Origin: a virus | IMG/VR virus record: IMGVR_UViG_3300009790_000010 | Span: 1-61,201 of that record | DNA: 61,201 bases | Reading direction: 5' to 3' (one strand) | Shown: one piece after another, positions 1-61,201 of the stretch | Numbering within the stretch: the stretch's first letter is position 1 | How the letters are laid out: every line of letters starts with the position of its first letter | Made by a program: the position numbers and the translations under genes | The notes under the pieces: model-generated | Database searches by the model: none | Told to the model about the DNA's origin: nothing | The model's input: the letters and a program-made list of their open reading frames with translations, nothing else

Positions 1-97
1 CTACTGTTTAAGTTTACACGTAAAACAGTTACAATACACCTAACTTTGCACCATATATGCCCAACCCTGTACTCCCACCCTATATATAGCAACACAA

Positions 98-111
98 GGG
101 ACCGAAGTCCC
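98..111 (-). terminator. C(UUCG)G hairpin downstream of the leftward gene
   Basis: Read on the minus strand this is GGGAC-TTCG-GTCCC, a perfect 5-bp stem closed by the very stable C(UUCG)G tetraloop, starting about 20 bases after the stop of the leftward gene. The bases after it are T-rich but lack a clean T-run, so it may be a weak terminator or an RNA 3'-end stabiliser. Confidence 0.5.
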
Positions 112-133
112 CTGATATGCTAAAGGTTTGCTA

Positions 134-610
134 TTAGAACGCAACCAAAGTAGAAGGGTCAACAACTTCTTGCTCAAAGGTAGCATTAGCATTAGCGTAT
201 TCGCTTGCCTTGAATGCAATTCTCTGACCGCCTGTTGGCATTTGAATTTGCAGGAATTGCTCCCCTTTCTGTGTGAACGCTTCGTAAAGGTTGAAGTTGT
301 AAAGCTGTGGAATGCTGATAGTCTTATTCCTAAGACCTTCACTCACTGCAGGTGAGCAGTAAACCATAGCTCTCTCATCTTCATTCTTGTACAAGAACAC
401 AACACAACGGTTCTGAACTTCAAGACCTGTGATAGGGTCTATCTTGGTGCTCTTTTGCATATTAGCTTTAGATAGCTCTATCCAGCCGTCCTTGCCTACC
501 CCTTGGTAAACAGTTCCTAATTCAACTCTGTCGTTAGTATCAACGCTTGACCAGATACTTGGGTCTGTTAGCAGATTAACCCCTGCTTGGGCTTTTTTAG
601 TATTATCCAT
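134..610 (-). CDS. Leftward hypothetical protein, 158 aa
   Basis: This is the only convincing minus-strand gene in the window. It starts at ATG (610 on the minus strand) after an A/T-rich leader and ends in TAA at 134, just before a UUCG hairpin. The product is soluble-looking, with no signal peptide or membrane segment and no motif I recognise. It has a mixed beta-type composition with several Gln/Asn-rich stretches and two Cys. It is transcribed away from the packaging operon and so probably belongs to the other (early/replicative) transcription block of the phage, whose remainder lies outside the window. A single-strand-binding or other nucleic-acid role is possible but not shown by any visible motif. 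Confidence 0.7.
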   Translation of the reverse strand: MDNTKKAQAGVNLLTDPSIWSSVDTNDRVELGTVYQGVGKDGWIELSKANMQKSTKIDPITGLEVQNRCVVFLYKNEDERAMVYCSPAVSEGLRNKTISIPQLYNFNLYEAFTQKGEQFLQIQMPTGGQRIAFKASEYANANATFEQEVVDPSTLVAF

Positions 611-788
611 TGGATTAAATAATTTAAGTTAAGCGTGTTTTGTCAAAGGGGGACTACCCCCACCACGCAGTTTTTTTGTGGGGTTTCAAATGGTAGGGGT
701 CTCCTTCAGTACACACACGATGGGGGGGGTGGTTTTGAAAAAAGGGTAGTTAAAAATTTGGAAGTTTGGGGTAGAATGTTATACCTTT

Positions 789-802
789 GGTGGGTGGGTG
801 GG
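789..802 (+). other. Potential G-quadruplex motif
   Basis: Four G-tracts of 2, 3, 3 and 3 bases are separated by single T loops (GGTGGGTGGGTGGG). Short-loop motifs of this kind fold into very stable quadruplexes, at least two tetrads here. It stands out in AT-rich DNA and lies in the divergent spacer, downstream of a G8 run at 722-729. Its role is unknown; transcription, replication or packaging control are all possible. Confidence 0.45.
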
Positions 803-897
803 ATATTAAATCATAAGTATATAACTTATTTAGGTTCCTTGTAACCAGTAAAACAATGAATGTTCAGACATAATATAGCTTTTATACAAAGATTATT

Positions 898-929
898 TTG
901 ATAAGTCATTTATTTTTTTTATATATTTG
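898..929 (+). promoter_or_regulatory. Bacteroidota-type promoter for the packaging operon
   Basis: A TTG at 898-900 lies 21 bases upstream of TATATTTG at 922-929. This matches the Bacteroidota primary-sigma consensus (-33 TTG, about 20 bases, -7 TAnnTTTG). The predicted start near 936 gives a short A/T-rich leader before the ATG at 958. It suggests that the virion genes are read by the host RNA polymerase. Confidence 0.65.
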
Positions 930-957
930 CATATAGTAAAGCCAATATAACTAAATA

Positions 958-1386
958 ATGGAAGCACAAAAATCAAAAGTAATACAGAAACTAGCAAAAA
1001 GCTATGATGACAAGTATGAACTTGCTCAACAGTACTATTCCATACTATCTGCATTAAACAATCTAAAGCTCACTGAAAGAGAGATACAATTGGTGGCATA
1101 CACGTCAATCAAAGGTACCATCACTTATGCTAACGCTAGAGCAGAGTTTTGTGAGAAGTATAACACTACAACAGCTACGATCAATAATATTGTGAGTAAG
1201 CTTAAGAAAGTGGGTGTATTTATCAAAGAAGATAGTAAGGTGAAGGTTAATCCGGTGATAGTGTTGGACTTTGAGAAACATATTAACCTGTTTATACAAT
1301 TACAGCATGAAGAAGATAGACAAGAAGCAAATGAGCCTAAGGGAACATATAGTGAAGAAGATGGCGATAGGGATGGTGGTGAGTGA
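958..1386 (+). CDS. Winged-helix-like protein, 142 aa
   Basis: First gene of the rightward operon, starting about 20 bases after the predicted transcription start. Residues about 38-95 look helical and resemble a helix-turn-helix or winged-helix unit: a helix beginning LTEREIQL, then a Thr-rich turn (TTTATINN) and a helix ending in KKVGVF. This is the layout of MarR-like or phage small regulatory DNA-binding proteins. The C-terminal 30 residues are acidic and probably disordered. A position upstream of the terminase fits either a late regulator or a DNA-recognition component of packaging. The stop is TGA, one of only two in the window. The next gene overlaps its 3' end in another frame. Confidence 0.75.
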   Translation: MEAQKSKVIQKLAKSYDDKYELAQQYYSILSALNNLKLTEREIQLVAYTSIKGTITYANARAEFCEKYNTTTATINNIVSKLKKVGVFIKEDSKVKVNPVIVLDFEKHINLFIQLQHEEDRQEANEPKGTYSEEDGDRDGGE

Positions 1387-1663
1387 GAGAGTGATTGATC
1401 AAGTGATAACACACCAGTTCAATTCTGCTGAAGATGCCACTAAGACTCAGAACAGTATAGAAATTTCTGGGTTTGGAAAATTTGTTTTTAATTCATCCAA
1501 GGCCGTTAAGAGAATAGAAAAGCTAGAAAAAATAAAAAAGAACTACGAACAGCAACTAGCCGAGAATACATTACCAACCAAGAAGTTGGATGTAATCAAG
1601 AGCAAGCTGAGTAATCTCAACCTAACTTTGAACTCAATAAAACCAAAAGTAAATGTCGAATAA
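1307..1663 (+). CDS. HU/IHF-like DNA-binding protein, about 118 aa
   Basis: The central segment contains IEISGFGKF (GFGKF at residues 55-59 from this start). It aligns with the hallmark strand of HU/IHF proteins (consensus GFGxF), preceded by the expected two-helix N-terminal region (LREHIVKKMAI...VIDQVITHQF). HU/IHF proteins bend DNA, and IHF-like subunits are known near the terminase genes of crAss-like phages. The C-terminal 45 residues are Lys/Glu-rich, predicted coiled coil, and replace the usual DNA-binding arm and tail. The start is uncertain: the frame is open from 1271, but the HU-like part begins near the ATGs at 1307 and 1331. The gene overlaps the upstream one by about 80 bases with either of the first two starts. 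A role in DNA bending during packaging or condensation is inferred. Confidence 0.7.
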   Translation: MKKIDKKQMSLREHIVKKMAIGMVVSERVIDQVITHQFNSAEDATKTQNSIEISGFGKFVFNSSKAVKRIEKLEKIKKNYEQQLAENTLPTKKLDVIKSKLSNLNLTLNSIKPKVNVE

Positions 1664-1781
1664 CAGTCCGAAGCAAAACATAGAACAAGTTAAAGCTTGG
1701 ATGAAGACACTGAAGAGTCACAAGAATGTACAAAAATCTAAAGATAAACGTAGGTCAAATCTACGAAGGATGGAAAAATAA
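1653..1781 (+). CDS. Possible small basic protein, 42 aa
   Basis: An ATG inside the last codons of the HU/IHF-like gene opens a 42-codon frame (begins MSNNSPKQNIEQ, ends RRMEK) that closes with TAA at 1779-1781, overlapping the start of the next gene. It is strongly basic (many K/R) with one amphipathic helix-like stretch. Overlaps at both ends are normal for this compact operon, but the frame is short enough to be chance. Confidence 0.35.
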   Translation: MSNNSPKQNIEQVKAWMKTLKSHKNVQKSKDKRRSNLRRMEK

Positions 1782-2028
1782 GCTACTCCCTGATGCTGAT
1801 ATGGTGGAGCAGATAGAACTAGTTAGTGCAGAAAGGATGTCTATATGTGACGCATGTCCTAATCATTCTAGTAAACATAAGACTGCTAGACCAGATGCAC
1901 ATTGTGTTAGTTGTGGATGTACTTTGTCAGCTAAAACAAAATGCTTATCTTGCACATGTCCAATCAATAAATGGACAGCTGTGTTAACAGATGCACAACA
2001 AGATGTAATTGAAGACCATAAGTTATGA
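1726..2028 (+). CDS. Cys-rich zinc-binding protein, 100 aa
   Basis: Eight cysteines are arranged as C41-x2-C44, C60-x2-C63-x-C65 and C73-x2-C76-x-C78, with a His at 59. This pattern fits a two-site zinc ribbon or knuckle. Such small treble-clef-like proteins in phage packaging operons usually bind nucleic acid or a protein partner; no enzyme motif is visible. The N-terminal 35 residues look helical and may be a partner-binding segment. The stop overlaps the next start (ATGA), indicating translational coupling within the terminase operon. Confidence 0.8.
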   Translation: MYKNLKINVGQIYEGWKNKLLPDADMVEQIELVSAERMSICDACPNHSSKHKTARPDAHCVSCGCTLSAKTKCLSCTCPINKWTAVLTDAQQDVIEDHKL

Positions 2029-2303
2029 GTGAAGAAAAGAAATTTAAAGGTTTAAGAAAGGTGTCCATCATAGGATTGATAGATATGCTTAAAAAGATCT
2101 ATGATGATGGAGCAGATTTCATTGATATAATGGGACATCAGGCTGAAGAGGGTAAAGAAGACGTGATTAAAATTGAAGTAAAACCGGAGTATTATACAAC
2201 TGACCTGAATGATACAGATCCAGAGTATCTGGTAACCGAACAAGACTATGAGGAAGAGTTTCCTCCTATATCTGATGAGGATATAAATGATTTAATCAAA
2301 TAA
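2025..2303 (+). CDS. Acidic hypothetical protein, 92 aa
   Basis: Starts within the stop of the Cys-rich gene (ATGA overlap), so it is co-translated. The first 35 residues are basic and helical (KKFKGLRKVSIIGLIDMLKKIY) and the remainder is very acidic (D/E-rich tail). I do not recognise a family. The charge split suggests a small adaptor or chaperone-like protein that binds a basic partner or masks DNA. Four bases separate it from the next gene. Confidence 0.75.
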   Translation: MSEEKKFKGLRKVSIIGLIDMLKKIYDDGADFIDIMGHQAEEGKEDVIKIEVKPEYYTTDLNDTDPEYLVTEQDYEEEFPPISDEDINDLIK

Positions 2304-2307
2304 ACCA

Positions 2308-2544
2308 ATGTACATAACTAAAATAATAAACATAATAAAACACCTAAAGGAACTTCATCCTAAGATGAATATAGGCAAACATATAGCTACAGCCTTAGAT
2401 GGAGAAGATGTATGGTCTATAACAGATAAAAAGTTTCATCAATTACTAAGTAATTATCAAGCTAAACTAGATATAGTGGAAGTGGAAGATGATAACTTTG
2501 AAGTTGATAAGATTATCAAGGATGGATTATCAATAGGTAAATAA
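2308..2544 (+). CDS. Hypothetical protein, 78 aa
   Basis: Small operon gene between coupled neighbours. The N-terminal half (IINIIKHLKELHPKMNIGKHIATALDG) is helical with Ile/Lys/His-rich faces; the C-terminal half is acidic. No family is recognised. Together with the preceding 92-aa and following 109-aa genes it forms a run of small proteins directly before the terminase, where a small terminase subunit or packaging accessory factor would be expected. Confidence 0.7.
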   Translation: MYITKIINIIKHLKELHPKMNIGKHIATALDGEDVWSITDKKFHQLLSNYQAKLDIVEVEDDNFEVDKIIKDGLSIGK

Positions 2545-2551
2545 CAACTGC

Positions 2552-2881
2552 ATGGCAGTAAAGAAAACTACATACATAAACGCAGAGTTAGACTGGGCCG
2601 AAGGACAATTGGTTCAATGGAAAGCCTATGTAGATGCTAATCCTCTCCCTGCACTGAAAGATAGAATAGAGTATAAACAAACTGCTAATGGTGGATCTAT
2701 ACCTATGGTGGTAGCATCTATTGAATCTCAGGGTAAGTTTATTCAAGATACTATGAAAAACTACTTAGCCCTACTGGGTCAAGTTGATAGTTTACGTGAG
2801 AGAGAAGTCAAGAAGGTGGAAACTAGAGGTGGGGCAGCATTAGGTAGTATGGCTGAAGACTTTTTAAAAAGTAGAGGGTAA
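2552..2881 (+). CDS. Hypothetical protein upstream of TerL, possible small terminase analogue, 109 aa
   Basis: This gene ends two bases before the TerL start. The protein is mostly helical. The middle carries a long helix (VVASIESQGKFIQDTMKN) followed by a Lys/Glu/Arg-rich segment (REREVKKVETRGG) and a Gly/Ala turn. Length and position suit a small terminase subunit or a packaging adaptor, but no helix-turn-helix is evident and the assignment rests on position only. The HU/IHF-like or winged-helix protein upstream could serve the DNA-recognition role instead. Confidence 0.7.
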   Translation: MAVKKTTYINAELDWAEGQLVQWKAYVDANPLPALKDRIEYKQTANGGSIPMVVASIESQGKFIQDTMKNYLALLGQVDSLREREVKKVETRGGAALGSMAEDFLKSRG

Positions 2882-2883
2882 GT

Positions 2884-4905
2884 ATGGACTACAAAAACTT
2901 ACAATACTCTGAATGGTTTATAAATCAAAAACGTATTCCAGACAAAGAATCAAAAGAACATAAAGAGTTCTTTGATTTCCATAAAGAAGTGTGCATGAAT
3001 GGATGTGTAGTAGATGGAGCATATATCAATCCATTCTTATATTGGCATCTAAACTTCTGGCACACAGAAGTAGATACTATAGATGAGTATGGTAGAATCA
3101 ATCAGAAATATGCTAATCCATTACTTCGTGATAATGAATGGTTAGTAACCAATGAGATAGACAGAGCTCATAAAGAAAAGAAAGGTCTAGTTATATTAGG
3201 TATTAGACGTTTTGCAAAGTCTGTAATAGAAGCCAGTTACATTGGTCATGGTGCTACATTTGATGAAAACTCACAGAATATTATAGCAGGTTTGAATGCA
3301 CCTGATATAAAACTTATTACAGACAAAATAGATAAAGGTCTAAACTTTCTACCTAAAGAATGGAGATGGCAGAGAGTAGAAGATAACTGGAAAAACCAAG
3401 TCACCTTAGGTATAAAAACTAAAGGTGGAACAAGAATACCTTTCTCACAAATCCTCATTCGTAATTTAGATGGAGGTAATAATGAAGAAGCTATTGCAGG
3501 TACAAAACCTAGAAGGCTGATCATTGATGAGATAGGTAAAGGTAACTTTCTACGTGGATTACAAGCTGCAATACCAGGATTCACCACACCATTTGGATGG
3601 GGGTGTAGTCCAATATTAACTGGTACAGGTGGAGACATGAAGATGTTTATGGATGCAAAGTCTTTAATGTTTGATGTAGATAATTTTAATTTTCTAACAT
3701 ACAACAATGCAAAAGACGAAAAAAGAATCCACGGATTATTCATTTCTCATAAGTATAGAATGGAGGCAAAAGAAGAGTCCACGTTGGGTTCTTTTTTACA
3801 CAAGAAAAAAGATTCCATACTTCACAAGATACCTATGTTAGTATCGGATGAAGAGAAAGCCACAACAATTACAAACGAAATACTAGAAAGATTAAAAAAA
3901 GCTGGTGATAGAGTTGCATATCTCAAAGAAAAAATGTATTATCCACAAGATGTAGATGATATATTCTTAAATGAGGATACAAACATATTTGATATAGAAG
4001 CAGCTAAACGTCAGAAGTATAGAATATCTGAACAAGAGAAAACAGGAACACCTGTTATATTGTATGATGATGGGGAAGGTGTAAAGCATGACTTTACCGA
4101 TAAGATAGCTATAACTAATTTTCCACTAAAGCAAACTGATATGAAGGATGCACCGGTGGTTATATATGAGTTTCCTATAGAAAACCCTCCATATGGCTTA
4201 TATGTTGCAGGTATTGACCCTTATAGACAGGGTAAATCAGCATATAGCTCCTCATTAGGGTCTGTATACATATATAAACGTATGCATGCAATATCTGGGG
4301 AAAAGTACCAAGATATGTTCGTTGCAAGTTATTGTGCACGTCCAGACAAGAAAGAAACTTGGGAAGAGCAGGCTAGATACCTAATAAAGTACTATAATGC
4401 AAGAGCATTATGTGAAAACGATGAGATATCTTTTATTGACTATATGATTAATAAAGGAGATGCTCATTATCTAGAAAAGCAACCTCAATGGTTGAAGGAG
4501 ATTGTACCAAACACTACAGTGAGACGTGATTATGGTATACATAGATCTTCGGAAAAGATAAGAGACTTCTTGCACAGTTGTTTAAAGAAATATACTGAAG
4601 AAGTAGTACACACTGAAACCAATGAAGAAGGAGAAATCGTATCTGAAGTAAAAGGGATGTCTAAAATATTAGATCCTGTATTACTAGAAGAAATGATACA
4701 GTACAATGAGTCAGGTAACTTTGACCGTATTATTGCAGCTGAATTAGCTATTGGGTTAGCAATGAAACTAGATCCAATGATAGGTAGAGTTGGTGATAAG
4801 GAAGATGAAAGATTTTCATCCTTTCGTAAACAAAATAAAAAAAACATTCTATTCACAGAGTCAAGAGGACTCTTTGGAAGAAAAAGAAATAAACTTTTTT
4901 CATAA
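2884..4905 (+). CDS. terL: Terminase large subunit (TerL), 673 aa
   Basis: Packaging motor: an ATPase that translocates DNA through the portal and a nuclease that cuts concatemers. The ATPase half has a Walker A-like G106-IRRFA-KS113, with Ala at the position usually held by the Gly before Lys112, and a Walker B (LIID215E216). The C-terminal RNase H-like nuclease half shows acidic residues at the expected spots: D445 (AGIDP), E511 (LCENDE) and D614 (NFDRIIAAELA). The length is typical for crAss-like TerL. The gene ends in TAATG, sharing one base with the portal start, so the two are translationally coupled. The family call is firm; the Walker A variation is seen directly. Confidence 0.96.
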   Translation: MDYKNLQYSEWFINQKRIPDKESKEHKEFFDFHKEVCMNGCVVDGAYINPFLYWHLNFWHTEVDTIDEYGRINQKYANPLLRDNEWLVTNEIDRAHKEKKGLVILGIRRFAKSVIEASYIGHGATFDENSQNIIAGLNAPDIKLITDKIDKGLNFLPKEWRWQRVEDNWKNQVTLGIKTKGGTRIPFSQILIRNLDGGNNEEAIAGTKPRRLIIDEIGKGNFLRGLQAAIPGFTTPFGWGCSPILTGTGGDMKMFMDAKSLMFDVDNFNFLTYNNAKDEKRIHGLFISHKYRMEAKEESTLGSFLHKKKDSILHKIPMLVSDEEKATTITNEILERLKKAGDRVAYLKEKMYYPQDVDDIFLNEDTNIFDIEAAKRQKYRISEQEKTGTPVILYDDGEGVKHDFTDKIAITNFPLKQTDMKDAPVVIYEFPIENPPYGLYVAGIDPYRQGKSAYSSSLGSVYIYKRMHAISGEKYQDMFVASYCARPDKKETWEEQARYLIKYYNARALCENDEISFIDYMINKGDAHYLEKQPQWLKEIVPNTTVRRDYGIHRSSEKIRDFLHSCLKKYTEEVVHTETNEEGEIVSEVKGMSKILDPVLLEEMIQYNESGNFDRIIAAELAIGLAMKLDPMIGRVGDKEDERFSSFRKQNKKNILFTESRGLFGRKRNKLFS

Positions 4906-7487
4906 TGGCAATTATAAGATATTCAAACGATTCAACAGTTAAGTACGCATACTTAAACATCTTTCCTGATCAGTTTAAAACTGCGAAGCAAAAGCAAGAT
5001 GACAGTTGGGTTAAAAACACAATGGACTACTTTGCAAATCAAGCATATGCAATGTATATAAGAAACAGGGACACATTTGTAAAGAACTATGATTTAATGA
5101 AAGGAATCTTACGTAGAGAAGATTTCTATCAAGAACCAGAAGTAAGAAGCTTTACTGATCAGTTAGTATCAGATGCAGACCTACCTGCATACGTAAAAAT
5201 GTATTCTATTGTAACTACACCAGTTAATGAGTTAGTAGGAGAGATATCTAAACGTCCAGATTCATTTAGAGTAAAAGCTTTTGATGATGATAGTCAAGCA
5301 GAAGAGTTACAGTTTAAAACAGATACACTACAAAACTACGTAGTAAGTAAAGTAAAAAACCAGATAGCAGCAAAAGCAGCAATAGCTGGAGAAGAAATAA
5401 ATCAAGAAGACTTAGAGAAACTTACATTCGATCAAGTAAAAGATGAACTAGATAGTTATACATCTGTTGCAGAGAAATGGGCTAATCATGTCTTAACTGC
5501 ACAAAAAGCTGACTTTAATTTAAAAGAAAAGTCCGAAGAAGCATTTAGAGATTTACTTATTTCTGCTAGACAGTTTTATCATATATATGAAGATAACTCT
5601 AAATTAGGATACAATATCGAGGTAACTAATCCACGAAACACATGGTATCTAACTACTCCTAATAAGAAATATATATCAGATCCTACAGGAAGAAAGCAAG
5701 GATCTTATGCTGCAGGTACAGTAGAAGTGATGGAGTTATCAGAAATAATTGAAGCAGTTCCTGAATTAACTAAAGAAGAGATTGATCACTTAAGATCCTC
5801 TTTAGAAAACTATGGACTATTAAATGTTTCGGAATCTAATTTAACTAATCCTGATGTTACACCAGGTATTGATTCTATTACATACGATACTTATGATCCT
5901 CTTGTATTACAGACACGTATGATTATTGAGTCTGAGATGAAGGAGAATGATGATGGATTAAGAGACTTTCTTGGCCTAACTAATAATGTTTCTGCATTTG
6001 GTTACAAGTATGTAGTTGTAAGAGCATATTGGATTTCTAAAAAGAAGATAGGTAGACTTATCTATCTTGACGATATGGGTATGGAACAATCCACGCTAGT
6101 AGATGAGAATTATAAAAATGGAATGATGCCTACACAAATCTCACTAGAATGGGGATGGGTTAATCAATGGTACCAAGGAATTAAAATAGGTGCAGACATT
6201 TATCATGTTAAACCTTATAAACTATTAGACTACTGTCCTATCATAGGTACAGTTTATGAGCAAAAGAATACAGAAGCTAAATCTTTAGTAGACTTAATGA
6301 AACCTTTCCAGGTTATTTACAATGTTTGTATGAATCAGTTATATAAACTGCTAGAAAAGGAAATGGGTAAGGTACAACTTATGTCACTACGTCATATTCC
6401 TATACCTAAAGATGGAGATGCACAAGATGCACTCGAGATGTGGGAGATGGAAGCGAGAAATCGAGGTGTAGTGTTTGTAGATGATAGCCCAGAGAATTTA
6501 AAAGCTCCAAGCTCATTTAATCAGTTTACATCACTAGATCTTACACGTACTCAGGAAATACAGTCCAGATATACCCTAGCACAACAAATGAAAGTAGAAT
6601 GTTGGGAACTTATCGGTATGTCGAAACAACGTATGGGATCTATAGCTGCATCAGAAACAGCAACAGGTACAAGAACAGCAATGCAACAGAGTTACTCTCA
6701 GACAGAGCCTCTATTTGTTGCTCACGAGTATGTACAAGGGCAGTTATATCAAGCAATTGTAGATGCTTCACTATATATAGAGAGTTCAAAACCACAATCT
6801 ACTTTATCTTACATAACTAGCGAAGGTGAGTCTGCATTTGTACAAGTTAATGGTAATGACTTATCATTACGTGATCTTCAAGTGTTCTTAACTAATAGAC
6901 CTGAAGACACTCAAATGTTTAATGAACTTAGACAATTATCTCAAGCTGTTATTCAAAATGGTGGTACACTTTATGATGTAATCGAATTATATAGCACCAA
7001 GTCGATGAGAGAGATGAAGAAGACCTTTAAAGACCTCAGAGATAAGATGGATGCTCAACAACAACAGCAACTTCAATTGCAACAGCAAGCACAACAGGCT
7101 CAACAACAGCAAGCTCAAGCAGCCTTAGAGCAAGCTAAGCAAATGAAGATGGAAGATCAGATTAACTCCGATAGACAAAATGAACTTGACAGAGTAAACA
7201 AGAAAGAAGTTGCTCTTATCAATGCAATGGCTAAAGGTCCTGCAATAGTAGGGGCTGATGATGATGGTTCTGGTGTTCCTGATATTGTAGAGATGTCTAG
7301 ACTAGAAGCTGAAACAAATAAAGCTAATAAAGCTTATCAAGGAAAGATGGCAGAGATACAAGGTAGAAATACTGTTGCTTCTCAAAAGTTACAAATTGAA
7401 AGAGATAAAATAAAATTAGCTCGTGAAAATATGGATAATGATTTAGCTGTCGCTAAAATGAATGCTAAAGGAAGAAAAAAGGATTAA
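4905..7487 (+). CDS. Portal protein, 860 aa
   Basis: Dodecameric ring at the unique capsid vertex through which DNA is packaged and ejected; it docks TerL and the neck proteins. The call rests on position (immediately after TerL), size, and a portal-like layout: an alpha/beta body of about 650 residues with conserved Trp-rich strands, then a helical stem/crown region. Residues about 705-745 are a Gln-rich helix (runs of QQQQ and QAQQ) followed by a charged coiled coil with many Lys/Glu. This suits a crown or barrel extending into the capsid. It is longer than most phage portals, as is usual in crAss-like phages. Confidence 0.88.
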   Translation: MAIIRYSNDSTVKYAYLNIFPDQFKTAKQKQDDSWVKNTMDYFANQAYAMYIRNRDTFVKNYDLMKGILRREDFYQEPEVRSFTDQLVSDADLPAYVKMYSIVTTPVNELVGEISKRPDSFRVKAFDDDSQAEELQFKTDTLQNYVVSKVKNQIAAKAAIAGEEINQEDLEKLTFDQVKDELDSYTSVAEKWANHVLTAQKADFNLKEKSEEAFRDLLISARQFYHIYEDNSKLGYNIEVTNPRNTWYLTTPNKKYISDPTGRKQGSYAAGTVEVMELSEIIEAVPELTKEEIDHLRSSLENYGLLNVSESNLTNPDVTPGIDSITYDTYDPLVLQTRMIIESEMKENDDGLRDFLGLTNNVSAFGYKYVVVRAYWISKKKIGRLIYLDDMGMEQSTLVDENYKNGMMPTQISLEWGWVNQWYQGIKIGADIYHVKPYKLLDYCPIIGTVYEQKNTEAKSLVDLMKPFQVIYNVCMNQLYKLLEKEMGKVQLMSLRHIPIPKDGDAQDALEMWEMEARNRGVVFVDDSPENLKAPSSFNQFTSLDLTRTQEIQSRYTLAQQMKVECWELIGMSKQRMGSIAASETATGTRTAMQQSYSQTEPLFVAHEYVQGQLYQAIVDASLYIESSKPQSTLSYITSEGESAFVQVNGNDLSLRDLQVFLTNRPEDTQMFNELRQLSQAVIQNGGTLYDVIELYSTKSMREMKKTFKDLRDKMDAQQQQQLQLQQQAQQAQQQQAQAALEQAKQMKMEDQINSDRQNELDRVNKKEVALINAMAKGPAIVGADDDGSGVPDIVEMSRLEAETNKANKAYQGKMAEIQGRNTVASQKLQIERDKIKLARENMDNDLAVAKMNAKGRKKD

Positions 7488-7643
7488 ATAATTATCTTCA
7501 TTATAGAGAAGAAAATATTAATGCTATATTATCTCAACTATTTACAAAAATATATAAATAAAGTTTTGTAAATTAAAATGACTGGTTTAAATTTACAGTC
7601 AAATACGGAATAAAAACCAATTTTTAATAAAAAATAACTACAT

Positions 7644-8927
7644 ATGTCTGATAATTTACAGCCACAAGGTAATTTTGGCATCCAGGACACCATGAATGTT
7701 GGTGGTGCTGGTGATACTCAATTACTAAACGATTTAATGGCTCCAGAAACTGCTCAAGCAGATCCTGAAGCTGTAGAACCTATAATCTCGGAAGTAGAGG
7801 ATACGATCCCTGAAAAGAAAACTCCTAAAGGGAAAGAAATTATTCCTCCTAAAAGTGTAGACGGAAAGACTGAAGAAGAAAAGCAAACTGGAGAATCTCT
7901 AATTGCTGACTTTTTAAGTGATGATCCAGATGCAGAAACTGAAGAGGAACAGGTGGTAGAAGAAAAAGCTGCTGAACCAGAGTCTAAAGATGTTTTAGAT
8001 GAGGTGGTAGAAGAAGAAGAAACTGAAACAGGTACTCCTAACTTCGAAGCTCTAGCTAATGATCTATTCAATCTAGGTGTATTTAATAAGGAAGGTGAAG
8101 AGGAAGTATCCATTTCAACTCCTGAGGATTTCTTAGCAAGATTTGAATCTGAAAAGAAAAAAGGTGCACAGGATTTAGTACAACAATTCATAGGTCAGTT
8201 TGGTGAAGATTATCAACAAGCATTTGAATCCATCTTTGTAAAGGGTGTTAACCCACAACAATATTTCGGAACTTACAATAACATTGTAAACTTTACCGAA
8301 ATGGACTTATCCAAAGAAACTAATCAGAAACAAGTGATGAAACAAGCACTTAGTGATCAAGGATTTGAAGCAGAAGACATAGATAAAGAGGTTGAAAGAT
8401 TAAAAAGTTATGGAGATCTAGAAGCCGTATCTACCAGACATCATAAGGTGTTGGTAAAAAAAGAAGCTAAGAAGCTTCAACAACTAGAAGCCCAGTCTCA
8501 ACAAGAGTTACAACAAAAGAATGCTATTAAGCAACAATATCAAACTAATGTTCAGACTATACTTTCAGATAAAGTAAAAGAAAAAGAGTTCGATGGAATA
8601 CCTATCAACTCTAATTTAGCAAACGAACTACAAGACTTCTTACTAGTGGATAAATGGAAAACACCTAGTGGAGAAACCCTAACCGATTTTGATCGTTCTA
8701 TCTTAGATTTGAAAAGACCAGAGAATCATGAATTAAAAGTAAAAGTGGGATTACTCCTTAAGATGTTAGAAAAAGATCCATCATTATCTACGATACAAAG
8801 AGCAGGTGTGACTAAAAAATCTAACCAGTTATTTGGAGAAGTTGCAAGACAAGTTACTAAAGCTAAAACCGTTGCTTCTAAAAAACCTAGTAGTAACAAT
8901 AAGAAACCTAATTCATGGTTCTTGTAA
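7644..8927 (+). CDS. Acidic scaffold-like head protein, 427 aa
   Basis: Lies between portal and major capsid genes, the classic place for a scaffolding protein. Residues about 40-150 are extremely acidic (repeated EEE, EE and DDPDAET) and low-complexity, followed by long helical, Gln/Lys/Glu-rich coiled-coil segments (about 260-320) and a basic C-terminal tail (KKPSSNNKKPNSWFL). An acidic body with a basic tail is the usual scaffolding design, the tail contacting the capsid protein. No protease motif is visible. It is preceded by a 156-base A/T-rich spacer with no convincing promoter. An internal-head-protein role is the main alternative. Confidence 0.75.
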   Translation: MSDNLQPQGNFGIQDTMNVGGAGDTQLLNDLMAPETAQADPEAVEPIISEVEDTIPEKKTPKGKEIIPPKSVDGKTEEEKQTGESLIADFLSDDPDAETEEEQVVEEKAAEPESKDVLDEVVEEEETETGTPNFEALANDLFNLGVFNKEGEEEVSISTPEDFLARFESEKKKGAQDLVQQFIGQFGEDYQQAFESIFVKGVNPQQYFGTYNNIVNFTEMDLSKETNQKQVMKQALSDQGFEAEDIDKEVERLKSYGDLEAVSTRHHKVLVKKEAKKLQQLEAQSQQELQQKNAIKQQYQTNVQTILSDKVKEKEFDGIPINSNLANELQDFLLVDKWKTPSGETLTDFDRSILDLKRPENHELKVKVGLLLKMLEKDPSLSTIQRAGVTKKSNQLFGEVARQVTKAKTVASKKPSSNNKKPNSWFL

Positions 8928-8956
8928 ATTTTAATTAATAATAAAAAACGAATAAA

Positions 8957-10522
8957 ATGGCAATTCAAACAATCCCAGGTTTAACTGGCTTTACTTATGC
9001 ACGTGTGGCGTCTATGGATGCACGAGCTGTAGGTAAGCTGACTGATGCAAACCACTTAGAGTCTTTTCACTCTACAGAGCCTGCAGACTATGATAAGAAA
9101 ATTATTAGTCTGTACACTCAATCTTCATTGTATAGCAATGACTTCCTAGACATGATTAATAAGAGTACGCCATATTTCATCGACACAAACAGTGATGCTT
9201 GGAAATGGAATATTGCAGTACCATACAAATTCCCTAAAATTGTTGACATTCCAAAATCTACCCAAGATGTAATCGATGGTGGTGGTAAAGTTGGTATTGA
9301 TGGTCAAGAGTTTGAACTTATCTTAAGTTCTAACGAGTTCTCTAAGAACGCTATCATTTCAGTTGGAACACGTCAGTATGGACCACGTTTCTACGTAATT
9401 AAAGATCCACAACCATGGAACATGGGATGGATTTATAAATTTACGTTAGTAAGTGATAACCCAATTGTAGACTTCGTTAATCCTACATTCTTAGTACAAG
9501 GAATTGAACTAGAATTAGTTGACGCTGCTATTGGTGAATTTGATCAAGACTTATTAGGTCTTCCTAAATTAGGTGAAGAAATCACTATGTTTGAATCATT
9601 AGGTTCTGCATATGGATATGAGCACAAAATTACGGAATGGGCTGATGACAAAATGTTACGTGATGCTTCTGGTAAGCCACTAGATATCTTAGTATATGCT
9701 CCACAAAGACGTAATCAACTTCCTTTAAGAAGAGAAGACGTTAAGTGGGAACCATTTATTGAGTTCTGGATGCGTAAATCTATGTTAGAACTAAAAGTTA
9801 AAAGAATGATCTGGGCTTCTCCAGGTACTGTTAAAACTAATGGTTCTCAACAAAACTTAAAAAGAACTTCTGCTGGTGTATACCACAGAATGAGAAACAA
9901 CGGAAACTTAGTACAGTATAACAGAGGTGAATTCTCTGCTAACTTAATACGTGCGGTTTTCGGTGATCTATTCTATCGTAGAGTCGATGTTAAAGATCGT
10001 AGAGTTAAGATGTATACTAATGAGGCTGGATTCGATGTATTCCAACAAGCTCTTAAAGATGATGCACTTAATTCAGGTCTTACTTTCGTTGCAGATTCTG
10101 GAAACAGATATCTACAAGGTGAAGGACAAAACATCACTTATAACTTTGCTTTCGATGCAATGGTTACGAGAGAAACAGGTCGTGTTGAATTAATTCACTT
10201 AAAAGAACTTGATTTACCACAAACTAATTTAGAATTTGGACAAAACATGAAGTCTACACCTGTATTTATGGTGTTTGATGTTTCTCCATTATCTGATGGT
10301 GCAATGGTAAACAACATCCGTGAAGTTCGTATGAAGGGTGCTCCTTCTATGACTTGGGGTTATATTGATGGAACTCGTTCTCACTTAGGCTTTGCGAAGT
10401 CTCAGGGAATGCAGTCTGCTAATAAATTCCCAGGATACGAAATCTGGATGAAAGATCGTTGTGATGTATTCATCGAGGATTTATCAAGAACTGTACTTAT
10501 TGAGGAAATACCACAGTTCTAA
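8957..10522 (+). CDS. Major capsid protein, HK97-fold, 521 aa
   Basis: Forms the icosahedral shell. It is recognised by position after the portal and scaffold genes, by size (about 500 residues, usual for crAss-like capsid proteins) and by composition: a soluble mixed alpha/beta protein with an N-terminal arm (MAIQTIPGLTGFTYARVASM), an aromatic-rich middle (DAWKWNIAVPYKFPK; PQPWNMGWIYKF) and a C-terminal beta-rich domain. The start follows an AATAAA leader without Shine-Dalgarno, as expected in Bacteroidota. Three hairpins follow the gene, in keeping with a highly transcribed gene whose mRNA end is processed or partly terminated. Confidence 0.92.
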   Translation: MAIQTIPGLTGFTYARVASMDARAVGKLTDANHLESFHSTEPADYDKKIISLYTQSSLYSNDFLDMINKSTPYFIDTNSDAWKWNIAVPYKFPKIVDIPKSTQDVIDGGGKVGIDGQEFELILSSNEFSKNAIISVGTRQYGPRFYVIKDPQPWNMGWIYKFTLVSDNPIVDFVNPTFLVQGIELELVDAAIGEFDQDLLGLPKLGEEITMFESLGSAYGYEHKITEWADDKMLRDASGKPLDILVYAPQRRNQLPLRREDVKWEPFIEFWMRKSMLELKVKRMIWASPGTVKTNGSQQNLKRTSAGVYHRMRNNGNLVQYNRGEFSANLIRAVFGDLFYRRVDVKDRRVKMYTNEAGFDVFQQALKDDALNSGLTFVADSGNRYLQGEGQNITYNFAFDAMVTRETGRVELIHLKELDLPQTNLEFGQNMKSTPVFMVFDVSPLSDGAMVNNIREVRMKGAPSMTWGYIDGTRSHLGFAKSQGMQSANKFPGYEIWMKDRCDVFIEDLSRTVLIEEIPQF

Positions 10523-10535
10523 AAAAAGAAGAATC

Positions 10536-10553
10536 AGGTGATTCAATTCACCT
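10536..10553 (+). terminator. Hairpin 1 after the major capsid gene
   Basis: AGGTGA and TCACCT pair around a six-base loop, with flanking AGAA/TTCT able to extend the stem over a two-base bulge. It starts 14 bases after the capsid stop and is followed only by a short pyrimidine run, so it may be a partial terminator or 3'-end stabiliser. Confidence 0.5.
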
Positions 10554-10559
10554 TTCTCA

Positions 10560-10611
10560 GAGAAGTGTCCCCTCACCCACACTGTCCCTCCTCAGAGGGG
10601 ACCACTTTCTC
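10560..10611 (+). terminator. Hairpin 2 after the major capsid gene (long, GC-rich)
   Basis: The perfect 8-bp repeats GTCCCCTC (10567-10574) and GAGGGGAC (10595-10602) extend outward (GAGAAGTG pairing with CACTTTCTC through two single-base bulges) to a stem of about 15 bp with a 20-base loop. It is the strongest GC-rich structure in this AT-rich block. No T-run follows, so an RNA-stability or processing element is as likely as a terminator. Confidence 0.55.
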
Positions 10612-10616
10612 TACCC

Positions 10617-10657
10617 AGAGTGACGATTAAGTTCTACCCATTCAATTGGATCACTCT
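10617..10657 (+). terminator. Hairpin 3 after the major capsid gene
   Basis: AGAGTGA (10617-10623) and TCACTCT (10651-10657) form a perfect 7-bp stem around a 27-base loop, directly following hairpin 2 and ending about 40 bases before the next start codon. It may act with the other two as a combined attenuator between the capsid gene and downstream genes. Confidence 0.4.
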
Positions 10658-10698
10658 ACTAAAATTATAAACCAAAGAATAATTAATTAAACTACATT

Positions 10699-11667
10699 AT
10701 GGGTAAATTAGGAAAAATCTCTACGATTAAAAAAGAGTATAATAGCAGCCAATTGCAGACCTTACAAAGTGGTCTATCAAAACAAGGTATGACAAGAATT
10801 CCTGGAACAGGAGTTTTTAAATATCCTTACAAAGAGTTAGATGGTAAATACAGAACAGGTTTAGATCCTGAAGCTGGTTACATTAAAAGAATTCAAGATC
10901 CACTTGAAAAAGAGTTAGAGATCGAAAGAGTTACAGCACTGAAAGATAAACTTCAAAATGCTTTAGGTGATATAGACTTAGGACCAAGATCAAAGTTTTG
11001 GAACTATGGATTATCTACAGGAACTCAAGACAACTTACATGTAAAAGCTGTTAAACTCTTAGATGGTGATAACTTATATGATTTAGGTGTCCCTATTCAA
11101 GAGCTTTCTTTTGCCTGGTTAAGAGTGCATCCAACAATTGCATCTTCATACCAAGCATGGGAAAGAGGTGATTTTCCAGCAGATACACAATTTTATGTTG
11201 TAAATGATGAGATTGAAAGTCAAATAGTTTATAAGAAGAAACAACAAATCAATAAAGCTATCATTAAATTTGATGGTATGAGTATGGAGAAGAAGAGAAA
11301 AGTTGCAAGACTTCTCGGATTACCAGTAACAAATGAATCTAAAGAGGAAGTTGTTTATAACTTAGTTGATAACATGTTAAAACAATCTGAAGTTAAGAGT
11401 GGAACCTTTAAAGGATTAAATCCTGTAGAAGTTTTCAGTAGATTTGCTGATATGAAAGATAATTTACTCCATATTAAAGATTTAGTTAAACAAGCAATAC
11501 AACATTCTATCTATAGAGTTAAGCCAAGTGGCAAGATATATGAAGGAGACTATGAGGTAGCGATGGATGAAGACGAGTTAGTTAAGTATCTAGTTGATGA
11601 AGATCATCAAGATGACCTAATAGTACTCGAAAAGAAATTGAAATCTAAGAAACTAGCTGCGGTATAA
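10699..11667 (+). CDS. Capsid-proximal structural protein, 322 aa
   Basis: I do not recognise a named family. It is a soluble protein with a basic N-terminus, a middle section rich in aromatic residues (FWNYGL, FAWLRVHPT, YQAWERGDF) and a C-terminal half of charged helices (KKKQQINKAIIKFDGMSMEKKRKVARLLG). Its place right after the major capsid gene in a head operon, and crAss-like synteny, suggest a capsid-associated or head-completion protein. It is separated from the capsid gene by three hairpins, which should lower its expression relative to the shell protein. The C-terminal 40 residues are acidic then basic. Confidence 0.8.
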   Translation: MGKLGKISTIKKEYNSSQLQTLQSGLSKQGMTRIPGTGVFKYPYKELDGKYRTGLDPEAGYIKRIQDPLEKELEIERVTALKDKLQNALGDIDLGPRSKFWNYGLSTGTQDNLHVKAVKLLDGDNLYDLGVPIQELSFAWLRVHPTIASSYQAWERGDFPADTQFYVVNDEIESQIVYKKKQQINKAIIKFDGMSMEKKRKVARLLGLPVTNESKEEVVYNLVDNMLKQSEVKSGTFKGLNPVEVFSRFADMKDNLLHIKDLVKQAIQHSIYRVKPSGKIYEGDYEVAMDEDELVKYLVDEDHQDDLIVLEKKLKSKKLAAV

Positions 11668-11669
11668 GT

Positions 11670-11692
11670 AGCTAGTTTTTATAAAACTAGTT
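11670..11692 (+). promoter_or_regulatory. Palindromic hairpin between two head genes
   Basis: CTAGTTTT (11672-11679) and AAAACTAG (11683-11690) are perfect inverted repeats with a TAT loop, extended by a G-T and an A-T pair. The element occupies almost the whole 29-base spacer and ends four bases before the next ATG, so it could affect translation initiation or be an mRNA processing site. Confidence 0.4.
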
Positions 11693-11696
11693 AAAT

Positions 11697-12428
11697 ATGA
11701 TACCAGTCGATAGTTTATTATACAAGATTGACCAAAAACTAAATAAACTATCAACTAATGAGCATCAACAAATTGCACTAGAAGACAAAATCTTGAGTTT
11801 GAATGAGGCTCAGATTAAGTTGATAAAACAAAAAGTTGATGGTTTTCCTATCCCTAATAAGTTAGGGTTTGATGCCTTTAAAAAAAGGTATGAAGATTTA
11901 CAGAATCTAGTTGTAGATTTTACCAACCAGCCACTATCTTTAGTGGAAACAAATAAAGAATTACATCAGTGGGATGCTGACCTTACACAGCTCAAACCTA
12001 AATACATGTTTTATGTAGATAGTTATGTGTTAGCTAATAAAGGAAGATGCAAAGACCGTAAGATTTGGATTAATAAAGATCTAAGTAAACATGGAGATAT
12101 ATCTCTATTACTTAATAACGATCATTATAAACCAAGCTTTGAGTATCAAGAAACAATGAATGCATTGTCTTCTAACAATATAAGTATCTATACGGACGGT
12201 ACATTTACCCCCACAATGATATACATAATGTACATGAGATATCCTGTCTATATAAACAAAGCAGGTTACATCATGTTAGATGGTACGCCATCAACAAATG
12301 TTAATTGTGAACTAGAAGAATATCTAGAGGACGAAATTGTAGATTTAACAGTTCAGAATCTAGCTATGTACACAGAGAATGCTGCTGCTGTACAAAGTGC
12401 ACAATTCAGAATTCAAACAAATGAATAA
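11697..12428 (+). CDS. Structural protein of the head/connector block, 243 aa
   Basis: Family not recognised. The N-terminal 75 residues look like a coiled coil (KIDQKLNKLSTNEHQQIALEDKIL...). The rest is beta-rich with a polar C-terminus (ENAAAVQSAQF). The N-terminal helix bundle followed by a beta domain is common in trimeric head-fibre or decoration proteins. Position among head genes supports a virion component. Translation may depend on opening of the palindromic hairpin just upstream. Confidence 0.75.
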   Translation: MIPVDSLLYKIDQKLNKLSTNEHQQIALEDKILSLNEAQIKLIKQKVDGFPIPNKLGFDAFKKRYEDLQNLVVDFTNQPLSLVETNKELHQWDADLTQLKPKYMFYVDSYVLANKGRCKDRKIWINKDLSKHGDISLLLNNDHYKPSFEYQETMNALSSNNISIYTDGTFTPTMIYIMYMRYPVYINKAGYIMLDGTPSTNVNCELEEYLEDEIVDLTVQNLAMYTENAAAVQSAQFRIQTNE

Positions 12429-12458
12429 TATTAATATAACCCTTAAATACAATAAATT

Positions 12459-13610
12459 ATGAGTACATTCGCGTTAACCACATTATTCGTGGTGCCAGTA
12501 GGGCAGACATCTGTTCCTAACTCTGGTTCGACTCAAGACCTAACTGCGGGTCAAGTAGGATTTTTTAAGAGTGACTATACTGCTGCAACTGCTGCAAATA
12601 TAGCTGCTGCTCCCTATTGGTACGTAGCCCAAGGTAGAGAAAACACCTACTTACAAGGATCTAAAAGATCTGACAAAATTAAAGGTTGCCCAGGAGCAGG
12701 ATCTTCTGTGACAACTTGCAACTCTAACGTAACTGAGTGGTATAAAGCCTCCGGTTGTGCACAAGCTGCTAATCAAATTACTGACATCACAGACTTCAAA
12801 GTAACTTGTGGTGAAATACTAACTGTAACACTTAGAGCATTTTCTTCTTACATTAATACATTATACTTTAACGGATTTACACGTTCGGTAACAGTACAAG
12901 CACCTTGTTGTGATTGTGGTGGTGACCCATGTGTTGAAGTTGATGTTAATGCATTAATCGATTCACTTATCGTTGCTTTCAACAAGAAAGCTCCTGGTAA
13001 TAACCCAGACAATGTTTCTTTCGATAGTTTCTTTACTTTCGAAAATGTTGGTGGAACAATCTTAAGAATTCATGGTAAGCCATTAACTAAATATGGTCAA
13101 CCTTGTGATGTTGCTGCATTCCCATTTGAATATGACAGAATGTACTTCAATTCTTTTGTATACGAAGGACCAGCTACAACTGCTGACTTTATTGTTGCTG
13201 ACGCTTGTAATATCGTTGCTACATCTTCTGTAATCCAAAATTCTAGCTACCCTTCAGGACTCGCTGCTGAGTGGAAGCAAGCAGAAATCAATTACTATAG
13301 CTACCAAGCTGGGTACTTGAAGTCTCTATATAGAATGGGAGGATACAATGAGAACTTTGAGTCTTATGTATCTGATGGAGTTGTTTATGATAGCTATTAC
13401 ATTCGCTTCAATGAGTTTGACAAAGCTGCATACCAATGGGGTGACTACATACATATGGATAACATAGTTATGATAGCTGTACCTAATGCTGACACTGATG
13501 GTGGAAGTGGTATTGCTGCTGATGTAGAAGCTATTCTAGTCGCTGGATTAGGAACGGTGGTTGATAATAATACTTGTATAACTACAACTACTACTACAAC
13601 TGCTCCGTAA
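12459..13610 (+). CDS. Probable abundant structural protein with poly-Thr tail, 383 aa
   Basis: Beta-rich protein with many Cys (for example CCDCGGDPC near residue 150) and aromatic-rich C-terminal region (NYYSYQAGYLKSLYRMGGYNENF), ending in a poly-threonine tail (TTTTTTTAP). It has no signal peptide. Its position near the capsid gene and the very strong terminator directly after it suggest a highly expressed virion protein, such as an auxiliary capsid, head-fibre or tube component; this is inference. The poly-Thr end is the same motif that links domains in the fibre proteins downstream, so this protein may be the anchor or may carry a modified surface tail. Confidence 0.82.
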   Translation: MSTFALTTLFVVPVGQTSVPNSGSTQDLTAGQVGFFKSDYTAATAANIAAAPYWYVAQGRENTYLQGSKRSDKIKGCPGAGSSVTTCNSNVTEWYKASGCAQAANQITDITDFKVTCGEILTVTLRAFSSYINTLYFNGFTRSVTVQAPCCDCGGDPCVEVDVNALIDSLIVAFNKKAPGNNPDNVSFDSFFTFENVGGTILRIHGKPLTKYGQPCDVAAFPFEYDRMYFNSFVYEGPATTADFIVADACNIVATSSVIQNSSYPSGLAAEWKQAEINYYSYQAGYLKSLYRMGGYNENFESYVSDGVVYDSYYIRFNEFDKAAYQWGDYIHMDNIVMIAVPNADTDGGSGIAADVEAILVAGLGTVVDNNTCITTTTTTTAP

Positions 13611-13642
13611 TAAGAGAGTTACATAAAACAATACTAACCTAT

Positions 13643-13692
13643 AATACCAGAGGTGAGAGGATTAAACGCTCAATCCTCTGGTATTTTTTTTT
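13643..13692 (+). terminator. Strong intrinsic terminator
   Basis: AATACCAGAGG (13643-13653) and CCTCTGGTATT (13675-13685) form an 11-bp perfect stem, and an inner GAGGATT/AATCCTC alternative can replace its upper part. A run of nine T (13684-13692) follows. This is the clearest rho-independent terminator in the window. It sits just 11 bases before the ATG at 13704. Confidence 0.9.
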
Positions 13693-13703
13693 AATCAATC
13701 CTT

Positions 13704-14270
13704 ATGGCAGTCAATTTACAGTTAGATATTATTGTTCCTCCTAGTTACAGTGTAAAGTTACTTGCAGTTACTGATGCGTCAGTCTATCCAGATGACCCAC
13801 CATTAGTTTCATCTCCTACAATTGAGATAGAGATACCTAGCTTTGGGACACAAATCTTACCCTTTAAACCCTTAGAGACAAACATCTTTGCATCCGATAC
13901 TTTAGGAATTACTGAAGCTGGATGTAAACAAGATATTCCAGATGGTATATACTATCTGAAATACTCTGTAGCCCCTGCATATAAGAATTATGTAGAAAAA
14001 ACTATAATGCGTGTTGATAAACTTCAGGAGAAGTTTGACAATGCGTTTTTAAAGTTAAATATGATGGAATGTGATAGTGCTCTAAGAGAACAATCAAACG
14101 TTACATTAAATACTATTAACTTCTTTATTCAAGGATCATTAGCAGCAGCTAATAATTGTGCGGAAAAAGAAGCACTAAAACTATACAATCAAGCTGATAA
14201 TATGCTTGATACATTTATAAAATCAAATTGTGGTTGTACAGGAAACAACTACAAAGTAAACTTTAGATAA
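13704..14270 (+). CDS. Fibre-block structural protein, 188 aa
   Basis: Family not recognised. The N-terminal 95 residues look like a beta-sandwich (alternating hydrophobic strands, several Pro: IIVPPSYSVKLLAVTD). The C-terminal 90 residues are helical with a Cys-rich end (NCGCTGN). This N-beta/C-helix layout suits an adaptor in the fibre or baseplate region. The gene starts 11 bases after a terminator, so expression must come from read-through or from a promoter not visible to me. Its stop is followed almost directly by the small zinc-ribbon gene. Confidence 0.75.
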   Translation: MAVNLQLDIIVPPSYSVKLLAVTDASVYPDDPPLVSSPTIEIEIPSFGTQILPFKPLETNIFASDTLGITEAGCKQDIPDGIYYLKYSVAPAYKNYVEKTIMRVDKLQEKFDNAFLKLNMMECDSALREQSNVTLNTINFFIQGSLAAANNCAEKEALKLYNQADNMLDTFIKSNCGCTGNNYKVNFR

Positions 14271-14271
14271 T

Positions 14272-14382
14272 ATGGCACAGTGTGCATCGTGTGGAGCTAA
14301 GGTGGGATGTGGATGTAGATTAAAAGACGGTCTATGTGCTGCTTGTAGATCTAAACTAGAGAAAGAAAAAGGTAAAAAGTAA
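14272..14382 (+). CDS. Zinc-ribbon microprotein, 36 aa
   Basis: A short frame starting one base after the previous stop encodes MAQCASCGAKVGCGCRLKDG followed by LCAACRSK and a Lys-rich tail. Six cysteines (C4, C7, C13, C15, C22, C25) in CxxC-CxC-CxxC spacing with a basic tail indicate a zinc-binding fold. It sits in a tight head-to-tail array (1 base upstream, 5 bases downstream), which supports it as a real gene. Its role is unknown; a folding or assembly helper for the Cys-containing fibre proteins or a nucleic-acid binder are possible. Confidence 0.75.
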   Translation: MAQCASCGAKVGCGCRLKDGLCAACRSKLEKEKGKK

Positions 14383-14387
14383 GATAA

Positions 14388-17300
14388 ATGATATCACCCA
14401 AACTAACCAATTGTAAGGAGTGTGCAAACATTCCTGATTTACTTAGGAAGATAGACTGCAAATTAGCAGAGCTTGGAAACAACTTATACAACAATGTTGT
14501 ATTTATGTTGAATAAGCCTATTGCTAATAGCGAGATATCTCAATTGTTAGTATATAAACGTGTTTTACAACACAGATTTTGTGATACTCATTATGCTGAA
14601 AGTTGTCCCACTGTAAGTACAGAGGATATTGCTAGCAAAGTTATTCGTCTTACAGCTGGTTGTGTACCATTCTGTAACGAACCAACTGTATGTGAAATAA
14701 CTACATGTGCTCTTAATCCATGTCCTAATCCTACAACTACTACTACTAGTACGTCAAGTTCAAGTACAACTACTACAACAACTTTAGCACCAACTACTAC
14801 AACAACTACAACTCTTAACTGTAACTTTAGTGGTTCTATTGATTGTAGCATCACTACAACAACTACCACCACTCCAGCACCTACAACAACTACCACAACA
14901 ACTTATTTCCCAGATCCATTTGGTGTACCATGTCTATGGTCTACTAACGGTGGTGATCCAGGACTAATTGGCGTATATGACTTTGAAACAAACACAGCTA
15001 CGGATGTATTAGTTCCTAATGACTTTAATGAGACATACGGTATTGAAAGACCTATATGTGCTACAGAAGATAAAGTTTGGTTAGCTAGTGTGGTTGATAT
15101 AGCACCTAATTCTCAGTCTAATGATAAGGTGTATATTAGAGAGTGGGATATAGATGCTACAGGTGTAGTCCCTGTATTGATTTATGTAAGAGAAATAACA
15201 GTGTACATGGATACATACCAAGGATATAATCTTGGAGGTACTTCTATATGGGCCATGACTGCAAAAGACAATGATACACTTATCGTTGGAACAGGTAATG
15301 AATATGGAGCACCAGCAGGTACTGGTGGAACTGGTCAATTCTATGGTATTAAGTTGGACATCTCAACTGCAGGAGATTTTACAATAGATGATATTCCTAC
15401 TGAGAATTCTGAATCTATAGGTACGACAACTAGTGGTACAGGTAAAATAAGTAATATTACTTATACAAACTCAGGACACTTTATATTATCATATAGATAT
15501 GATTTAAAACCTGATGGAGCTGGACAAGCTAGTAAAGTAGGTAATTGGATAAGAGTGTTCCCTACATATCCAGGTGATCCTAACTGGGTGCATGGTGAAG
15601 TTGTTATTCAACCAATTAAACTTCAACTTAATGGATATCCAGAATTTACAAATAATTATACAGGAGTAAAAGATGCACCTTTCTGGGGTGTGAATGGATT
15701 AGCACAAGTATTACACCCAGAAACTTTAGAGGTGTACACAATAGATCAATTACCTCCTTATAACTTAACATTGACAACTAGTGTAAATAGTTCTAATGAC
15801 TGGTTAAGTTCAGCTACACATTGTTCTAACGTTGAATTTGAAATATTAGATAATCCTGATTGTGGTCTTACATATTTCCCTCCTTTCTTCTTTGATGCAG
15901 AGGGTAATCCAGCTGATCCTAATTTTGGTGGTGTATATGATCCTACCCCTCAGGAATTCCAATATTTTGGAATGACATGTACAGCAACGATAGCAAATAA
16001 TGTTGATGCATTAAGATGGGTAGCCCAATCCACTGACCCTTACCCAGTACCTATAGGATGTAGTGGACTTGTACGACCACCATCTGTGGGTGTGCCTTTT
16101 ACACGTATAGTCCAAGGTAATGACTTTAGTATTACAATTGAGTTCCCTGAACCGATGAACGATGTTCCAATTAGAGCTTCTGTTCTAAATAGTAATGAAG
16201 ACGGTACAAGTGGAGATGTATATTATGTAGAAACTAATGGTGGAACTCCAACACTTTCTATAAATACAGGATGTTTCGTTCAAGTTAATGGTAATAGATT
16301 ATTCGGTGGAGTAGCAAATCCTCCATTTGAAACTGCATATAATAATGAAGGAGATGGAGAGTTTAAAGTTACTGCTCCTGCTAACTATACATCTATGACT
16401 ATATATGGGAATGCACCAACTGGTGGGAACCTGTTCTTAGGATGTCCTCCTCCTAATTGTAAGAACATGGTGTATATACAACAAGGAGCAACTTCTTGTT
16501 CTGATCCTGAAAGTGCAGGACGTTGTGTGAGTCCTCCTGATGTTCCAGTAGAGCAGCCTACTTGGACTCCAATTCTAGTTTGGAATAAAGATACAGGTGT
16601 ATGTACAGAAGTAGGACCTCCACCAGGTACAGCTTTCAGCTCAGGTGATGTTTCTATAGGAGATAATATAGTTGTAACATCATCTAATTTTAGCCTTACC
16701 CCCTCTACTAGAGATCAGTGCTTTGTTAAATACGACTGTACTGTTACAGACGGAGTTCCTTCAAATCTACAATGGGATGAGAAGAGGTACGTACTACCTC
16801 CTTTCTGGGATAATTTTAATAATGATACATTTATTCCAAACCTTGAAGTAATTAACGATAATCAAATAGGTGTAACAGTAAGTAAATTTAGCGTAGGAGC
16901 ACCATGTTGGTATGATGTAAGATTTTTAATCTGTACCTTCCCTGAAATCGGTGAGGAAATGATAGTGGAGGAGAAGTTCCAATTTGCATGTGCAAGTACA
17001 AACACTGGAGACATAGTAGTAACATATAAACCAGACGGTGTAACACTTAATAAATTAATAGCATTACAAGGTGTAGAGGTAGCTGTGGAGGATGGTGTTT
17101 TGGTAAATAAACTTGCAGTTACTCAATATGATATAGCAACAGGAGCTTTAGAGGTAGTTACTAAAGCAGAAGATTTTATAGATCCTAGTGGTATTGGTGC
17201 ATCTCTTGCCATAGTGGACGGAGAACTTTATGCAGGTTCGGCAGTTTGGGCTAAAATAGACTGGAACTATCCATATGCATGGACTCTACTTGCTAATAAT

Positions 17301-17489
17301 GAAAAACCATGTCCAGCTGGAGGAGCTGGTACAGTACCTGCTTGTAGAATAACTGATGGTTTTGTACCTAGTCCAGTAAGTACAACTACTACTACTACAG
17401 ATCCTAATACAACAACCACTACAACCACTACAGTTCCAGGAGTAAGAACAATATTTACTAAATTTAACCTTTTTAACCAATCAGTATAA
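14388..17489 (+). CDS. Modular tail-fibre/adhesin protein with poly-Thr linkers, 1033 aa
   Basis: Architecture from N to C: a Cys-containing helical N-terminal domain (about 1-112) likely to be the virion anchor; two Thr/Ser-rich linkers (about 115-142 and 156-173); a beta-rich, propeller-like region with repeated xVWLAS/TLIVGTG-type strands (about 175-480); further beta-sandwich domains containing Cys pairs; a second propeller-like segment; and a C-terminal poly-Thr linker followed by a short tail (VPGVRTIF). The beginning of the propeller (CLWSTN...GVYDFET) resembles the beginning of the C-terminal propeller in the muzzle-like protein at 27849. No enzyme motif is seen. A role in surface attachment or host recognition is inferred. 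One base separates it from the protease-fibre gene. Confidence 0.82.
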   Translation: MISPKLTNCKECANIPDLLRKIDCKLAELGNNLYNNVVFMLNKPIANSEISQLLVYKRVLQHRFCDTHYAESCPTVSTEDIASKVIRLTAGCVPFCNEPTVCEITTCALNPCPNPTTTTTSTSSSSTTTTTTLAPTTTTTTTLNCNFSGSIDCSITTTTTTTPAPTTTTTTTYFPDPFGVPCLWSTNGGDPGLIGVYDFETNTATDVLVPNDFNETYGIERPICATEDKVWLASVVDIAPNSQSNDKVYIREWDIDATGVVPVLIYVREITVYMDTYQGYNLGGTSIWAMTAKDNDTLIVGTGNEYGAPAGTGGTGQFYGIKLDISTAGDFTIDDIPTENSESIGTTTSGTGKISNITYTNSGHFILSYRYDLKPDGAGQASKVGNWIRVFPTYPGDPNWVHGEVVIQPIKLQLNGYPEFTNNYTGVKDAPFWGVNGLAQVLHPETLEVYTIDQLPPYNLTLTTSVNSSNDWLSSATHCSNVEFEILDNPDCGLTYFPPFFFDAEGNPADPNFGGVYDPTPQEFQYFGMTCTATIANNVDALRWVAQSTDPYPVPIGCSGLVRPPSVGVPFTRIVQGNDFSITIEFPEPMNDVPIRASVLNSNEDGTSGDVYYVETNGGTPTLSINTGCFVQVNGNRLFGGVANPPFETAYNNEGDGEFKVTAPANYTSMTIYGNAPTGGNLFLGCPPPNCKNMVYIQQGATSCSDPESAGRCVSPPDVPVEQPTWTPILVWNKDTGVCTEVGPPPGTAFSSGDVSIGDNIVVTSSNFSLTPSTRDQCFVKYDCTVTDGVPSNLQWDEKRYVLPPFWDNFNNDTFIPNLEVINDNQIGVTVSKFSVGAPCWYDVRFLICTFPEIGEEMIVEEKFQFACASTNTGDIVVTYKPDGVTLNKLIALQGVEVAVEDGVLVNKLAVTQYDIATGALEVVTKAEDFIDPSGIGASLAIVDGELYAGSAVWAKIDWNYPYAWTLLANNEKPCPAGGAGTVPACRITDGFVPSPVSTTTTTTDPNTTTTTTTTVPGVRTIFTKFNLFNQSV
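14732..14904 (+). repeat. Poly-threonine coding tracts
   Basis: Two runs of ACA/ACT/ACC codons (14732-14813 and 14853-14904) encode T-runs interrupted by S, A and P, separated by a short Cys-containing insert. Synonymous codons are mixed, so the amino acid rather than the DNA repeat appears to be conserved. Confidence 0.85.
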
Positions 17490-17490
17490 G

Positions 17491-20058
17491 ATGGAAGTAA
17501 CACAAGCAGTACATGATAAGATTTTAGAGCTACACAAACTGTATCCTAAAGCTACTGGTATTGGGCTAGGGAAGAAGATAGTTAATGGAGTGGACACTGG
17601 AGAGTTTGCTATTCAAATAGCAGTTCCAGAAAAGAAACCAATTTCTCAAATACCAGCAGATGAGTTAGTGAGTGCTGAAGTGGATATAGATGGTTTAAAA
17701 ATAAAAACTGATGTCGTAGAAATATCTTATAATATACGTATGACATGTGACAGTGATTGTGGTAATATAAATCCTAATCCACATAATGCAGACAATAGAG
17801 CTACTCAAAGACCTTTAAAAAGTGGAATAGCTGTATCAAGTAGAAATAATGATTCAACTGTAGGAACTCTAGGAGGTTTTGTAATACATAGTGAAACTAA
17901 TGGTGTAGTTGGTTTAACAAACAATCACGTTTCAATCAATGATGCTTTCTTTACATCTGATAGAGACATTAATGGCTTTTTATTAAATGACGCATTTCCT
18001 GTAAATAGAGTTTATAATAATGTACAAGGTCCTAGTACACCTACATCTAATAACTTCGGAGTAAGTTTAAGATATGTTCCTATACATTCTATTGCTTCAG
18101 GACAAGTAAATCAAGTGGATGCTGCTATATGTTCAGTAGCACAGGAAGATTTTTCATCAACTGCATCTTGGTTACAAGTAGGACTGGAATCTATAATGGG
18201 ACCAGACGCTCCACCTTTTGCAAGCACTCAAGAGTTAGATAATATATTAGCTACAAATCCTCCTTTATATACAGCTGGTTACAGAACTGGTGCTAAAGGA
18301 TTGGAACCTGAGTGTCCTCTAAGAGTAAGTTCTTCTCCTCAGTTAGTAAGTCCAATATGCTATCAAATGCAAAATCCTACACAAGCTGATTTAAATCTTC
18401 TATGTGTTGATAGTGATTATGCTGTACCATGTACATTTACAAGATCTATACAGTTTGTAAAACCTACACAAGAAGATCCTAATTCTCAAACTCCAGGATG
18501 TTATAACCCTATATATAGTGGTGATTCCGGATCTATGTTATTAGCAGATTTTAACGGAGTAATTAAAATAGTAGGACTAGTTTATGCTGGTTCAGGTGAT
18601 GCTACTGGTACTATATATGGTCTCGCATGTAGAATAGATGATGTAGCTGATCAGTTAGGAATAGAACAATATGTAACCACTGGAGGAGTAGGATCATCAT
18701 TAATGATAGACCCTGATAGTGTTACATACATAACTATTGATGGTGCAAGTGATGAGAAAATTATATATTGTGAGAATGAAGAATACTGGCAAGTAGGATT
18801 TACAGGTTCACTAGAAGCTAATTGTGGTCCAACCACTACTACTACCACCACTCCTATACCTACCACTACAACAACAAGTAGTTCTACAAGTACAAGTACG
18901 TCCACTACAACAACTACTGCAGTTCCAACTGTTAAATTAAATTGGTATCTTGAGACTGATACTCCTGCAGATATAGATACTGTGAGTATGGAGATATCTA
19001 GAAATGGTGTATCTGAAGCCACCTCATCTATTACAACAGCAACAACCCCAACTACTGGATTCGTAGACTGTAATACAGGTGATACTATAGCTGTAACAAT
19101 AACCAACACTAAGGCTGGTACAAATAATCTTAATAATAGAGGAATTCTTGATGGTGTTGTTCTATTAAACGACACATCACTAGAAACTGGATCAAAAGTT
19201 TCTACATTCTCCTTTACAAAAACAGGAGCTACAGAGGATTTAGAAATGAAGGGAAATGTTGAACCTACAACCACTACTACTTCTACTACTACATCTTTTG
19301 TAATGACTTGGGAGTTTGAAGGTGTAGAGCCTAGTACTACTAAGTCTTGGAGAGATACAACACTTGAAATATTTAATAACGGAGTTACAGTAGTAGGTCC
19401 TCTAACATTTGATGCAGGTACTCCTACAGGTAGTGGAACATTCACAGTGAGTCCAGGAGACAAGATAACTCAAAGTCTTACTACAGATAACAACCCTTCA
19501 TCATACCCACAATATGCAGAACATGAACAGTATAAAGGAAGTGTATCAGGAGGTATAACTTTACTGGATACGGATTCAGGTTTTATAGCAGCTAATGCTT
19601 CTAAGACAGATACCTTAACTTTATTAACAATAGGTGCTACACCAACAGATCCAAAGATAAAATATAAAGTTATTGTAACTGCTGCTTCAACATCGAGTAT
19701 TACTGTAGATATGGAAGATATAGGAAGTACGGCTCAGTTTTTAAGTATTACTGATACAACAGATTCTAATATAGGAAAGTTCTTTGAGAAGACATCTACT
19801 ACAGCAAGTGATGGAACCTACACTACTGAGTTCTTCCAAGAAGGTCACGTATATGAATTAGAAATGTCTTATCAGAAATCAGCTCCTGGAGATGATGATA
19901 CAATATTACAAACAGCAGTAGGGGCAGGTGCTTCATTAGTTTCAGACAGTGATACAGGTGTAGCTCAAAGTATAATAGGACCTATTACTACTACATTTAG
20001 TCCAACTAATGTAACTGGTGGAACTATAACAATCGGATTTAGTCAAACATCACCATAA
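17491..20058 (+). CDS. Trypsin-like serine protease fused to beta-sandwich repeats, 855 aa
   Basis: Residues 1-80 match the N-terminal module common in Nal1-like/bacterial trypsin-fold proteins (ATGIGLGKK... FAIQIAVPEKK ... IDGLKIKTDVVE). Residues about 110-395 form a chymotrypsin-fold domain with a full triad: H146 in LTNNHV, D210 in QVDAAI and S346 in YSGDSGS. Thr/Ser-rich linkers (about 448-477 and 592-601) then connect two beta-sandwich repeats of similar pattern (LNWYLE...NG...GDTIAV and MTWEFE...NG...GDKITQ) and a last beta domain. No signal peptide is present, so the protein probably reaches its target on the virion. It could cleave host surface proteins, mature fibres, or be an adhesin-processing enzyme. 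The protease call is strong; the target is unknown. Confidence 0.88.
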   Translation: MEVTQAVHDKILELHKLYPKATGIGLGKKIVNGVDTGEFAIQIAVPEKKPISQIPADELVSAEVDIDGLKIKTDVVEISYNIRMTCDSDCGNINPNPHNADNRATQRPLKSGIAVSSRNNDSTVGTLGGFVIHSETNGVVGLTNNHVSINDAFFTSDRDINGFLLNDAFPVNRVYNNVQGPSTPTSNNFGVSLRYVPIHSIASGQVNQVDAAICSVAQEDFSSTASWLQVGLESIMGPDAPPFASTQELDNILATNPPLYTAGYRTGAKGLEPECPLRVSSSPQLVSPICYQMQNPTQADLNLLCVDSDYAVPCTFTRSIQFVKPTQEDPNSQTPGCYNPIYSGDSGSMLLADFNGVIKIVGLVYAGSGDATGTIYGLACRIDDVADQLGIEQYVTTGGVGSSLMIDPDSVTYITIDGASDEKIIYCENEEYWQVGFTGSLEANCGPTTTTTTTPIPTTTTTSSSTSTSTSTTTTTAVPTVKLNWYLETDTPADIDTVSMEISRNGVSEATSSITTATTPTTGFVDCNTGDTIAVTITNTKAGTNNLNNRGILDGVVLLNDTSLETGSKVSTFSFTKTGATEDLEMKGNVEPTTTTTSTTTSFVMTWEFEGVEPSTTKSWRDTTLEIFNNGVTVVGPLTFDAGTPTGSGTFTVSPGDKITQSLTTDNNPSSYPQYAEHEQYKGSVSGGITLLDTDSGFIAANASKTDTLTLLTIGATPTDPKIKYKVIVTAASTSSITVDMEDIGSTAQFLSITDTTDSNIGKFFEKTSTTASDGTYTTEFFQEGHVYELEMSYQKSAPGDDDTILQTAVGAGASLVSDSDTGVAQSIIGPITTTFSPTNVTGGTITIGFSQTSP
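18831..18921 (+). repeat. Poly-threonine/serine linker coding tract
   Basis: Encodes a T-run with S and P breaks between the protease domain and the first beta-sandwich repeat. A second short tract lies at 19264-19292 between the two sandwich repeats. Confidence 0.85.
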
Positions 20059-20083
20059 GGTGAACAAATAAAATAATAAAATT

Positions 20084-21220
20084 ATGTCAACACAAAATTG
20101 CTCAAACTGTTATAACGGCTGTACTGAAATTACTTCAGACAAGTGCGTTAAATATACAGGTGTAGACGTTCCTATAATGGGAATAAAGAATGGTGATTCT
20201 CTATCTTATGTAGAGCAAGCACTTATTACCTTTTTAGGTTCTACACTTGATGGCACAGGAATACATCCTGTTGTCCCACCATCAGATATATGTCCTGAAG
20301 TACAGGCTTATCTAGATGATTGTAATCCTCTATCATTAAATAACTATCTAACAGCTATAATTAAAGTTATCTGTGATTTAAATACAGAGATAGAAGAGAT
20401 AGAAGGAAATCAACCTAGTACCCCTTATAATGTCGAGTGTGTATCTGGAGTTTCAGATAATACTAGTACACAAGATGTGTTACAACAAACCATAGTAAAG
20501 TTATGTGAAGTTGAGCAATCACTGAATACTTTTATTACTGATGTTACTACTAACTATGTACAAATTGTTGACATAAATACATACATAGAGAATTATTTAA
20601 ATACTAATCCGGAACAACAGTTGATAAGTAATAGTATGGTTCCATACTCTGCTCAACCATATTTTGGACCCTTAACACCATTTGATGCATCTGGTGCGGG
20701 TATAGGAGTATGGGATAGAATATTCTTATGTAATGGATCCAATGGGACACCAGACTTAAGAGGAAGAGTTCCTGTAGGAGCAACAGATATGCCTGGAGTA
20801 TCAATGGATGTACAAGTAGACCCTGCTATAGTGGGTAATCCTACATACAATTTAAATGATCTTAATGGAGTTAACCAAGTAACATTATTAACAACACAGA
20901 TCCCATCTCATACTCATACAGGTACAGTAGGAGCTCCTGATCCTGTAACTCATACTCACCAGATGTTAGTTAAACCAGGTGTAATGGGACAAGGAGGAGC
21001 TACTGTTTACACTGATTACTCTAATCCTGGAGGAAGAGGAGAAGGTGGTAGAAGAACAATGGATAGTGGTGTTGCTGGTAATGGAGGTATACAGGCAGCA
21101 TACACTGAAGAGGGAGGAGATCATTCCCACACTCTTACTATTAACGCTACTGGTGGAGGTTTATCTCACGATAATTTCCAACCTGGAATTGGAGCATATT
21201 ATATAATTTATTTACCTTAA
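20084..21220 (+). CDS. Tail-collar-type fibre tip protein, 378 aa
   Basis: The C-terminal half follows the phage tail collar/Mdp-like pattern: FLCNGSNGTPDLRGRVPVG (PDLRGR from residue 223), then IPSHTHTG (H276, H278), a Gly-rich variable insert, DHSHTL (H347, H349) and the closing SHDNFQPGIGAYYIIYLP. In T4 gp12-like and related proteins the HxH pairs bind metal in a trimeric receptor-binding knob. Residues 1-180 carry Cys-rich and coiled-coil-like segments (LNTEIEEIEGN, QTIVKLCEVEQSLNTF) suited to trimerisation. The protein is probably a short fibre or fibre tip. The fold assignment is well supported; its exact place on the particle is inferred. Confidence 0.87.
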   Translation: MSTQNCSNCYNGCTEITSDKCVKYTGVDVPIMGIKNGDSLSYVEQALITFLGSTLDGTGIHPVVPPSDICPEVQAYLDDCNPLSLNNYLTAIIKVICDLNTEIEEIEGNQPSTPYNVECVSGVSDNTSTQDVLQQTIVKLCEVEQSLNTFITDVTTNYVQIVDINTYIENYLNTNPEQQLISNSMVPYSAQPYFGPLTPFDASGAGIGVWDRIFLCNGSNGTPDLRGRVPVGATDMPGVSMDVQVDPAIVGNPTYNLNDLNGVNQVTLLTTQIPSHTHTGTVGAPDPVTHTHQMLVKPGVMGQGGATVYTDYSNPGGRGEGGRRTMDSGVAGNGGIQAAYTEEGGDHSHTLTINATGGGLSHDNFQPGIGAYYIIYLP

Positions 21221-21230
21221 CACTAAAACA

Positions 21231-21539
21231 ATGGCATACTTACCTACTAATCCTTGTTGTACTGATGTAGTTGTGAACACTCCTTGCGGATGTTCCAGCA
21301 CTGTAACGTGTGATCCATGTGAAACTGGAGTACATTTTTCTAAATCTATTACATACAATGGACCGATATTACCTTGTTCTAATGTTCAACCTTGCGATGA
21401 TTTAAACGTTGCTTTATCTAAAATTGATGAACTTCTTTGTACATTGAAGAATCAACAACTTACAAACACACAAGAGATTGCATTAATGAAACAAAACATA
21501 ATTGATATAAATAATACATTAAGTACTTGTTGCCCATAA
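21231..21539 (+). CDS. Small Cys-rich coiled-coil protein of the fibre block, 102 aa
   Basis: The first half has clustered cysteines (CCTD, PCGCSSTVTCDPC) and the second half is a predicted coiled coil (DLNVALSKIDELLCTLKNQQ...EIALMKQNIIDINNTL) ending in CCP. It resembles the N-terminal part of the collar protein upstream, with its Cys-rich segment followed by a coiled coil, and may co-assemble with it or join another fibre to the virion. Family not recognised. Confidence 0.75.
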   Translation: MAYLPTNPCCTDVVVNTPCGCSSTVTCDPCETGVHFSKSITYNGPILPCSNVQPCDDLNVALSKIDELLCTLKNQQLTNTQEIALMKQNIIDINNTLSTCCP

Positions 21540-21540
21540 T

Positions 21541-21789
21541 ATGGAAGCATTTATAAAACTAACCACTGCAGGAAACAACACTGGACCCTTCAATCTGTTC
21601 TCAGATGTGGATGGGTTCACTGCTGCTTTTGAAACTAGTATAAGTAAAGCTAGTTTATTAGCAGGATACACTAGTACGGTAGTTCCTGATTTTACTACTA
21701 CAATCAAAGTGGCATCAGATTCACTATGTGAGAATAGTTTTGATATTATATTACAACAACCAACAACAACAACAACCACAACAGTATAA
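21541..21789 (+). CDS. Tandem-family fibre protein copy 1, 82 aa
   Basis: Carries the short domain that recurs in the next three genes: KLTTAGNNTGPFNLFSDVDG, then FTAAFET, an ASLLAGY segment and a TIKVASD strand ending in a Cys-containing turn. It ends with a poly-Thr tail (TTTTTTTV). It has one domain and a linker but no further module, as if a fibre gene had been cut after its linker. Function unknown; a beta-rich attachment domain is likely. Confidence 0.75.
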   Translation: MEAFIKLTTAGNNTGPFNLFSDVDGFTAAFETSISKASLLAGYTSTVVPDFTTTIKVASDSLCENSFDIILQQPTTTTTTTV

Positions 21790-21791
21790 TT

Positions 21792-22925
21792 ATGGCTTTA
21801 ATAGAGATAACATTAACAATAGACGGACAAGCAGGACCATTTGATTTATTTTCAAATGTAGATGGCTATACAGCAGCTTTTGATACACAAGTACCTGCAG
21901 CAAGTTTAATTGCTGGATACGTAGTAGCAGCTCCTGCAGGCACCTCTACTGTTAGAGTTTGTTCTACAGGTGTATGTACTAACTGTGTAGATATTCCTAC
22001 TAACTGTCCTACTACAACTACAACAACTAGTTCTAGTACGTCAACCACTACAAGTACTTCAACATCTACTTCAACTACTACAACAGAAGTACCACCAAAT
22101 AAACTTAACTGGGAGCTGATAACGAACACTCCAGGTTCTCTACTTGCAGCAGATCCACAAAGTAGTAACTTAAAAATAGATGTTAATGGAGTTAATGTAG
22201 TAGATGCAACTATCACAGGTAATGCTTCTACACAAAGTGGAAGTATACAAATCTTACCAGGAGATGTAGTTTCTGCTACGATAGATAGTGATAGAACAGG
22301 TATATACAACTTTATTAATACTATTCAAAAAGATGGTTTATTATATCAGGCACAAGATGTATGTAATTTGTGTAGTAATACTTTTGTAACTCTTATGAGT
22401 CCGGATTATACTGGAGCAGGAGTTGATGTAGACTTTAGTTTTGTTGCTGATACATATAAAGAACTTACAACAACAACTACAAGTTCTAGTTCTAGTACTA
22501 GTACTACAACGACCAGTACTTCTTCTTCAACAACTACAACTACTACAACATGTGATTGTTCATTAAATGGTGCAAGTGCAGTTACAACAGGAACTACAAC
22601 TACTAAATTTCCTCCACCAACAACAACTACTACTACTACAAATAATCTATGGGCAGGATTGAGATCAATAAACTCTACACCTACTTCCTCACCAGGAGCA
22701 GCTTGTGACTTTGATTTAGTTTCTTTTGTATGGAAAAATGGAGTAGCATCTACACCTGAGGTAGGAGATATATTATATAATAACGCAGGAGGTACTGTTA
22801 CATTTAACGGAAATAATGAGTTTTGGCACTATGAGCCTTCAATAGCAAATCCACTAAGTACTTCTTACAATATTGAAGTAGATACAAATGGTGTAATATT
22901 GTCTAAATTTCCTTGTACCGCTTAA
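21792..22925 (+). CDS. Tandem-family fibre protein copy 2 with poly-Thr linkers, 377 aa
   Basis: N to C: family domain (GPFDLFSNVDG...AAFDT...LIAGY...STVRVCSTG), a Thr/Ser linker (about 74-98), a beta-sandwich domain (LNWELITN...VNGVNV...ILPGDVVSATI) like those in the protease-fibre protein, two more Thr/Ser linkers (about 226-285), and a C-terminal domain (FDLVSFVWKNG...VGDILYNN...YNIEVDTNG...KFPC). The last domain resembles a segment of the muzzle-like protein. It looks like a complete modular adhesin. No enzyme motif is visible. Confidence 0.8.
   Translation: MALIEITLTIDGQAGPFDLFSNVDGYTAAFDTQVPAASLIAGYVVAAPAGTSTVRVCSTGVCTNCVDIPTNCPTTTTTTSSSTSTTTSTSTSTSTTTTEVPPNKLNWELITNTPGSLLAADPQSSNLKIDVNGVNVVDATITGNASTQSGSIQILPGDVVSATIDSDRTGIYNFINTIQKDGLLYQAQDVCNLCSNTFVTLMSPDYTGAGVDVDFSFVADTYKELTTTTTSSSSSTSTTTTSTSSSTTTTTTTCDCSLNGASAVTTGTTTTKFPPPTTTTTTTNNLWAGLRSINSTPTSSPGAACDFDLVSFVWKNGVASTPEVGDILYNNAGGTVTFNGNNEFWHYEPSIANPLSTSYNIEVDTNGVILSKFPCTA
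22011..22085 (+). repeat. Poly-threonine/serine linker coding tract
   Basis: Mixed ACA/ACT/ACC with TCA/AGT codons encode a long Thr/Ser linker after the first domain of the copy 2 protein. Confidence 0.85.
22467..22641 (+). repeat. Poly-threonine/serine linker coding tracts
   Basis: Two Thr/Ser-rich tracts separated by a short Cys-containing insert (CDCSLNGAS), the same linker-insert-linker arrangement seen at 14732-14904 in the larger fibre gene. Confidence 0.85.
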
Positions 22926-22937
22926 AATAAATTAGAT

Positions 22938-23168
22938 ATGGCTTTAACAAATATAAAATTAACATCAGCAGGAGTATGCTCAGGACCTTGTGATCTTTAT
23001 TCAGATGCAGATGGTTATACGGTTGCTTTTGAAACTGGTATATCTACCACTGTATTAACAAGTATACTGGGATATAGTACATTTAATGTACCTGCTGGAA
23101 GTACAATTATTAGAATACAAAATAACAATGCAGACTGTAGTAATTTTGTAGATACTCCTATAACATAA
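22938..23168 (+). CDS. Tandem-family fibre protein copy 3, 76 aa
   Basis: A single family domain (GPCDLYSDADGYTVAFETG...LGYSTFNVPAGSTIIRIQNN) with no linker or extra module. It begins 12 bases after copy 2 and ends nine bases before copy 4. Its short length suggests either a stand-alone unit or a remnant of duplication. Confidence 0.75.
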   Translation: MALTNIKLTSAGVCSGPCDLYSDADGYTVAFETGISTTVLTSILGYSTFNVPAGSTIIRIQNNNADCSNFVDTPIT

Positions 23169-23177
23169 CAACATAAC

Positions 23178-23840
23178 ATGGCAATACTTATACAAGCTAG
23201 TAGCATAGGAAGTGATGCAGAACCTTTTAACTTATTTTCTCAAGTAAATGGTTTCACACAAGCTTTTGAAACAGGTATAACAGCAGCTCAGTTGCTCATA
23301 GGGTTTGTTTCTTATAATGCTCCTGTAGGAACTACAGTAGTCCGAATTATATCTGACAATCCTGAGTGCCAAAACTATGTAGATGTTGATATAAATGTAC
23401 CCCCAGTTTGTCCTAATCAAACAATAGTTATCTCTATATGTAATAGTGGTGCAACTACACAAGATAATTTTGATATAGTATTAAACGGAGTGACAATAGG
23501 ATCAGTTGATTTAAGTGCAGCATCTCAAGATGGATCAGTAATGGTTGCTAGTAATGTTCCTCAAATTATAACCCAACCTAACTTTGCATGTCCCCTAGGT
23601 AATATGACTTTATCGTTTTTTGATCCCTCTCTTATTAGTTATAGAAATACTATAGAGATGGTAAACACTCAGAACAATGGAAACGGTAATATAGGAACAC
23701 TTAATATAAGTAACTACGATATAGTAGGAAATCAATTAGAAACTCCTTGTAATGTTGCTGACTTTGATTTTAGTGGAGTTTCAGGAGATGATTTTGAATT
23801 TACATGGTTTCATCAAAGCTGTTGTAACGATCCTGTATAA
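23178..23840 (+). CDS. Tandem-family fibre protein copy 4, 220 aa
   Basis: N-terminal family domain (EPFNLFSQVNGFTQAFETG...LIGFVSYNAPVGTTVVRIISD), then a beta-sandwich-like C-terminal domain (TIVISICNSGATTQDNFDIVLNG...) with Cys residues near the end. Unlike copies 1 and 2 it has no poly-Thr linker. It is the last gene of the fibre block, followed by two successive terminator hairpins. Confidence 0.78.
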   Translation: MAILIQASSIGSDAEPFNLFSQVNGFTQAFETGITAAQLLIGFVSYNAPVGTTVVRIISDNPECQNYVDVDINVPPVCPNQTIVISICNSGATTQDNFDIVLNGVTIGSVDLSAASQDGSVMVASNVPQIITQPNFACPLGNMTLSFFDPSLISYRNTIEMVNTQNNGNGNIGTLNISNYDIVGNQLETPCNVADFDFSGVSGDDFEFTWFHQSCCNDPV

Positions 23841-23848
23841 GATATAAA

Positions 23849-23878
23849 AAGTTCTCTTTTGTTGGTTTTAGAGAACTT
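23849..23878 (+). terminator. Hairpin, first of a tandem terminator pair
   Basis: AAGTTCTCT (23849-23857) and AGAGAACTT (23870-23878) form a perfect 9-bp stem with a T-rich 12-base loop, starting eight bases after the last fibre-block stop. Confidence 0.7.
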
Positions 23879-23911
23879 CTCCTAGGGGCTATAATGCCCT
23901 TGGGAGTTTTT
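23879..23911 (+). terminator. Intrinsic terminator, second of a tandem pair
   Basis: An 11-bp stem (CTCCTAGGGGC pairing with GCCCTTGGGAG, two wobble pairs) with a TATAAT loop is followed by TTTTTATTT. It closes the fibre block, and a new promoter follows about 70 bases later. Confidence 0.88.
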
Positions 23912-23983
23912 ATTTATAACGAAACTAATTATAAAGAATAACACTCGTGGTTAATTTTTTTATGTTTACTCAAATAATTTATC

Positions 23984-23991
23984 TATCTTTG
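23984..23991 (+). promoter_or_regulatory. Candidate Bacteroidota -7 promoter box
   Basis: TATCTTTG matches TAnnTTTG and lies 28 bases before the ATG of the phosphoesterase gene, in a spacer beginning with two terminators. The -33 side is only T-rich (no clean TTG at the right spacing), so strength is uncertain. Confidence 0.5.
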
Positions 23992-24019
23992 GGATATTTA
24001 CTAATTAAATACAACAAAT

Positions 24020-25264
24020 ATGTCTGAGAATCAGAGTCTTCTTAATCAGCTTAAAGAGCTATTGAGAAGAAAAAGGAGTAAACAATGGTATGCAGATAAA
24101 CTAAGCATAACTGTTGATGAAGTAAACGAACTAATAAAAGAACTAAAGGGTAAGAAATACGAGGATGGAGATAAGTTCTTAGATAATGCAACCAACAGTA
24201 AACAATTTGAAGAAGCAGTAAGAAAGGTTAGCAATGAACAAGGGACAATAGAAAGCACAATAACTCTAGACTTTGAACCAAAAAGTGATATAGAGTTAGC
24301 TAAATTACACAAGATAGACCTAGAAAGGTATGTTATTACAAACTATTGGTCTAAAGTTCTTCCCAGTGGGAAGTTCACATCTTCAGTCTTTTCTAGAAGA
24401 AAAGGTGCGAAAGATTATACAGCTGAAGATTTCAGCAAGTTCTTAAAGAACTATAAATCAAACTACATTCCAATCCCTTCCCCTAAACGCAATGAGTCTA
24501 AACTAAAAGCAGATATAGAGTTATCTATTTCTGATTACCATTTAGCTAAGAGACATGTGGATGGGGATAATGATCCGGAGGTTAGAGTTATGAGATTCTT
24601 TGATGTTGCAGAGAACCTCACAGAGAAGGTTAGATCAGTTTATGATATAAATAAAGTGGTGTTTCCTATATCTAATGATTTCTTTCATACAGATAATTAT
24701 CAGAAGTCTACTACTAATGGCACTCCTCAAGATATAATGATGGATTATGCTACAGAGTATGAACAAGGATTTAATGTTCTTGTAGATACTATAAAGATGT
24801 TAAAGGCTAATAGTGAACATGTAGAAGTAATACTTGTACAAGGTAATCACGATCGAACTAAGTCTTATTATTTGGCTCATGCTTTGGATATATATTTTAA
24901 AGCTGATGACAATATAACTTTTGTAAGAGAAGAAGGTCTTATAAAGGCTACGGTAGTTGGTAATACATTTATTGGTTTTCATCATGGAAACTGTAAACTT
25001 GATGCTCTACCTCTGTTATTTGCAACACATCCAACATATAGTAAATGGTTTGGAGATGCTACATATAGAGAAGTACATACAGGTGATAAACATCACTACA
25101 TGGCTAAAGAGATAAAGGGAGTGAGAATACAACAAATGCCTAGTTTATCTGGAGCAGATAGATGGCATAAAGATAATAACTTTGTACACAGTGTACGAGC
25201 TGCTTTAGCCTTAGTGTATGATAATAAGGTAGGAAAGGTAGCTGAATTTGAAGAAAGAATATAA
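24020..25264 (+). CDS. Calcineurin-like metallophosphoesterase, 414 aa
   Basis: The C-terminal two-thirds has the metallophosphoesterase motif series: D172-Y-H174, a GD-like position (SNDFFH), G275-N-H-D278, H321/H322 and the closing HTGDKHH (353-359). These residues coordinate two metal ions, and family members cleave phosphodiesters or phosphomonoesters, including nucleic acids and cyclic nucleotides. The first 160 residues are an added region that begins with a helix-turn-helix-like stretch (AVTVDEVNELI-type; WYADKLSITVDEVNELIKEL), possibly DNA-binding. It is the first gene of the neck/tail operon. The substrate is unknown. Its position among virion genes suggests either a late-acting nuclease or an enzyme carried in the particle. 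Confidence 0.88.
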   Translation: MSENQSLLNQLKELLRRKRSKQWYADKLSITVDEVNELIKELKGKKYEDGDKFLDNATNSKQFEEAVRKVSNEQGTIESTITLDFEPKSDIELAKLHKIDLERYVITNYWSKVLPSGKFTSSVFSRRKGAKDYTAEDFSKFLKNYKSNYIPIPSPKRNESKLKADIELSISDYHLAKRHVDGDNDPEVRVMRFFDVAENLTEKVRSVYDINKVVFPISNDFFHTDNYQKSTTNGTPQDIMMDYATEYEQGFNVLVDTIKMLKANSEHVEVILVQGNHDRTKSYYLAHALDIYFKADDNITFVREEGLIKATVVGNTFIGFHHGNCKLDALPLLFATHPTYSKWFGDATYREVHTGDKHHYMAKEIKGVRIQQMPSLSGADRWHKDNNFVHSVRAALALVYDNKVGKVAEFEERI

Positions 25265-25266
25265 TT

Positions 25267-25407
25267 ATGGCAACAAAATATGGAAAACCTACACCAGGTA
25301 AAAATGTAAAAGCTCCTAAGGTTCGTCCTTATAATATGAAAAAGAATTATATGAGAGAAGCTGACCAAGAGGGAGGAATAAAAGGATTCGGTAATTATAA
25401 AAAATAA
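25267..25407 (+). CDS. Small basic protein, 46 aa
   Basis: Short frame between the phosphoesterase and the next gene (two bases upstream, one base downstream). It starts MATKYGKPTPGKNVKAPKVR and ends IKGFGNYKK. It is strongly basic, Gly/Pro/Tyr-containing and probably disordered, which suits a nucleic-acid-binding or capsid-internal peptide. Tight packing in the operon supports it. Confidence 0.68.
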   Translation: MATKYGKPTPGKNVKAPKVRPYNMKKNYMREADQEGGIKGFGNYKK

Positions 25408-25408
25408 A

Positions 25409-25612
25409 ATGGCACCAAAATTAAAACCAAGCACAAAAGAATATTTAAGAGATTCAAGAGGTAGGATGTTACAGAAGTGGGAATGGAAACATTACACAGT
25501 TGCAAGTACTTCTACTGCTGAACTTAAAAAACTATTAATTAGTCCCTCTATGACCAGAAAAAAGAATGTCATACAGAGAGAGCTTGACAAAAGAAAATTA
25601 TGGCAACATTAA
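25409..25612 (+). CDS. Small basic protein, 67 aa
   Basis: Basic (many K/R) with two predicted helices (TAELKKLLISPSMTRKKNVIQRELDKRKLW). It overlaps the next gene by 13 bases in another frame, indicating coupled translation. Family not recognised; a small virion or DNA-binding accessory protein is possible. Confidence 0.72.
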   Translation: MAPKLKPSTKEYLRDSRGRMLQKWEWKHYTVASTSTAELKKLLISPSMTRKKNVIQRELDKRKLWQH

Positions 25613-26328
25613 GAAAATTAGTTTCAGACGTTCGTGGAACGCATAAGATTTTATCAACAGATGCTCTTATTACAGACCGAGTTATTGCGTCTGAAATAAA
25701 GAATGCATCTCAAATGTTGATAAAGAGAGAAACTAATTTGAGAAAACTATGGGCTAGTGATACATTATACACTACTATTCCATGTTTAGAGATGAAGGAA
25801 GTTCCTATCTCAGAGTGTTGTGAGTATGCAGATGAATGTAATGTGTCTAGAACTGTACATAAGTTACCAAGAATATCAGAAGGTAACTATCAGTATGTAA
25901 TACAAGGTGTATATTCTATAGATGCTATGGGAGGAAGAGGCAGTAAACTAAAAGAAATAACAATAAATAGGTATTTAAACTTACTTAAATTACCTATAGT
26001 AAAAAATGATTATTACTTCTGGATATCTAATGGATATCTATATGTAAATAATCCTTTACTAAAAGCAATAAGACTAGCTGCATTCTTTGAAGAAGATGTA
26101 CCTAGTGAAATTATGTATCCAGATTGTGATTGTGGAGGTGTAGAATATACGGATGAAGAGTATTGTAAAAACCCTTTAGACAAAGAATATGCACTACCAG
26201 GTTATCTAGAGTCTTCAGCTCTTGGATTAGTATCTCAGAAACTTCTAGCTACATATTTCCAAATTAAAACCGATATGAGTAATGAAGGCATAGATGGACA
26301 AGCTCCAAATGCCCAACCAACTCAGTAA
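25600..26328 (+). CDS. Neck/ring protein, tail-stabilisation-like, 242 aa
   Basis: The N-terminal 60 residues are helical and basic (LRKLVSDVRGTHKILSTDAL...IKRETNLRKLW), followed by Cys-containing beta segments and a C-terminal helical tail with a Gln-rich end. This layout, and the position ahead of two further neck genes and a giant tail protein, match the crAss-like connector set (ring proteins/P22 gp4-like stabilisers) that dock below the portal. It is assigned by resemblance and synteny rather than by a catalytic motif. A CDCGG cluster near residue 185 may bind metal. Confidence 0.75.
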   Translation: MATLRKLVSDVRGTHKILSTDALITDRVIASEIKNASQMLIKRETNLRKLWASDTLYTTIPCLEMKEVPISECCEYADECNVSRTVHKLPRISEGNYQYVIQGVYSIDAMGGRGSKLKEITINRYLNLLKLPIVKNDYYFWISNGYLYVNNPLLKAIRLAAFFEEDVPSEIMYPDCDCGGVEYTDEEYCKNPLDKEYALPGYLESSALGLVSQKLLATYFQIKTDMSNEGIDGQAPNAQPTQ

Positions 26329-26338
26329 TAAATTATAT

Positions 26339-26818
26339 ATGTCACGAGTAGCAGTTGACTGGCGAAGTGCAAGTAAAAAGAATTACGAGGACTTCTGTAA
26401 GAAGCACCCTTTAATATCCTTAACTTTTGATGAGTGGAGGAATATTCTTTATGGTTTTAATGAGTCATTTAAACACTACATTTTAGAGACAGGAGAAAAA
26501 GAAAAACTCCCTACAGGTTTTGGAGAGTTTTCAATTAATAAAAAGAAAAGAAGAAGAACTAAAGGTATTAATGGAAAAGAGTTTATAAATCTTCCTATTG
26601 ATTGGCAGAAGACCAGAGAGAAAGGAAAGGTTGTTTACAATTTTAATTATCATACCGAAGGATATTTTTTTGGATGGATGTGGTTTAAACAAACTGCTAG
26701 ATTTAGAAACTCAGATCTTTGGTACTTTAAACCATCTAGGAAAACATCAAGAGATCTTTCTCAGTATATAAAAGCAGATCCTAAATACCAACATACCTAT
26801 CATGAATGGAAAAAATAA
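26339..26818 (+). CDS. Neck-region structural protein, 159 aa
   Basis: The frame is open from 26294, but the ATG at 26339 is preferred because it lies just after the previous stop at 26328 and gives a clean start (MSRVAVDWRSASKKNY). The protein is basic and aromatic, with PTGFGEFSINKKKRRR and FFGWMWFKQTARFRNSDLWYF, features typical of a protein packed between virion rings or against DNA. Family not recognised; by synteny with crAss-like phages it is a neck or ring component. Confidence 0.75.
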   Translation: MSRVAVDWRSASKKNYEDFCKKHPLISLTFDEWRNILYGFNESFKHYILETGEKEKLPTGFGEFSINKKKRRRTKGINGKEFINLPIDWQKTREKGKVVYNFNYHTEGYFFGWMWFKQTARFRNSDLWYFKPSRKTSRDLSQYIKADPKYQHTYHEWKK

Positions 26819-26821
26819 GTT

Positions 26822-27838
26822 ATGTCATACTACTATAAATACGATTTTGTATCCCCAGAGCCTCTATATGCTACAGTAAAAGAAGAGCTTAAAAGTTATT
26901 TTGATACTGGTGCTGTAGATGATTTATTATTCCCTACCTATCTAGACAAATGTCTAAGAAAGATGGGCAGAACAACTTATAAAATTACTACAGAAGTTTT
27001 ATTTATAGAAGACTTTCAGGCAAGATTACCAGATAACTTTCATGCAGTGAGAGAAGCATGGATGTGTGCTGTAATTCCAGGGAACCCTTATCCAGCAGCA
27101 TCTTCTTTCTACACTCAAGCTGCAAATGCTACTACTATTCAAGTGGCACCTCTAACTATAGGTGGTACACCTTGTAATAATCCTAAATGTCAACATCCTA
27201 ACTGTGATGGAACATGTATGCCTGAAGTGGTACAAGCTGTATATAAAACAAACAGTGAAATACCTAGAGCGTACAGAAGAACCTACTTACTTAAACCAGG
27301 AAATATATCTGCACGTAAAAGTTGTAATGTAGACTACACTAGTTCGTGGAGTCAATATAATCAACTAGCTGTAGCAGGTCGTGAATTTACTCCTGGATCT
27401 TCCACTTACGATTCTTTTGATATAAGAGATAATAAGTTTGTTACAAACTTTAGAAGAGGAGTAGTTCATTTAGTATTCTATTCTACTGATTATGATAAAA
27501 TAGGTAATCAATTAGTACCAGACAACTATCGTGTAAGAGAATACATAGAATCATTTATTAAATTTAAAGTATTTGAAACTCTAACTAATCAAACCAATGA
27601 TGAAACATTTAATCAATTACAAACAAAGTTAGTCTATTATAAACAATTAGCAGACGAAGCTTGGGTTATGGCAGAAACAGAACTTAAAAAAGAGACAACT
27701 TATCAAAAACAAAGAAGAGTTGTAACTGATCTTAATCGTAATAACATGTATGAATTACCTGATGCAAAGTCTCAAGTATCAGGAAGATACTCAAATAGAT
27801 ACGGGTATGGTTTATGGAGACGTAATGGTTGGAGTTAA
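26822..27838 (+). CDS. Neck/ring protein, 338 aa
   Basis: Begins with a helical region (VKEELKSYFDTGAVDDLLFPTYLDKCLRKMG) and a beta-rich middle with an insert containing a CNNPKCQHPNCDGTC cluster that could hold a metal ion. The C-terminal part is helical and basic, ending Tyr/Gly/Arg-rich (SGRYSNRYGYGLWRRNG). It sits directly before the muzzle-like giant and is likely one of the rings between portal and tail. The motif-level evidence is limited; the role is inferred from gene order. Confidence 0.75.
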   Translation: MSYYYKYDFVSPEPLYATVKEELKSYFDTGAVDDLLFPTYLDKCLRKMGRTTYKITTEVLFIEDFQARLPDNFHAVREAWMCAVIPGNPYPAASSFYTQAANATTIQVAPLTIGGTPCNNPKCQHPNCDGTCMPEVVQAVYKTNSEIPRAYRRTYLLKPGNISARKSCNVDYTSSWSQYNQLAVAGREFTPGSSTYDSFDIRDNKFVTNFRRGVVHLVFYSTDYDKIGNQLVPDNYRVREYIESFIKFKVFETLTNQTNDETFNQLQTKLVYYKQLADEAWVMAETELKKETTYQKQRRVVTDLNRNNMYELPDAKSQVSGRYSNRYGYGLWRRNGWS

Positions 27839-27848
27839 TAAATAGTAT

Positions 27849-30800
27849 ATGGCTACTAAAAAAGAAAAAGACGACATTGCTTCAGGTTTAAGTGCGGCTA
27901 AGAAAAAAGTTGCTGCTGCTCAGAAGATGGATGCTGCTCAGAAAGGACAGGTAAGGCTTGAATATAATCAAGCTCAGACTGGTCTTAATATGGATAGCAC
28001 TATCAATCAAGTAAAGACAGGTAGTCTTACTTATGCATTGAATGCTACTGTAGAAAACTTTGATTCTAGTTCTGTAAACTATCAAAACGAACCTGGTAAT
28101 GAACCGTGTCTCTCCTTTCCTAATGGGTATGAACTTATAGGAAAACATACTATTCCTGAGAAAAAGATAAACATATTCTTTCTAACTAATCCTGCCACTA
28201 GTGATAGTGAAATTGGCTTCATGTATAATAATGATTGTCAATATCGCAAGCTAGTAAATGCTCCTTGTTTAAATTTTAGTATTGATCATCCTATACCAAA
28301 GGTGGTACATCGAATAACAAACTGTACTACAGAGATATATTGGACTGATGGATTTAATCCTCGAAGATATTTAGATGTAGAATTAGATGAAAATTTAGTA
28401 CCTATTAATCTTCCTTATGTATTACTAAGTGGGTCTCCTGATTGTTTTCCTGTATATAGTGATGAGTTAGACTGTAATCAATTAAAGATACAGCCGAACT
28501 TTGATATACCTTTATTAGAAATTAGTAGTGTTTTAAATGTAGGGAGTTTAGTGGCTGGAACTTATCAGTTTGCTGTGCAATATGCAGATGCATTAGGTAA
28601 TGACTTAACTTCTTATTATTCTGTTACCAATCCTACACCAATTGCTGATCCTCTTATCACTACTGTAAACTTCAATTATCCTGTGGGTAAATCAATAGAA
28701 GTAAAAGTATCAAACATAGATATTTCAGGACAATATGGATACTATAATATTGCTGTAATAAAAACTATAAATGATATTTCATCAGTAGAATTAGTAGGCA
28801 CTTACAGTATTACTGAAAAGGAGGAGGTTATAACATATACAGGAGCAGATGCAAGTCCTATTCAATTATCTATTGCTGATATCTTTGAGAAATATCCTTA
28901 TTATGATGTAGCGGGAGATCTAACTACTGTTCAAGATATATTAGTGTGGGACAATTTAACATCTATAGATAGAATCAACTATCAAGGTATAGCAAATCAA
29001 ATAAATTTAGATTGGCAGACACATAGATTACCTCCAGACGAAAATTATTCTGATGAGTTAAATGCTACTAATCTTCGTGGATATATGCGTGATGAGATAT
29101 ATGCATTTGAAATAGCTTTCCTTTTAAGAAATGGAAAACAAACAGATTCGTTCCACATACCTGGACCTGCTAATCCTGGAGTATTATATCCTGATGTACC
29201 TAATACCAATGATGACTTTATTGGAGAACCTGATTATTATCAAAATGGTATAGGATACAGTGCATATTGGAAGATATATAATACTGCTCGATTAATAGAT
29301 TATGAGGCATCTGCAGACCAACAAGCAGATCCTAACTATAAAGGACCTTGGCAATACGGAGAATTTGCATACTGGGAATCTACAGAGAAGTATCCCTGTA
29401 ACGAAGATATGTGGGGAGAGTTAGCTGATAAACCTATTAGACATCATAAGTTTCCAGATGTATTGGTAAGCCCTATTGTAGAGAATAGTGAAATTGTATA
29501 TCAAGATGGACAAATAGTTCCTGACATGCAAGACAGTGCAGTGTTTCCTCTGGGAGTAAAAATTGATAATACTCAAATATCAACTTTAATAGCAACCTCA
29601 GGTTTAACACAAGATCAAAAAGATGATATTGTAGGATACAAAATTGTTAGAGGAGATCGTGGTACAAACAAATCAGTAATAGCAAAAGGTATACTTAGAA
29701 ACATGAATAAGTATACTAGAGAAGATCAAGAATATTACTATCCTAATTATCCTTACAACCAAGTATCTGGACAAGATGCATTTATACAAGAGAATAATAA
29801 TGCTTATAACATAGATTCTAAACCATGGCTTGTATATTTCCCTAAGCAAGAAGTTATTCCTAGTTGGGAGGATGGATATGATCTGGATGATCCATACGAG
29901 GAGATGGAATGGTGGCAAGAGATTGGTGACTTTATCGAACAAGAAGATGGAGTTTTTCAATATACCAGTGTAGAAAATGGTAAACCTACTCCAGCACCTA
30001 TTAAGCCAGGATGTGTGGTAGAAGTATGTTCTCTCACAAGACCTATAGGCCTTAGAGGAATAATGACAATAGGTCCTGGTGATTATGATGCATGGAGATG
30101 TTATAATGGTAGTAATGCTATTGCTGGTTTCAGAACTATATCTCAAAACCCTTTCAATACTCTAAACTTTGATGGCACTATTGCAGCACGTAAATTCTGG
30201 GAGACTGATGTAGTGTTTGGTCTCATCGGTACGGATGAGAAAGGAACTGTCCTAACTCCTATAGATCCTGACTTTGATTATGCAGATGGAGCTGCAGTTG
30301 GTACTAATGCTCATGATCATATATGGCGTCCAGAGATTCAAAGACCAGGTCCTGATTATTTAACTGCTGCAAGAGTAAAATTACACAACTATAATCAAGC
30401 TTCAGAGTGTCCAGATTCTTCAAATATAGCATCATGGCCAATTGGATGTTTTGATCAATTAGAGGGAGATGATGTTCCGTGTAGTGGTGGTTCGAGTAAT
30501 AGTGCTTGTCAATGTTGTGAGGGAAGAAATGAACCAGGTCTTCCGGCATTTGGACTACCTACTAATCCTCTTCCTGAAATAGAACCTAATCCAACTACCA
30601 GTGAAAATACTTTTAAACCTCAAACAGCTTTCACTGATGGTGGGAGTGGGGCACTGAGCGGTTATAGTAGACACGGTAGAAGGTCTTGTTTAAAGTGTGA
30701 TAGAAATGTACCTATTAAACCATTAGATGGTCAGGATGCAGAGGATGTAAAAAATCTTCTAGATAAAGTAGTTTTTAATTCTCCTGATACTTCATTCGGA

Positions 30801-33800
30801 CAACCCTTCTTAGGAAGTGTATTGAAGTTAGAAAGTGTAATGTTTGGAGGGGGTAAAGGGCACTTTGTAGAGGTTAAAGATAATGCTAAATATAAACTAC
30901 TTAGTAAGGAGGCTCAACAAGATGCATTAGATAGTTCAGAAAGAGTAGCTAACATGGGCTCCGATGGATTCAATGCTGGTATAATGTTTACAGTGTATCA
31001 GTCCTATCTTACTATCTATATCAATGGTATAACAAGACAGAATTATGCAATGTCTTTTAACTCAAGAGCTAACTATGATTATTCTTTTCCTATTGACAAT
31101 AATGTTAGCGGTGGTATCAAACAAAGAGAAATAGAACTTACTAGATATTTAATACCAGGAGTACAATCATTTAATAATAATGACTTCCCTATAAATAATT
31201 GGAATAGAGAATCTTCAGTATATATAAAAACTAAAGCTAGAACAATTACTACTGAACCTCTACCTCTTCCACAAAATACAGATAGTCTTCTAGATACTGA
31301 TGGTAATCCTAGTATTGTAGAGTTTTCAAGATTCAATATTGGGCAGATAGGTAATTGTGATAAACCTAGTAAAGAAGAAGACATAAAGGTAGTATCTTAT
31401 TATGCTTCAATGAAGAATATAATACCTAACCAATGGGGACAAATAAACTCCTTCCAAAGAATAGATACTGGTTATCAGAGTCTTGTTACAGCAGAAGGAA
31501 CATCTAGTATATTTGGAGGAGATGTATACATCTCTCGTTTTGCATTTAAAACTAAACTACCATTCTTTATTGATAATAGAGTAAATGCTCCTGATGATTC
31601 TGATATATTCTTTGATGAAATAAGTAATGTGGCCTATGCTAAATACTGGCATTCAGCTAGGTCTATATTGTCCAACTATACTGTGACCTCAGGAGACGAT
31701 GCACCTCAAAATATGTTCAATCTTATATCTACTAAGGCTCATAATTTAGATTGTGCTTCTGATCCTTCGACTTATACTCAGGGTACATTTAATAATATAG
31801 CAGGTACTTACAGAACTTTCTATGATGGATATATGTATTTGTTTGCATACGGTATTCCTAACTTCTATTGTGAAAGTGTATATAATACCGACTTACGTCA
31901 AGCATTTAATACTAAAGAAGGAGACTTCTGGCCTCATGTAAATAGTAGTATTCCGGATGATTGGGTTCAAGAAAGTAATGTACCTATCGCACAAGATAAT
32001 ACATACTATTATAATGTTACATTCTCTAAACAAAACAAAGAAAATGTATTTACTCAACTACCTTTAGATTGGTCCGATGTATGTTTTACATTCTTTCCAT
32101 TTAGAGCTATCTATTCAGATACACAAACAGACAGTCCAGATAATAGAGTGAATAATTGGTTGGTATATAGAGCTGCATCTTTCTTTGACTTCCCACAAAA
32201 CTATGGAGCTTTAACATCATTAGATGGTATTGAAGATAAGGGAGTACTAGCAAGATTTGAAAACAAAGCCCTATTATATAATAAACTACTTACAATAGAT
32301 ACAAGTAATCCTCAAGCAGCTTACATAGGTAATCCTAGATTGTTTTCTAGTTCTCCTCCAATAGACTTTGCTGAAACTGATCTTGGTTATGTAGGTTCTC
32401 AACATAAATTCTTACTTAAGTTACCATATGGTCAAGTTACTGCAGATGCTAAAAGAGGACAAATTTTTCTTATATCAGGAGGAAAGTCTATTGACCTAAC
32501 AGGAGTGCAATCAGGAGTAAATCGATTTATAACAAACAGTTTACCTTTTGAAATACTAGAGTACTTCCCAGAGGTAAATGTAGATAACCACTTTGCTGGA
32601 ATAGGACTACACGGAGTTTATGATAGTAAGTTTGATAGAATAATTATTACCAAACTAGATTATATTCCTCTAAATGATGGGATATATTATGACCCATCAG
32701 ATAAAAACTTTTATATAGATATACCAGATGATCCTTCTACGCCAGAAGAAGATAGTGTAAGACAAGAGGTATTCTTATTTGATGAAAATTATTTCTGTAA
32801 TAAGTCATGGACTATGTCTTTTGATTTTAGTACTAAGAGTTGGATATCATTTCACTCTTACTTACCTAATTTCTATATTGGGGAAAATAATTTCTACTAT
32901 TCAGGCATCAATGAATGCTGTTCAAATTTTACTGCAGTACTTGAAACTCCTGATAGAAGTAAAATTGGAGATGAGGAACCTGCTCTTGATATGATAATAG
33001 GAGTGCTGGATCCTGTTGCTCTTATTACAACTAGTACAACTACTACTTCTAATCCTTTATTTACCACTACTACAACTACTGCATATATACCTGACTGCTC
33101 TATTAACATAGCGATATCAGAAGAACTAGGATGTGAGATAGATGGAGTAGGGTATATAACTGTACCTAGTCCTACCACTACAACAATATGTGTGAGACCT
33201 GAACCTCTCGCATCAAATATATTTGTAGAAGGGTATCAAATAAAAGGAACTGCTACTCCAGTAGTAGGAACAGCCACTGCAGAAAGAGCATGTGCTGTAG
33301 CTTCGTTTGCTTTTAATGCTACATCAAACGATGAGATTATTCCTATTAACTTTAATTATGAACATTATGTATTCCCTGCAACAAATAGTATTGTTAATGC
33401 TCAAGTATGGTTAGGTTTAGGTGATGATTGTACATCTGTTCCTGATGGTTGGTATAGTAATCAAGGAGAACCTAACAATGTCTACTATGTAGAAAATGGG
33501 TTTATAAGACAAGAAGTACCGTGTGATTGTAATACTACTGCACCTACCACCACTGCATATACAGGAAGCTTTAATGAATGTTGTGCATGGTTATTAAATG
33601 ATGATGATGGTAATGTTAAATTATATGACTCTTTCCATTATACTGGTGTTCCAATTACAATACCTGGATATACTGCTGGTACTAAACTAGCAATTGGACC
33701 GAATACTTTATATGCATGGGATGGTAGTTTAGCATTTAACAAATGGACTATAAATACAACTAACTGGAGTGCAGTAAAAGAGTTAGATATAACACCAGCT

Positions 33801-34022
33801 GGATTTAATACAACAGCTGGAGTGGTAGTTAAAGATGATAATACACTAATAGCACTAGACACAACTGCAGGTGATGTAGTAGAGATAGATACTTCAACAG
33901 CAGCAGTAACAGTTAAGTTTACTTTACCAGTTGGTTATACATGGACAACAAATCTACTATATACTAGAACAGGTAAACTAATAACAATAGGAAAAAACAC
34001 TGGAACAACAGATTTCCATTAA
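27849..34022 (+). CDS. Giant tail (muzzle-like) protein, 2057 aa, cut by an in-frame TAA
   Basis: Large beta-rich protein placed after the neck genes, where crAss-like phages encode the tail muzzle. The first 45 residues are charged and Ala-rich; the following 1650 are beta-type with many Trp/Tyr and surface-like Asn/Asp. From about residue 1720 come poly-Thr linkers (33028-33079, 33175-33186, 33535-33558), a domain like the C-terminal domain of the copy 2 fibre (NAQVWLGLGDD...NQGE...YYVENGFIRQEVPC), and propeller-like blades (KLAIGPNTLYAWDG; VVVKDDNTLIALDT; RTGKLITIGKNTG). The frame stops at TAA (34020-34022) inside a blade, and the same frame stays open to 34565. The full protein would be 2238 aa. 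The nearest relatives are expected to lack this stop. Confidence 0.85.
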   Translation: MATKKEKDDIASGLSAAKKKVAAAQKMDAAQKGQVRLEYNQAQTGLNMDSTINQVKTGSLTYALNATVENFDSSSVNYQNEPGNEPCLSFPNGYELIGKHTIPEKKINIFFLTNPATSDSEIGFMYNNDCQYRKLVNAPCLNFSIDHPIPKVVHRITNCTTEIYWTDGFNPRRYLDVELDENLVPINLPYVLLSGSPDCFPVYSDELDCNQLKIQPNFDIPLLEISSVLNVGSLVAGTYQFAVQYADALGNDLTSYYSVTNPTPIADPLITTVNFNYPVGKSIEVKVSNIDISGQYGYYNIAVIKTINDISSVELVGTYSITEKEEVITYTGADASPIQLSIADIFEKYPYYDVAGDLTTVQDILVWDNLTSIDRINYQGIANQINLDWQTHRLPPDENYSDELNATNLRGYMRDEIYAFEIAFLLRNGKQTDSFHIPGPANPGVLYPDVPNTNDDFIGEPDYYQNGIGYSAYWKIYNTARLIDYEASADQQADPNYKGPWQYGEFAYWESTEKYPCNEDMWGELADKPIRHHKFPDVLVSPIVENSEIVYQDGQIVPDMQDSAVFPLGVKIDNTQISTLIATSGLTQDQKDDIVGYKIVRGDRGTNKSVIAKGILRNMNKYTREDQEYYYPNYPYNQVSGQDAFIQENNNAYNIDSKPWLVYFPKQEVIPSWEDGYDLDDPYEEMEWWQEIGDFIEQEDGVFQYTSVENGKPTPAPIKPGCVVEVCSLTRPIGLRGIMTIGPGDYDAWRCYNGSNAIAGFRTISQNPFNTLNFDGTIAARKFWETDVVFGLIGTDEKGTVLTPIDPDFDYADGAAVGTNAHDHIWRPEIQRPGPDYLTAARVKLHNYNQASECPDSSNIASWPIGCFDQLEGDDVPCSGGSSNSACQCCEGRNEPGLPAFGLPTNPLPEIEPNPTTSENTFKPQTAFTDGGSGALSGYSRHGRRSCLKCDRNVPIKPLDGQDAEDVKNLLDKVVFNSPDTSFGQPFLGSVLKLESVMFGGGKGHFVEVKDNAKYKLLSKEAQQDALDSSERVANMGSDGFNAGIMFTVYQSYLTIYINGITRQNYAMSFNSRANYDYSFPIDNNVSGGIKQREIELTRYLIPGVQSFNNNDFPINNWNRESSVYIKTKARTITTEPLPLPQNTDSLLDTDGNPSIVEFSRFNIGQIGNCDKPSKEEDIKVVSYYASMKNIIPNQWGQINSFQRIDTGYQSLVTAEGTSSIFGGDVYISRFAFKTKLPFFIDNRVNAPDDSDIFFDEISNVAYAKYWHSARSILSNYTVTSGDDAPQNMFNLISTKAHNLDCASDPSTYTQGTFNNIAGTYRTFYDGYMYLFAYGIPNFYCESVYNTDLRQAFNTKEGDFWPHVNSSIPDDWVQESNVPIAQDNTYYYNVTFSKQNKENVFTQLPLDWSDVCFTFFPFRAIYSDTQTDSPDNRVNNWLVYRAASFFDFPQNYGALTSLDGIEDKGVLARFENKALLYNKLLTIDTSNPQAAYIGNPRLFSSSPPIDFAETDLGYVGSQHKFLLKLPYGQVTADAKRGQIFLISGGKSIDLTGVQSGVNRFITNSLPFEILEYFPEVNVDNHFAGIGLHGVYDSKFDRIIITKLDYIPLNDGIYYDPSDKNFYIDIPDDPSTPEEDSVRQEVFLFDENYFCNKSWTMSFDFSTKSWISFHSYLPNFYIGENNFYYSGINECCSNFTAVLETPDRSKIGDEEPALDMIIGVLDPVALITTSTTTTSNPLFTTTTTTAYIPDCSINIAISEELGCEIDGVGYITVPSPTTTTICVRPEPLASNIFVEGYQIKGTATPVVGTATAERACAVASFAFNATSNDEIIPINFNYEHYVFPATNSIVNAQVWLGLGDDCTSVPDGWYSNQGEPNNVYYVENGFIRQEVPCDCNTTAPTTTAYTGSFNECCAWLLNDDDGNVKLYDSFHYTGVPITIPGYTAGTKLAIGPNTLYAWDGSLAFNKWTINTTNWSAVKELDITPAGFNTTAGVVVKDDNTLIALDTTAGDVVEIDTSTAAVTVKFTLPVGYTWTTNLLYTRTGKLITIGKNTGTTDFH

Positions 34023-34565
34023 TTCCAATGGGATTATGATAATGCAACGGTAGTACCAGAAATTGATTCCACAATTACCAGTTCAGAGTTTGTAGATTGT
34101 AGATGGATAGCAGAATGTGATTGTATTATAAGTATTATGGCTGAAGGTTCTACTTGTGAGAATTTTGCCTTTAGAGTAGAGAATGTATCTCCCTATACTG
34201 TAGTTGAACAAGGATGTCAAGACTATGTTCCAGATCCTGTAGAGCTGGATGATAACGATATACCTGTATGGAGTACTATGAGTGTTACTAATTCTACTCA
34301 ACAAATGGCTTGTGTTAATAAAGATACAGACCAATGGGGCACTACTACTACTAGTACTACAGCATCCCCAACTACTACCACTACAACTTCTGTCTACCCA
34401 TGTTATGGTTATGAAGTAGTAGGACCACAAGTGGTGTGGTATCCAAATTGTGTAGGAGAAGAACAAACAATATCTGTACCTAGTGGAGAAACTCTCGAAT
34501 TCTGTTCATCCGATAATACTATTACCGGAGCAGGAATAACCTTATTAGGAGCATGTAATTTATAA
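34023..34565 (+). pseudogene. In-frame 3' continuation of the muzzle-like gene after the TAA
   Basis: Downstream of the TAA the same frame runs open for 180 sense codons. It first completes the interrupted blade (FQWDYDNATVVPEID) and then continues with Cys-containing strands, a poly-Thr linker (34341-34390) and a final domain typical of fibre ends (GYEVVGPQVVWYPNC...VPSGETLEFC). The first ATG in this frame is at 34137, in mid-strand, so a separate gene starting there (142 aa) would lack the beginning of its domain. I read it as the detached tip of the upstream protein, made by stop-codon read-through, lost by mutation, or an artefact of one base. Confidence 0.75.
34341..34390 (+). repeat. 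Poly-threonine linker coding tract
   Basis: Encodes TTTTSTTASPTTTTTTS between the broken propeller and the last domain of the muzzle-like reading frame, with mixed Thr codons as in the other tracts. Confidence 0.85.
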
Positions 34566-34569
34566 CAAT

Positions 34570-35439
34570 ATGTCAAAAGTAATAAATTTAAAAATAACAG
34601 CAGCTACCCCTAGATCAGGACCTTTTGATATAATTCTTGATAACGGAGATATTATAGCTATTGGTTTAAGCTTAAGTGATTTAGTACACGGTGTAAGTTA
34701 TGAGGTACCTTCAGCTGTGGCTGCAGTTACTGTACGTTCTACAGGAGATTGTGAGTTCACAAAAACCTTTTTAGTAAGAGACAGTATTCCTAATCAAGAG
34801 TACATAAATGCAACATTTACTAAACTAAGAACAGGTTGTTTGTGGACCCATTTGAGAAACGATACTTTGTATAATTATTACTACGGAGATATTGCTCCTT
34901 ATATAATTGAGTATCCTTTTGCATATAAGTATCATGACCAGATACTACAGAATATAAAAGATTATAGTAAGGTGTATACATATATACCATCAACTCTAGG
35001 ATCATTTGATTCTAATAGTAAAATACAAACAGACGATAAATACTTTAATAAGGCTGTGTTATATAATGGACAACAGTCAACTGGTATAATAGAACTTGTA
35101 CCTAAACCAATGAATAACTTAAGTGAATATCTACAATACCCTATATTAAATAGTGATAGTAAAACTATTACATTTGCAAAGACAGATAGTTTCTATCAAT
35201 ATAATACTTTCTGGGCATTACAAAAAGATGATAAAGTACCTCTGTTTAAAACATCCTGTGAATCTAAATCAATAGATAAGGTGGTTAATCAGGACAACAT
35301 GAACTATGGTGACTTATCATTTAAGAAGTCACAACTAAGAGCTAAGAACGTAAAGGTGAGACACATATTAGACAACTCCTCTACTACACATATTGTGAGT
35401 CAGTTTATTGTAGCACCAGCACAAATATCATATAAATAA
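34570..35439 (+). CDS. Tail-associated protein with a divergent tandem-family domain, 289 aa
   Basis: Residues about 1-75 are a divergent copy of the fibre-block family domain (LKITAATPRSGPFDIILDNGD...SYEVPSAVAAVTVRSTGDCE). The remaining part is beta/aromatic-rich (NYYYGDIAPYIIEYPFAYKY...) and ends with basic strands. It begins four bases after the muzzle continuation and its stop overlaps the next start (TAATG). The shared domain links it to the fibre block 11 kb upstream, so it probably joins fibres to the tail. Family not otherwise recognised. Confidence 0.78.
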   Translation: MSKVINLKITAATPRSGPFDIILDNGDIIAIGLSLSDLVHGVSYEVPSAVAAVTVRSTGDCEFTKTFLVRDSIPNQEYINATFTKLRTGCLWTHLRNDTLYNYYYGDIAPYIIEYPFAYKYHDQILQNIKDYSKVYTYIPSTLGSFDSNSKIQTDDKYFNKAVLYNGQQSTGIIELVPKPMNNLSEYLQYPILNSDSKTITFAKTDSFYQYNTFWALQKDDKVPLFKTSCESKSIDKVVNQDNMNYGDLSFKKSQLRAKNVKVRHILDNSSTTHIVSQFIVAPAQISYK

Positions 35440-37586
35440 TGGCATTAACACCAGGTAAAGCAAAGAAAATGTTAGACGATGGAACTGTCCATGGTAGATC
35501 TCTGACTGATAAGCAGAAGAGATACTTCGGTGCTATAGCTGGAGGTGCAACACCTATGAAAAAGATCAACGGTGGTTGGTTAGACAAGTATGCAATGGGA
35601 GGTAGTCTTCCTGGTGCATCAGGTATGATGTACGGACGTTCTAATACAATGCCTCCATTATTTACTCAATCAGAAATGAAAGCTCCTTCATTTGCAGATT
35701 CATTAACTAAAGCTCAAAAGGGAACAAAAGAAGAAGTAGGCGATTTAGTTATGTATGGAACTCCAGAGTATGAAGCTGCATATAAAGAAGGAAGAATTAT
35801 TGGAAGAGATGGAACTATACCACTAGATGAAGTAGTTGTTAGAGCAGGTGTTGATTATGAAAAGCATTCTCGTTATAATCTTCTATCTCCACAACAGAAA
35901 GAGTATTATTTCGATGATGGACCAATTGGTAGAGGTGTACAAAGAGCTGCTCGAACAGACAGAGGATTATATGAAGACACACTAGATGTTGTTAATCCTA
36001 TATTATATACAGCAATAGGTACTGCTGCTCTTATGTCCCCACTAGGACAACCTATCACACAAGCACTTGGAGGTGCTGGTCGTGGAATATATAGTAAGGT
36101 TGCTCCTTGGGTTTCAAAAGCATGGAACTATACACCATTTAAAGGTCCTGGGTTTCAGCCTACAGTAGGGAACGTAGTGAATACAGGATTTTTAGCTGAT
36201 GGTATTAGAAGGTTCCCACAGAGTTATCGTAATATGCGTGATGATCCTTCTTGGTCTAATGCTGGTTGGTTAGGACTTAATGCTCTAGAAGTTGGGATAC
36301 CAGGTAACACTGGATTTCAATATATTAGACCACAAACCAGTGGAATTTCTCCTTTTATAGATGACCTAGGAAGAACTATAACAGCTAATACTAAAGCAGG
36401 ACGAGAGTATCAAAGAGTAGCTCAAAAACACTTGCAGTCAGCAGATATGTGGGGCCAGAGATATTTTAATAATCCTATAACAACAACAAGGATGTCTGAT
36501 GAAATGCTAACAGGTTTTAATTCTGCTCCTCCTATATCTCCACCAGGAGTGACTTCATTTAACTTCGCAATGAGTCCAGTTGAAGTAGTTAATGATTACA
36601 AAAAGCTGAGGGCGGGTTTACCTGATGATGAGGTGATTGATATGGTTTTAAAATATCAAAAGCTAAATCCTAACATGGTAGTAACTCCTCAGAACTTAGC
36701 TAATCAACTTAGTGTAAATGTGTCTAGGTATAATCGAATGAACCCTGGGGTTACTCACTCAACACTGAGTCCTTTAGACAATTCAGCTGGTGTTTCTAAT
36801 GTTTTAGGTAGATACTCTCATATCCATAATGATCGTGTGATAGATATAGGTAATCCTATTTTTACAGGTTTAAAGAATTATAAAGATTTTCGTATCAACC
36901 CCTTTGGAAAAAGTAAACTATATGATAATGCCAATTTCGATAAGATCTATCAAACTGCAATTCATGAAGGAGATCACTTCTACAGAGTTGGATCAAGAGG
37001 AAACTTAACAGCTACTGATATAAAATTACTTATGCCTTTTAAACAAGGTCTAATAAATAAGTATGGTAAATACATGAATGAGTCTGGTGAAATAATATTG
37101 AAATCTGATGCTGCAAAAGCTTTAAAGAAAAGTGATCCTGAGGCATTCGCAAAACTTGAGTTTGCAAAATATGCAGGTACAGCACCAGAAATAAATGCTC
37201 GAATAACACAAATAAGAAACCTGTATAATATTAAACCAGGGCAACAGGTGGATATGAGTACAGTAGAAGAAATTATTAGAGCTGGAAAAGCTGGGGAACT
37301 TGGTACAGGATTGGGTGGAGGTAAAAAAGGATTCTCAGAATTCTTCGACTTTATAGATGACGTGCAAGGAAATGTACCTGGTAGTGTAGCTACTACAAAA
37401 GAATGGTTGCAAGGTATATTAATGAACATGTCCAAAACTGGTTCAAAAATAAAACCTCTTAAATATGGAGGTAATGTTGATAAAGCACAAGAGGGAGAAG
37501 TTTTAGGATTTGATAATATACTAGATTATATAGTAGAAACTAGAGACGGAACTAGAGATATGTGGGAGAGGTTGCAGATACAATAG
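35439..37586 (+). CDS. Probable cargo protein with zincin-like HEGDH motif, 715 aa
   Basis: Begins with a basic helical segment and carries the short motifs GGWLDKY (45-51) and LDEVVV (129-134) that recur in the next gene. A Gly/Ala-rich hydrophobic stretch follows (about 185-230). Near residue 500 the segment IYQTAIHEGDHFYR contains H509-E-G-D-H513, the HExxH signature of zinc metallopeptidases, in a helix-like context. A third ligand is not obvious. C-terminal part: charged helices, a Gly-rich turn (GTGLGGGKKG) and a QEGE-type segment. It ends in TAG, the only TAG stop among these genes, overlapping the lysozyme-like gene by 25 bases. In crAss-like phages this region encodes proteins carried inside the particle. 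Confidence 0.78.
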   Translation: MALTPGKAKKMLDDGTVHGRSLTDKQKRYFGAIAGGATPMKKINGGWLDKYAMGGSLPGASGMMYGRSNTMPPLFTQSEMKAPSFADSLTKAQKGTKEEVGDLVMYGTPEYEAAYKEGRIIGRDGTIPLDEVVVRAGVDYEKHSRYNLLSPQQKEYYFDDGPIGRGVQRAARTDRGLYEDTLDVVNPILYTAIGTAALMSPLGQPITQALGGAGRGIYSKVAPWVSKAWNYTPFKGPGFQPTVGNVVNTGFLADGIRRFPQSYRNMRDDPSWSNAGWLGLNALEVGIPGNTGFQYIRPQTSGISPFIDDLGRTITANTKAGREYQRVAQKHLQSADMWGQRYFNNPITTTRMSDEMLTGFNSAPPISPPGVTSFNFAMSPVEVVNDYKKLRAGLPDDEVIDMVLKYQKLNPNMVVTPQNLANQLSVNVSRYNRMNPGVTHSTLSPLDNSAGVSNVLGRYSHIHNDRVIDIGNPIFTGLKNYKDFRINPFGKSKLYDNANFDKIYQTAIHEGDHFYRVGSRGNLTATDIKLLMPFKQGLINKYGKYMNESGEIILKSDAAKALKKSDPEAFAKLEFAKYAGTAPEINARITQIRNLYNIKPGQQVDMSTVEEIIRAGKAGELGTGLGGGKKGFSEFFDFIDDVQGNVPGSVATTKEWLQGILMNMSKTGSKIKPLKYGGNVDKAQEGEVLGFDNILDYIVETRDGTRDMWERLQIQ

Positions 37587-39226
37587 CTTACCATGAATCT
37601 GGACATACTATGAACCCTAAGCAAAAACAAATAGGTGGAGGCCCAGGTAGAGGTGCGTTTCAATTTGAAGGTCCTTCACTTATTACAGCACAGAACAGAT
37701 ACAAGACTGTTGCTAATGTAATGGGTCTAGATTTTAATCCTAACATCTTGAATGCTAAATCAGCAGATGAACTATCACTAGAAGATCAGTATACTTTATT
37801 CTATGTAAACCTGTTAGAAGGTGATGCAGAATTAGGAAAATATCCAAAAGGTGAACTAGATCTAATAGATCTATGGTTACAAGGACATAAGAATGTAGAA
37901 GTTCCAGGTAATAGAGAATCTTTTTTACACAGTAGAGAAACAGCTAAAGAGAAAGGTATAGAAGGGGGATATAAAACTTTCAAAACAGGAGGATGGTTAG
38001 ATAAGTATGAAGTGATAGAAGATGACATGGGACAGTTAACCAACCCAGGAAAGATAACTAAAATAAACTCCAACAACATAACAATGAAAGGAGTAGACTT
38101 TCCTGTGCTAGGAATATCTGACACTGGTGATAAGAAGATGATGCAACCAGGTAAAGATTACAAGTTTGATGGTAACTCTGTTACAGAGTATCCTATGGCA
38201 CAAGGTGGTATGAATGTACCTCTTAAAACGGTTAATAAGTTTGGCGAACTAGAAAGACTAACTTACCCAAGTAGTGTATGGAAAGACAAAGAAGGTAATC
38301 CTGAACAACTCGTTATGTTAGATGAAGTAGTTGTTGATTCAAAAGGTCCTATAGCATTAGCTAAAGAACAAATGGAAGAGTATGGAATTCCTAATTTTCA
38401 AACAGCAGGTTATGTTAAAGGTAAGTCTGAAAGAGCATATAATAATATAACTCCTGAAGGTTATGGAAACATACTAAAAAATCTTGATAGAAAAAAGAGA
38501 TATGATGAAGACCTAGGACGTGATCCAGAAGCTTTGTGGCATTCGGGCCCCAAAGATAATAAGAGACACTACATTATACCTAACCGAGAAGATGCATTTA
38601 GACTATATCTAGGAATGCCACAAGTTAATAATAGTTTTGCTGTAAGTGATTACAGACCGGGTGACTCAGAAGATAAGAGTATGGTTTATTTAAAACCTAA
38701 TTACTTTAATGAAGCTCCTATTAGACAGGCATTAGTAGATCAGTATTTTCAAAGAAAGAAAGATGGATATGTTGATAAAGATAAAAAAACAATAGGTAAT
38801 GAAAGAGGACTACCAAGAGGAAAATATCAAGGAGATGGTACAACATGGCCTGAGGCAGATAACTCTTTAGGAGATTTTACATTTGATATGGGAGAGGATG
38901 AAAAAGGAACTTACATATCTATATATGATATATGGGACTTGAATCCATTCCAACAGGGAGAGGGATCATCTGTAAATAAGGCAGGTCGGGCTTTGTTAAA
39001 TTGGTTTAATAAACAAAGTAAGAACAAAGCTACTTCAGAATCAGAAGTATCTGCTTTATTTGGAGCAGGAAAACCATTTGAAATATATGAAAGAATATAT
39101 ATTGACCCAGAAACCAAGAAAATAATACAGATGAAACAGGGAGGATCTTTGGTCAGATTAGATCAATTGACTAACTTTACAAACTATAATACCCCACAAC
39201 CAGGCGGCTGGTTAGATAAATACTAA
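37562..39226 (+). CDS. Lysozyme-like cargo/tail protein, GTG start, 554 aa
   Basis: The first 60 residues match the lysozyme/transglycosylase pattern: IAYHE12SGH (E12 is the expected catalytic acid), then IGGGPGRGAFQFEGPS and a helix with NRYKTV. These enzymes cut the glycan backbone of peptidoglycan, here probably to let DNA through the cell wall. The first in-frame ATG (codon 17) lies after E12, and a TAG lies three codons upstream of the GTG at 37562, so the GTG is the only start that keeps the domain; a frameshift from the upstream gene is the alternative. Later parts carry GGWLDKY at 143-149 and again as the last seven residues (548-554), and LDEVVV at 253-258. The protein continues into a polar region of unknown role. 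Confidence 0.8.
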   Translation: MGEVADTIAYHESGHTMNPKQKQIGGGPGRGAFQFEGPSLITAQNRYKTVANVMGLDFNPNILNAKSADELSLEDQYTLFYVNLLEGDAELGKYPKGELDLIDLWLQGHKNVEVPGNRESFLHSRETAKEKGIEGGYKTFKTGGWLDKYEVIEDDMGQLTNPGKITKINSNNITMKGVDFPVLGISDTGDKKMMQPGKDYKFDGNSVTEYPMAQGGMNVPLKTVNKFGELERLTYPSSVWKDKEGNPEQLVMLDEVVVDSKGPIALAKEQMEEYGIPNFQTAGYVKGKSERAYNNITPEGYGNILKNLDRKKRYDEDLGRDPEALWHSGPKDNKRHYIIPNREDAFRLYLGMPQVNNSFAVSDYRPGDSEDKSMVYLKPNYFNEAPIRQALVDQYFQRKKDGYVDKDKKTIGNERGLPRGKYQGDGTTWPEADNSLGDFTFDMGEDEKGTYISIYDIWDLNPFQQGEGSSVNKAGRALLNWFNKQSKNKATSESEVSALFGAGKPFEIYERIYIDPETKKIIQMKQGGSLVRLDQLTNFTNYNTPQPGGWLDKY

Positions 39227-39230
39227 TAAT

Positions 39231-42200
39231 ATGAAAGCTCAAATATTAAAAATAGCAGGCGTAAAGTCTGAAAAAGAATTCTACAAAAAGTTCCCTACAG
39301 AGGCAGCTTTTATGAAGAAACACGGAAAAGAACTAGCTAAGCTTAAGAAGGCTGCAGTAGGTGATGTTATCCAATACACTGATGTAGCACCAACTAATAA
39401 CCGTAAAGTAATTGATGGTACAGAACTTATACAGGATGTTAACAAAGATGTCCTTTCTCAATTTGATCAGTTTAAAGATAGAGCCTATGAGCTGGGCCTT
39501 GATTCTATGACTACTGAAGATGAGAAAGAAGACTATGAATATAAAGCAAAAATAGATGCTCTATATGCTAACGCTTTAAATAAAGATGATAAGAAGGGAC
39601 CATTAGGAGGCTTAGATATTGGGAGTGCTATAGGTGCAATAGGTGGTTTATTTGGTGGAGGTGGAGGTGGTGCCACAGGATCTGTTGAAGTTGGTGAATT
39701 AGAAATGTTACCTATTGGTAAGAAAGGTGGTAAGTTTAAACCACATATGATGTATGATCCTAAGACTAAGAAGAGTAAGAAAGTTATGACTTACAAAGAG
39801 CACTTAGCACTTAAGAAAAAAGGTTGGGGACATGAAGTACCTAAAGGACAAGAGGGAGTGGAGTTCGAAGTTCCTGATGGAATGATTCAAGATAGTGCAG
39901 GTAACTTGAGAAGAGCTAATGCTGATGGTACAGATATAGCTTTTGGTGGAAAACTTGCAGATCAACTTAAGAGTGCTCCTGTTATTGGGGATATAGTGAT
40001 GGGTATAAGTAAGATAAAGGATCAGAAAGATGCTTTAAAAGACTTAAAACAAATGTCACAAGTCACTGGTATTGCAAGAGCTGCTGCTATGACTAAACCA
40101 GAAGAGATAGAAAGAGAATATGTACGTCCTGAAGATATTCAAAATACAGGAGAAGAATTCTTTCCTATCTATGGTGTAGGTACAAATGTACTTGCTAAGC
40201 ATGGTAGAACTATGAATATGTTTGATAATCCTGGATTCACTCCATTAACAAACCTAAATCAAGTAAAGAAATTTCAAGAAGGTGGTGGTGTGCCTTGGGG
40301 AAAAATAATTGAAGCTGGAGGAGACTTAGCATATGGACCTAAAGCTGAGAGAGATGCAGGTAGTAACATTGGTGGTGGTATTGGAAATGCTATTGGTTAT
40401 GCGATTGGAGGACCTCTAGGTGGTGCTATTGGTGAGTTTGCTGGTGCTGGTATTGGTGACTTATTAGATAGAAATGATAGTAGACAAAAAAGAGAAAGAT
40501 CTAAAATAGATGACAATATTCAGGACATGACTAATATGCAGATAGGACCTCAGATACATGCAGGTTATGCCTCTCATATGAAAAAAGGTGGAAAACTTCC
40601 TGGTCCTAATAATGATTATGGAATGATAGGAGCACCAGGCCCACAAATCTTAAAAACCTTTGATGGAAAGAACTTAAACAACATGTTGCAAAAAGCTTCT
40701 AGAATGCCTGATACCCTTAAGACAGGTGGATCAGTAGCAGGCAATGGTAATGTCAAAACTCTATGGGGTGGAGATGTAAGTGCTGTAGCATATAATCCAT
40801 ATGCTGGTGGTGAAAGTCTATATTTCTCTGGTAACTCTCATGAAAATAAAGATCCTAAAACAGGTCAAACTGGAATAGGTGTGGCATATGGACCGCAGTC
40901 TATGGCTACAAATCAACCAGTAGTTGAAGTGGAAAATGAACCAGCTCAAATACTTAACGAGAATGGAGAAGAGAATCTAGTTATATATGGAGATCTAAAG
41001 ATACCTAACGAGTATGTAAATGAGATAGGTGATCCAGACGCTGGAGGTAAGAAATTTAAGCATTATGTAAATAATCTTAATGATGAGGAGGCAAGAATAA
41101 ATAAACAAATGGGCAAAGCTGTAGTGAGTGCTGGTGAAAGTGATAATACTAAATGGGGAGAACTAGAAAGATCTACATCTGAAGCTATTATACAAGGTGG
41201 TGATATGAAACTACAAGACATTGCAAACAAGAAAACTATATTAGCTGATTTACAAGAAGCTTTAAATGATACGTTTAATGAACGTGGTATAGATGGTAAC
41301 AAGTTTATCTCTAAAGGTGAGATAGAAGCTGTTAAGGATACAGAAGACTACGCTAAGAAGGGTAGTAAGATACCTAAAGCACAAGGAGATGGTCAACAAA
41401 ATACTAATCCAGATCAAGGTCTTGAATTAAATGAACTTCCTACAATATTTAAAACTGAAGAAGAAGCTATTGAAGCAGGTTATGAGTTTGATGAAGAGGC
41501 TAAGAAATGGAGAAAAATTAAAGCGGAGAAAGTAGAAGGTGCAGATGCTACTGGTTCTGATATAGGTGATATGCCTGAAGGACAGAAGTATGATGATAAA
41601 ACAGGACTGGCTGGTAATGTAACGGAAGCAGACTATGAAAAACTTGTAACAGAAAATCCTTGGTTTGATTGGGAGAACTTTGATCGTAGAAAGAAAGAAG
41701 ATGTAAAAAGATTCCAAAAAGAATTCAATAAAAGAAACAAAGATGCAGGTATAGATGTGTCATTAAGTGTAGATGGTATTGTTGGTGAAGAAACTGTTAG
41801 TGCTAGATTCTCTCCTATGCAAGAAGCTGCAGGTCCTGAGTATGAATATGCAGAAGTAGAAGAAGAAGAAATAACAACTGAAACAACTACAACAGTAAAA
41901 CCAAACACTCCATTTGATGCAAATCTACTTAAACGACTTTTCCCTAGAGAAATAGATAATGATCTGGATTACAATCAGATACTACCTGAAATAAATGCTG
42001 CTGCAAACAATCAACTTGATCCTGTATATGCACAATCTTTCCAACCTAGACTAAGAGTTCCTTACGATATTAGTTTACAGGATAGGAGAAATCAAATTAC
42101 AGGAGCTTATAGAGCTATGAGTCAGAACCCAGCTGTTCAAAATAATCCTGCATTAGCAGCTGCTATGGCTGCTCCTATGTATGATGCAATAAACACTACA

Positions 42201-42716
42201 ACGGCTGAAGAGTTTAGACTTAACCAAGCAATGAAAGATAGTGTATACTCTGGTAATTTAGATACTCTTAATCAGGCAAGACTTACTAATATGGGTATAT
42301 ATGATCAACAACAACAAAGGCAAGCTCAGGCTGTAGCTAATACAAAAGAAACACAGCAAGAAATTGTTAAGTCTATATCTGATAAGTATCAGCAAAATAA
42401 ACTAGAGAACAGAAGAGAGAAAGTTCTGCGTGAATTATATCCTAACTTTAGATTTACGGAAGACTTAGATTTATTTAATCAAGGAAATGCACAATTCAAT
42501 ATACCTGGTGGAGGACAGACATCTCCTTTCGGCCCATATCAAACTATCTTTGATTGGATGACTGGTGGTGGAATTGGTGGTGGACAAAATAATACTACTA
42601 CAGACACCACTACTATTGCAGAGAGTGCATACGGGACAAGACTAAAACCTATCAAGAAAAAAGTAAAAAGGAATCAGAAAAATAGTAATATTTTGAGACA
42701 ATTCAAAAAACAATAA
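39231..42716 (+). CDS. Cargo-type protein with glycine zippers and peptidoglycan-binding-like domain, 1161 aa
   Basis: N-terminal basic helix (MKAQILKIAGVKSEKEFYKK) typical of crAss-like cargo proteins. Two glycine-zipper segments follow: about 128-148 (IGSAIGAIGGLFGGGGGG) and about 380-412 (IGGGIGNAIGYAIGGPLGG...). Such zippers insert into or oligomerise in membranes. Residues about 800-860 (NPWFDWENFDRRKK...SVDGIVGEET) resemble a PG_binding_1 domain. The C-terminus is Gln-rich helix and ends very basic. The combination of membrane-active, wall-binding and DNA-friendly parts suits an ejection protein that forms a channel across the cell envelope; this is inference. A new promoter follows the gene. 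Confidence 0.78.
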   Translation: MKAQILKIAGVKSEKEFYKKFPTEAAFMKKHGKELAKLKKAAVGDVIQYTDVAPTNNRKVIDGTELIQDVNKDVLSQFDQFKDRAYELGLDSMTTEDEKEDYEYKAKIDALYANALNKDDKKGPLGGLDIGSAIGAIGGLFGGGGGGATGSVEVGELEMLPIGKKGGKFKPHMMYDPKTKKSKKVMTYKEHLALKKKGWGHEVPKGQEGVEFEVPDGMIQDSAGNLRRANADGTDIAFGGKLADQLKSAPVIGDIVMGISKIKDQKDALKDLKQMSQVTGIARAAAMTKPEEIEREYVRPEDIQNTGEEFFPIYGVGTNVLAKHGRTMNMFDNPGFTPLTNLNQVKKFQEGGGVPWGKIIEAGGDLAYGPKAERDAGSNIGGGIGNAIGYAIGGPLGGAIGEFAGAGIGDLLDRNDSRQKRERSKIDDNIQDMTNMQIGPQIHAGYASHMKKGGKLPGPNNDYGMIGAPGPQILKTFDGKNLNNMLQKASRMPDTLKTGGSVAGNGNVKTLWGGDVSAVAYNPYAGGESLYFSGNSHENKDPKTGQTGIGVAYGPQSMATNQPVVEVENEPAQILNENGEENLVIYGDLKIPNEYVNEIGDPDAGGKKFKHYVNNLNDEEARINKQMGKAVVSAGESDNTKWGELERSTSEAIIQGGDMKLQDIANKKTILADLQEALNDTFNERGIDGNKFISKGEIEAVKDTEDYAKKGSKIPKAQGDGQQNTNPDQGLELNELPTIFKTEEEAIEAGYEFDEEAKKWRKIKAEKVEGADATGSDIGDMPEGQKYDDKTGLAGNVTEADYEKLVTENPWFDWENFDRRKKEDVKRFQKEFNKRNKDAGIDVSLSVDGIVGEETVSARFSPMQEAAGPEYEYAEVEEEEITTETTTTVKPNTPFDANLLKRLFPREIDNDLDYNQILPEINAAANNQLDPVYAQSFQPRLRVPYDISLQDRRNQITGAYRAMSQNPAVQNNPALAAAMAAPMYDAINTTTAEEFRLNQAMKDSVYSGNLDTLNQARLTNMGIYDQQQQRQAQAVANTKETQQEIVKSISDKYQQNKLENRREKVLRELYPNFRFTEDLDLFNQGNAQFNIPGGGQTSPFGPYQTIFDWMTGGGIGGGQNNTTTDTTTIAESAYGTRLKPIKKKVKRNQKNSNILRQFKKQ

Positions 42717-42796
42717 CTAATCTGATTATAAAGAATTACCAAAAGAGATTAGTCTACCTTGGATAATTCTGTAAATAATAATACATTTGTGAAATT
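42717..42796. other. Spacer with overlapping inverted repeats around the promoter
   Basis: An 8-bp repeat (ACTAATCT at 42716-42723 with AGATTAGT at 42746-42753) and an 11-bp imperfect repeat (AGAATTACCAA at 42732-42742 with TTGGATAATTCT at 42759-42770, one bulge) overlap each other and the -33 TTG. They could be a weak terminator, an operator, or alternative RNA structures. Confidence 0.45.
42759..42789 (+). promoter_or_regulatory. Bacteroidota-type promoter, nearly leaderless
   Basis: TTG at 42759-42761, 20 bases, then TACATTTG at 42782-42789, a close consensus match. The ATG at 42797 lies seven bases after the -7 box, at or within a base or two of the expected transcription start, so the mRNA may be leaderless. 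The -33 TTG is inside an inverted repeat. Confidence 0.65.
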
Positions 42797-45652
42797 ATGG
42801 CATCATATCTCGATAACATACCTACCTTTAATGAATATGTAGAGCAACGTCCTCAGGATGATATGCTCAAGGTTGGTCTGTTCAAACAACAAGCATATAA
42901 TGAGGGAGTAAAGAAGATTCAAGACAGTATAGATAATATTGCTGGACTGGATATTATTCAACCAGAACAAAGAGAATATCTTCAATCTAAGCTTAATGCT
43001 TTAGGAGGACAGCTCAATAGTATTGCAGCGTCCGATTTCTCAAACTTCCAACTTGTTAACTCAGTTGATGGTATGACTAAGCAATTAGTTAATGATCCTA
43101 TTATTTTAAATGCTGTAGCTTCTACAGGTTATTATAGAAAACAAAAAGAAAACCAAGAAAAAATTAATGCTGAAGGAAAAGGTTCAGCTTCTAATGATGC
43201 TTTCTTCAATCAACAAGTGGAAGACTGGATGGGGGGAGGTTTAGATGCTCAGTTTACAGGACAGTATACACCATATGTAGACTTTAACAAAGAAGCTAGA
43301 GAGATAATAAAAGGTTTAGTCAAAACAGAAGATGTTCAAGAGATAGCTTTTGAACAAGATGCAAATGGTAAATGGAGAATAATGGATGCTATAACACGTG
43401 TAGAAGTAGAGGGGGTTAGTGCAGATAGAATTCAAACAGCATTACAAGCTGGTCTTACACCAGAAGCAAAAAGACAAATGAGCATAGATGGATTATATCA
43501 ATACTCAGGAGTAAGTCCAGAACAATTTTCTCAAGACTTAAATACCAGATACAGTGATACATTTGATGCATTAGTACAACAAAGAGACGAACTAGTAGGA
43601 CTAAAGAAATTAGCAAAATCACCAGAGGAAAAAGATAATATTCAATTGCAAATAGATGCTCTTGATAATCAAACTAAATATCTACAATCAGAATATGACA
43701 GTATATCTGAAGGATTTGCAAATGGAGATGTAGAAGCTGCAAAAGCTAATTTGTATGCAACTGATTGGATGAAGAACTTTAGTAATGCATATTCCTATAG
43801 AAATGTATCAGAAACTTACAAAACTAATCCATGGTTCGAAGCTGACTTTAAGAAAAAGAAAGAACTTCAAAGACAACAAGAATGGTTAGCTACTTATAAT
43901 CAAAGAGAAGCACATCATCGAGAGGATTATAATCTTAAAGTACAAGAGATGCAGTTTAATGGTGTATGGGGAGTACCAGTGGGTGTAACTGACTTTACAG
44001 AAAAAGACAATGATGAAGTTGCTGCCATCTATAAAAGTAACTTAGCATCTAAAAAGAAAGAGTTAAATGACTGGAAGTCTATGATGGAATCCAAATATGG
44101 AATAAATGATATGACTCTTAATGAAGCAGATGCAGCTGATAAAACAAATAGATTATTTAATAGAGCTGACTTCACAGCAGATTTAGCTCAATATAATCTA
44201 CTTAAGAAAGATCTTGAGAGATCAGAACTTCTGGATTACACTTTAGCAGTAGAAGCAGATCTACAATTTCCTACACAGTATTTAGAGAATGGAGAAGTTA
44301 ATCCACGTTTCTTATTACAGTATGCAGATGATAGTAATAATAAAAAAGTTTATATACCTAGTGGCGGTGTAAATAATGAAACCGGTGATGGTTATATATA
44401 TCCAACTCAAACAATGGAGGATGGTGGCACTATGATGCCTAACACAGATTATGCACAGTTAGCTACAGCCTTTTCATACTTTGATAATAACTATTGGGTA
44501 TCAGATGGTTCTGGTTCACTATACGATCCTACTGTACCTTATTCAGACTACACACCATCACGGCTGATTCCAGAAGGTGACATGGGAACTTATCCTGAAG
44601 ATCTTGATCCATCAATGAGAGGTATGTATGATATATGGAGAGCTGGAAGGTTAGATGATGCAGAGGCTTTCCAATGGAATGATGACTTTACACGATTAGT
44701 TGGAGACCATCGAATAGGAGATAAATACGAGAACTTATATACACAAGTAAAACAGTTCCAAGAGAAGACATATAGAAGAGATGAGATTAATGCTGATTTA
44801 AGATCTAAATATATAGCCGATGGTATAAAGGAAAATAATATTATGTCTCAGAGTATGAGATATGAAGTACCATTAGCTAATGCAGCTCAGAAAGCTAGAA
44901 TGAAATCTAAACTTCTAGCTCTTTACCAAGAAGCAGGAAGTGATGGGGGTGGTGAAGGAGGTATACTGCTCGATAATATAGATAACTTTCCAAACCTTAT
45001 AGATGGATTAGATGCAGCTAGTGTTGTAACAGATGGAGAAGATGATTTTAGATTAACTGTTAGAGGAGGAGGTCTTCAAGGATCACAATATACAGAAGAA
45101 ATAAATCTAACCAAAGCTCAATTTGATATGTTATTTCCAGGTGGACAGTATTATCAGTCCCCAGCCATACAAACATTTAATGAGGAGTATTTACCTCTGA
45201 TGTTGAAATCAAGAACCCCATTGATGGAAAGTTATCCTAACGGACCAGATAGCTTTCCAGTATACTATAGAGAACCACAATCATTCTGGACTACTGCTAC
45301 AGATAGTTCATATGAGACTAAAATTGGTAATGCTGGTATACCTCAATCTCATTTTATGGAAGTACTTTACTATGGTGTAGAAGGAAATTTAGTAAGTGAG
45401 GGAAATCCTAAAGAGACAAATCGTTTTAGATTATTTTTAAATATAACCGACCCTATTACTGGTATCGTACATGAAAATATTATGATGGTGCCTCCTTCTG
45501 GAGGTGCTGGTATAGTAGATAAATCTAAAGTAGCATTTACTATTTCACAATTAAACGATCAATTTATATGGCAATTATTAAATCCGAACACCCCATACAC
45601 TCGTAGTTCTCAAAACCAATTAATACAAGCTGCTAACACACCTAAAAAGTAA
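42797..45652 (+). CDS. Large probable cargo protein, 951 aa
   Basis: Long soluble protein dominated by charged helices and coiled coils: Gln/Glu/Lys-rich regions (LKKLAKSPEEKDNIQLQIDALDN-type segments, KKKKELQRQQEWLATYNQREAHH), with beta-rich parts in the last third. No membrane segment, signal peptide or enzyme motif is seen. The N-terminal pattern (MASYLDNIPTFNEYVEQRPQDD) is typical of the crAss-like family of large internal proteins adjacent to the virion polymerase. The gene has its own promoter and ends in TAATG, sharing a base with the polymerase start. A role as a packaged protein ejected with DNA is inferred. Confidence 0.8.
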   Translation: MASYLDNIPTFNEYVEQRPQDDMLKVGLFKQQAYNEGVKKIQDSIDNIAGLDIIQPEQREYLQSKLNALGGQLNSIAASDFSNFQLVNSVDGMTKQLVNDPIILNAVASTGYYRKQKENQEKINAEGKGSASNDAFFNQQVEDWMGGGLDAQFTGQYTPYVDFNKEAREIIKGLVKTEDVQEIAFEQDANGKWRIMDAITRVEVEGVSADRIQTALQAGLTPEAKRQMSIDGLYQYSGVSPEQFSQDLNTRYSDTFDALVQQRDELVGLKKLAKSPEEKDNIQLQIDALDNQTKYLQSEYDSISEGFANGDVEAAKANLYATDWMKNFSNAYSYRNVSETYKTNPWFEADFKKKKELQRQQEWLATYNQREAHHREDYNLKVQEMQFNGVWGVPVGVTDFTEKDNDEVAAIYKSNLASKKKELNDWKSMMESKYGINDMTLNEADAADKTNRLFNRADFTADLAQYNLLKKDLERSELLDYTLAVEADLQFPTQYLENGEVNPRFLLQYADDSNNKKVYIPSGGVNNETGDGYIYPTQTMEDGGTMMPNTDYAQLATAFSYFDNNYWVSDGSGSLYDPTVPYSDYTPSRLIPEGDMGTYPEDLDPSMRGMYDIWRAGRLDDAEAFQWNDDFTRLVGDHRIGDKYENLYTQVKQFQEKTYRRDEINADLRSKYIADGIKENNIMSQSMRYEVPLANAAQKARMKSKLLALYQEAGSDGGGEGGILLDNIDNFPNLIDGLDAASVVTDGEDDFRLTVRGGGLQGSQYTEEINLTKAQFDMLFPGGQYYQSPAIQTFNEEYLPLMLKSRTPLMESYPNGPDSFPVYYREPQSFWTTATDSSYETKIGNAGIPQSHFMEVLYYGVEGNLVSEGNPKETNRFRLFLNITDPITGIVHENIMMVPPSGGAGIVDKSKVAFTISQLNDQFIWQLLNPNTPYTRSSQNQLIQAANTPKK

Positions 45653-48600
45653 TGAAGAAAAGCCCTAAGAACGCCCAAAAAGGTAAATCAGTTTCCTCTG
45701 GTATACCTAACTTACCACCAGTGATGTCTGGAGGAAGTGCTCCTTTACAAAATCAAAAGTATATGGAAGAAGCGTTTGGTGGATACCAACAACCTTCACG
45801 TTCATTAATGGGTGGTATGAATTTAAGTCCTGACTTCCAACCTATGGGTGTTCCTAGAGTAGCAGGTAATTTAAACTTTGAAAACTTCATGCAAAATGCA
45901 GCTACTCCAGGTGATTATGGAGCAGGTGGAAGAGTTATTACAGAAAATGAAATGGATGGCTCAGGAAGATATGATTACTTTATGCCTTCTAGTATAGGTG
46001 TTAATAATGAAGAGGTAGCTGCTGCTAATCAAGGATGGGGAGAGAAAGCTGTTAACGGTTTATTAAAAGGTACATATCTTGTAGGAAGTACTTTTCTACA
46101 AGGTACCGTAGGAGCAGTTAACGGTCTTTATCAATGGGCTGATACTGGACAGTTTAGTTCTTTCTATGATAATGAATTTAATCGAACATTAGATGAAGGT
46201 AGAGCATATTTAGAAGATGCATTACCTAATTATTATTCTCAAGCTGAACTAGATGCAGATTGGTATTCTCCTACCTATTGGATGACAGGAAATTTTCTAT
46301 GGGATGGTATTGTCAAGAACTTAGGTTTTGCTGTAGGTGCATACTATACAGGTGCAGCTTACGCTGGTGTCCTGAGAGCACTTAGTTTAAGTGCTCGTAT
46401 GGTAGTAACTGGACAACCTAATGCAGCAGCAACATTGGCTGCTACAGAAAAAGGATTATCTGCAGCTAATAGAGGAGCTGGTGTATATGGTGAACTTGAG
46501 AGTCTTTCAAAAAACTTCTTAAGTCAATATAATGTTTTAAATCCAGCTCAGAGAATCGCAGTAGCAGGACTATCTACACAAGGTGAAGCTGGTATTGAAG
46601 CACTCCATAACAGTAATGAATTTAGACAAACCTTAATAGACGAATATAAACAGGAGTATGGAGTAATGCCTGGTGGACAAGCGATGGCGGATATAAATGC
46701 TGCAGTAGAAGGTGCAGGTAATGTTTCTTTCTGGGCTAACGTAGGTGTTCTAACTGCAAGTAACTATATTATGTTCCCTCGTATTGCACGTAATGGTTAT
46801 ACATCACAAAAGGCAGCTCTTAATAATACCATAAAGAGAACTAATGGTATAGTTGCTAGAGGAGGAACGTTTGCTCCAGATGTTAAGAAAATTCATCCTT
46901 ATCTTCGTACACTAAATAACATCCGACCTTATTTATTTTCCACTACAGAAGCACTAGAAGAAGTTTCTCAATATGGAATTAGTGTTACAACAAAAGATTA
47001 TTACAATAAACAATATAATAACGAAGCAACCAGTTGGATAAGTTCTATGGGGGTAGGACTAACAGACGGTGTGTTTAGTAATGAAGGTGCTAAGAATGCA
47101 TTAATTGGTGGTATCTCTGGTAGAATAATGACTATTAGAGGAATGAACAGAGAGCGTATAGGTAGAAATACTAATACAGCTAATGCAATTAGGGAACTTA
47201 ATGATTCTCCAACACTATCTAAATTTACTCAAGAGACAATTTATTCAGTTAACAGAGCAGGAGTATTAGGAGATGAGTTAAATGCGGCAGTAGAAAGAGG
47301 AGATGAATATGCTTACAAGAGTTTAGAAAGTGACTTTATAATAAACTATCTAACTCCTAGAATAAAGTATGGTAGATATGATTTAGTAAAATATGATATA
47401 AAAACTCTTAGAGATGTAGCTGTAGGAGACTTTACACAGCTACAAGCTGAAGGAAAAATTGCACCTGGAGATACAAAACAAAGATACATTGATCGTTTAG
47501 ATAATCTAAGTGATGTGGCTGATCAAGTTAACACTTTATATCAAGCACTTAATTTAAGATATGGAGGTATCCAAAGACTAAACAAGACTACTGGTAAAAT
47601 GGAAACAGTGTACGATGAAGGTGTTATAAATCAAATGATATATGCAGCTGCTACAGTACAAAACTTTGACAAACGTCTACAAGATGTAATAAGTGAATTT
47701 AATACAGCTTTACCAGGAGTAGACTTTGATACTATGATAAAAGATATTCTTGCTGGAGATGGAGCAAGTCTATCTAATGCAATGGATCTTATAGAGGCAC
47801 AGAACATACTATCAGATACTAAAAATAGTCAAAAACAAGCTCTAGAAGATCTTGCTAAGATGGTTATACAGAGAGAACAATTTCTTACAGAGTATGACAA
47901 GATTAAAGACAATCCTGACATGTATTCCTCTGCTCCTACCGGAGTAGAACCAGATGATGAGGAGGAGGAAACAGATATTGAAGATAGTTCTGTTGTAGTA
48001 ACTACTAAAGATGGAGAAAGAACATTAGATATAGGAGGGAGATATTATGTAGGAAGAGGAGTAGACTTTAAGGGAGATACAGCAATAGACCAACCTATTG
48101 TAATATCTGAGATTGAAGTACTAGGAAAGAATGAAGATGGGACTATAAAAATAAAAGATAACAATGGACTGGTTAAAGATATTTCACAGGAAGAGTTACT
48201 TAATTTAAAAGTAGCACCACTTTCCAGTCTAGAGAATGATAAAGCTGCAGCATATTACTTTGAGAACAGAAATAAAGTATTTGAATTTAACTTACCTACT
48301 ACTCAAGGAGGTGCTCGTCAAGGTAGATTACAATACTCCGATGGAAAAATGTATTTTGTTTACAAGGACTCTAATGGAACTGTGCTTAGAAAGCAGATTA
48401 CAGGGAAGTTTTTTAAAGATGGAATTATTAAACCAGTAGGAGTTCTAAGTGAAAATCAAGGAAGAGCTAGTGAGGAATATTTATCTGATGATAACCTAGC
48501 ACAAGAACAAGAATCTTTAGCAGCGAGTAGAGAAGCTCGATTAGAGATTATGCGTGACTTAGGTATAGAATCTAAAAGAAGATTAGAAGAGATAAATAGA

Positions 48601-51600
48601 CAGATAGAGAAAGATAATAAAACTTTAGATCTAATTAAGAAAGACTTAGACGCTATAGCTTCTATGCAAGAGGGTGGAGAAACTATTAAGTTGACTTACT
48701 CCAAGGCATCAAAGAGCTTTACTAGAACAATCAATAGGCTCACTAAGATGCAGGCTGATACACAAAAACGTGTAGAGGAATTACAACTAGAGCAACAAGA
48801 AAATACCTTAAACGTAGAATACTTTGATACATTCACAAAAGACTTAGTAGATATACCTGGTAACAATGAAACATTCTTAAATGAATTAAAACAACAACTA
48901 AAGTTATTAGAAGACAATGGTAAGGCTGTAAACAAAGAGATTGCTGAGAACAAAAAACTTATAGATAAATTAATAGACGCTGCTAAATCTGCAGCTAAAT
49001 TACTAAAATCTGCTATCAAGTCTGGATATAAAGTAGGAGAAGACTTTACAATAGACATGGATCTTCTATTAAAAAAAGCTGCAAAAGGAGAAGACCTAGA
49101 ATCTACCTGGCCTTTGTTAAAACAAATGCTAGCAGACTTTAATCTTACAAATGACTTACTTAAAGAAGTTACCATATCAGAGAAGGCTGCATTTGAAGCC
49201 TTAGAAAAGACTGAAGAGTTAGAGAATCAACTCGATGCACTCAGACAAGAATACAAAGTAAAGAGAGAAATAGTAAATAGATTTCAACAGTATATAGATC
49301 AGGCTAATAAAGAAAGAGCAGAGCAAGATCAAATATCTAAAGATATAAAAACACAACAGGAACTTGAAAACAATAGAGATAAGTCTGTTGTTATAGAAGC
49401 TGTACCTAAAACTTTTGACCCTGTAGCTAAGAAGTCAAATGAAGTGATATCTAGGTCTACAATCCCTCTGGATGATATACAAAAAGATCCTACTGATGCA
49501 GTGATTAGAGCTAATGAGTTTGGTTTTAATCTTCCTACTATGGAGAGAAGGGATGAGATGCGTGGAGTGTATGTAACATCTAGCACTCAAAGTGAATTAC
49601 TACCTGGCGTTATAGAAAAGATGTTAGAGGGAGCACCAGAAGAGAACTTAGAAAACTTTAAGAAAACAGCTATAGCTATGGTTATAGTTGACACAGATGG
49701 TGATCTTGTAGGTAAAGATGGAGCAAAGATACCAGAAGGTGAAAATGTACTAGATAATGCTATCTATATGTTTATGCCTGAGAACGGATTCAAGTCTAAG
49801 TACTATGAAAATGGTAGCATGTTTAGAAATCCCGACTCTAATCAAGCTAAACAAATAGTAGAGGAGTATAAAGAGTGGAGATCAAATATTTTAAACAATC
49901 CATTAGGTGAACCTTTTACAATATCACCTTCCTTTGGTATTACTGAATCAACACCTTCTCCTGTTAGTGTTTGGGAAGCAGGATTAGTAGAAGAACAAGG
50001 TAGTATAAAAGACAAAGTTATCTACATTCCTACAAATAATAATACTTTTTCTTCAGAGAATGGATCTCAATCTTTTGAGCAACCTTTAGGTAGTGTATTT
50101 ATAAAAACATCTAATGGTTATGTGCAGGCACAAAATAGAAAACATACTCGTGAGGAAGCTAAAGCTATCTATGATGCTATTTTAACTTATGCCACAGAAC
50201 TATTTGCAAAAAGAAAAGGATCAGACTTAGCACAAAATGCATTAAAGTTTCTAAGAGGAGTTACTTATTGGGGTAAACCAAGTAATGCTGCAGGACAGAA
50301 CAGTGTATACTTTGAGTTTATTAAGACCAGTACGTTTAGTGGTGTGGAGATGTTTGAAAAAGCAGTTATAAACTTTGGAGTAGAGAATCAAAGAGATCCT
50401 ATAGACTTTAATGTAAGGAGTTTACAAGCTAACGAAGAGCTTATCATCACTACGTTGATGGATATGTATTCTAACATTAATAACTCCTATGTTAAATCTG
50501 ATGAGCCATTCTTTCAAATTAAAAGTATAGATGCTGGAGGTAATATAGAACAAGTAAAATGGAGAAACTATCAAGACTACCTTCTAGCTTCTCAAGACCC
50601 AAGTGGACAAACTAGATCTGCTTCTGATCTTCCTTTATATGTAAACATACAGCCTTCTAGAGATGTTCTCAATCCAGATGCTCCTAAGCAAATAAATAGG
50701 AGAGCTATATATCTTGTAGACACAAGTAGAGAAATAGATTTAAATGTAGAGGAAGAGGTTATGATTGTAGATCCTGCTGATGTTCCTGTACTAGACGGAA
50801 AGACAATTAATGTCTTTACTTCTGTTAATGGTAATAGATTAAATTATACAGTTAGTCCTAGTATTAATTCTCAAAACTACATGCAAGCTATTCAAATGCG
50901 TGCTGGTTTGGATTTTGAAAAGGTTAAAAAAGATCTTAGAGAAGCTAAAGGTATGACTAGCGAGAAAGCTAATCAAACAGTAAAGGCTGCTATATATAAC
51001 TATGTTAATCCTCTTATTGCTAAAGCAAAAAGAAATGATCAACAAGAGAAGGATATAAATGAAAAAGCATCTGCCCTTAATAAGAAACTAAACTTTACAA
51101 AGTTTAAAGAACAACCAAAACAACAAACTAGTGTTGAAAAATATCGAAACAAAGGAAAGGTAACTATTAAATCTAAAGTAAGGAAAGCTCCAAATGGAAC
51201 TACGTACAATGATTTATCAGTTAAACCAGATATGTCTATTGAAAATTCACATCAAGATGTTTTAAATGTCGTATTAGATATAGTTAATGAAGTATCTAAA
51301 ACACCTCATAAAACCAACATCTACGGAGGTATAGTAAGAGTATGGGAATCTTCCTATATTTGGGAACCTTTAGTATATTTAAATGACTATTTAAACGATG
51401 AAAGATGGGGTAGAACTATAGACGATTTTTTAAACATATTAGAAGCTGACGCATTAACTAAAAAAGCAATAAAAGATTCATTAGAAAATAGAACTCCTAT
51501 TCAACTAACACAACAAACTAGTAAAGAGGTAGTAGAAGATAATCAAGAGGCAGAACTCAAAAGAAGACTTAACAATGGAAGAGGTGGTAGTGATCCAGTG

Positions 51601-54600
51601 CTACGTGAGATTACTGATCGTGCTGTAAAAAGAATGTCTGATAAAAACTGGAATGAAGTTACCAGTTGGATGAAAACAAACCTACCTAGTGTTCCAGTAT
51701 TTAGAGTTAAGAATATTATAGAGAACGGAAACGGTAAACAAGCATGGGGTATGTTCCAAGATGCAGCTATGTATATCTATGAAAATGCAGAGGTGGGTAC
51801 AGCCTATCACGAAGCATTTGAAGCTGTGTATGGAATGTTCTTAGATAGTAAGGAGAAAGCTAATTTATATAATGAGTTTAAACAACGTAAAGGTACGTTT
51901 GTAGATAGACCTACAGGTAAAAATATAAAGTTCTCTGAGGCTACTCAAGACGAAATGAGAGAACACTTAGCAGAGGAGTTTAAAGACTATGTACAATATA
52001 ACCAAAAACCTTTTTACGTAAAGATATTTAAACAACTAAAAGATCTTATAACTAGTTGGTTTAGAAGTCCAGACTCTAGTAAGTTTACTAAAGAATTATT
52101 TGATAGAATAGGAGATGGATATTATGCTACACCTGGTCCTGCTCTCTTCATGGACATAGATACAGTAACCGTAACAGATGGAGTATTTAGTTTAGGAGGA
52201 AGGATAGGTGGTAAAGAGATGCGTGACATACTTCATCAAATGACCTATGATATGATCACTCCTCTGGTAAGTACCAAAAGAGACTTACTTAGTGGATTTA
52301 CACAAGATCTAACAGGGCTTTATGATAAGTTAAAAGACGGAGTTCAGAAAAAGATTGACCAACGTATATATCAATTAGAAGAGGATAGAAAAAATGAAGA
52401 CTACAATTCAGGAAGTATTCAGGATTATATAACTGTTCTACAAGAAAAGTACTTAACTCTAGGATCTGATGTAAATACCTTATGGCCTGAGATTATAGAA
52501 AAACATAAAGAGTTCTTGAGACAATTCTCTATCACCTTTGATGAGCAAGGTCAACTAGAACTTCAAGAGGTAAAATCAAACAAGGGATGGAATACGGATA
52601 TTACTCTTGTAGATAATTACAAACAAACTAATTCAGGATTCAGATTACTTCTTAGTACCATCCCTAGAGTACAAGTAAGCAGTGAGGGTAGTATAGCAGT
52701 ATCTCCTAGTAGTATAGGAGGAGTTCAGTTACTACCTCAGAGTCAAACTTATATAACTCTTCTATCTAAACTGGCTAGTGCAGTTAGTATAACAGACATG
52801 TTATCTAAACTTAGAGACTTAGCTTTAGAAGATATCAATTATGACAGTTTTTATAGACGTGTAGTAGGAGCTAAACCCGAACCTAATGTTATACCTAACT
52901 TAGATAATATAACACAAGATCATCAACTAGCTTTAATAACTACACTATGGAAAACATTTAACAAAGCTGGAAATAAGGTTCCAGTGGTAAATGTGTTAGA
53001 AGGTAATGAAGTTCAGGTAACTGAAGCAAGTGTTGCTCCAGCTGCTCGTCAGATAGCAAAAGAGTTTGTTAATAATATTATTACCCAATCTAGATCTGGC
53101 TCTGGTGCGTTTATAAATACAGATGGTATATTTAATCCTAATCCTGTTATATTAAAAAAGCCTATTGGAACAGTTTCTCAAAATCTTTCGTTCTTAAAAG
53201 CTATAGGTATAAATATAAGTAGAGGAGCTATTAATAATGCTGTTAATGGAGCTGCTATATTAAATGAAGCAGTAGGAGGAATTAAATCAAGTATTCTTCA
53301 ATCAAGAAACATACGTATATTTAATTCTAAGGCCTTAGATATGGCAGGTAGACTTATGGAATTAGCTATTGTAAAATCTGCTTTCCAAAATCCTGAGGTA
53401 AGAAGTACCTTTACTAATGTAGAAGGACAAAAGGCTCAAACATATATAGCTCCAAACTCGTTCTCTAAATTACATGACTGGATAAAAAGTATTTCTAATA
53501 TATCTGAATTAGCTGGTACACCTTTTTCTTATTTACTTACAGATGTATTTGCTCAAGGATCTAGTACCCTCAAGAGAATATTCGACATAGATGGAAATAA
53601 GTTACCAGGATCTAATGAGTTATTATCTTCAGTAACTGCAGGAGGTATAATAAATCAAGCTAATGGTAGAAATACTAAATCTACTCAACTATCTATTCCT
53701 CAAAGATTAACACAAGAGCTAAACTTAAATATAAATGGAATATATCTAAATTTAGTTCCTGGTGATTCTTCATTAGAATGGGCATTAGAGATGGGTAATC
53801 CAGTTACAGAAAGTGATCTGCGAACTGATAAAGCTGTGTTTAATTCTATTATGAAAGACTTCTTTATAGCAGAGGTGAATTTAGCTAAAGAACAACGTGA
53901 TAATCTAGAGTTAATAGACGGTAGAAAGTCTACAGATTTAAGATTCTTTAAAGGTATATTGACAGAGGAAACAAATAAGGAAATAGAAAAACAAATCTTA
54001 GATCCTTTACAGGATGCAGAAACTATATACGACAGTCAGGAAGCAGCAATTAAAACTCAAACATTTGAGTATGTATTAAAGAATACTTCTAAAACTATAG
54101 CTGAATTAGTAAAAAATGGAATTGTCCAAGAACAATATGATAATCTAGGTAATCCAGCTGGATATACAATAAACAATGTTCAAGGGATGAGAACTATACA
54201 ACCTGAAGGTCTCACTACCGTTATGGCAACAATGACTGCTAATTATATAATTGCGAATATAGACCAACACAAATTAGTATACGGTGACCCTTATCAATAT
54301 AAGGATGAATTAAAGCGTACTAAAAGTTTCTTATCTCCTAGACAGCCTGTAATTAATAGTTCTCCTGAATGGAACAATAAAGCTAATGACTTATATAACA
54401 GAGACTACACACCTGAAACAATAGGTTATACAGACTTTACAAAAGATTATTTCTCTACCGTCACATATGGAGATGTCTTAGGTGTATCGGAATTATATGA
54501 TGGTAATTTTGAAGAGACAGATGGTGGGGGATTAATAACAGAAAAAGCAGATCGTAACTTCCAACTTAGAACAGGTACATGGAATGCAGATAAAGAAAGA

Positions 54601-57600
54601 CAATATAGATATAATGTTGCATGGGAAAAGAGAGACAAAAAACAAAAGCTAACTCGTAGAGAACGAGATATTCTTAAGGAAGGTAACCCTCGAGTAAATA
54701 TAGTTGCTTTAAAACCTATAGTATCAGGAGCTAGACTTGGATATGAAGGAGGAGACAACTTTATAAACGAAACAGTACTAGATAAATTTGCATTGTTCCC
54801 AATCTCTTATAGAATAATGAAGGAACTTGATCCTGATTCTAATATGGTGAAGCTATATAATAAGATGCAGGATGAAAATATAGACTACATAGTATTTAAA
54901 AGTGGTAGAAAGGTAGGAGCTGGACCAGTACATGCACCTTATGTAGATGGAGAGTTTAATGATGCTCCATATAGCAATACGGTAAACGTACCTTTCTCTA
55001 TAATGGGTCTTCAATCAGATGTACCTTCTAAAACTAGTGGTACAGTTACTAGAGGTAGTCAGGTTACTAAATTGGTAACTTTAGATCTTTTAGATAATAG
55101 TGTACCTTATGATTATGACGGTACATTCGATGAATGGAATAAACTGAGTGAAGAACAGAAGATAGCTGATTCTGCAATCTATAGAGAAATAGATAGAAAC
55201 ACAAGGTTAGTTAATGCTCTTACAGAAGAAGCAGGTAAACAAGTGTTGAATAGACTGGGTATAGAAAGAACAAAAGATGGATTCCAAGTAAAAGACTTAA
55301 GTAAAATAGCTACTACTCTACGTGAAGAAATGTTTAAAAGAGAATCAAATGATAATCTTAGTCAGGCTATTACAGGTTTCTTAGAAGGGCAATCTGTACT
55401 AGAATCTACCCCTGCGTATAATGAGGTAAGAAATATTTTATACTCTATTGTACAGAAAAACATAGTAAGACCTAAAATATCTGGAGGAGAGAAAGTACAA
55501 ATGCCTTCTGCTTATTTAGAAAGCAAACGTGCAGAATTTAATGAAGAATTAAATGGATACACCTCAGATATACTTAAGTTCTATGAGAATGAAGATGGAG
55601 AAAGAGTAATGGAAATTATGGTGGGACGTTGGTTTAATAGTCCAATGTCTGATACAGAGCTACTAGAATATCTTAACAATACAGAAGAAGGACAACAAGC
55701 TTTACGTGGTGTTGCGTATCGTATACCTACACAGAAACAAAACTCTATAGATGTTATAAAGATAAAACAATTCTTACCTCAAGAGTATTCAGATCAAGTT
55801 ATTGTACCGTCAGCTATAGTCAAGAAAGTAGGATCGGATTTTGATATTGATAAATTAAATCTATTCCTAAAAAACATGCGTGTGATAGGTGGTAGGCTAA
55901 AACCTGTACCTTTCTATGGTATAGGAGAGGATGCTAAAGTAAAGATCACAGAAGACTATGATAAGGGAGAGTTTATATCACCTGCTCAAGAAAAAGAACT
56001 CAATCAAATTGTAAGAGAGATGGATAGAGTAGAGCAATCATTACAGAAAGCTCAAGATAGCGATTCAGCTGATCCAGGTAATTTAATTAATCTACTTAAA
56101 GAGGTTGGTTTATTTGATAGTGAAGAAACTACTTTAGACTTTGTTGATGAAATAAGAGATAAAGGAGCTAAGAAAACATTTATCGATAAGATATATAAAG
56201 AGTCCCTAGAGAATGAGTATATAAACTCTATGGAAAATTTAATCACCTTACCAGAAAACTTTGAGAGACTAATTCTTCCAAATAATGCTGATCAAGCTAA
56301 AGCCCTTGCAGCTGAAATTGTAGAGAGAAAAGGACAAACATCTTTCAATTCTAATAATATAGACAATTTATTAGATAGACCATTTATGCAGAGATTGAGA
56401 AATGCATTTGTAGCAGGTAAGAAGGCTATTGGTATTGCAGCTATTGGTCAAACTAGTTTAGCTCTAGCACAACGTATAACATTATTTCTTCCTACAAATT
56501 ACATTTCTTTCAAGAACAAGAATACAGTGAACATAGAAGGTGAAGAGATGATTAGTTTTTCTGGTAGAAAAAATGCAGCTGATAATTTTATATCCGATAT
56601 AATGGGACAGTTTATGGATGGTTATGTAGACATTGCAAAAGATCCATGGATATATGCCCTAGGTGCTACACGTAGAAATGTATCTACCTGGTTGTATTTA
56701 CTCAGAGCTGGTGTACCTTTAAGAGATGTAGCATTCTTTATTAATCAACCAGCTATACAAGAGTATCTACAAACTATAGAGAATCAAGGAGGAATAACAA
56801 TAGTAAGAGAGGATATTAAAGATGAAATTTTAAAAAGTATAAATGTTCAAGGAATAAATTTCACAGGTAGTACTATTCCGGCACCTAACTATCTAAGAAA
56901 GTATATAGGTAAAAGTTTAGAAAGCTTAAGTGTTCAAGAGAAGAAGGTTCAAGGATATATGTTAGAGGAGTTTGTAAAATATGCAGAGCAATCGAAAATG
57001 TTATTTGATTTAAACAGTGGTACCAACTGGGATGTAACTGTATTTAATGATCCTTATATAGTGTTTAAGAAAACAGTACAACAAATGCAGGCCAAGGATA
57101 TTGAGATAAAAGCTTATGTAAATGGTCAAGTAATAGATGCACCAGATGCTACTATGGAGTCTACATTTTTAGCTACTACAGCGGATACAGTGGTGAATGC
57201 AAGAAGAGGAATATCCACTGCTTTAACTGCCGATCAACCAGCTGTAACAAGTGTACTACACAAGGTGCTTCTTCCATATGTCAATACTTCAGATTACAAC
57301 TTTGTAAGAATAGCTAGAGCAGCCACTAATGCTTTGTTTGACTATGCTGTACAGACAAATCAACAATTAAATACATTACTAAAAGAATATCTGACAGGAA
57401 AGACAAACGTTGCAAGAGAGGTTATAAATTTTGTTAATGATGTAAAACAAGATGTTGATCATCCTTTATATAACAATGAGGTTATAAATTTATTTACAAC
57501 TAATCCTTCCAGAAGAGTAGGAGTAGTTCCTATTAATCTGACACTTAAAAGTAACGATAGAAAAGTATATGATCAAAATGCTATCATCTATGGCTTTGAA

Positions 57601-58512
57601 CAACTTAAAGAATATCTATCTTCAGACAGCAATCTTTATAATAAAATTGTACTAACATCAATATTACAATCTGGATTAAATAACAGTAATCTATCATTTA
57701 CCTCCTTAATACCTTATGAAGATTTTCAAAAAGTGTATAATAAAACCTTGTCTAGGTTAGATAATAATGGTAACTTAGAAGACTTCTATACACTGGGTAT
57801 GTTTGAAAGAAATGCTTGGGCTCTAAGTAACGGTCCTGTAATTTCAATGAAGGAGAAAAATGTTAAAACTGCAAGAGGACTAATTAGAAATATTGGTATG
57901 AAATTCATGCCAACAGAAGTTAGTATAGCAATTGAAACTAATGATATTCCTCAACTACTAAAAGTTCCTACTTATATGCGTAGTGCTAACGAAAGGTTTA
58001 TTATGTATAGTTGGACTAATGAAAGTATTTCTGATACCGAAAGAAGGGAAATGGCTTCTAGAGGAGACTTTTCATTTATAAACAGAGGTCTTTTTGAAAT
58101 GGTAACTAATGATAATGGTACTCCATATATTTATGAGACTAAATATAGAGGGAAGGTATATAAAAATGTAATCTATAAACATGTAAATGCATTAGGTAAT
58201 GGTTTCAGAGCTGTAGAATATTATGATGGGGCACAACCTTCAGTTTTTGATAATGGTACTTTAAAAGCTATAGAGAAAAGAAATGAAGAAATTATTTATT
58301 ACTTTGAGGCAGCTCAGTCTAATTTATCTAGTAACAGTGGATACAGAGCAGCAACAAATGTAAGACAATGGGAAGTAAGAGGTGATAAGTTCTTAGCCTT
58401 CCGACCTTTTCAAGAGTTTTCAGTAGAAGAAATAAAAGATAACGCACCTCTCTTAACTCAGTTAGGATATTCTGAAGAACAAATAGGTGCAATTAATAAA
58501 AGACTTTGCTAA
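45652..58512 (+). CDS. Giant virion RNA polymerase polyprotein-like protein, 4286 aa
   Basis: The largest gene in the window (12.9 kb). The polymerase core lies at about 3010-3410. It contains the AYRIPTQ segment (3355-3361) and the catalytic D3396-F-D3398-I-D3400 loop, the metal-binding motif of the beta'-like double-psi barrel. Upstream are beta-like elements with conserved Lys (KPIVSG near 3020, FKSGRKVG near 3083, RGSQVTK 3134-3140). Such single-chain two-barrel polymerases are packaged in crAss-like virions and transcribe early genes after ejection. The N-terminal 3000 residues include an acidic linker (near 765), a long coiled coil (about 965-1235), and H2053-E-A-F-E2057, which resembles HExxH with the last His replaced. 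It is translationally coupled to both neighbours. Confidence 0.93.
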   Translation: MKKSPKNAQKGKSVSSGIPNLPPVMSGGSAPLQNQKYMEEAFGGYQQPSRSLMGGMNLSPDFQPMGVPRVAGNLNFENFMQNAATPGDYGAGGRVITENEMDGSGRYDYFMPSSIGVNNEEVAAANQGWGEKAVNGLLKGTYLVGSTFLQGTVGAVNGLYQWADTGQFSSFYDNEFNRTLDEGRAYLEDALPNYYSQAELDADWYSPTYWMTGNFLWDGIVKNLGFAVGAYYTGAAYAGVLRALSLSARMVVTGQPNAAATLAATEKGLSAANRGAGVYGELESLSKNFLSQYNVLNPAQRIAVAGLSTQGEAGIEALHNSNEFRQTLIDEYKQEYGVMPGGQAMADINAAVEGAGNVSFWANVGVLTASNYIMFPRIARNGYTSQKAALNNTIKRTNGIVARGGTFAPDVKKIHPYLRTLNNIRPYLFSTTEALEEVSQYGISVTTKDYYNKQYNNEATSWISSMGVGLTDGVFSNEGAKNALIGGISGRIMTIRGMNRERIGRNTNTANAIRELNDSPTLSKFTQETIYSVNRAGVLGDELNAAVERGDEYAYKSLESDFIINYLTPRIKYGRYDLVKYDIKTLRDVAVGDFTQLQAEGKIAPGDTKQRYIDRLDNLSDVADQVNTLYQALNLRYGGIQRLNKTTGKMETVYDEGVINQMIYAAATVQNFDKRLQDVISEFNTALPGVDFDTMIKDILAGDGASLSNAMDLIEAQNILSDTKNSQKQALEDLAKMVIQREQFLTEYDKIKDNPDMYSSAPTGVEPDDEEEETDIEDSSVVVTTKDGERTLDIGGRYYVGRGVDFKGDTAIDQPIVISEIEVLGKNEDGTIKIKDNNGLVKDISQEELLNLKVAPLSSLENDKAAAYYFENRNKVFEFNLPTTQGGARQGRLQYSDGKMYFVYKDSNGTVLRKQITGKFFKDGIIKPVGVLSENQGRASEEYLSDDNLAQEQESLAASREARLEIMRDLGIESKRRLEEINRQIEKDNKTLDLIKKDLDAIASMQEGGETIKLTYSKASKSFTRTINRLTKMQADTQKRVEELQLEQQENTLNVEYFDTFTKDLVDIPGNNETFLNELKQQLKLLEDNGKAVNKEIAENKKLIDKLIDAAKSAAKLLKSAIKSGYKVGEDFTIDMDLLLKKAAKGEDLESTWPLLKQMLADFNLTNDLLKEVTISEKAAFEALEKTEELENQLDALRQEYKVKREIVNRFQQYIDQANKERAEQDQISKDIKTQQELENNRDKSVVIEAVPKTFDPVAKKSNEVISRSTIPLDDIQKDPTDAVIRANEFGFNLPTMERRDEMRGVYVTSSTQSELLPGVIEKMLEGAPEENLENFKKTAIAMVIVDTDGDLVGKDGAKIPEGENVLDNAIYMFMPENGFKSKYYENGSMFRNPDSNQAKQIVEEYKEWRSNILNNPLGEPFTISPSFGITESTPSPVSVWEAGLVEEQGSIKDKVIYIPTNNNTFSSENGSQSFEQPLGSVFIKTSNGYVQAQNRKHTREEAKAIYDAILTYATELFAKRKGSDLAQNALKFLRGVTYWGKPSNAAGQNSVYFEFIKTSTFSGVEMFEKAVINFGVENQRDPIDFNVRSLQANEELIITTLMDMYSNINNSYVKSDEPFFQIKSIDAGGNIEQVKWRNYQDYLLASQDPSGQTRSASDLPLYVNIQPSRDVLNPDAPKQINRRAIYLVDTSREIDLNVEEEVMIVDPADVPVLDGKTINVFTSVNGNRLNYTVSPSINSQNYMQAIQMRAGLDFEKVKKDLREAKGMTSEKANQTVKAAIYNYVNPLIAKAKRNDQQEKDINEKASALNKKLNFTKFKEQPKQQTSVEKYRNKGKVTIKSKVRKAPNGTTYNDLSVKPDMSIENSHQDVLNVVLDIVNEVSKTPHKTNIYGGIVRVWESSYIWEPLVYLNDYLNDERWGRTIDDFLNILEADALTKKAIKDSLENRTPIQLTQQTSKEVVEDNQEAELKRRLNNGRGGSDPVLREITDRAVKRMSDKNWNEVTSWMKTNLPSVPVFRVKNIIENGNGKQAWGMFQDAAMYIYENAEVGTAYHEAFEAVYGMFLDSKEKANLYNEFKQRKGTFVDRPTGKNIKFSEATQDEMREHLAEEFKDYVQYNQKPFYVKIFKQLKDLITSWFRSPDSSKFTKELFDRIGDGYYATPGPALFMDIDTVTVTDGVFSLGGRIGGKEMRDILHQMTYDMITPLVSTKRDLLSGFTQDLTGLYDKLKDGVQKKIDQRIYQLEEDRKNEDYNSGSIQDYITVLQEKYLTLGSDVNTLWPEIIEKHKEFLRQFSITFDEQGQLELQEVKSNKGWNTDITLVDNYKQTNSGFRLLLSTIPRVQVSSEGSIAVSPSSIGGVQLLPQSQTYITLLSKLASAVSITDMLSKLRDLALEDINYDSFYRRVVGAKPEPNVIPNLDNITQDHQLALITTLWKTFNKAGNKVPVVNVLEGNEVQVTEASVAPAARQIAKEFVNNIITQSRSGSGAFINTDGIFNPNPVILKKPIGTVSQNLSFLKAIGINISRGAINNAVNGAAILNEAVGGIKSSILQSRNIRIFNSKALDMAGRLMELAIVKSAFQNPEVRSTFTNVEGQKAQTYIAPNSFSKLHDWIKSISNISELAGTPFSYLLTDVFAQGSSTLKRIFDIDGNKLPGSNELLSSVTAGGIINQANGRNTKSTQLSIPQRLTQELNLNINGIYLNLVPGDSSLEWALEMGNPVTESDLRTDKAVFNSIMKDFFIAEVNLAKEQRDNLELIDGRKSTDLRFFKGILTEETNKEIEKQILDPLQDAETIYDSQEAAIKTQTFEYVLKNTSKTIAELVKNGIVQEQYDNLGNPAGYTINNVQGMRTIQPEGLTTVMATMTANYIIANIDQHKLVYGDPYQYKDELKRTKSFLSPRQPVINSSPEWNNKANDLYNRDYTPETIGYTDFTKDYFSTVTYGDVLGVSELYDGNFEETDGGGLITEKADRNFQLRTGTWNADKERQYRYNVAWEKRDKKQKLTRRERDILKEGNPRVNIVALKPIVSGARLGYEGGDNFINETVLDKFALFPISYRIMKELDPDSNMVKLYNKMQDENIDYIVFKSGRKVGAGPVHAPYVDGEFNDAPYSNTVNVPFSIMGLQSDVPSKTSGTVTRGSQVTKLVTLDLLDNSVPYDYDGTFDEWNKLSEEQKIADSAIYREIDRNTRLVNALTEEAGKQVLNRLGIERTKDGFQVKDLSKIATTLREEMFKRESNDNLSQAITGFLEGQSVLESTPAYNEVRNILYSIVQKNIVRPKISGGEKVQMPSAYLESKRAEFNEELNGYTSDILKFYENEDGERVMEIMVGRWFNSPMSDTELLEYLNNTEEGQQALRGVAYRIPTQKQNSIDVIKIKQFLPQEYSDQVIVPSAIVKKVGSDFDIDKLNLFLKNMRVIGGRLKPVPFYGIGEDAKVKITEDYDKGEFISPAQEKELNQIVREMDRVEQSLQKAQDSDSADPGNLINLLKEVGLFDSEETTLDFVDEIRDKGAKKTFIDKIYKESLENEYINSMENLITLPENFERLILPNNADQAKALAAEIVERKGQTSFNSNNIDNLLDRPFMQRLRNAFVAGKKAIGIAAIGQTSLALAQRITLFLPTNYISFKNKNTVNIEGEEMISFSGRKNAADNFISDIMGQFMDGYVDIAKDPWIYALGATRRNVSTWLYLLRAGVPLRDVAFFINQPAIQEYLQTIENQGGITIVREDIKDEILKSINVQGINFTGSTIPAPNYLRKYIGKSLESLSVQEKKVQGYMLEEFVKYAEQSKMLFDLNSGTNWDVTVFNDPYIVFKKTVQQMQAKDIEIKAYVNGQVIDAPDATMESTFLATTADTVVNARRGISTALTADQPAVTSVLHKVLLPYVNTSDYNFVRIARAATNALFDYAVQTNQQLNTLLKEYLTGKTNVAREVINFVNDVKQDVDHPLYNNEVINLFTTNPSRRVGVVPINLTLKSNDRKVYDQNAIIYGFEQLKEYLSSDSNLYNKIVLTSILQSGLNNSNLSFTSLIPYEDFQKVYNKTLSRLDNNGNLEDFYTLGMFERNAWALSNGPVISMKEKNVKTARGLIRNIGMKFMPTEVSIAIETNDIPQLLKVPTYMRSANERFIMYSWTNESISDTERREMASRGDFSFINRGLFEMVTNDNGTPYIYETKYRGKVYKNVIYKHVNALGNGFRAVEYYDGAQPSVFDNGTLKAIEKRNEEIIYYFEAAQSNLSSNSGYRAATNVRQWEVRGDKFLAFRPFQEFSVEEIKDNAPLLTQLGYSEEQIGAINKRLC

Positions 58513-61201
58513 TGGCGATATGTCCTAACATAAATAGTCCACAATGGAAAGAGCTAGTTAAAGCTCAAGGTGAAGAGAAAGCATACTTCCTATGGAATAT
58601 GTTTGATGGTAATGTGCCTGGAGAGTATACTAACACTGTACCAGTAGAGAGTAATATTTCTAAAGTAAAAGAGCTTATAGCTAAGATGGGTGTTAACTTA
58701 ACTGATCTACAAACCTATGCATCAGAAAATCCTGACATGGATATTAGAGGAGCAAACTCTATTGCAGATGCTGTAGGTAAACTTATTGCAGTTAGTGAAG
58801 GAGCAACTCAAGAAGATATAACAGAGGAGATGGTACACATTGCCACTCAAATATTAGAACAAAAGAATCCTGAGTTAGTTACAGAAATGATATCTAAGAT
58901 AGGTGGTTTTAAAATATATAATGAAACTTTAGAAAAGTATAGAGAAATACCAGCTTATCAACTACCAGATGGAAGACCAAATATAAGAAAGATAAAGAAA
59001 GAAGCAGCTGATAAACTTATAGCATATATTGTAGGCCAACAGTTATCTGATGTTGAAGCTTCTGATACAGTAGTAGAACCAGAAGAGTTAACAGAACAAG
59101 ATAGATCTTTATTTAAAAGAATATGGGATGCTATAACTGGCTGGTTTAGAGGCGTTTACGCAGAATCTAATGTAGATATATTTCAAAAGATTGCTGGTAT
59201 AATTACAACAGAAGGAGTAGAAGGAGAACTATTAGATGGTACTCCTAGAGAACTATACTTTACACTTACGGATCCTCAAAAGAAAATACAGGATCGTCTT
59301 CTTAATACTAAAAAGAATATAAGAAAGATAGAAAGTAATGAAGCAATAAATCCTTTACTTCAAGATGAAGAAAATGGTAATAGTTTCTATGAGGTAAAGC
59401 AGGGAGATGAGTATGTAAGAGTAAAGAATAGAGTAACAGATAGAGTAAAGCAGTGGTACAGACAAAGATTTCGAGGTGGAATGGAATTTACCGAACAAGA
59501 GAAGATAGATAATAATGTTAAGAGAGAACTAGGAGTTGAATTTCATGATATGTTTGAACAGATACATGCTAGATTCTTTAATCCTGATGGAACTAGAAGA
59601 CAGATACCTGGTCAAAGAATGTACATAGCTGACAGACAGAGAGCTGAAGTTCACACTAAATTAGAAAAATACTATACAGATTTAATTGCAAGTTTTTCTA
59701 AGAATGGAAGAAATCCTCTAGTGTTTTCTGAAGTAATGGTATATGATCCTACTAACGATGAAGCAGGTACCATAGATCTTCTTATAGTAGAACAAGACGG
59801 AAAGACACATATATATGATTGGAAGTTCATAAGTATGGGTAAGAACACTCAAGATGTAGCTTGGTATAAACAAGGAGCATTTAATGAACAACTTAAAACA
59901 TATCGTGCTATACTACAAAATGTCTATGGTGTAAAGAAGGTAGGAAAGACCAGAGCTGTACCTATTGCACTTAACTTAAAAAGAGAAAACTTTCAGGATC
60001 AAACTTCTGAGCTTATGTTAACAAGTATAGCTATAGGTTCTGTAGTTCCCAAGAAAGGAGAAGAGACTCCTTTATATCTTACAGTTGTTCCAGTAACAGA
60101 CGAGAGTACTAATATACCAGGATTAGATCAACTTTTAACAAAACTTAATAAGTTATATGATGTTATATCAGGTGAGACTGCAACCGATGAGGCATCTAAA
60201 AGTTCTAAAAAAGATCGTTTAAACATTATAAAGAAAGCAGTTAGACTTACACAAGCTAACTTAAATGTTAAGGGAATTATAGATGCAATATCAGTAATGA
60301 AAAATGAAGGAGATTCTATTGTAGCTGAGTATATTACCACTTATGAAGGTGTTAAACCAAGTGAAAATACTTTTGATAACCAACAATTAAATGAATTTTC
60401 TGATAGAATGAATGACTACTTAGATCAGTCTATAGCATTTGAGAAAATAAATGTAGAAATTGCACCGTTAATTCCATTTCTAAATATTGCTGAGTCCCAG
60501 AAACAACAGGTTCAAGATGAGATAAATAGAAAGCAACAAGAGATAATGGCCAATAGAGAAGAGGTTCAAAGAATTACAGGAGAGTTTGCTGACAAATTTA
60601 TTGGGAATAAATATAATGTTACAGGACTTTTAAATCCTACAAAAATTATAAAGAGTTTATCTTTCAGCAGACTATTTACACGTCTATCAGATTTACCTTT
60701 ACCTTCTTTAAGAATACTATCAAGGTCAGCTAGAAGAGCACAAGATGATGCAGATAGTGAGTCTAGAGGTTATGTAGAAAGGTTAATGGCTATTAGAAAA
60801 AAGCTAGTAGATAGAGGGGGTAATCTTAAAGAAATAGTAAGAAAAATATATCGACAAGAAGAGGGATCTTTAGTAAATCAGTTAATATATAAATATCAGA
60901 GAGAGTTTTATAATAAAATGAGAGACAATGCTGCTGAGGGGAATAGAAGTAAACAGTGGTTATTTGACAATGTAGATATAGAAGCATATAAAAAAGAAGC
61001 TATTCCTATTATGCAACGTGAGATTGCTAGGCATAAGTCTCTGTATGCTACTGAAGATCTAAGGAGTTTAAGAGACAAAGCTATTCAAGATACTAGACAG
61101 AAGTATGATATCTCTAGAAGAGATTTTAATGGTTGGGCTAACGAGATACTAGCAAAACATCCTAAAGATAAATGGTTATCTCAAGAGTACAAGGATCTCA
61201 C
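58512..61201 (+). CDS. Partial virion-type protein with PD-(D/E)xK nuclease core, at least 896 aa
   Basis: The ATG shares a base with the polymerase stop (TAATG), and the frame stays open to the right edge of the window, so the C-terminus is missing. Residues about 340-470 fit the RecB/Cas4-like PD-(D/E)xK nuclease layout: H345, E407 (FSEVMVYD), D422 (GTIDLLIV), D436-W-K438 (IYDWKF) and Q460-x3-Y464. The family cuts DNA using a metal ion. The first 200 residues look like the helical linker regions of the giant polymerase protein, and the rest is coiled-coil rich and basic. By position it is a packaged partner of the virion polymerase, perhaps acting on host DNA at entry. The nuclease call is a motif reading and unproven. 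Confidence 0.82.
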   Translation, partial: MAICPNINSPQWKELVKAQGEEKAYFLWNMFDGNVPGEYTNTVPVESNISKVKELIAKMGVNLTDLQTYASENPDMDIRGANSIADAVGKLIAVSEGATQEDITEEMVHIATQILEQKNPELVTEMISKIGGFKIYNETLEKYREIPAYQLPDGRPNIRKIKKEAADKLIAYIVGQQLSDVEASDTVVEPEELTEQDRSLFKRIWDAITGWFRGVYAESNVDIFQKIAGIITTEGVEGELLDGTPRELYFTLTDPQKKIQDRLLNTKKNIRKIESNEAINPLLQDEENGNSFYEVKQGDEYVRVKNRVTDRVKQWYRQRFRGGMEFTEQEKIDNNVKRELGVEFHDMFEQIHARFFNPDGTRRQIPGQRMYIADRQRAEVHTKLEKYYTDLIASFSKNGRNPLVFSEVMVYDPTNDEAGTIDLLIVEQDGKTHIYDWKFISMGKNTQDVAWYKQGAFNEQLKTYRAILQNVYGVKKVGKTRAVPIALNLKRENFQDQTSELMLTSIAIGSVVPKKGEETPLYLTVVPVTDESTNIPGLDQLLTKLNKLYDVISGETATDEASKSSKKDRLNIIKKAVRLTQANLNVKGIIDAISVMKNEGDSIVAEYITTYEGVKPSENTFDNQQLNEFSDRMNDYLDQSIAFEKINVEIAPLIPFLNIAESQKQQVQDEINRKQQEIMANREEVQRITGEFADKFIGNKYNVTGLLNPTKIIKSLSFSRLFTRLSDLPLPSLRILSRSARRAQDDADSESRGYVERLMAIRKKLVDRGGNLKEIVRKIYRQEEGSLVNQLIYKYQREFYNKMRDNAAEGNRSKQWLFDNVDIEAYKKEAIPIMQREIARHKSLYATEDLRSLRDKAIQDTRQKYDISRRDFNGWANEILAKHPKDKWLSQEYKDL

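Follow-up and report, generated by a model that had tools for sequence, protein, structure and literature searches.

An in-frame TAA in the C-terminal decoration of a two-gene crAss-like muzzle: probably a recent mutation that is tolerated, or else a sequencing error

When a very long phage gene is interrupted by a stop codon and the same frame continues open beyond it, it may be asked whether the stop is a signal, a lesion or an artefact, and what kind of protein would be able to bear it. The locus considered here lies in a virus record of 61,201 bases, a single contig (IMGVR_UViG_3300009790_000010), referred to in its whole length as the window. On its plus strand, the open reading frame 27849-34022 terminates at a TAA (34020-34022) and specifies a product of 2057 aa, while the same frame remains open for another 180 codons, up to the next stop at 34563-34565. 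This continuation is not due to chance: over their whole extent, the two halves match single, unbroken ORFs of related phages, the 180-residue downstream piece being 69% identical to that of the relative G003, and where the window reads FH, stop, FQWDYDN, the relatives read FHYFQWDYDN. Frames of 2219-2282 aa with no internal stop are found in 9 records that were searched. The break described in the first-pass annotation is thus confirmed by the ORF calls and by the intact frames of the relatives, and these homologues read through the site; had the protein naturally finished at this point, they would have ended there.

The relatives also indicate what preceded the stop. They were gathered by searches from both sides of it, with a degenerate pattern spanning it and with a profile, and in all 14 of the related IMG/VR contigs that carry the propeller described below the codon is TAT or TAC, in an invariant tyrosine column (near-identical contigs are included among them, and the distinct sequences number about 10). 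The TAA is therefore one substitution, at the third codon position, on the branch of the window record, and the origin from TTA or CAA that had initially been proposed is discarded, as the relatives carry a Tyr codon. As far as the alignment goes, the TAA appears as a derived, one-codon lesion that no relative shares, and pattern scans of viral and genome contigs, in which records very near to the window may be missed, returned no other record with this stop. The detached codons seem to have been under the same constraint as the rest of the gene, with no sign of long neglect: between the window and G003, dN is 0.218 and dS 0.916 in the 180 codons (dN/dS about 0.24), and 0.189 and 0.843 in the muzzle body (dN/dS 0.22), a comparison from which neglect confined to approximately the last tenth of the branch would escape. 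No further broken genes were seen on comparing the window ORFs with those of G003. The features on which the argument relies are collected in Table 1.

Table 1. Features of the muzzle locus, in positions of the window
Feature	Position	Strand	Basis
CrAss_Ring_1 tail ring protein	26822..27838	+	Pfam PF24228, E 1.6e-8, above cutoff
Muzzle body, residues 1-1690	27849..32918	+	Matches to csAssE-Sib, Lbo-JY46, phi17:2 and Fpv3; PHROG 37948, 15100
C-terminal decoration in the unbroken length seen in relatives, with linkers rich in Thr, small domains that contain Cys, the propeller and the tip	32919..34562	+	Comparison with relatives
Five-sheet beta-propeller of the decoration (modelled)	33588..34301	+	Residues 55-292 of the AlphaFold2 model, which reads through the TAA; Foldseek
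Exchanged cassette, about two blades (~255 bp)	33711..33965	+	95% nt identity to L035 vs 60% and 56% in flanks
In-frame TAA	34020..34022	+	Codon is Tyr (TAT/TAC) in 14/14 relatives with the same propeller
In-frame part beyond the stop (180 codons), with the end of blade 4, all of blade 5, the closing strand, the linker and the tip	34023..34562	+	69% identity to G003; dN/dS 0.24
Poly-Thr linker ahead of tip	34341..34388	+	Read from sequence
Tip domain, 57 aa	34392..34562	+	HMM from relatives only, E 1.7e-31
Next gene, with an N-terminal variable domain (~85 aa) followed by the C-terminal muzzle core (residues 86-289)	34570..35439	+	blast to outgroup muzzles

With respect to the identity of the protein, the window contains families of the terminase, the portal, the major head protein and Ring 1, and thus belongs to a tailed phage related to the crAss-like phages; a phage collection searched by DNA contained no match to it. 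The CrAss_Ring_1 gene is directly upstream of the long ORF, in the same order as gp43-gp44 of phicrAss001, and the body of the long ORF matches, by blastp and tblastn, the muzzle of csAssE-Sib and structural proteins of Lbo-JY46, phi17:2 and Fpv3, these matches ending at residue ~1689. To the annotated muzzle protein of csAssE-Sib (WOZ57294.1) the identity is 30% over 49% of the query (E 2e-48), and the similarity to gp44 of phicrAss001 is weak (blastp E 2.8e-4, hhalign probability 58%). Together with the neighboring ring gene, the identity to csAssE-Sib bears out the giant muzzle-like protein suggested at the outset. Near its N-terminus, the stretch 27967-28270 of the window is 91-97% identical to G001, vs 73% overall, and is possibly another exchanged segment; three further ORFs of the window (17491-20058, 35439-37586 and 37562-39226) differ strongly from their G003 counterparts in length or matches, which looks like tail gene mosaicism.

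The muzzle is not complete in this chain. The last ~200 residues of the single-chain muzzles match the next gene and not the long ORF: residues 73-289 of its product correspond to the C-terminal ends of the muzzles of Lbo-JY46 (8e-19), csAssE-Sib (4e-14) and Fpv3 (1e-12), and PHROG 15100 agrees, at positions 1589-1781 of 1783. This C-terminal core is a separate ORF in 26 of the 26 clade contigs that carry both parts, and is in the same ORF as the body in csAssE-Sib, Lbo-JY46 and Fpv3; a single chain holding both was found neither in the window nor in the clade contigs tested. With the core separate in the clade and joined in the outgroups, the muzzle of the clade represents a split variant, of which no description was found in the literature searched. 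Within the clade the core part is 84-97% identical to that of the window, the ~85 residues before it only 46-61%. When the product of the core gene is modelled alone, its first ~80 residues are confident and the core part mostly reaches a confidence of 22-40, as would be expected of half a fold, even if a shallow alignment could also explain it. Fusion of the frame ending at 34565 with the gene at 34570 by frameshifting was considered and rejected, given that the relative frame of the long ORF and the core gene varies among relatives, as it would in separate genes. Compared with the known Crassvirales muzzle (gp44 of phicrAss001; csAssE-Sib), the one described here likewise comes after the Ring 1 gene, shares 30% identity with csAssE-Sib and has the same C-terminal core, now as the next gene; in contrast, it is formed by two polypeptides rather than one, and carries a large Thr-linked decoration at the break.

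As the last ~200 residues of the muzzle are contributed by the next gene, the long ORF finishes in a free-ended decoration, which has no counterpart in the single-chain muzzles. A model obtained with AlphaFold2 for residues 1860-2238, with Tyr put at the stop, contains five four-stranded sheets in a circular array, that is, a propeller, with 10-residue blocks mostly at pLDDT 70-91, followed by a linker and tip that are poorly modelled. Among solved structures, the best Foldseek matches of this model are propellers, and the TM-score by target reaches 0.53; by sequence, no match was found in the PDB. The strand that the TAA interrupts in this model (residues 197-202 of the model) belongs to sheet four of five. 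The stop had been placed inside a propeller blade: this position is upheld by the model, and the propeller belongs to the C-terminal decoration and is not the muzzle's own. The poly-Thr linker and tip-like domain attributed to the detached part are supported by the sequence and by the HMM built from relatives. Related propellers are present in other phage proteins (L053-L056), with Thr/Pro-rich linkers after them in at most three of the four.

The decoration is the changeable part of the gene, with 39-86% identity by segment among relatives, vs 76-82% in the body segments compared, and with a length that ranges across the clade from 34 to more than 800 aa. In L094 it is reduced to 34 aa and is almost absent, and in L113 it has 165 aa; L111 ends in the poly-Thr linker, without the tip. 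In L078 there is another in-frame TAA (7748-7750), beyond which 70 codons stay open and encode a linker and a tip (HMM E about 1e-6, with a seven-sequence set); a closer relative of L078 lacking this stop, which would polarize it, was looked for and none was found. Other decorations have different contents: that of L096 (14228-16663), of 812 aa, includes a different propeller, of DUF5122 type, and in L095 the decoration is in part a gene of its own: an extra gene of 706 aa with a Fib_succ_major domain (15421-17538) separates the muzzle ORF from the core gene. Variation in muzzle length has been described in crassviruses, by insertion in the crass and IG2 domains (PMC10172136), and the likeness lies in the addition to the muzzle surface of segments of variable length; here, however, the addition sits where the chain is broken, close to the C-terminus, and its end is free.

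Within the propeller, moreover, a stretch of approximately two blades passes from one phage to another. In this cassette the nucleotide identity between the window and L035 is 95%, vs 60% and 56% in the flanks, and the same discordance appears between L033 and L042 (93% vs 55% and 56%) and between L040 and L044 (95% vs 67% and 62%); in the opposite direction, L033 and L038 share 53% in the cassette vs 95% and 89% in the flanks, and L040 and L042 87% vs 100% and 99%. These five pairs have about the same borders, the right one ~55 nt ahead of the TAA, and the segment represents an exchange hot-spot. As approximately these borders are seen again in records that come from different samples, the pattern is unlikely to be due to the window being a chimeric assembly. 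Copying within the same genome was also contemplated and rejected, no significant second copy being present in the window or in the G003 pieces.

How, then, should the stop be understood? Probably as a mutation that is recent and tolerated, if not as a sequencing error, rather than as a programmed signal. With some reserve, we favor a nonsense change that is recent and derived, striking a seemingly dispensable decoration of the two-part muzzle. In such a case, an ancestral product of about 2238 aa would have been hit at the conserved Tyr codon and would end inside blade 4 of 5, leaving the propeller open and losing the last blade and the tip; and this may be tolerated on account of the chain being already broken once, with the body in the first ~1690 residues and the core in a next gene with its own start. 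The stop may therefore survive because the decoration is free-ended between body and core gene throughout the clade, and the stop of L078 ahead of its tip, the missing tip of L111, and the fact that decorations vary in size and are exchanged, speak in the same sense. We infer that the phage population carries the TAA, that virions with the truncated protein would be viable and that the decoration may serve as an adhesin. Against a nonsense change, the cut falls in the middle of a blade and not at a domain border, and half a propeller may misfold; no second record with the TAA was found; and in the closest relatives only -4 to 6 nt separate the stop of the long ORF from the ATG of the core gene, a short spacing which suggests that both are translated in a coupled manner, so that a TAA breaking this coupling could lower the expression of the core, a cost to be weighed against the idea of a harmless stop. 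The main rival is an error of consensus or assembly, with the phage carrying the Tyr codon and a protein of 2238 aa, which we consider a real possibility, somewhat short of probable. One substitution in an otherwise intact frame, absent from every relative and with no sign of relaxed selection, is what it would produce, and as 5.05% of single substitutions in the coding DNA of the window create stops, an error rate of 1e-4 would give 0.28 premature stops per window; at 1e-5, however, only 0.03 would be expected, no other broken gene is seen in the window, and L078, from the same clade, has an independent stop that removes its own tip.

A functional readthrough or recoding, yielding the protein in a long form that has the tip and a short form that lacks it, had also been suggested, and is very improbable. 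An intact, constrained downstream frame and in-frame stops ahead of the tip in two members of the clade are compatible with it, but TAA is the normal terminator in the window, closing 26 of the 29 listed ORFs, which rules out its reassignment in an alternative genetic code; TAAT is the commonest stop context (12 of 28); the RNA downstream is no more stable than shuffled sequences (z 0.39 to 1.27); and neither a match in Rfam nor a tRNA in the window (ARAGORN) was found. Nor is the stop conserved, as it is present in 0 of the 14 relatives, and that of L078 is at another place. It is still harder to believe that the downstream part is a separate gene: an ORF of 142 codons does exist from 34137, the first in-frame ATG after the TAA, but this Met is found in the window only, the relatives having Val or Ile and reading straight through, and the product would begin in the middle of the propeller. 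A conserved independent start is thereby excluded, and the description of a broken frame survives.

On its own, the stop is a minor lesion; its importance is that it leads to a two-gene muzzle extending to the whole clade and to a two-blade exchange hot-spot, both of which hold whether the TAA is a mutation or an error. An annotation pipeline in which the ORFs are treated as separate would overlook the broken frame as well as the split core. In phages, nonsense or domain-exchange changes occur in receptor-binding tips, and the likeness with the present case resides in the loss or exchange of distal tail modules, here known from sequence alone. As a conjecture that we hold to be rather unlikely as it stands, the split muzzle of the clade would free an adhesin-like end of the decoration, which the phages would repeatedly trim or exchange, changing host recognition while the core of the muzzle remains untouched; the cases that may be cited are the nonsense stops ahead of the tip part, or inside it, in the window and in L078, the tip missing from L111, the almost absent decoration of L094 and the exchanged blade cassettes. 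In any case, the split muzzle and the hot-spot point to the part with which uncultured crAss-like phages are likely to contact the cell, and offer a testable route to their host specificity.

What the first reader, a model, noticed from the sequence alone, without database searches (positions are those of the whole stretch)
58512..61201. RecB/Cas4-like PD-(D/E)xK nuclease core next to the virion RNA polymerase
E407, D422, D436-x-K438 and Q460-x3-Y464 fit the fold. The gene is translationally coupled to the polymerase, so the nuclease may be co-packaged and delivered at entry, where it could attack host DNA or process the incoming genome.
Basis: partly seen in the sequence, partly recalled or inferred. 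Interest (0 to 1): 0.65.

Follow-up and report, generated by a model that had tools for sequence, protein, structure and literature searches.

The report
Crass-like phage cargo protein carries nuclease
A crAss-like (Crassvirales) phage has a genuine RecB-type DNA-cutting domain built into a large protein whose relatives are packed in the virus particle beside the viral RNA polymerase, so it is probably injected at infection; such nuclease domains were already reported in this virus group, but what they cut is unknown.

Summary
The ORF at 58512 (TAATG overlap with the giant RNAP ORF) encodes a RecB-family PD-(D/E)xK domain at residues about 298-531. Pfam PDDEXK_1 scores above its cut-off, PHROG exonuclease profiles match, and an AlphaFold model of the domain (pLDDT 88) matches MGME1, AddAB, RecB, RecE and Cas4 (VIA Z up to 10). 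H345, D422, D436, K438 and Q460 are invariant in 56/56 sequences that cover the domain; the upstream Glu is always present. No conserved cysteines, so it is not an Fe-S (Cas4/AddB) type. The window is a crAss-like phage contig. Its gene is cut at the contig end (full length in a 97% relative: 1625 aa) and is orthologous to crAss001 gp49 and phi14:2 gp76, both detected in virions. gp49 lacks the domain; crAss001 carries one in another virion cargo protein, gp47. Some relatives also carry an ART-PolyVal domain in the same chain, so these look like polyvalent, injected effector proteins. Yutin et al. 2021 already reported PDDEXK domains in crAss-like transcription proteins, so this is a new member of a known kind. 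Delivery is well supported by inference; the target (host DNA, incoming genome, rival DNA) is unresolved.

The parts
58512..61201 (+). RNAP-associated cargo protein gene (gp49-type), 3' truncated by the contig end; 896 of about 1625 aa
   Evidence: full length from L002 97% identical; orthology to crAss001 gp49 / phi14:2 gp76
59403..60104 (+). RecB-family PD-(D/E)xK nuclease domain, residues about 298-531
   Evidence: Pfam PDDEXK_1 above cut-off, PHROG exonucleases, AF2 model pLDDT 88, pTM 0.87, VIA Z 10.0 MGME1 / 9.9 AddAB
59544..59558 (+). Motif I: H345-x3-E349
   Evidence: H345 56/56, E349 46 of 56
59730..59732 (+). E407, acidic residue before the GxxD strand
   Evidence: present in 56/56, shifted by a few residues in one subgroup
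59775..59777 (+). D422 of the GTID motif, metal ligand by analogy with the superfamily
   Evidence: 56/56
59817..59825 (+). D436-W-K438, the (D/E)xK motif
   Evidence: 56/56
59889..59903 (+). Q460-x3-Y464, the RecB-family QxxxY motif
   Evidence: Q 56/56, Y 54 with 2 Q
58824..58838 (+). E105-E106-x2-H109, zincin-helix-like motif in the N-terminal domain; HExxH in some distant orthologues
   Evidence: 57/57; HExxH in phi14:2 gp76, cr114_1, cr1_1, cr4_1
58510..58514 (+). TAATG: stop of the RNAP ORF overlaps the start of this gene by one base
   Evidence: same overlap in 14 of 53 relatives, short gaps in nearly all others
45652..58512 (+). Giant virion RNA polymerase ORF (4286 aa) with the DFDID catalytic motif at residue 3396
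   Evidence: DFDxD ORF upstream of the gene in 53/53 loci

Best explanation
The gene encodes the RNAP-associated cargo protein of a crAss-like phage (orthologue of crAss001 gp49 / phi14:2 gp76) with a RecB-type PD-(D/E)xK DNA nuclease domain between its N-terminal zincin-like part and its C-terminal part. Shown: the domain, its catalytic residues and their conservation, purifying selection, and orthology to proteins detected in virions. Inferred: the protein is packaged with the giant RNAP, extruded through the tail partly unfolded and refolds in the host, where the metal-dependent nuclease cuts DNA early in infection. Its most likely role is that of one effector module of a polyvalent, injected protein: attack on non-phage DNA (host chromosome, plasmids or defence intermediates). 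I put the target at about 0.45 for host or foreign DNA, 0.3 for trimming or processing the incoming genome, and the rest other.
For: Nuclease; purifying selection on the domain, dN/dS 0.03-0.33 in eight pairs and 0.05 for window vs L002. Cargo: a full-length profile built from relatives hits crAss001 gp49, phi14:2 gp76, cr114_1, cr108_1, cr1_1 and cr4_1 proteins in the same position. phi14:2 gp076-gp078 are annotated from MS/MS proteomics; crAss001 gp47, gp49 and gp50 were detected in virions (PMC10172136). A related nuclease domain sits in crAss001 gp47 (phrog_298 E 1e-6; family profile E 1e-5) and in that protein across Steigviridae. Effector theme: ART-PolyVal in the same protein in cr1_1, cr4_1, L054 and L056, a module named for injected polyvalent proteins (PMC5512222). 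Optional placement (in the gp49-type protein here, gp47-type in crAss001, undetected in phi14:2, cr114_1, cr118_1) suits an exchangeable effector better than a part of the polymerase.
Against: No biochemical or proteomic data for this protein. The virion evidence is by orthology, and the orthologues seen in virions (gp49, gp76) lack a detectable domain. A nuclease packed beside the genome must be held inactive, and nothing here shows how. In crAss001 gp47 the motif-I His and upstream Glu appear changed, so that copy may be less active or inactive. Polyvalent effectors are only predicted to act on host targets. In 15 relatives no second RecB-type domain was found with two family profiles, which leaves room for a replication or repair role.
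Confidence: 0.7

Rival explanations
1. The nuclease processes the phage's own genome on entry: it trims or resects DNA ends so the RNAP can load or the genome can circularise or recombine.
For: Fused to a protein that travels with the RNAP; RecB-family QxxxY nucleases commonly act on DNA ends; cr118_1, where no nuclease was detected, instead has a RecD/UvrD-like helicase at the end of its giant RNAP ORF, also a DNA-handling enzyme.
Against: The domain is optional and changes its host protein between lineages, unlike a core entry step; phi14:2 has a virion RNAP and no detectable domain.
Confidence: 0.25
2. The protein acts in the producing cell, in replication, recombination or packaging, and its presence in virions is incidental or absent.
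For: Late transcription of structural and cargo genes is known for crassviruses (PMC10136315); no second RecB-type nuclease found by two profiles in 15 relatives.
Against: Gene order places it in the cargo/transcription block; orthologues are virion proteins; gut crassviruses carry separate replication-block exonucleases annotated as PD-(D/E)xK or Cas4-like.
Confidence: 0.15
3. The domain is catalytically dead and serves only as a DNA-binding or structural module.
For: Crassvirus cargo proteins diverge fast; the crAss001 gp47 copy seems to have lost two motif residues.
Against: In the window's clade the catalytic residues are invariant in 56 sequences with low dN/dS.
Confidence: 0.07

Closest known systems
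PDDEXK domain in large transcription-associated proteins of crAss-like phages (Yutin et al. 2021, PMC7886860)
   Same: Same virus group, same gene block, same superfamily of nuclease inside a giant protein next to the RNAP
   Different: That report covers human-gut genomes and its text gives no residues or protein identity (figures not readable here); here the host protein is the gp49-type one, in a clade found as IMG/VR contigs
crAss001 gp47 and gp49 (RNAP-associated virion cargo; PMC10172136)
   Same: gp49 is the orthologue of this protein; gp47 carries a related nuclease domain; both detected in virions
   Different: gp49 lacks the nuclease; in gp47 the domain sits in another protein and two motif residues differ
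Polyvalent proteins (Iyer et al. 2017, PMC5512222)
   Same: Large multidomain phage proteins predicted to be injected with DNA; the ART-PolyVal module occurs in this family and a zincin-like motif is present
   Different: A search of that paper's text for crAss, RecB and Cas4 found nothing; no ART was detected in the window's own protein
RecB/AddA nuclease domain and MGME1
   Same: Predicted fold and motif order (H, E, GxxD, DxK, QxxxY)
   Different: No helicase attached; sequence identity about 12-16% in the structural alignments
Cas4, AddB, Dna2 (Fe-S RecB-family nucleases)
   Same: Core fold
   Different: No conserved cysteines, so no Fe-S cluster expected

Membership tests
RecB-like PD-(D/E)xK nuclease superfamily | Profile match to the superfamily | tested here: met
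   PDDEXK_1 22.7 bits, cut-off 22; PHROG exonucleases
RecB-like PD-(D/E)xK nuclease superfamily | Fold match to solved members | tested here: met
   MGME1 Z 10.0 (rmsd 4.2, 165 aligned), AddAB Z 9.9 (rmsd 5.9, 161 aligned), RecB, RecE, EXO5 follow; Foldseek best E 3.7e-4; predicted model, not a solved structure
RecB-like PD-(D/E)xK nuclease superfamily | Catalytic D and DxK plus QxxxY conserved in homologues | tested here: met
RecB-like PD-(D/E)xK nuclease superfamily | Metal-dependent nuclease activity | not testable with these tools
   needs a bench assay
Cas4 / AddB / Dna2 Fe-S nucleases | Four conserved cysteines for a 4Fe-4S cluster around the nuclease core | tested here: not met
   no column with more than 3 Cys in residues 290-560 of the alignment; the window has none in residues 300-500
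Crassvirales RNAP-associated cargo protein (gp49 type) | Sequence homology and position next to the DFDxD RNAP ORF | tested here: met
Crassvirales RNAP-associated cargo protein (gp49 type) | Present in virions | not testable with these tools
   inferred from phi14:2 and crAss001
Polyvalent proteins (Iyer 2017) | Several disparate enzymatic domains in one chain | tested here: inconclusive
   met in relatives with ART-PolyVal plus nuclease (L054, L056, cr1_1, cr4_1); in the window protein only the nuclease is certain, the zincin-like part is a motif
Polyvalent proteins (Iyer 2017) | Injected with the DNA | not testable with these tools
   inferred from cargo orthology

The most novel reading that the evidence does not exclude
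The RNAP-associated cargo of crassviruses is an exchangeable arsenal of injected effectors, in which a RecB-type nuclease, an ADP-ribosyltransferase and other modules move between co-packaged giant proteins, and the nuclease destroys host or rival DNA before the first phage gene is read.
Probability: 0.3. Interest if true: 0.7.

Novelty: new member of a known kind. Interest (0 to 1): 0.4.

Why it matters
Crassviruses are the most abundant viruses of the human gut, and the jobs of their giant cargo proteins apart from transcription are unknown. The comparison makes a testable claim about a cultured phage: crAss001 gp47, already detected in virions, should carry a RecB-type nuclease domain. It also links these cargo proteins to the polyvalent-protein theme of injected effectors, so that host takeover and counter-defence by the virion itself can be tested.

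Tried and rejected
DNA-level search of the phage collection found nothing. One scan of bacterial genome contigs found no relative. Sequence profile search of solved structures gave only noise, so the fold link rests on Pfam/PHROG and on predicted structure. Phi17:2, listed by the viral fold search, was checked: none of the eight proteins tested from the fetched stretch matched the family profile convincingly, and the whole record gave no match, so it is not used. Pfam found no named domain in the inserts of L003, L045 and L058. A Cas4 label was rejected for lack of cysteines. Chance occurrence of the motif was considered: the bare motif is not rare enough on its own.

Full report
What the window is. 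The window is a whole IMG/VR virus record of 61,201 bases. It carries the crAss-like structural block: terminase large subunit, portal and major head protein match PHROG families, a tail ring protein matches Pfam CrAss_Ring_2, and the portal is related to those of Crassvirales. The 4286-aa ORF at 45652-58512 contains the DFDID motif of the phage RNA polymerase. It belongs with the crAss-like phages; family placement was not attempted.

The observation. The motif alone is not strong: in shuffles of the same protein the core chain appears in 7.7% and the full chain in 0.26%. Profiles, however, are significant: PDDEXK_1 just above its curated cut-off, PHROG exonucleases at 1.6e-6 and 3.5e-5.

Homologues. 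Two scans of viral contigs gave 56 loci, one of them (L057) too short to reach the domain. The second scan used patterns outside the nuclease (the N-terminal GE..A stretch and the LTEEMVHI motif), so the seeds themselves did not select for the domain, although confirmation by tblastn against the window protein does favour close relatives. Every locus that reaches the domain has it, in an intact frame. H345, D422, D436, K438 and Q460 are invariant in 56/56 sequences, Y464 in 54, and the upstream Glu is present in all. dN/dS in the domain is 0.03-0.33 in eight pairs. The complete gene in the 97% relative L002 is 1625 aa.

Structure. AlphaFold2 on residues 241-560 with 45 sequences gave pLDDT 88 and pTM 0.87. 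Foldseek lists mainly PD-(D/E)xK nucleases at the top: MGME1 (E 3.7e-4), ACE1, Cas4, RecE, EXO5, AdnA. VIA-align gives MGME1 Z 10.0 (rmsd 4.2, 165 aligned), AddAB 9.9 (5.9, 161), Cas4 and RecB 8.2-8.6, RecE 8.1, against 6-7 for unrelated rows such as eIF3d. A first model of residues 46-565 gave the same picture. In the viral fold library the best matches include crAss-like proteins of cr108_1 and cr4_1. The absence of conserved cysteines argues against an Fe-S type.

Which protein it is. A profile of the full-length relatives hits cr108_1 gp_22608 (E about 1e-62), crAss001 gp49 (3e-10, four collinear stretches), cr114_1 (7e-9) and phi14:2 gp76 (2e-7), and cr1_1 and cr4_1 proteins; these E-values are for a very small target set. 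In crAss001 gp49 the stretch between profile positions 300 and 645 is reduced to about 60 residues, so the nuclease is missing there. A profile of the domain alone instead finds it in crAss001 gp47 at about 1731-1872 (E 1e-5), in the large protein of cr116_1, and more weakly in cr1_1 and cr4_1. PHROG exonuclease profiles support crAss001 gp47 (1e-6), cr1_1 (8e-13) and cr4_1 (2e-13), and Pfam supports cr116_1. tblastn with the gp47 region finds it in many Steigviridae-type records, including DAC15 and DAC17. In gp47 the motif-I His aligns with Asp and the upstream Glu is not evident, while GxxD, DxK and QxxxY remain. No domain was detected in phi14:2, cr114_1 or cr118_1, with the caveat that the profile is biased to the window's clade and missed crAss001 in a stricter search.

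Delivery. phi14:2 gp076, gp077 and gp078 are annotated as structural from MS/MS; its RefSeq record calls them RNA polymerase associated protein, catalytic RNA polymerase subunit and virion structural protein. crAss001 virions contain gp45, gp46, gp47, gp49 and gp50 by mass spectrometry (PMC10172136), and that paper proposes that cargo is extruded partly unfolded through the tail. So packaging of the window protein is a good inference, and at least one related nuclease domain lies in a protein known to be in virions.

Mechanism. Pfam ART-PolyVal is found in the same protein in cr1_1, cr4_1, L054 and L056. That family is named for polyvalent proteins: large proteins predicted to be injected with phage or plasmid DNA that combine unrelated activities (PMC5512222). 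The optional presence of the nuclease and its change of host protein suggest an exchangeable effector. I therefore prefer an early attack on non-phage DNA over processing of the phage's own genome, with modest confidence. How the enzyme is kept quiet inside the capsid is not explained; unfolding during passage and refolding in the host, or need for metal, are possible.

Known or new. Yutin et al. [quoted passage not shown] The find is a well-supported new member. The points I did not find in the papers searched (figures and supplements were not readable) are the placement in the gp49-type protein with full catalytic conservation, the contrast with gp47, and the link to polyvalent proteins.

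Noticed in passing
window 58824-58838 and relatives: EExxH motif (LTEEMVHIA) invariant in 57/57 relatives and present in crAss001 gp49, cr108_1 and cr118_1, while phi14:2, cr114_1, cr1_1 and cr4_1 have HExxH; a zincin-like helix with the first His replaced by Glu in several lineages, function unexplained.
   Followed up: partly
window 51808-51822: Giant RNAP ORF has HEAFE where crAss001 gp47, cr1_1, cr4_1 and cr118_1 have HEAFH.
   Followed up: no
L054 4852-11235; L056: ART-PolyVal domain (E 4e-16 and 7e-16) in the same protein as the nuclease.
   Followed up: partly
L003 8078-14752 (P0004): About 600 aa inserted after the N-terminal CPN motif, with a nucleotidyltransferase-like GS...DxD motif; Pfam finds no domain.
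   Followed up: partly
L058 9992-13264: About 580 aa extra between the N-terminal domain and the nuclease, no Pfam match.
   Followed up: partly
window 58512-58600 and relatives: N-terminal motif CPNxNxPxWKxLVxxxGExxAxxLW shared by many relatives, cr108_1 and cr114_1 (related forms in cr1_1, cr4_1, cr118_1); possibly a packaging signal.
   Followed up: no
L062 16381-31221 (cr118_1 gp14): Giant RNAP ORF ends in a RecD/UvrD-like helicase (AAA_30 E 2e-25, UvrD_C_2 E 5e-11).
   Followed up: no
L002 15372-18188; L003 14899-19611: Gene after the cargo gene encodes a long GTSGTSG-repeat protein, likely a fibre.
   Followed up: no
L005 and L064: Cargo and RNAP ORFs of cr114_1 and cr4_1 contain many in-frame TAG codons within the annotated genes, consistent with TAG recoding.
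   Followed up: no
window 24020-25264: Protein in the structural block matching a PHROG DNA repair exonuclease (phrog_704, E 4e-51; weak Pfam metallophosphoesterase).
   Followed up: no
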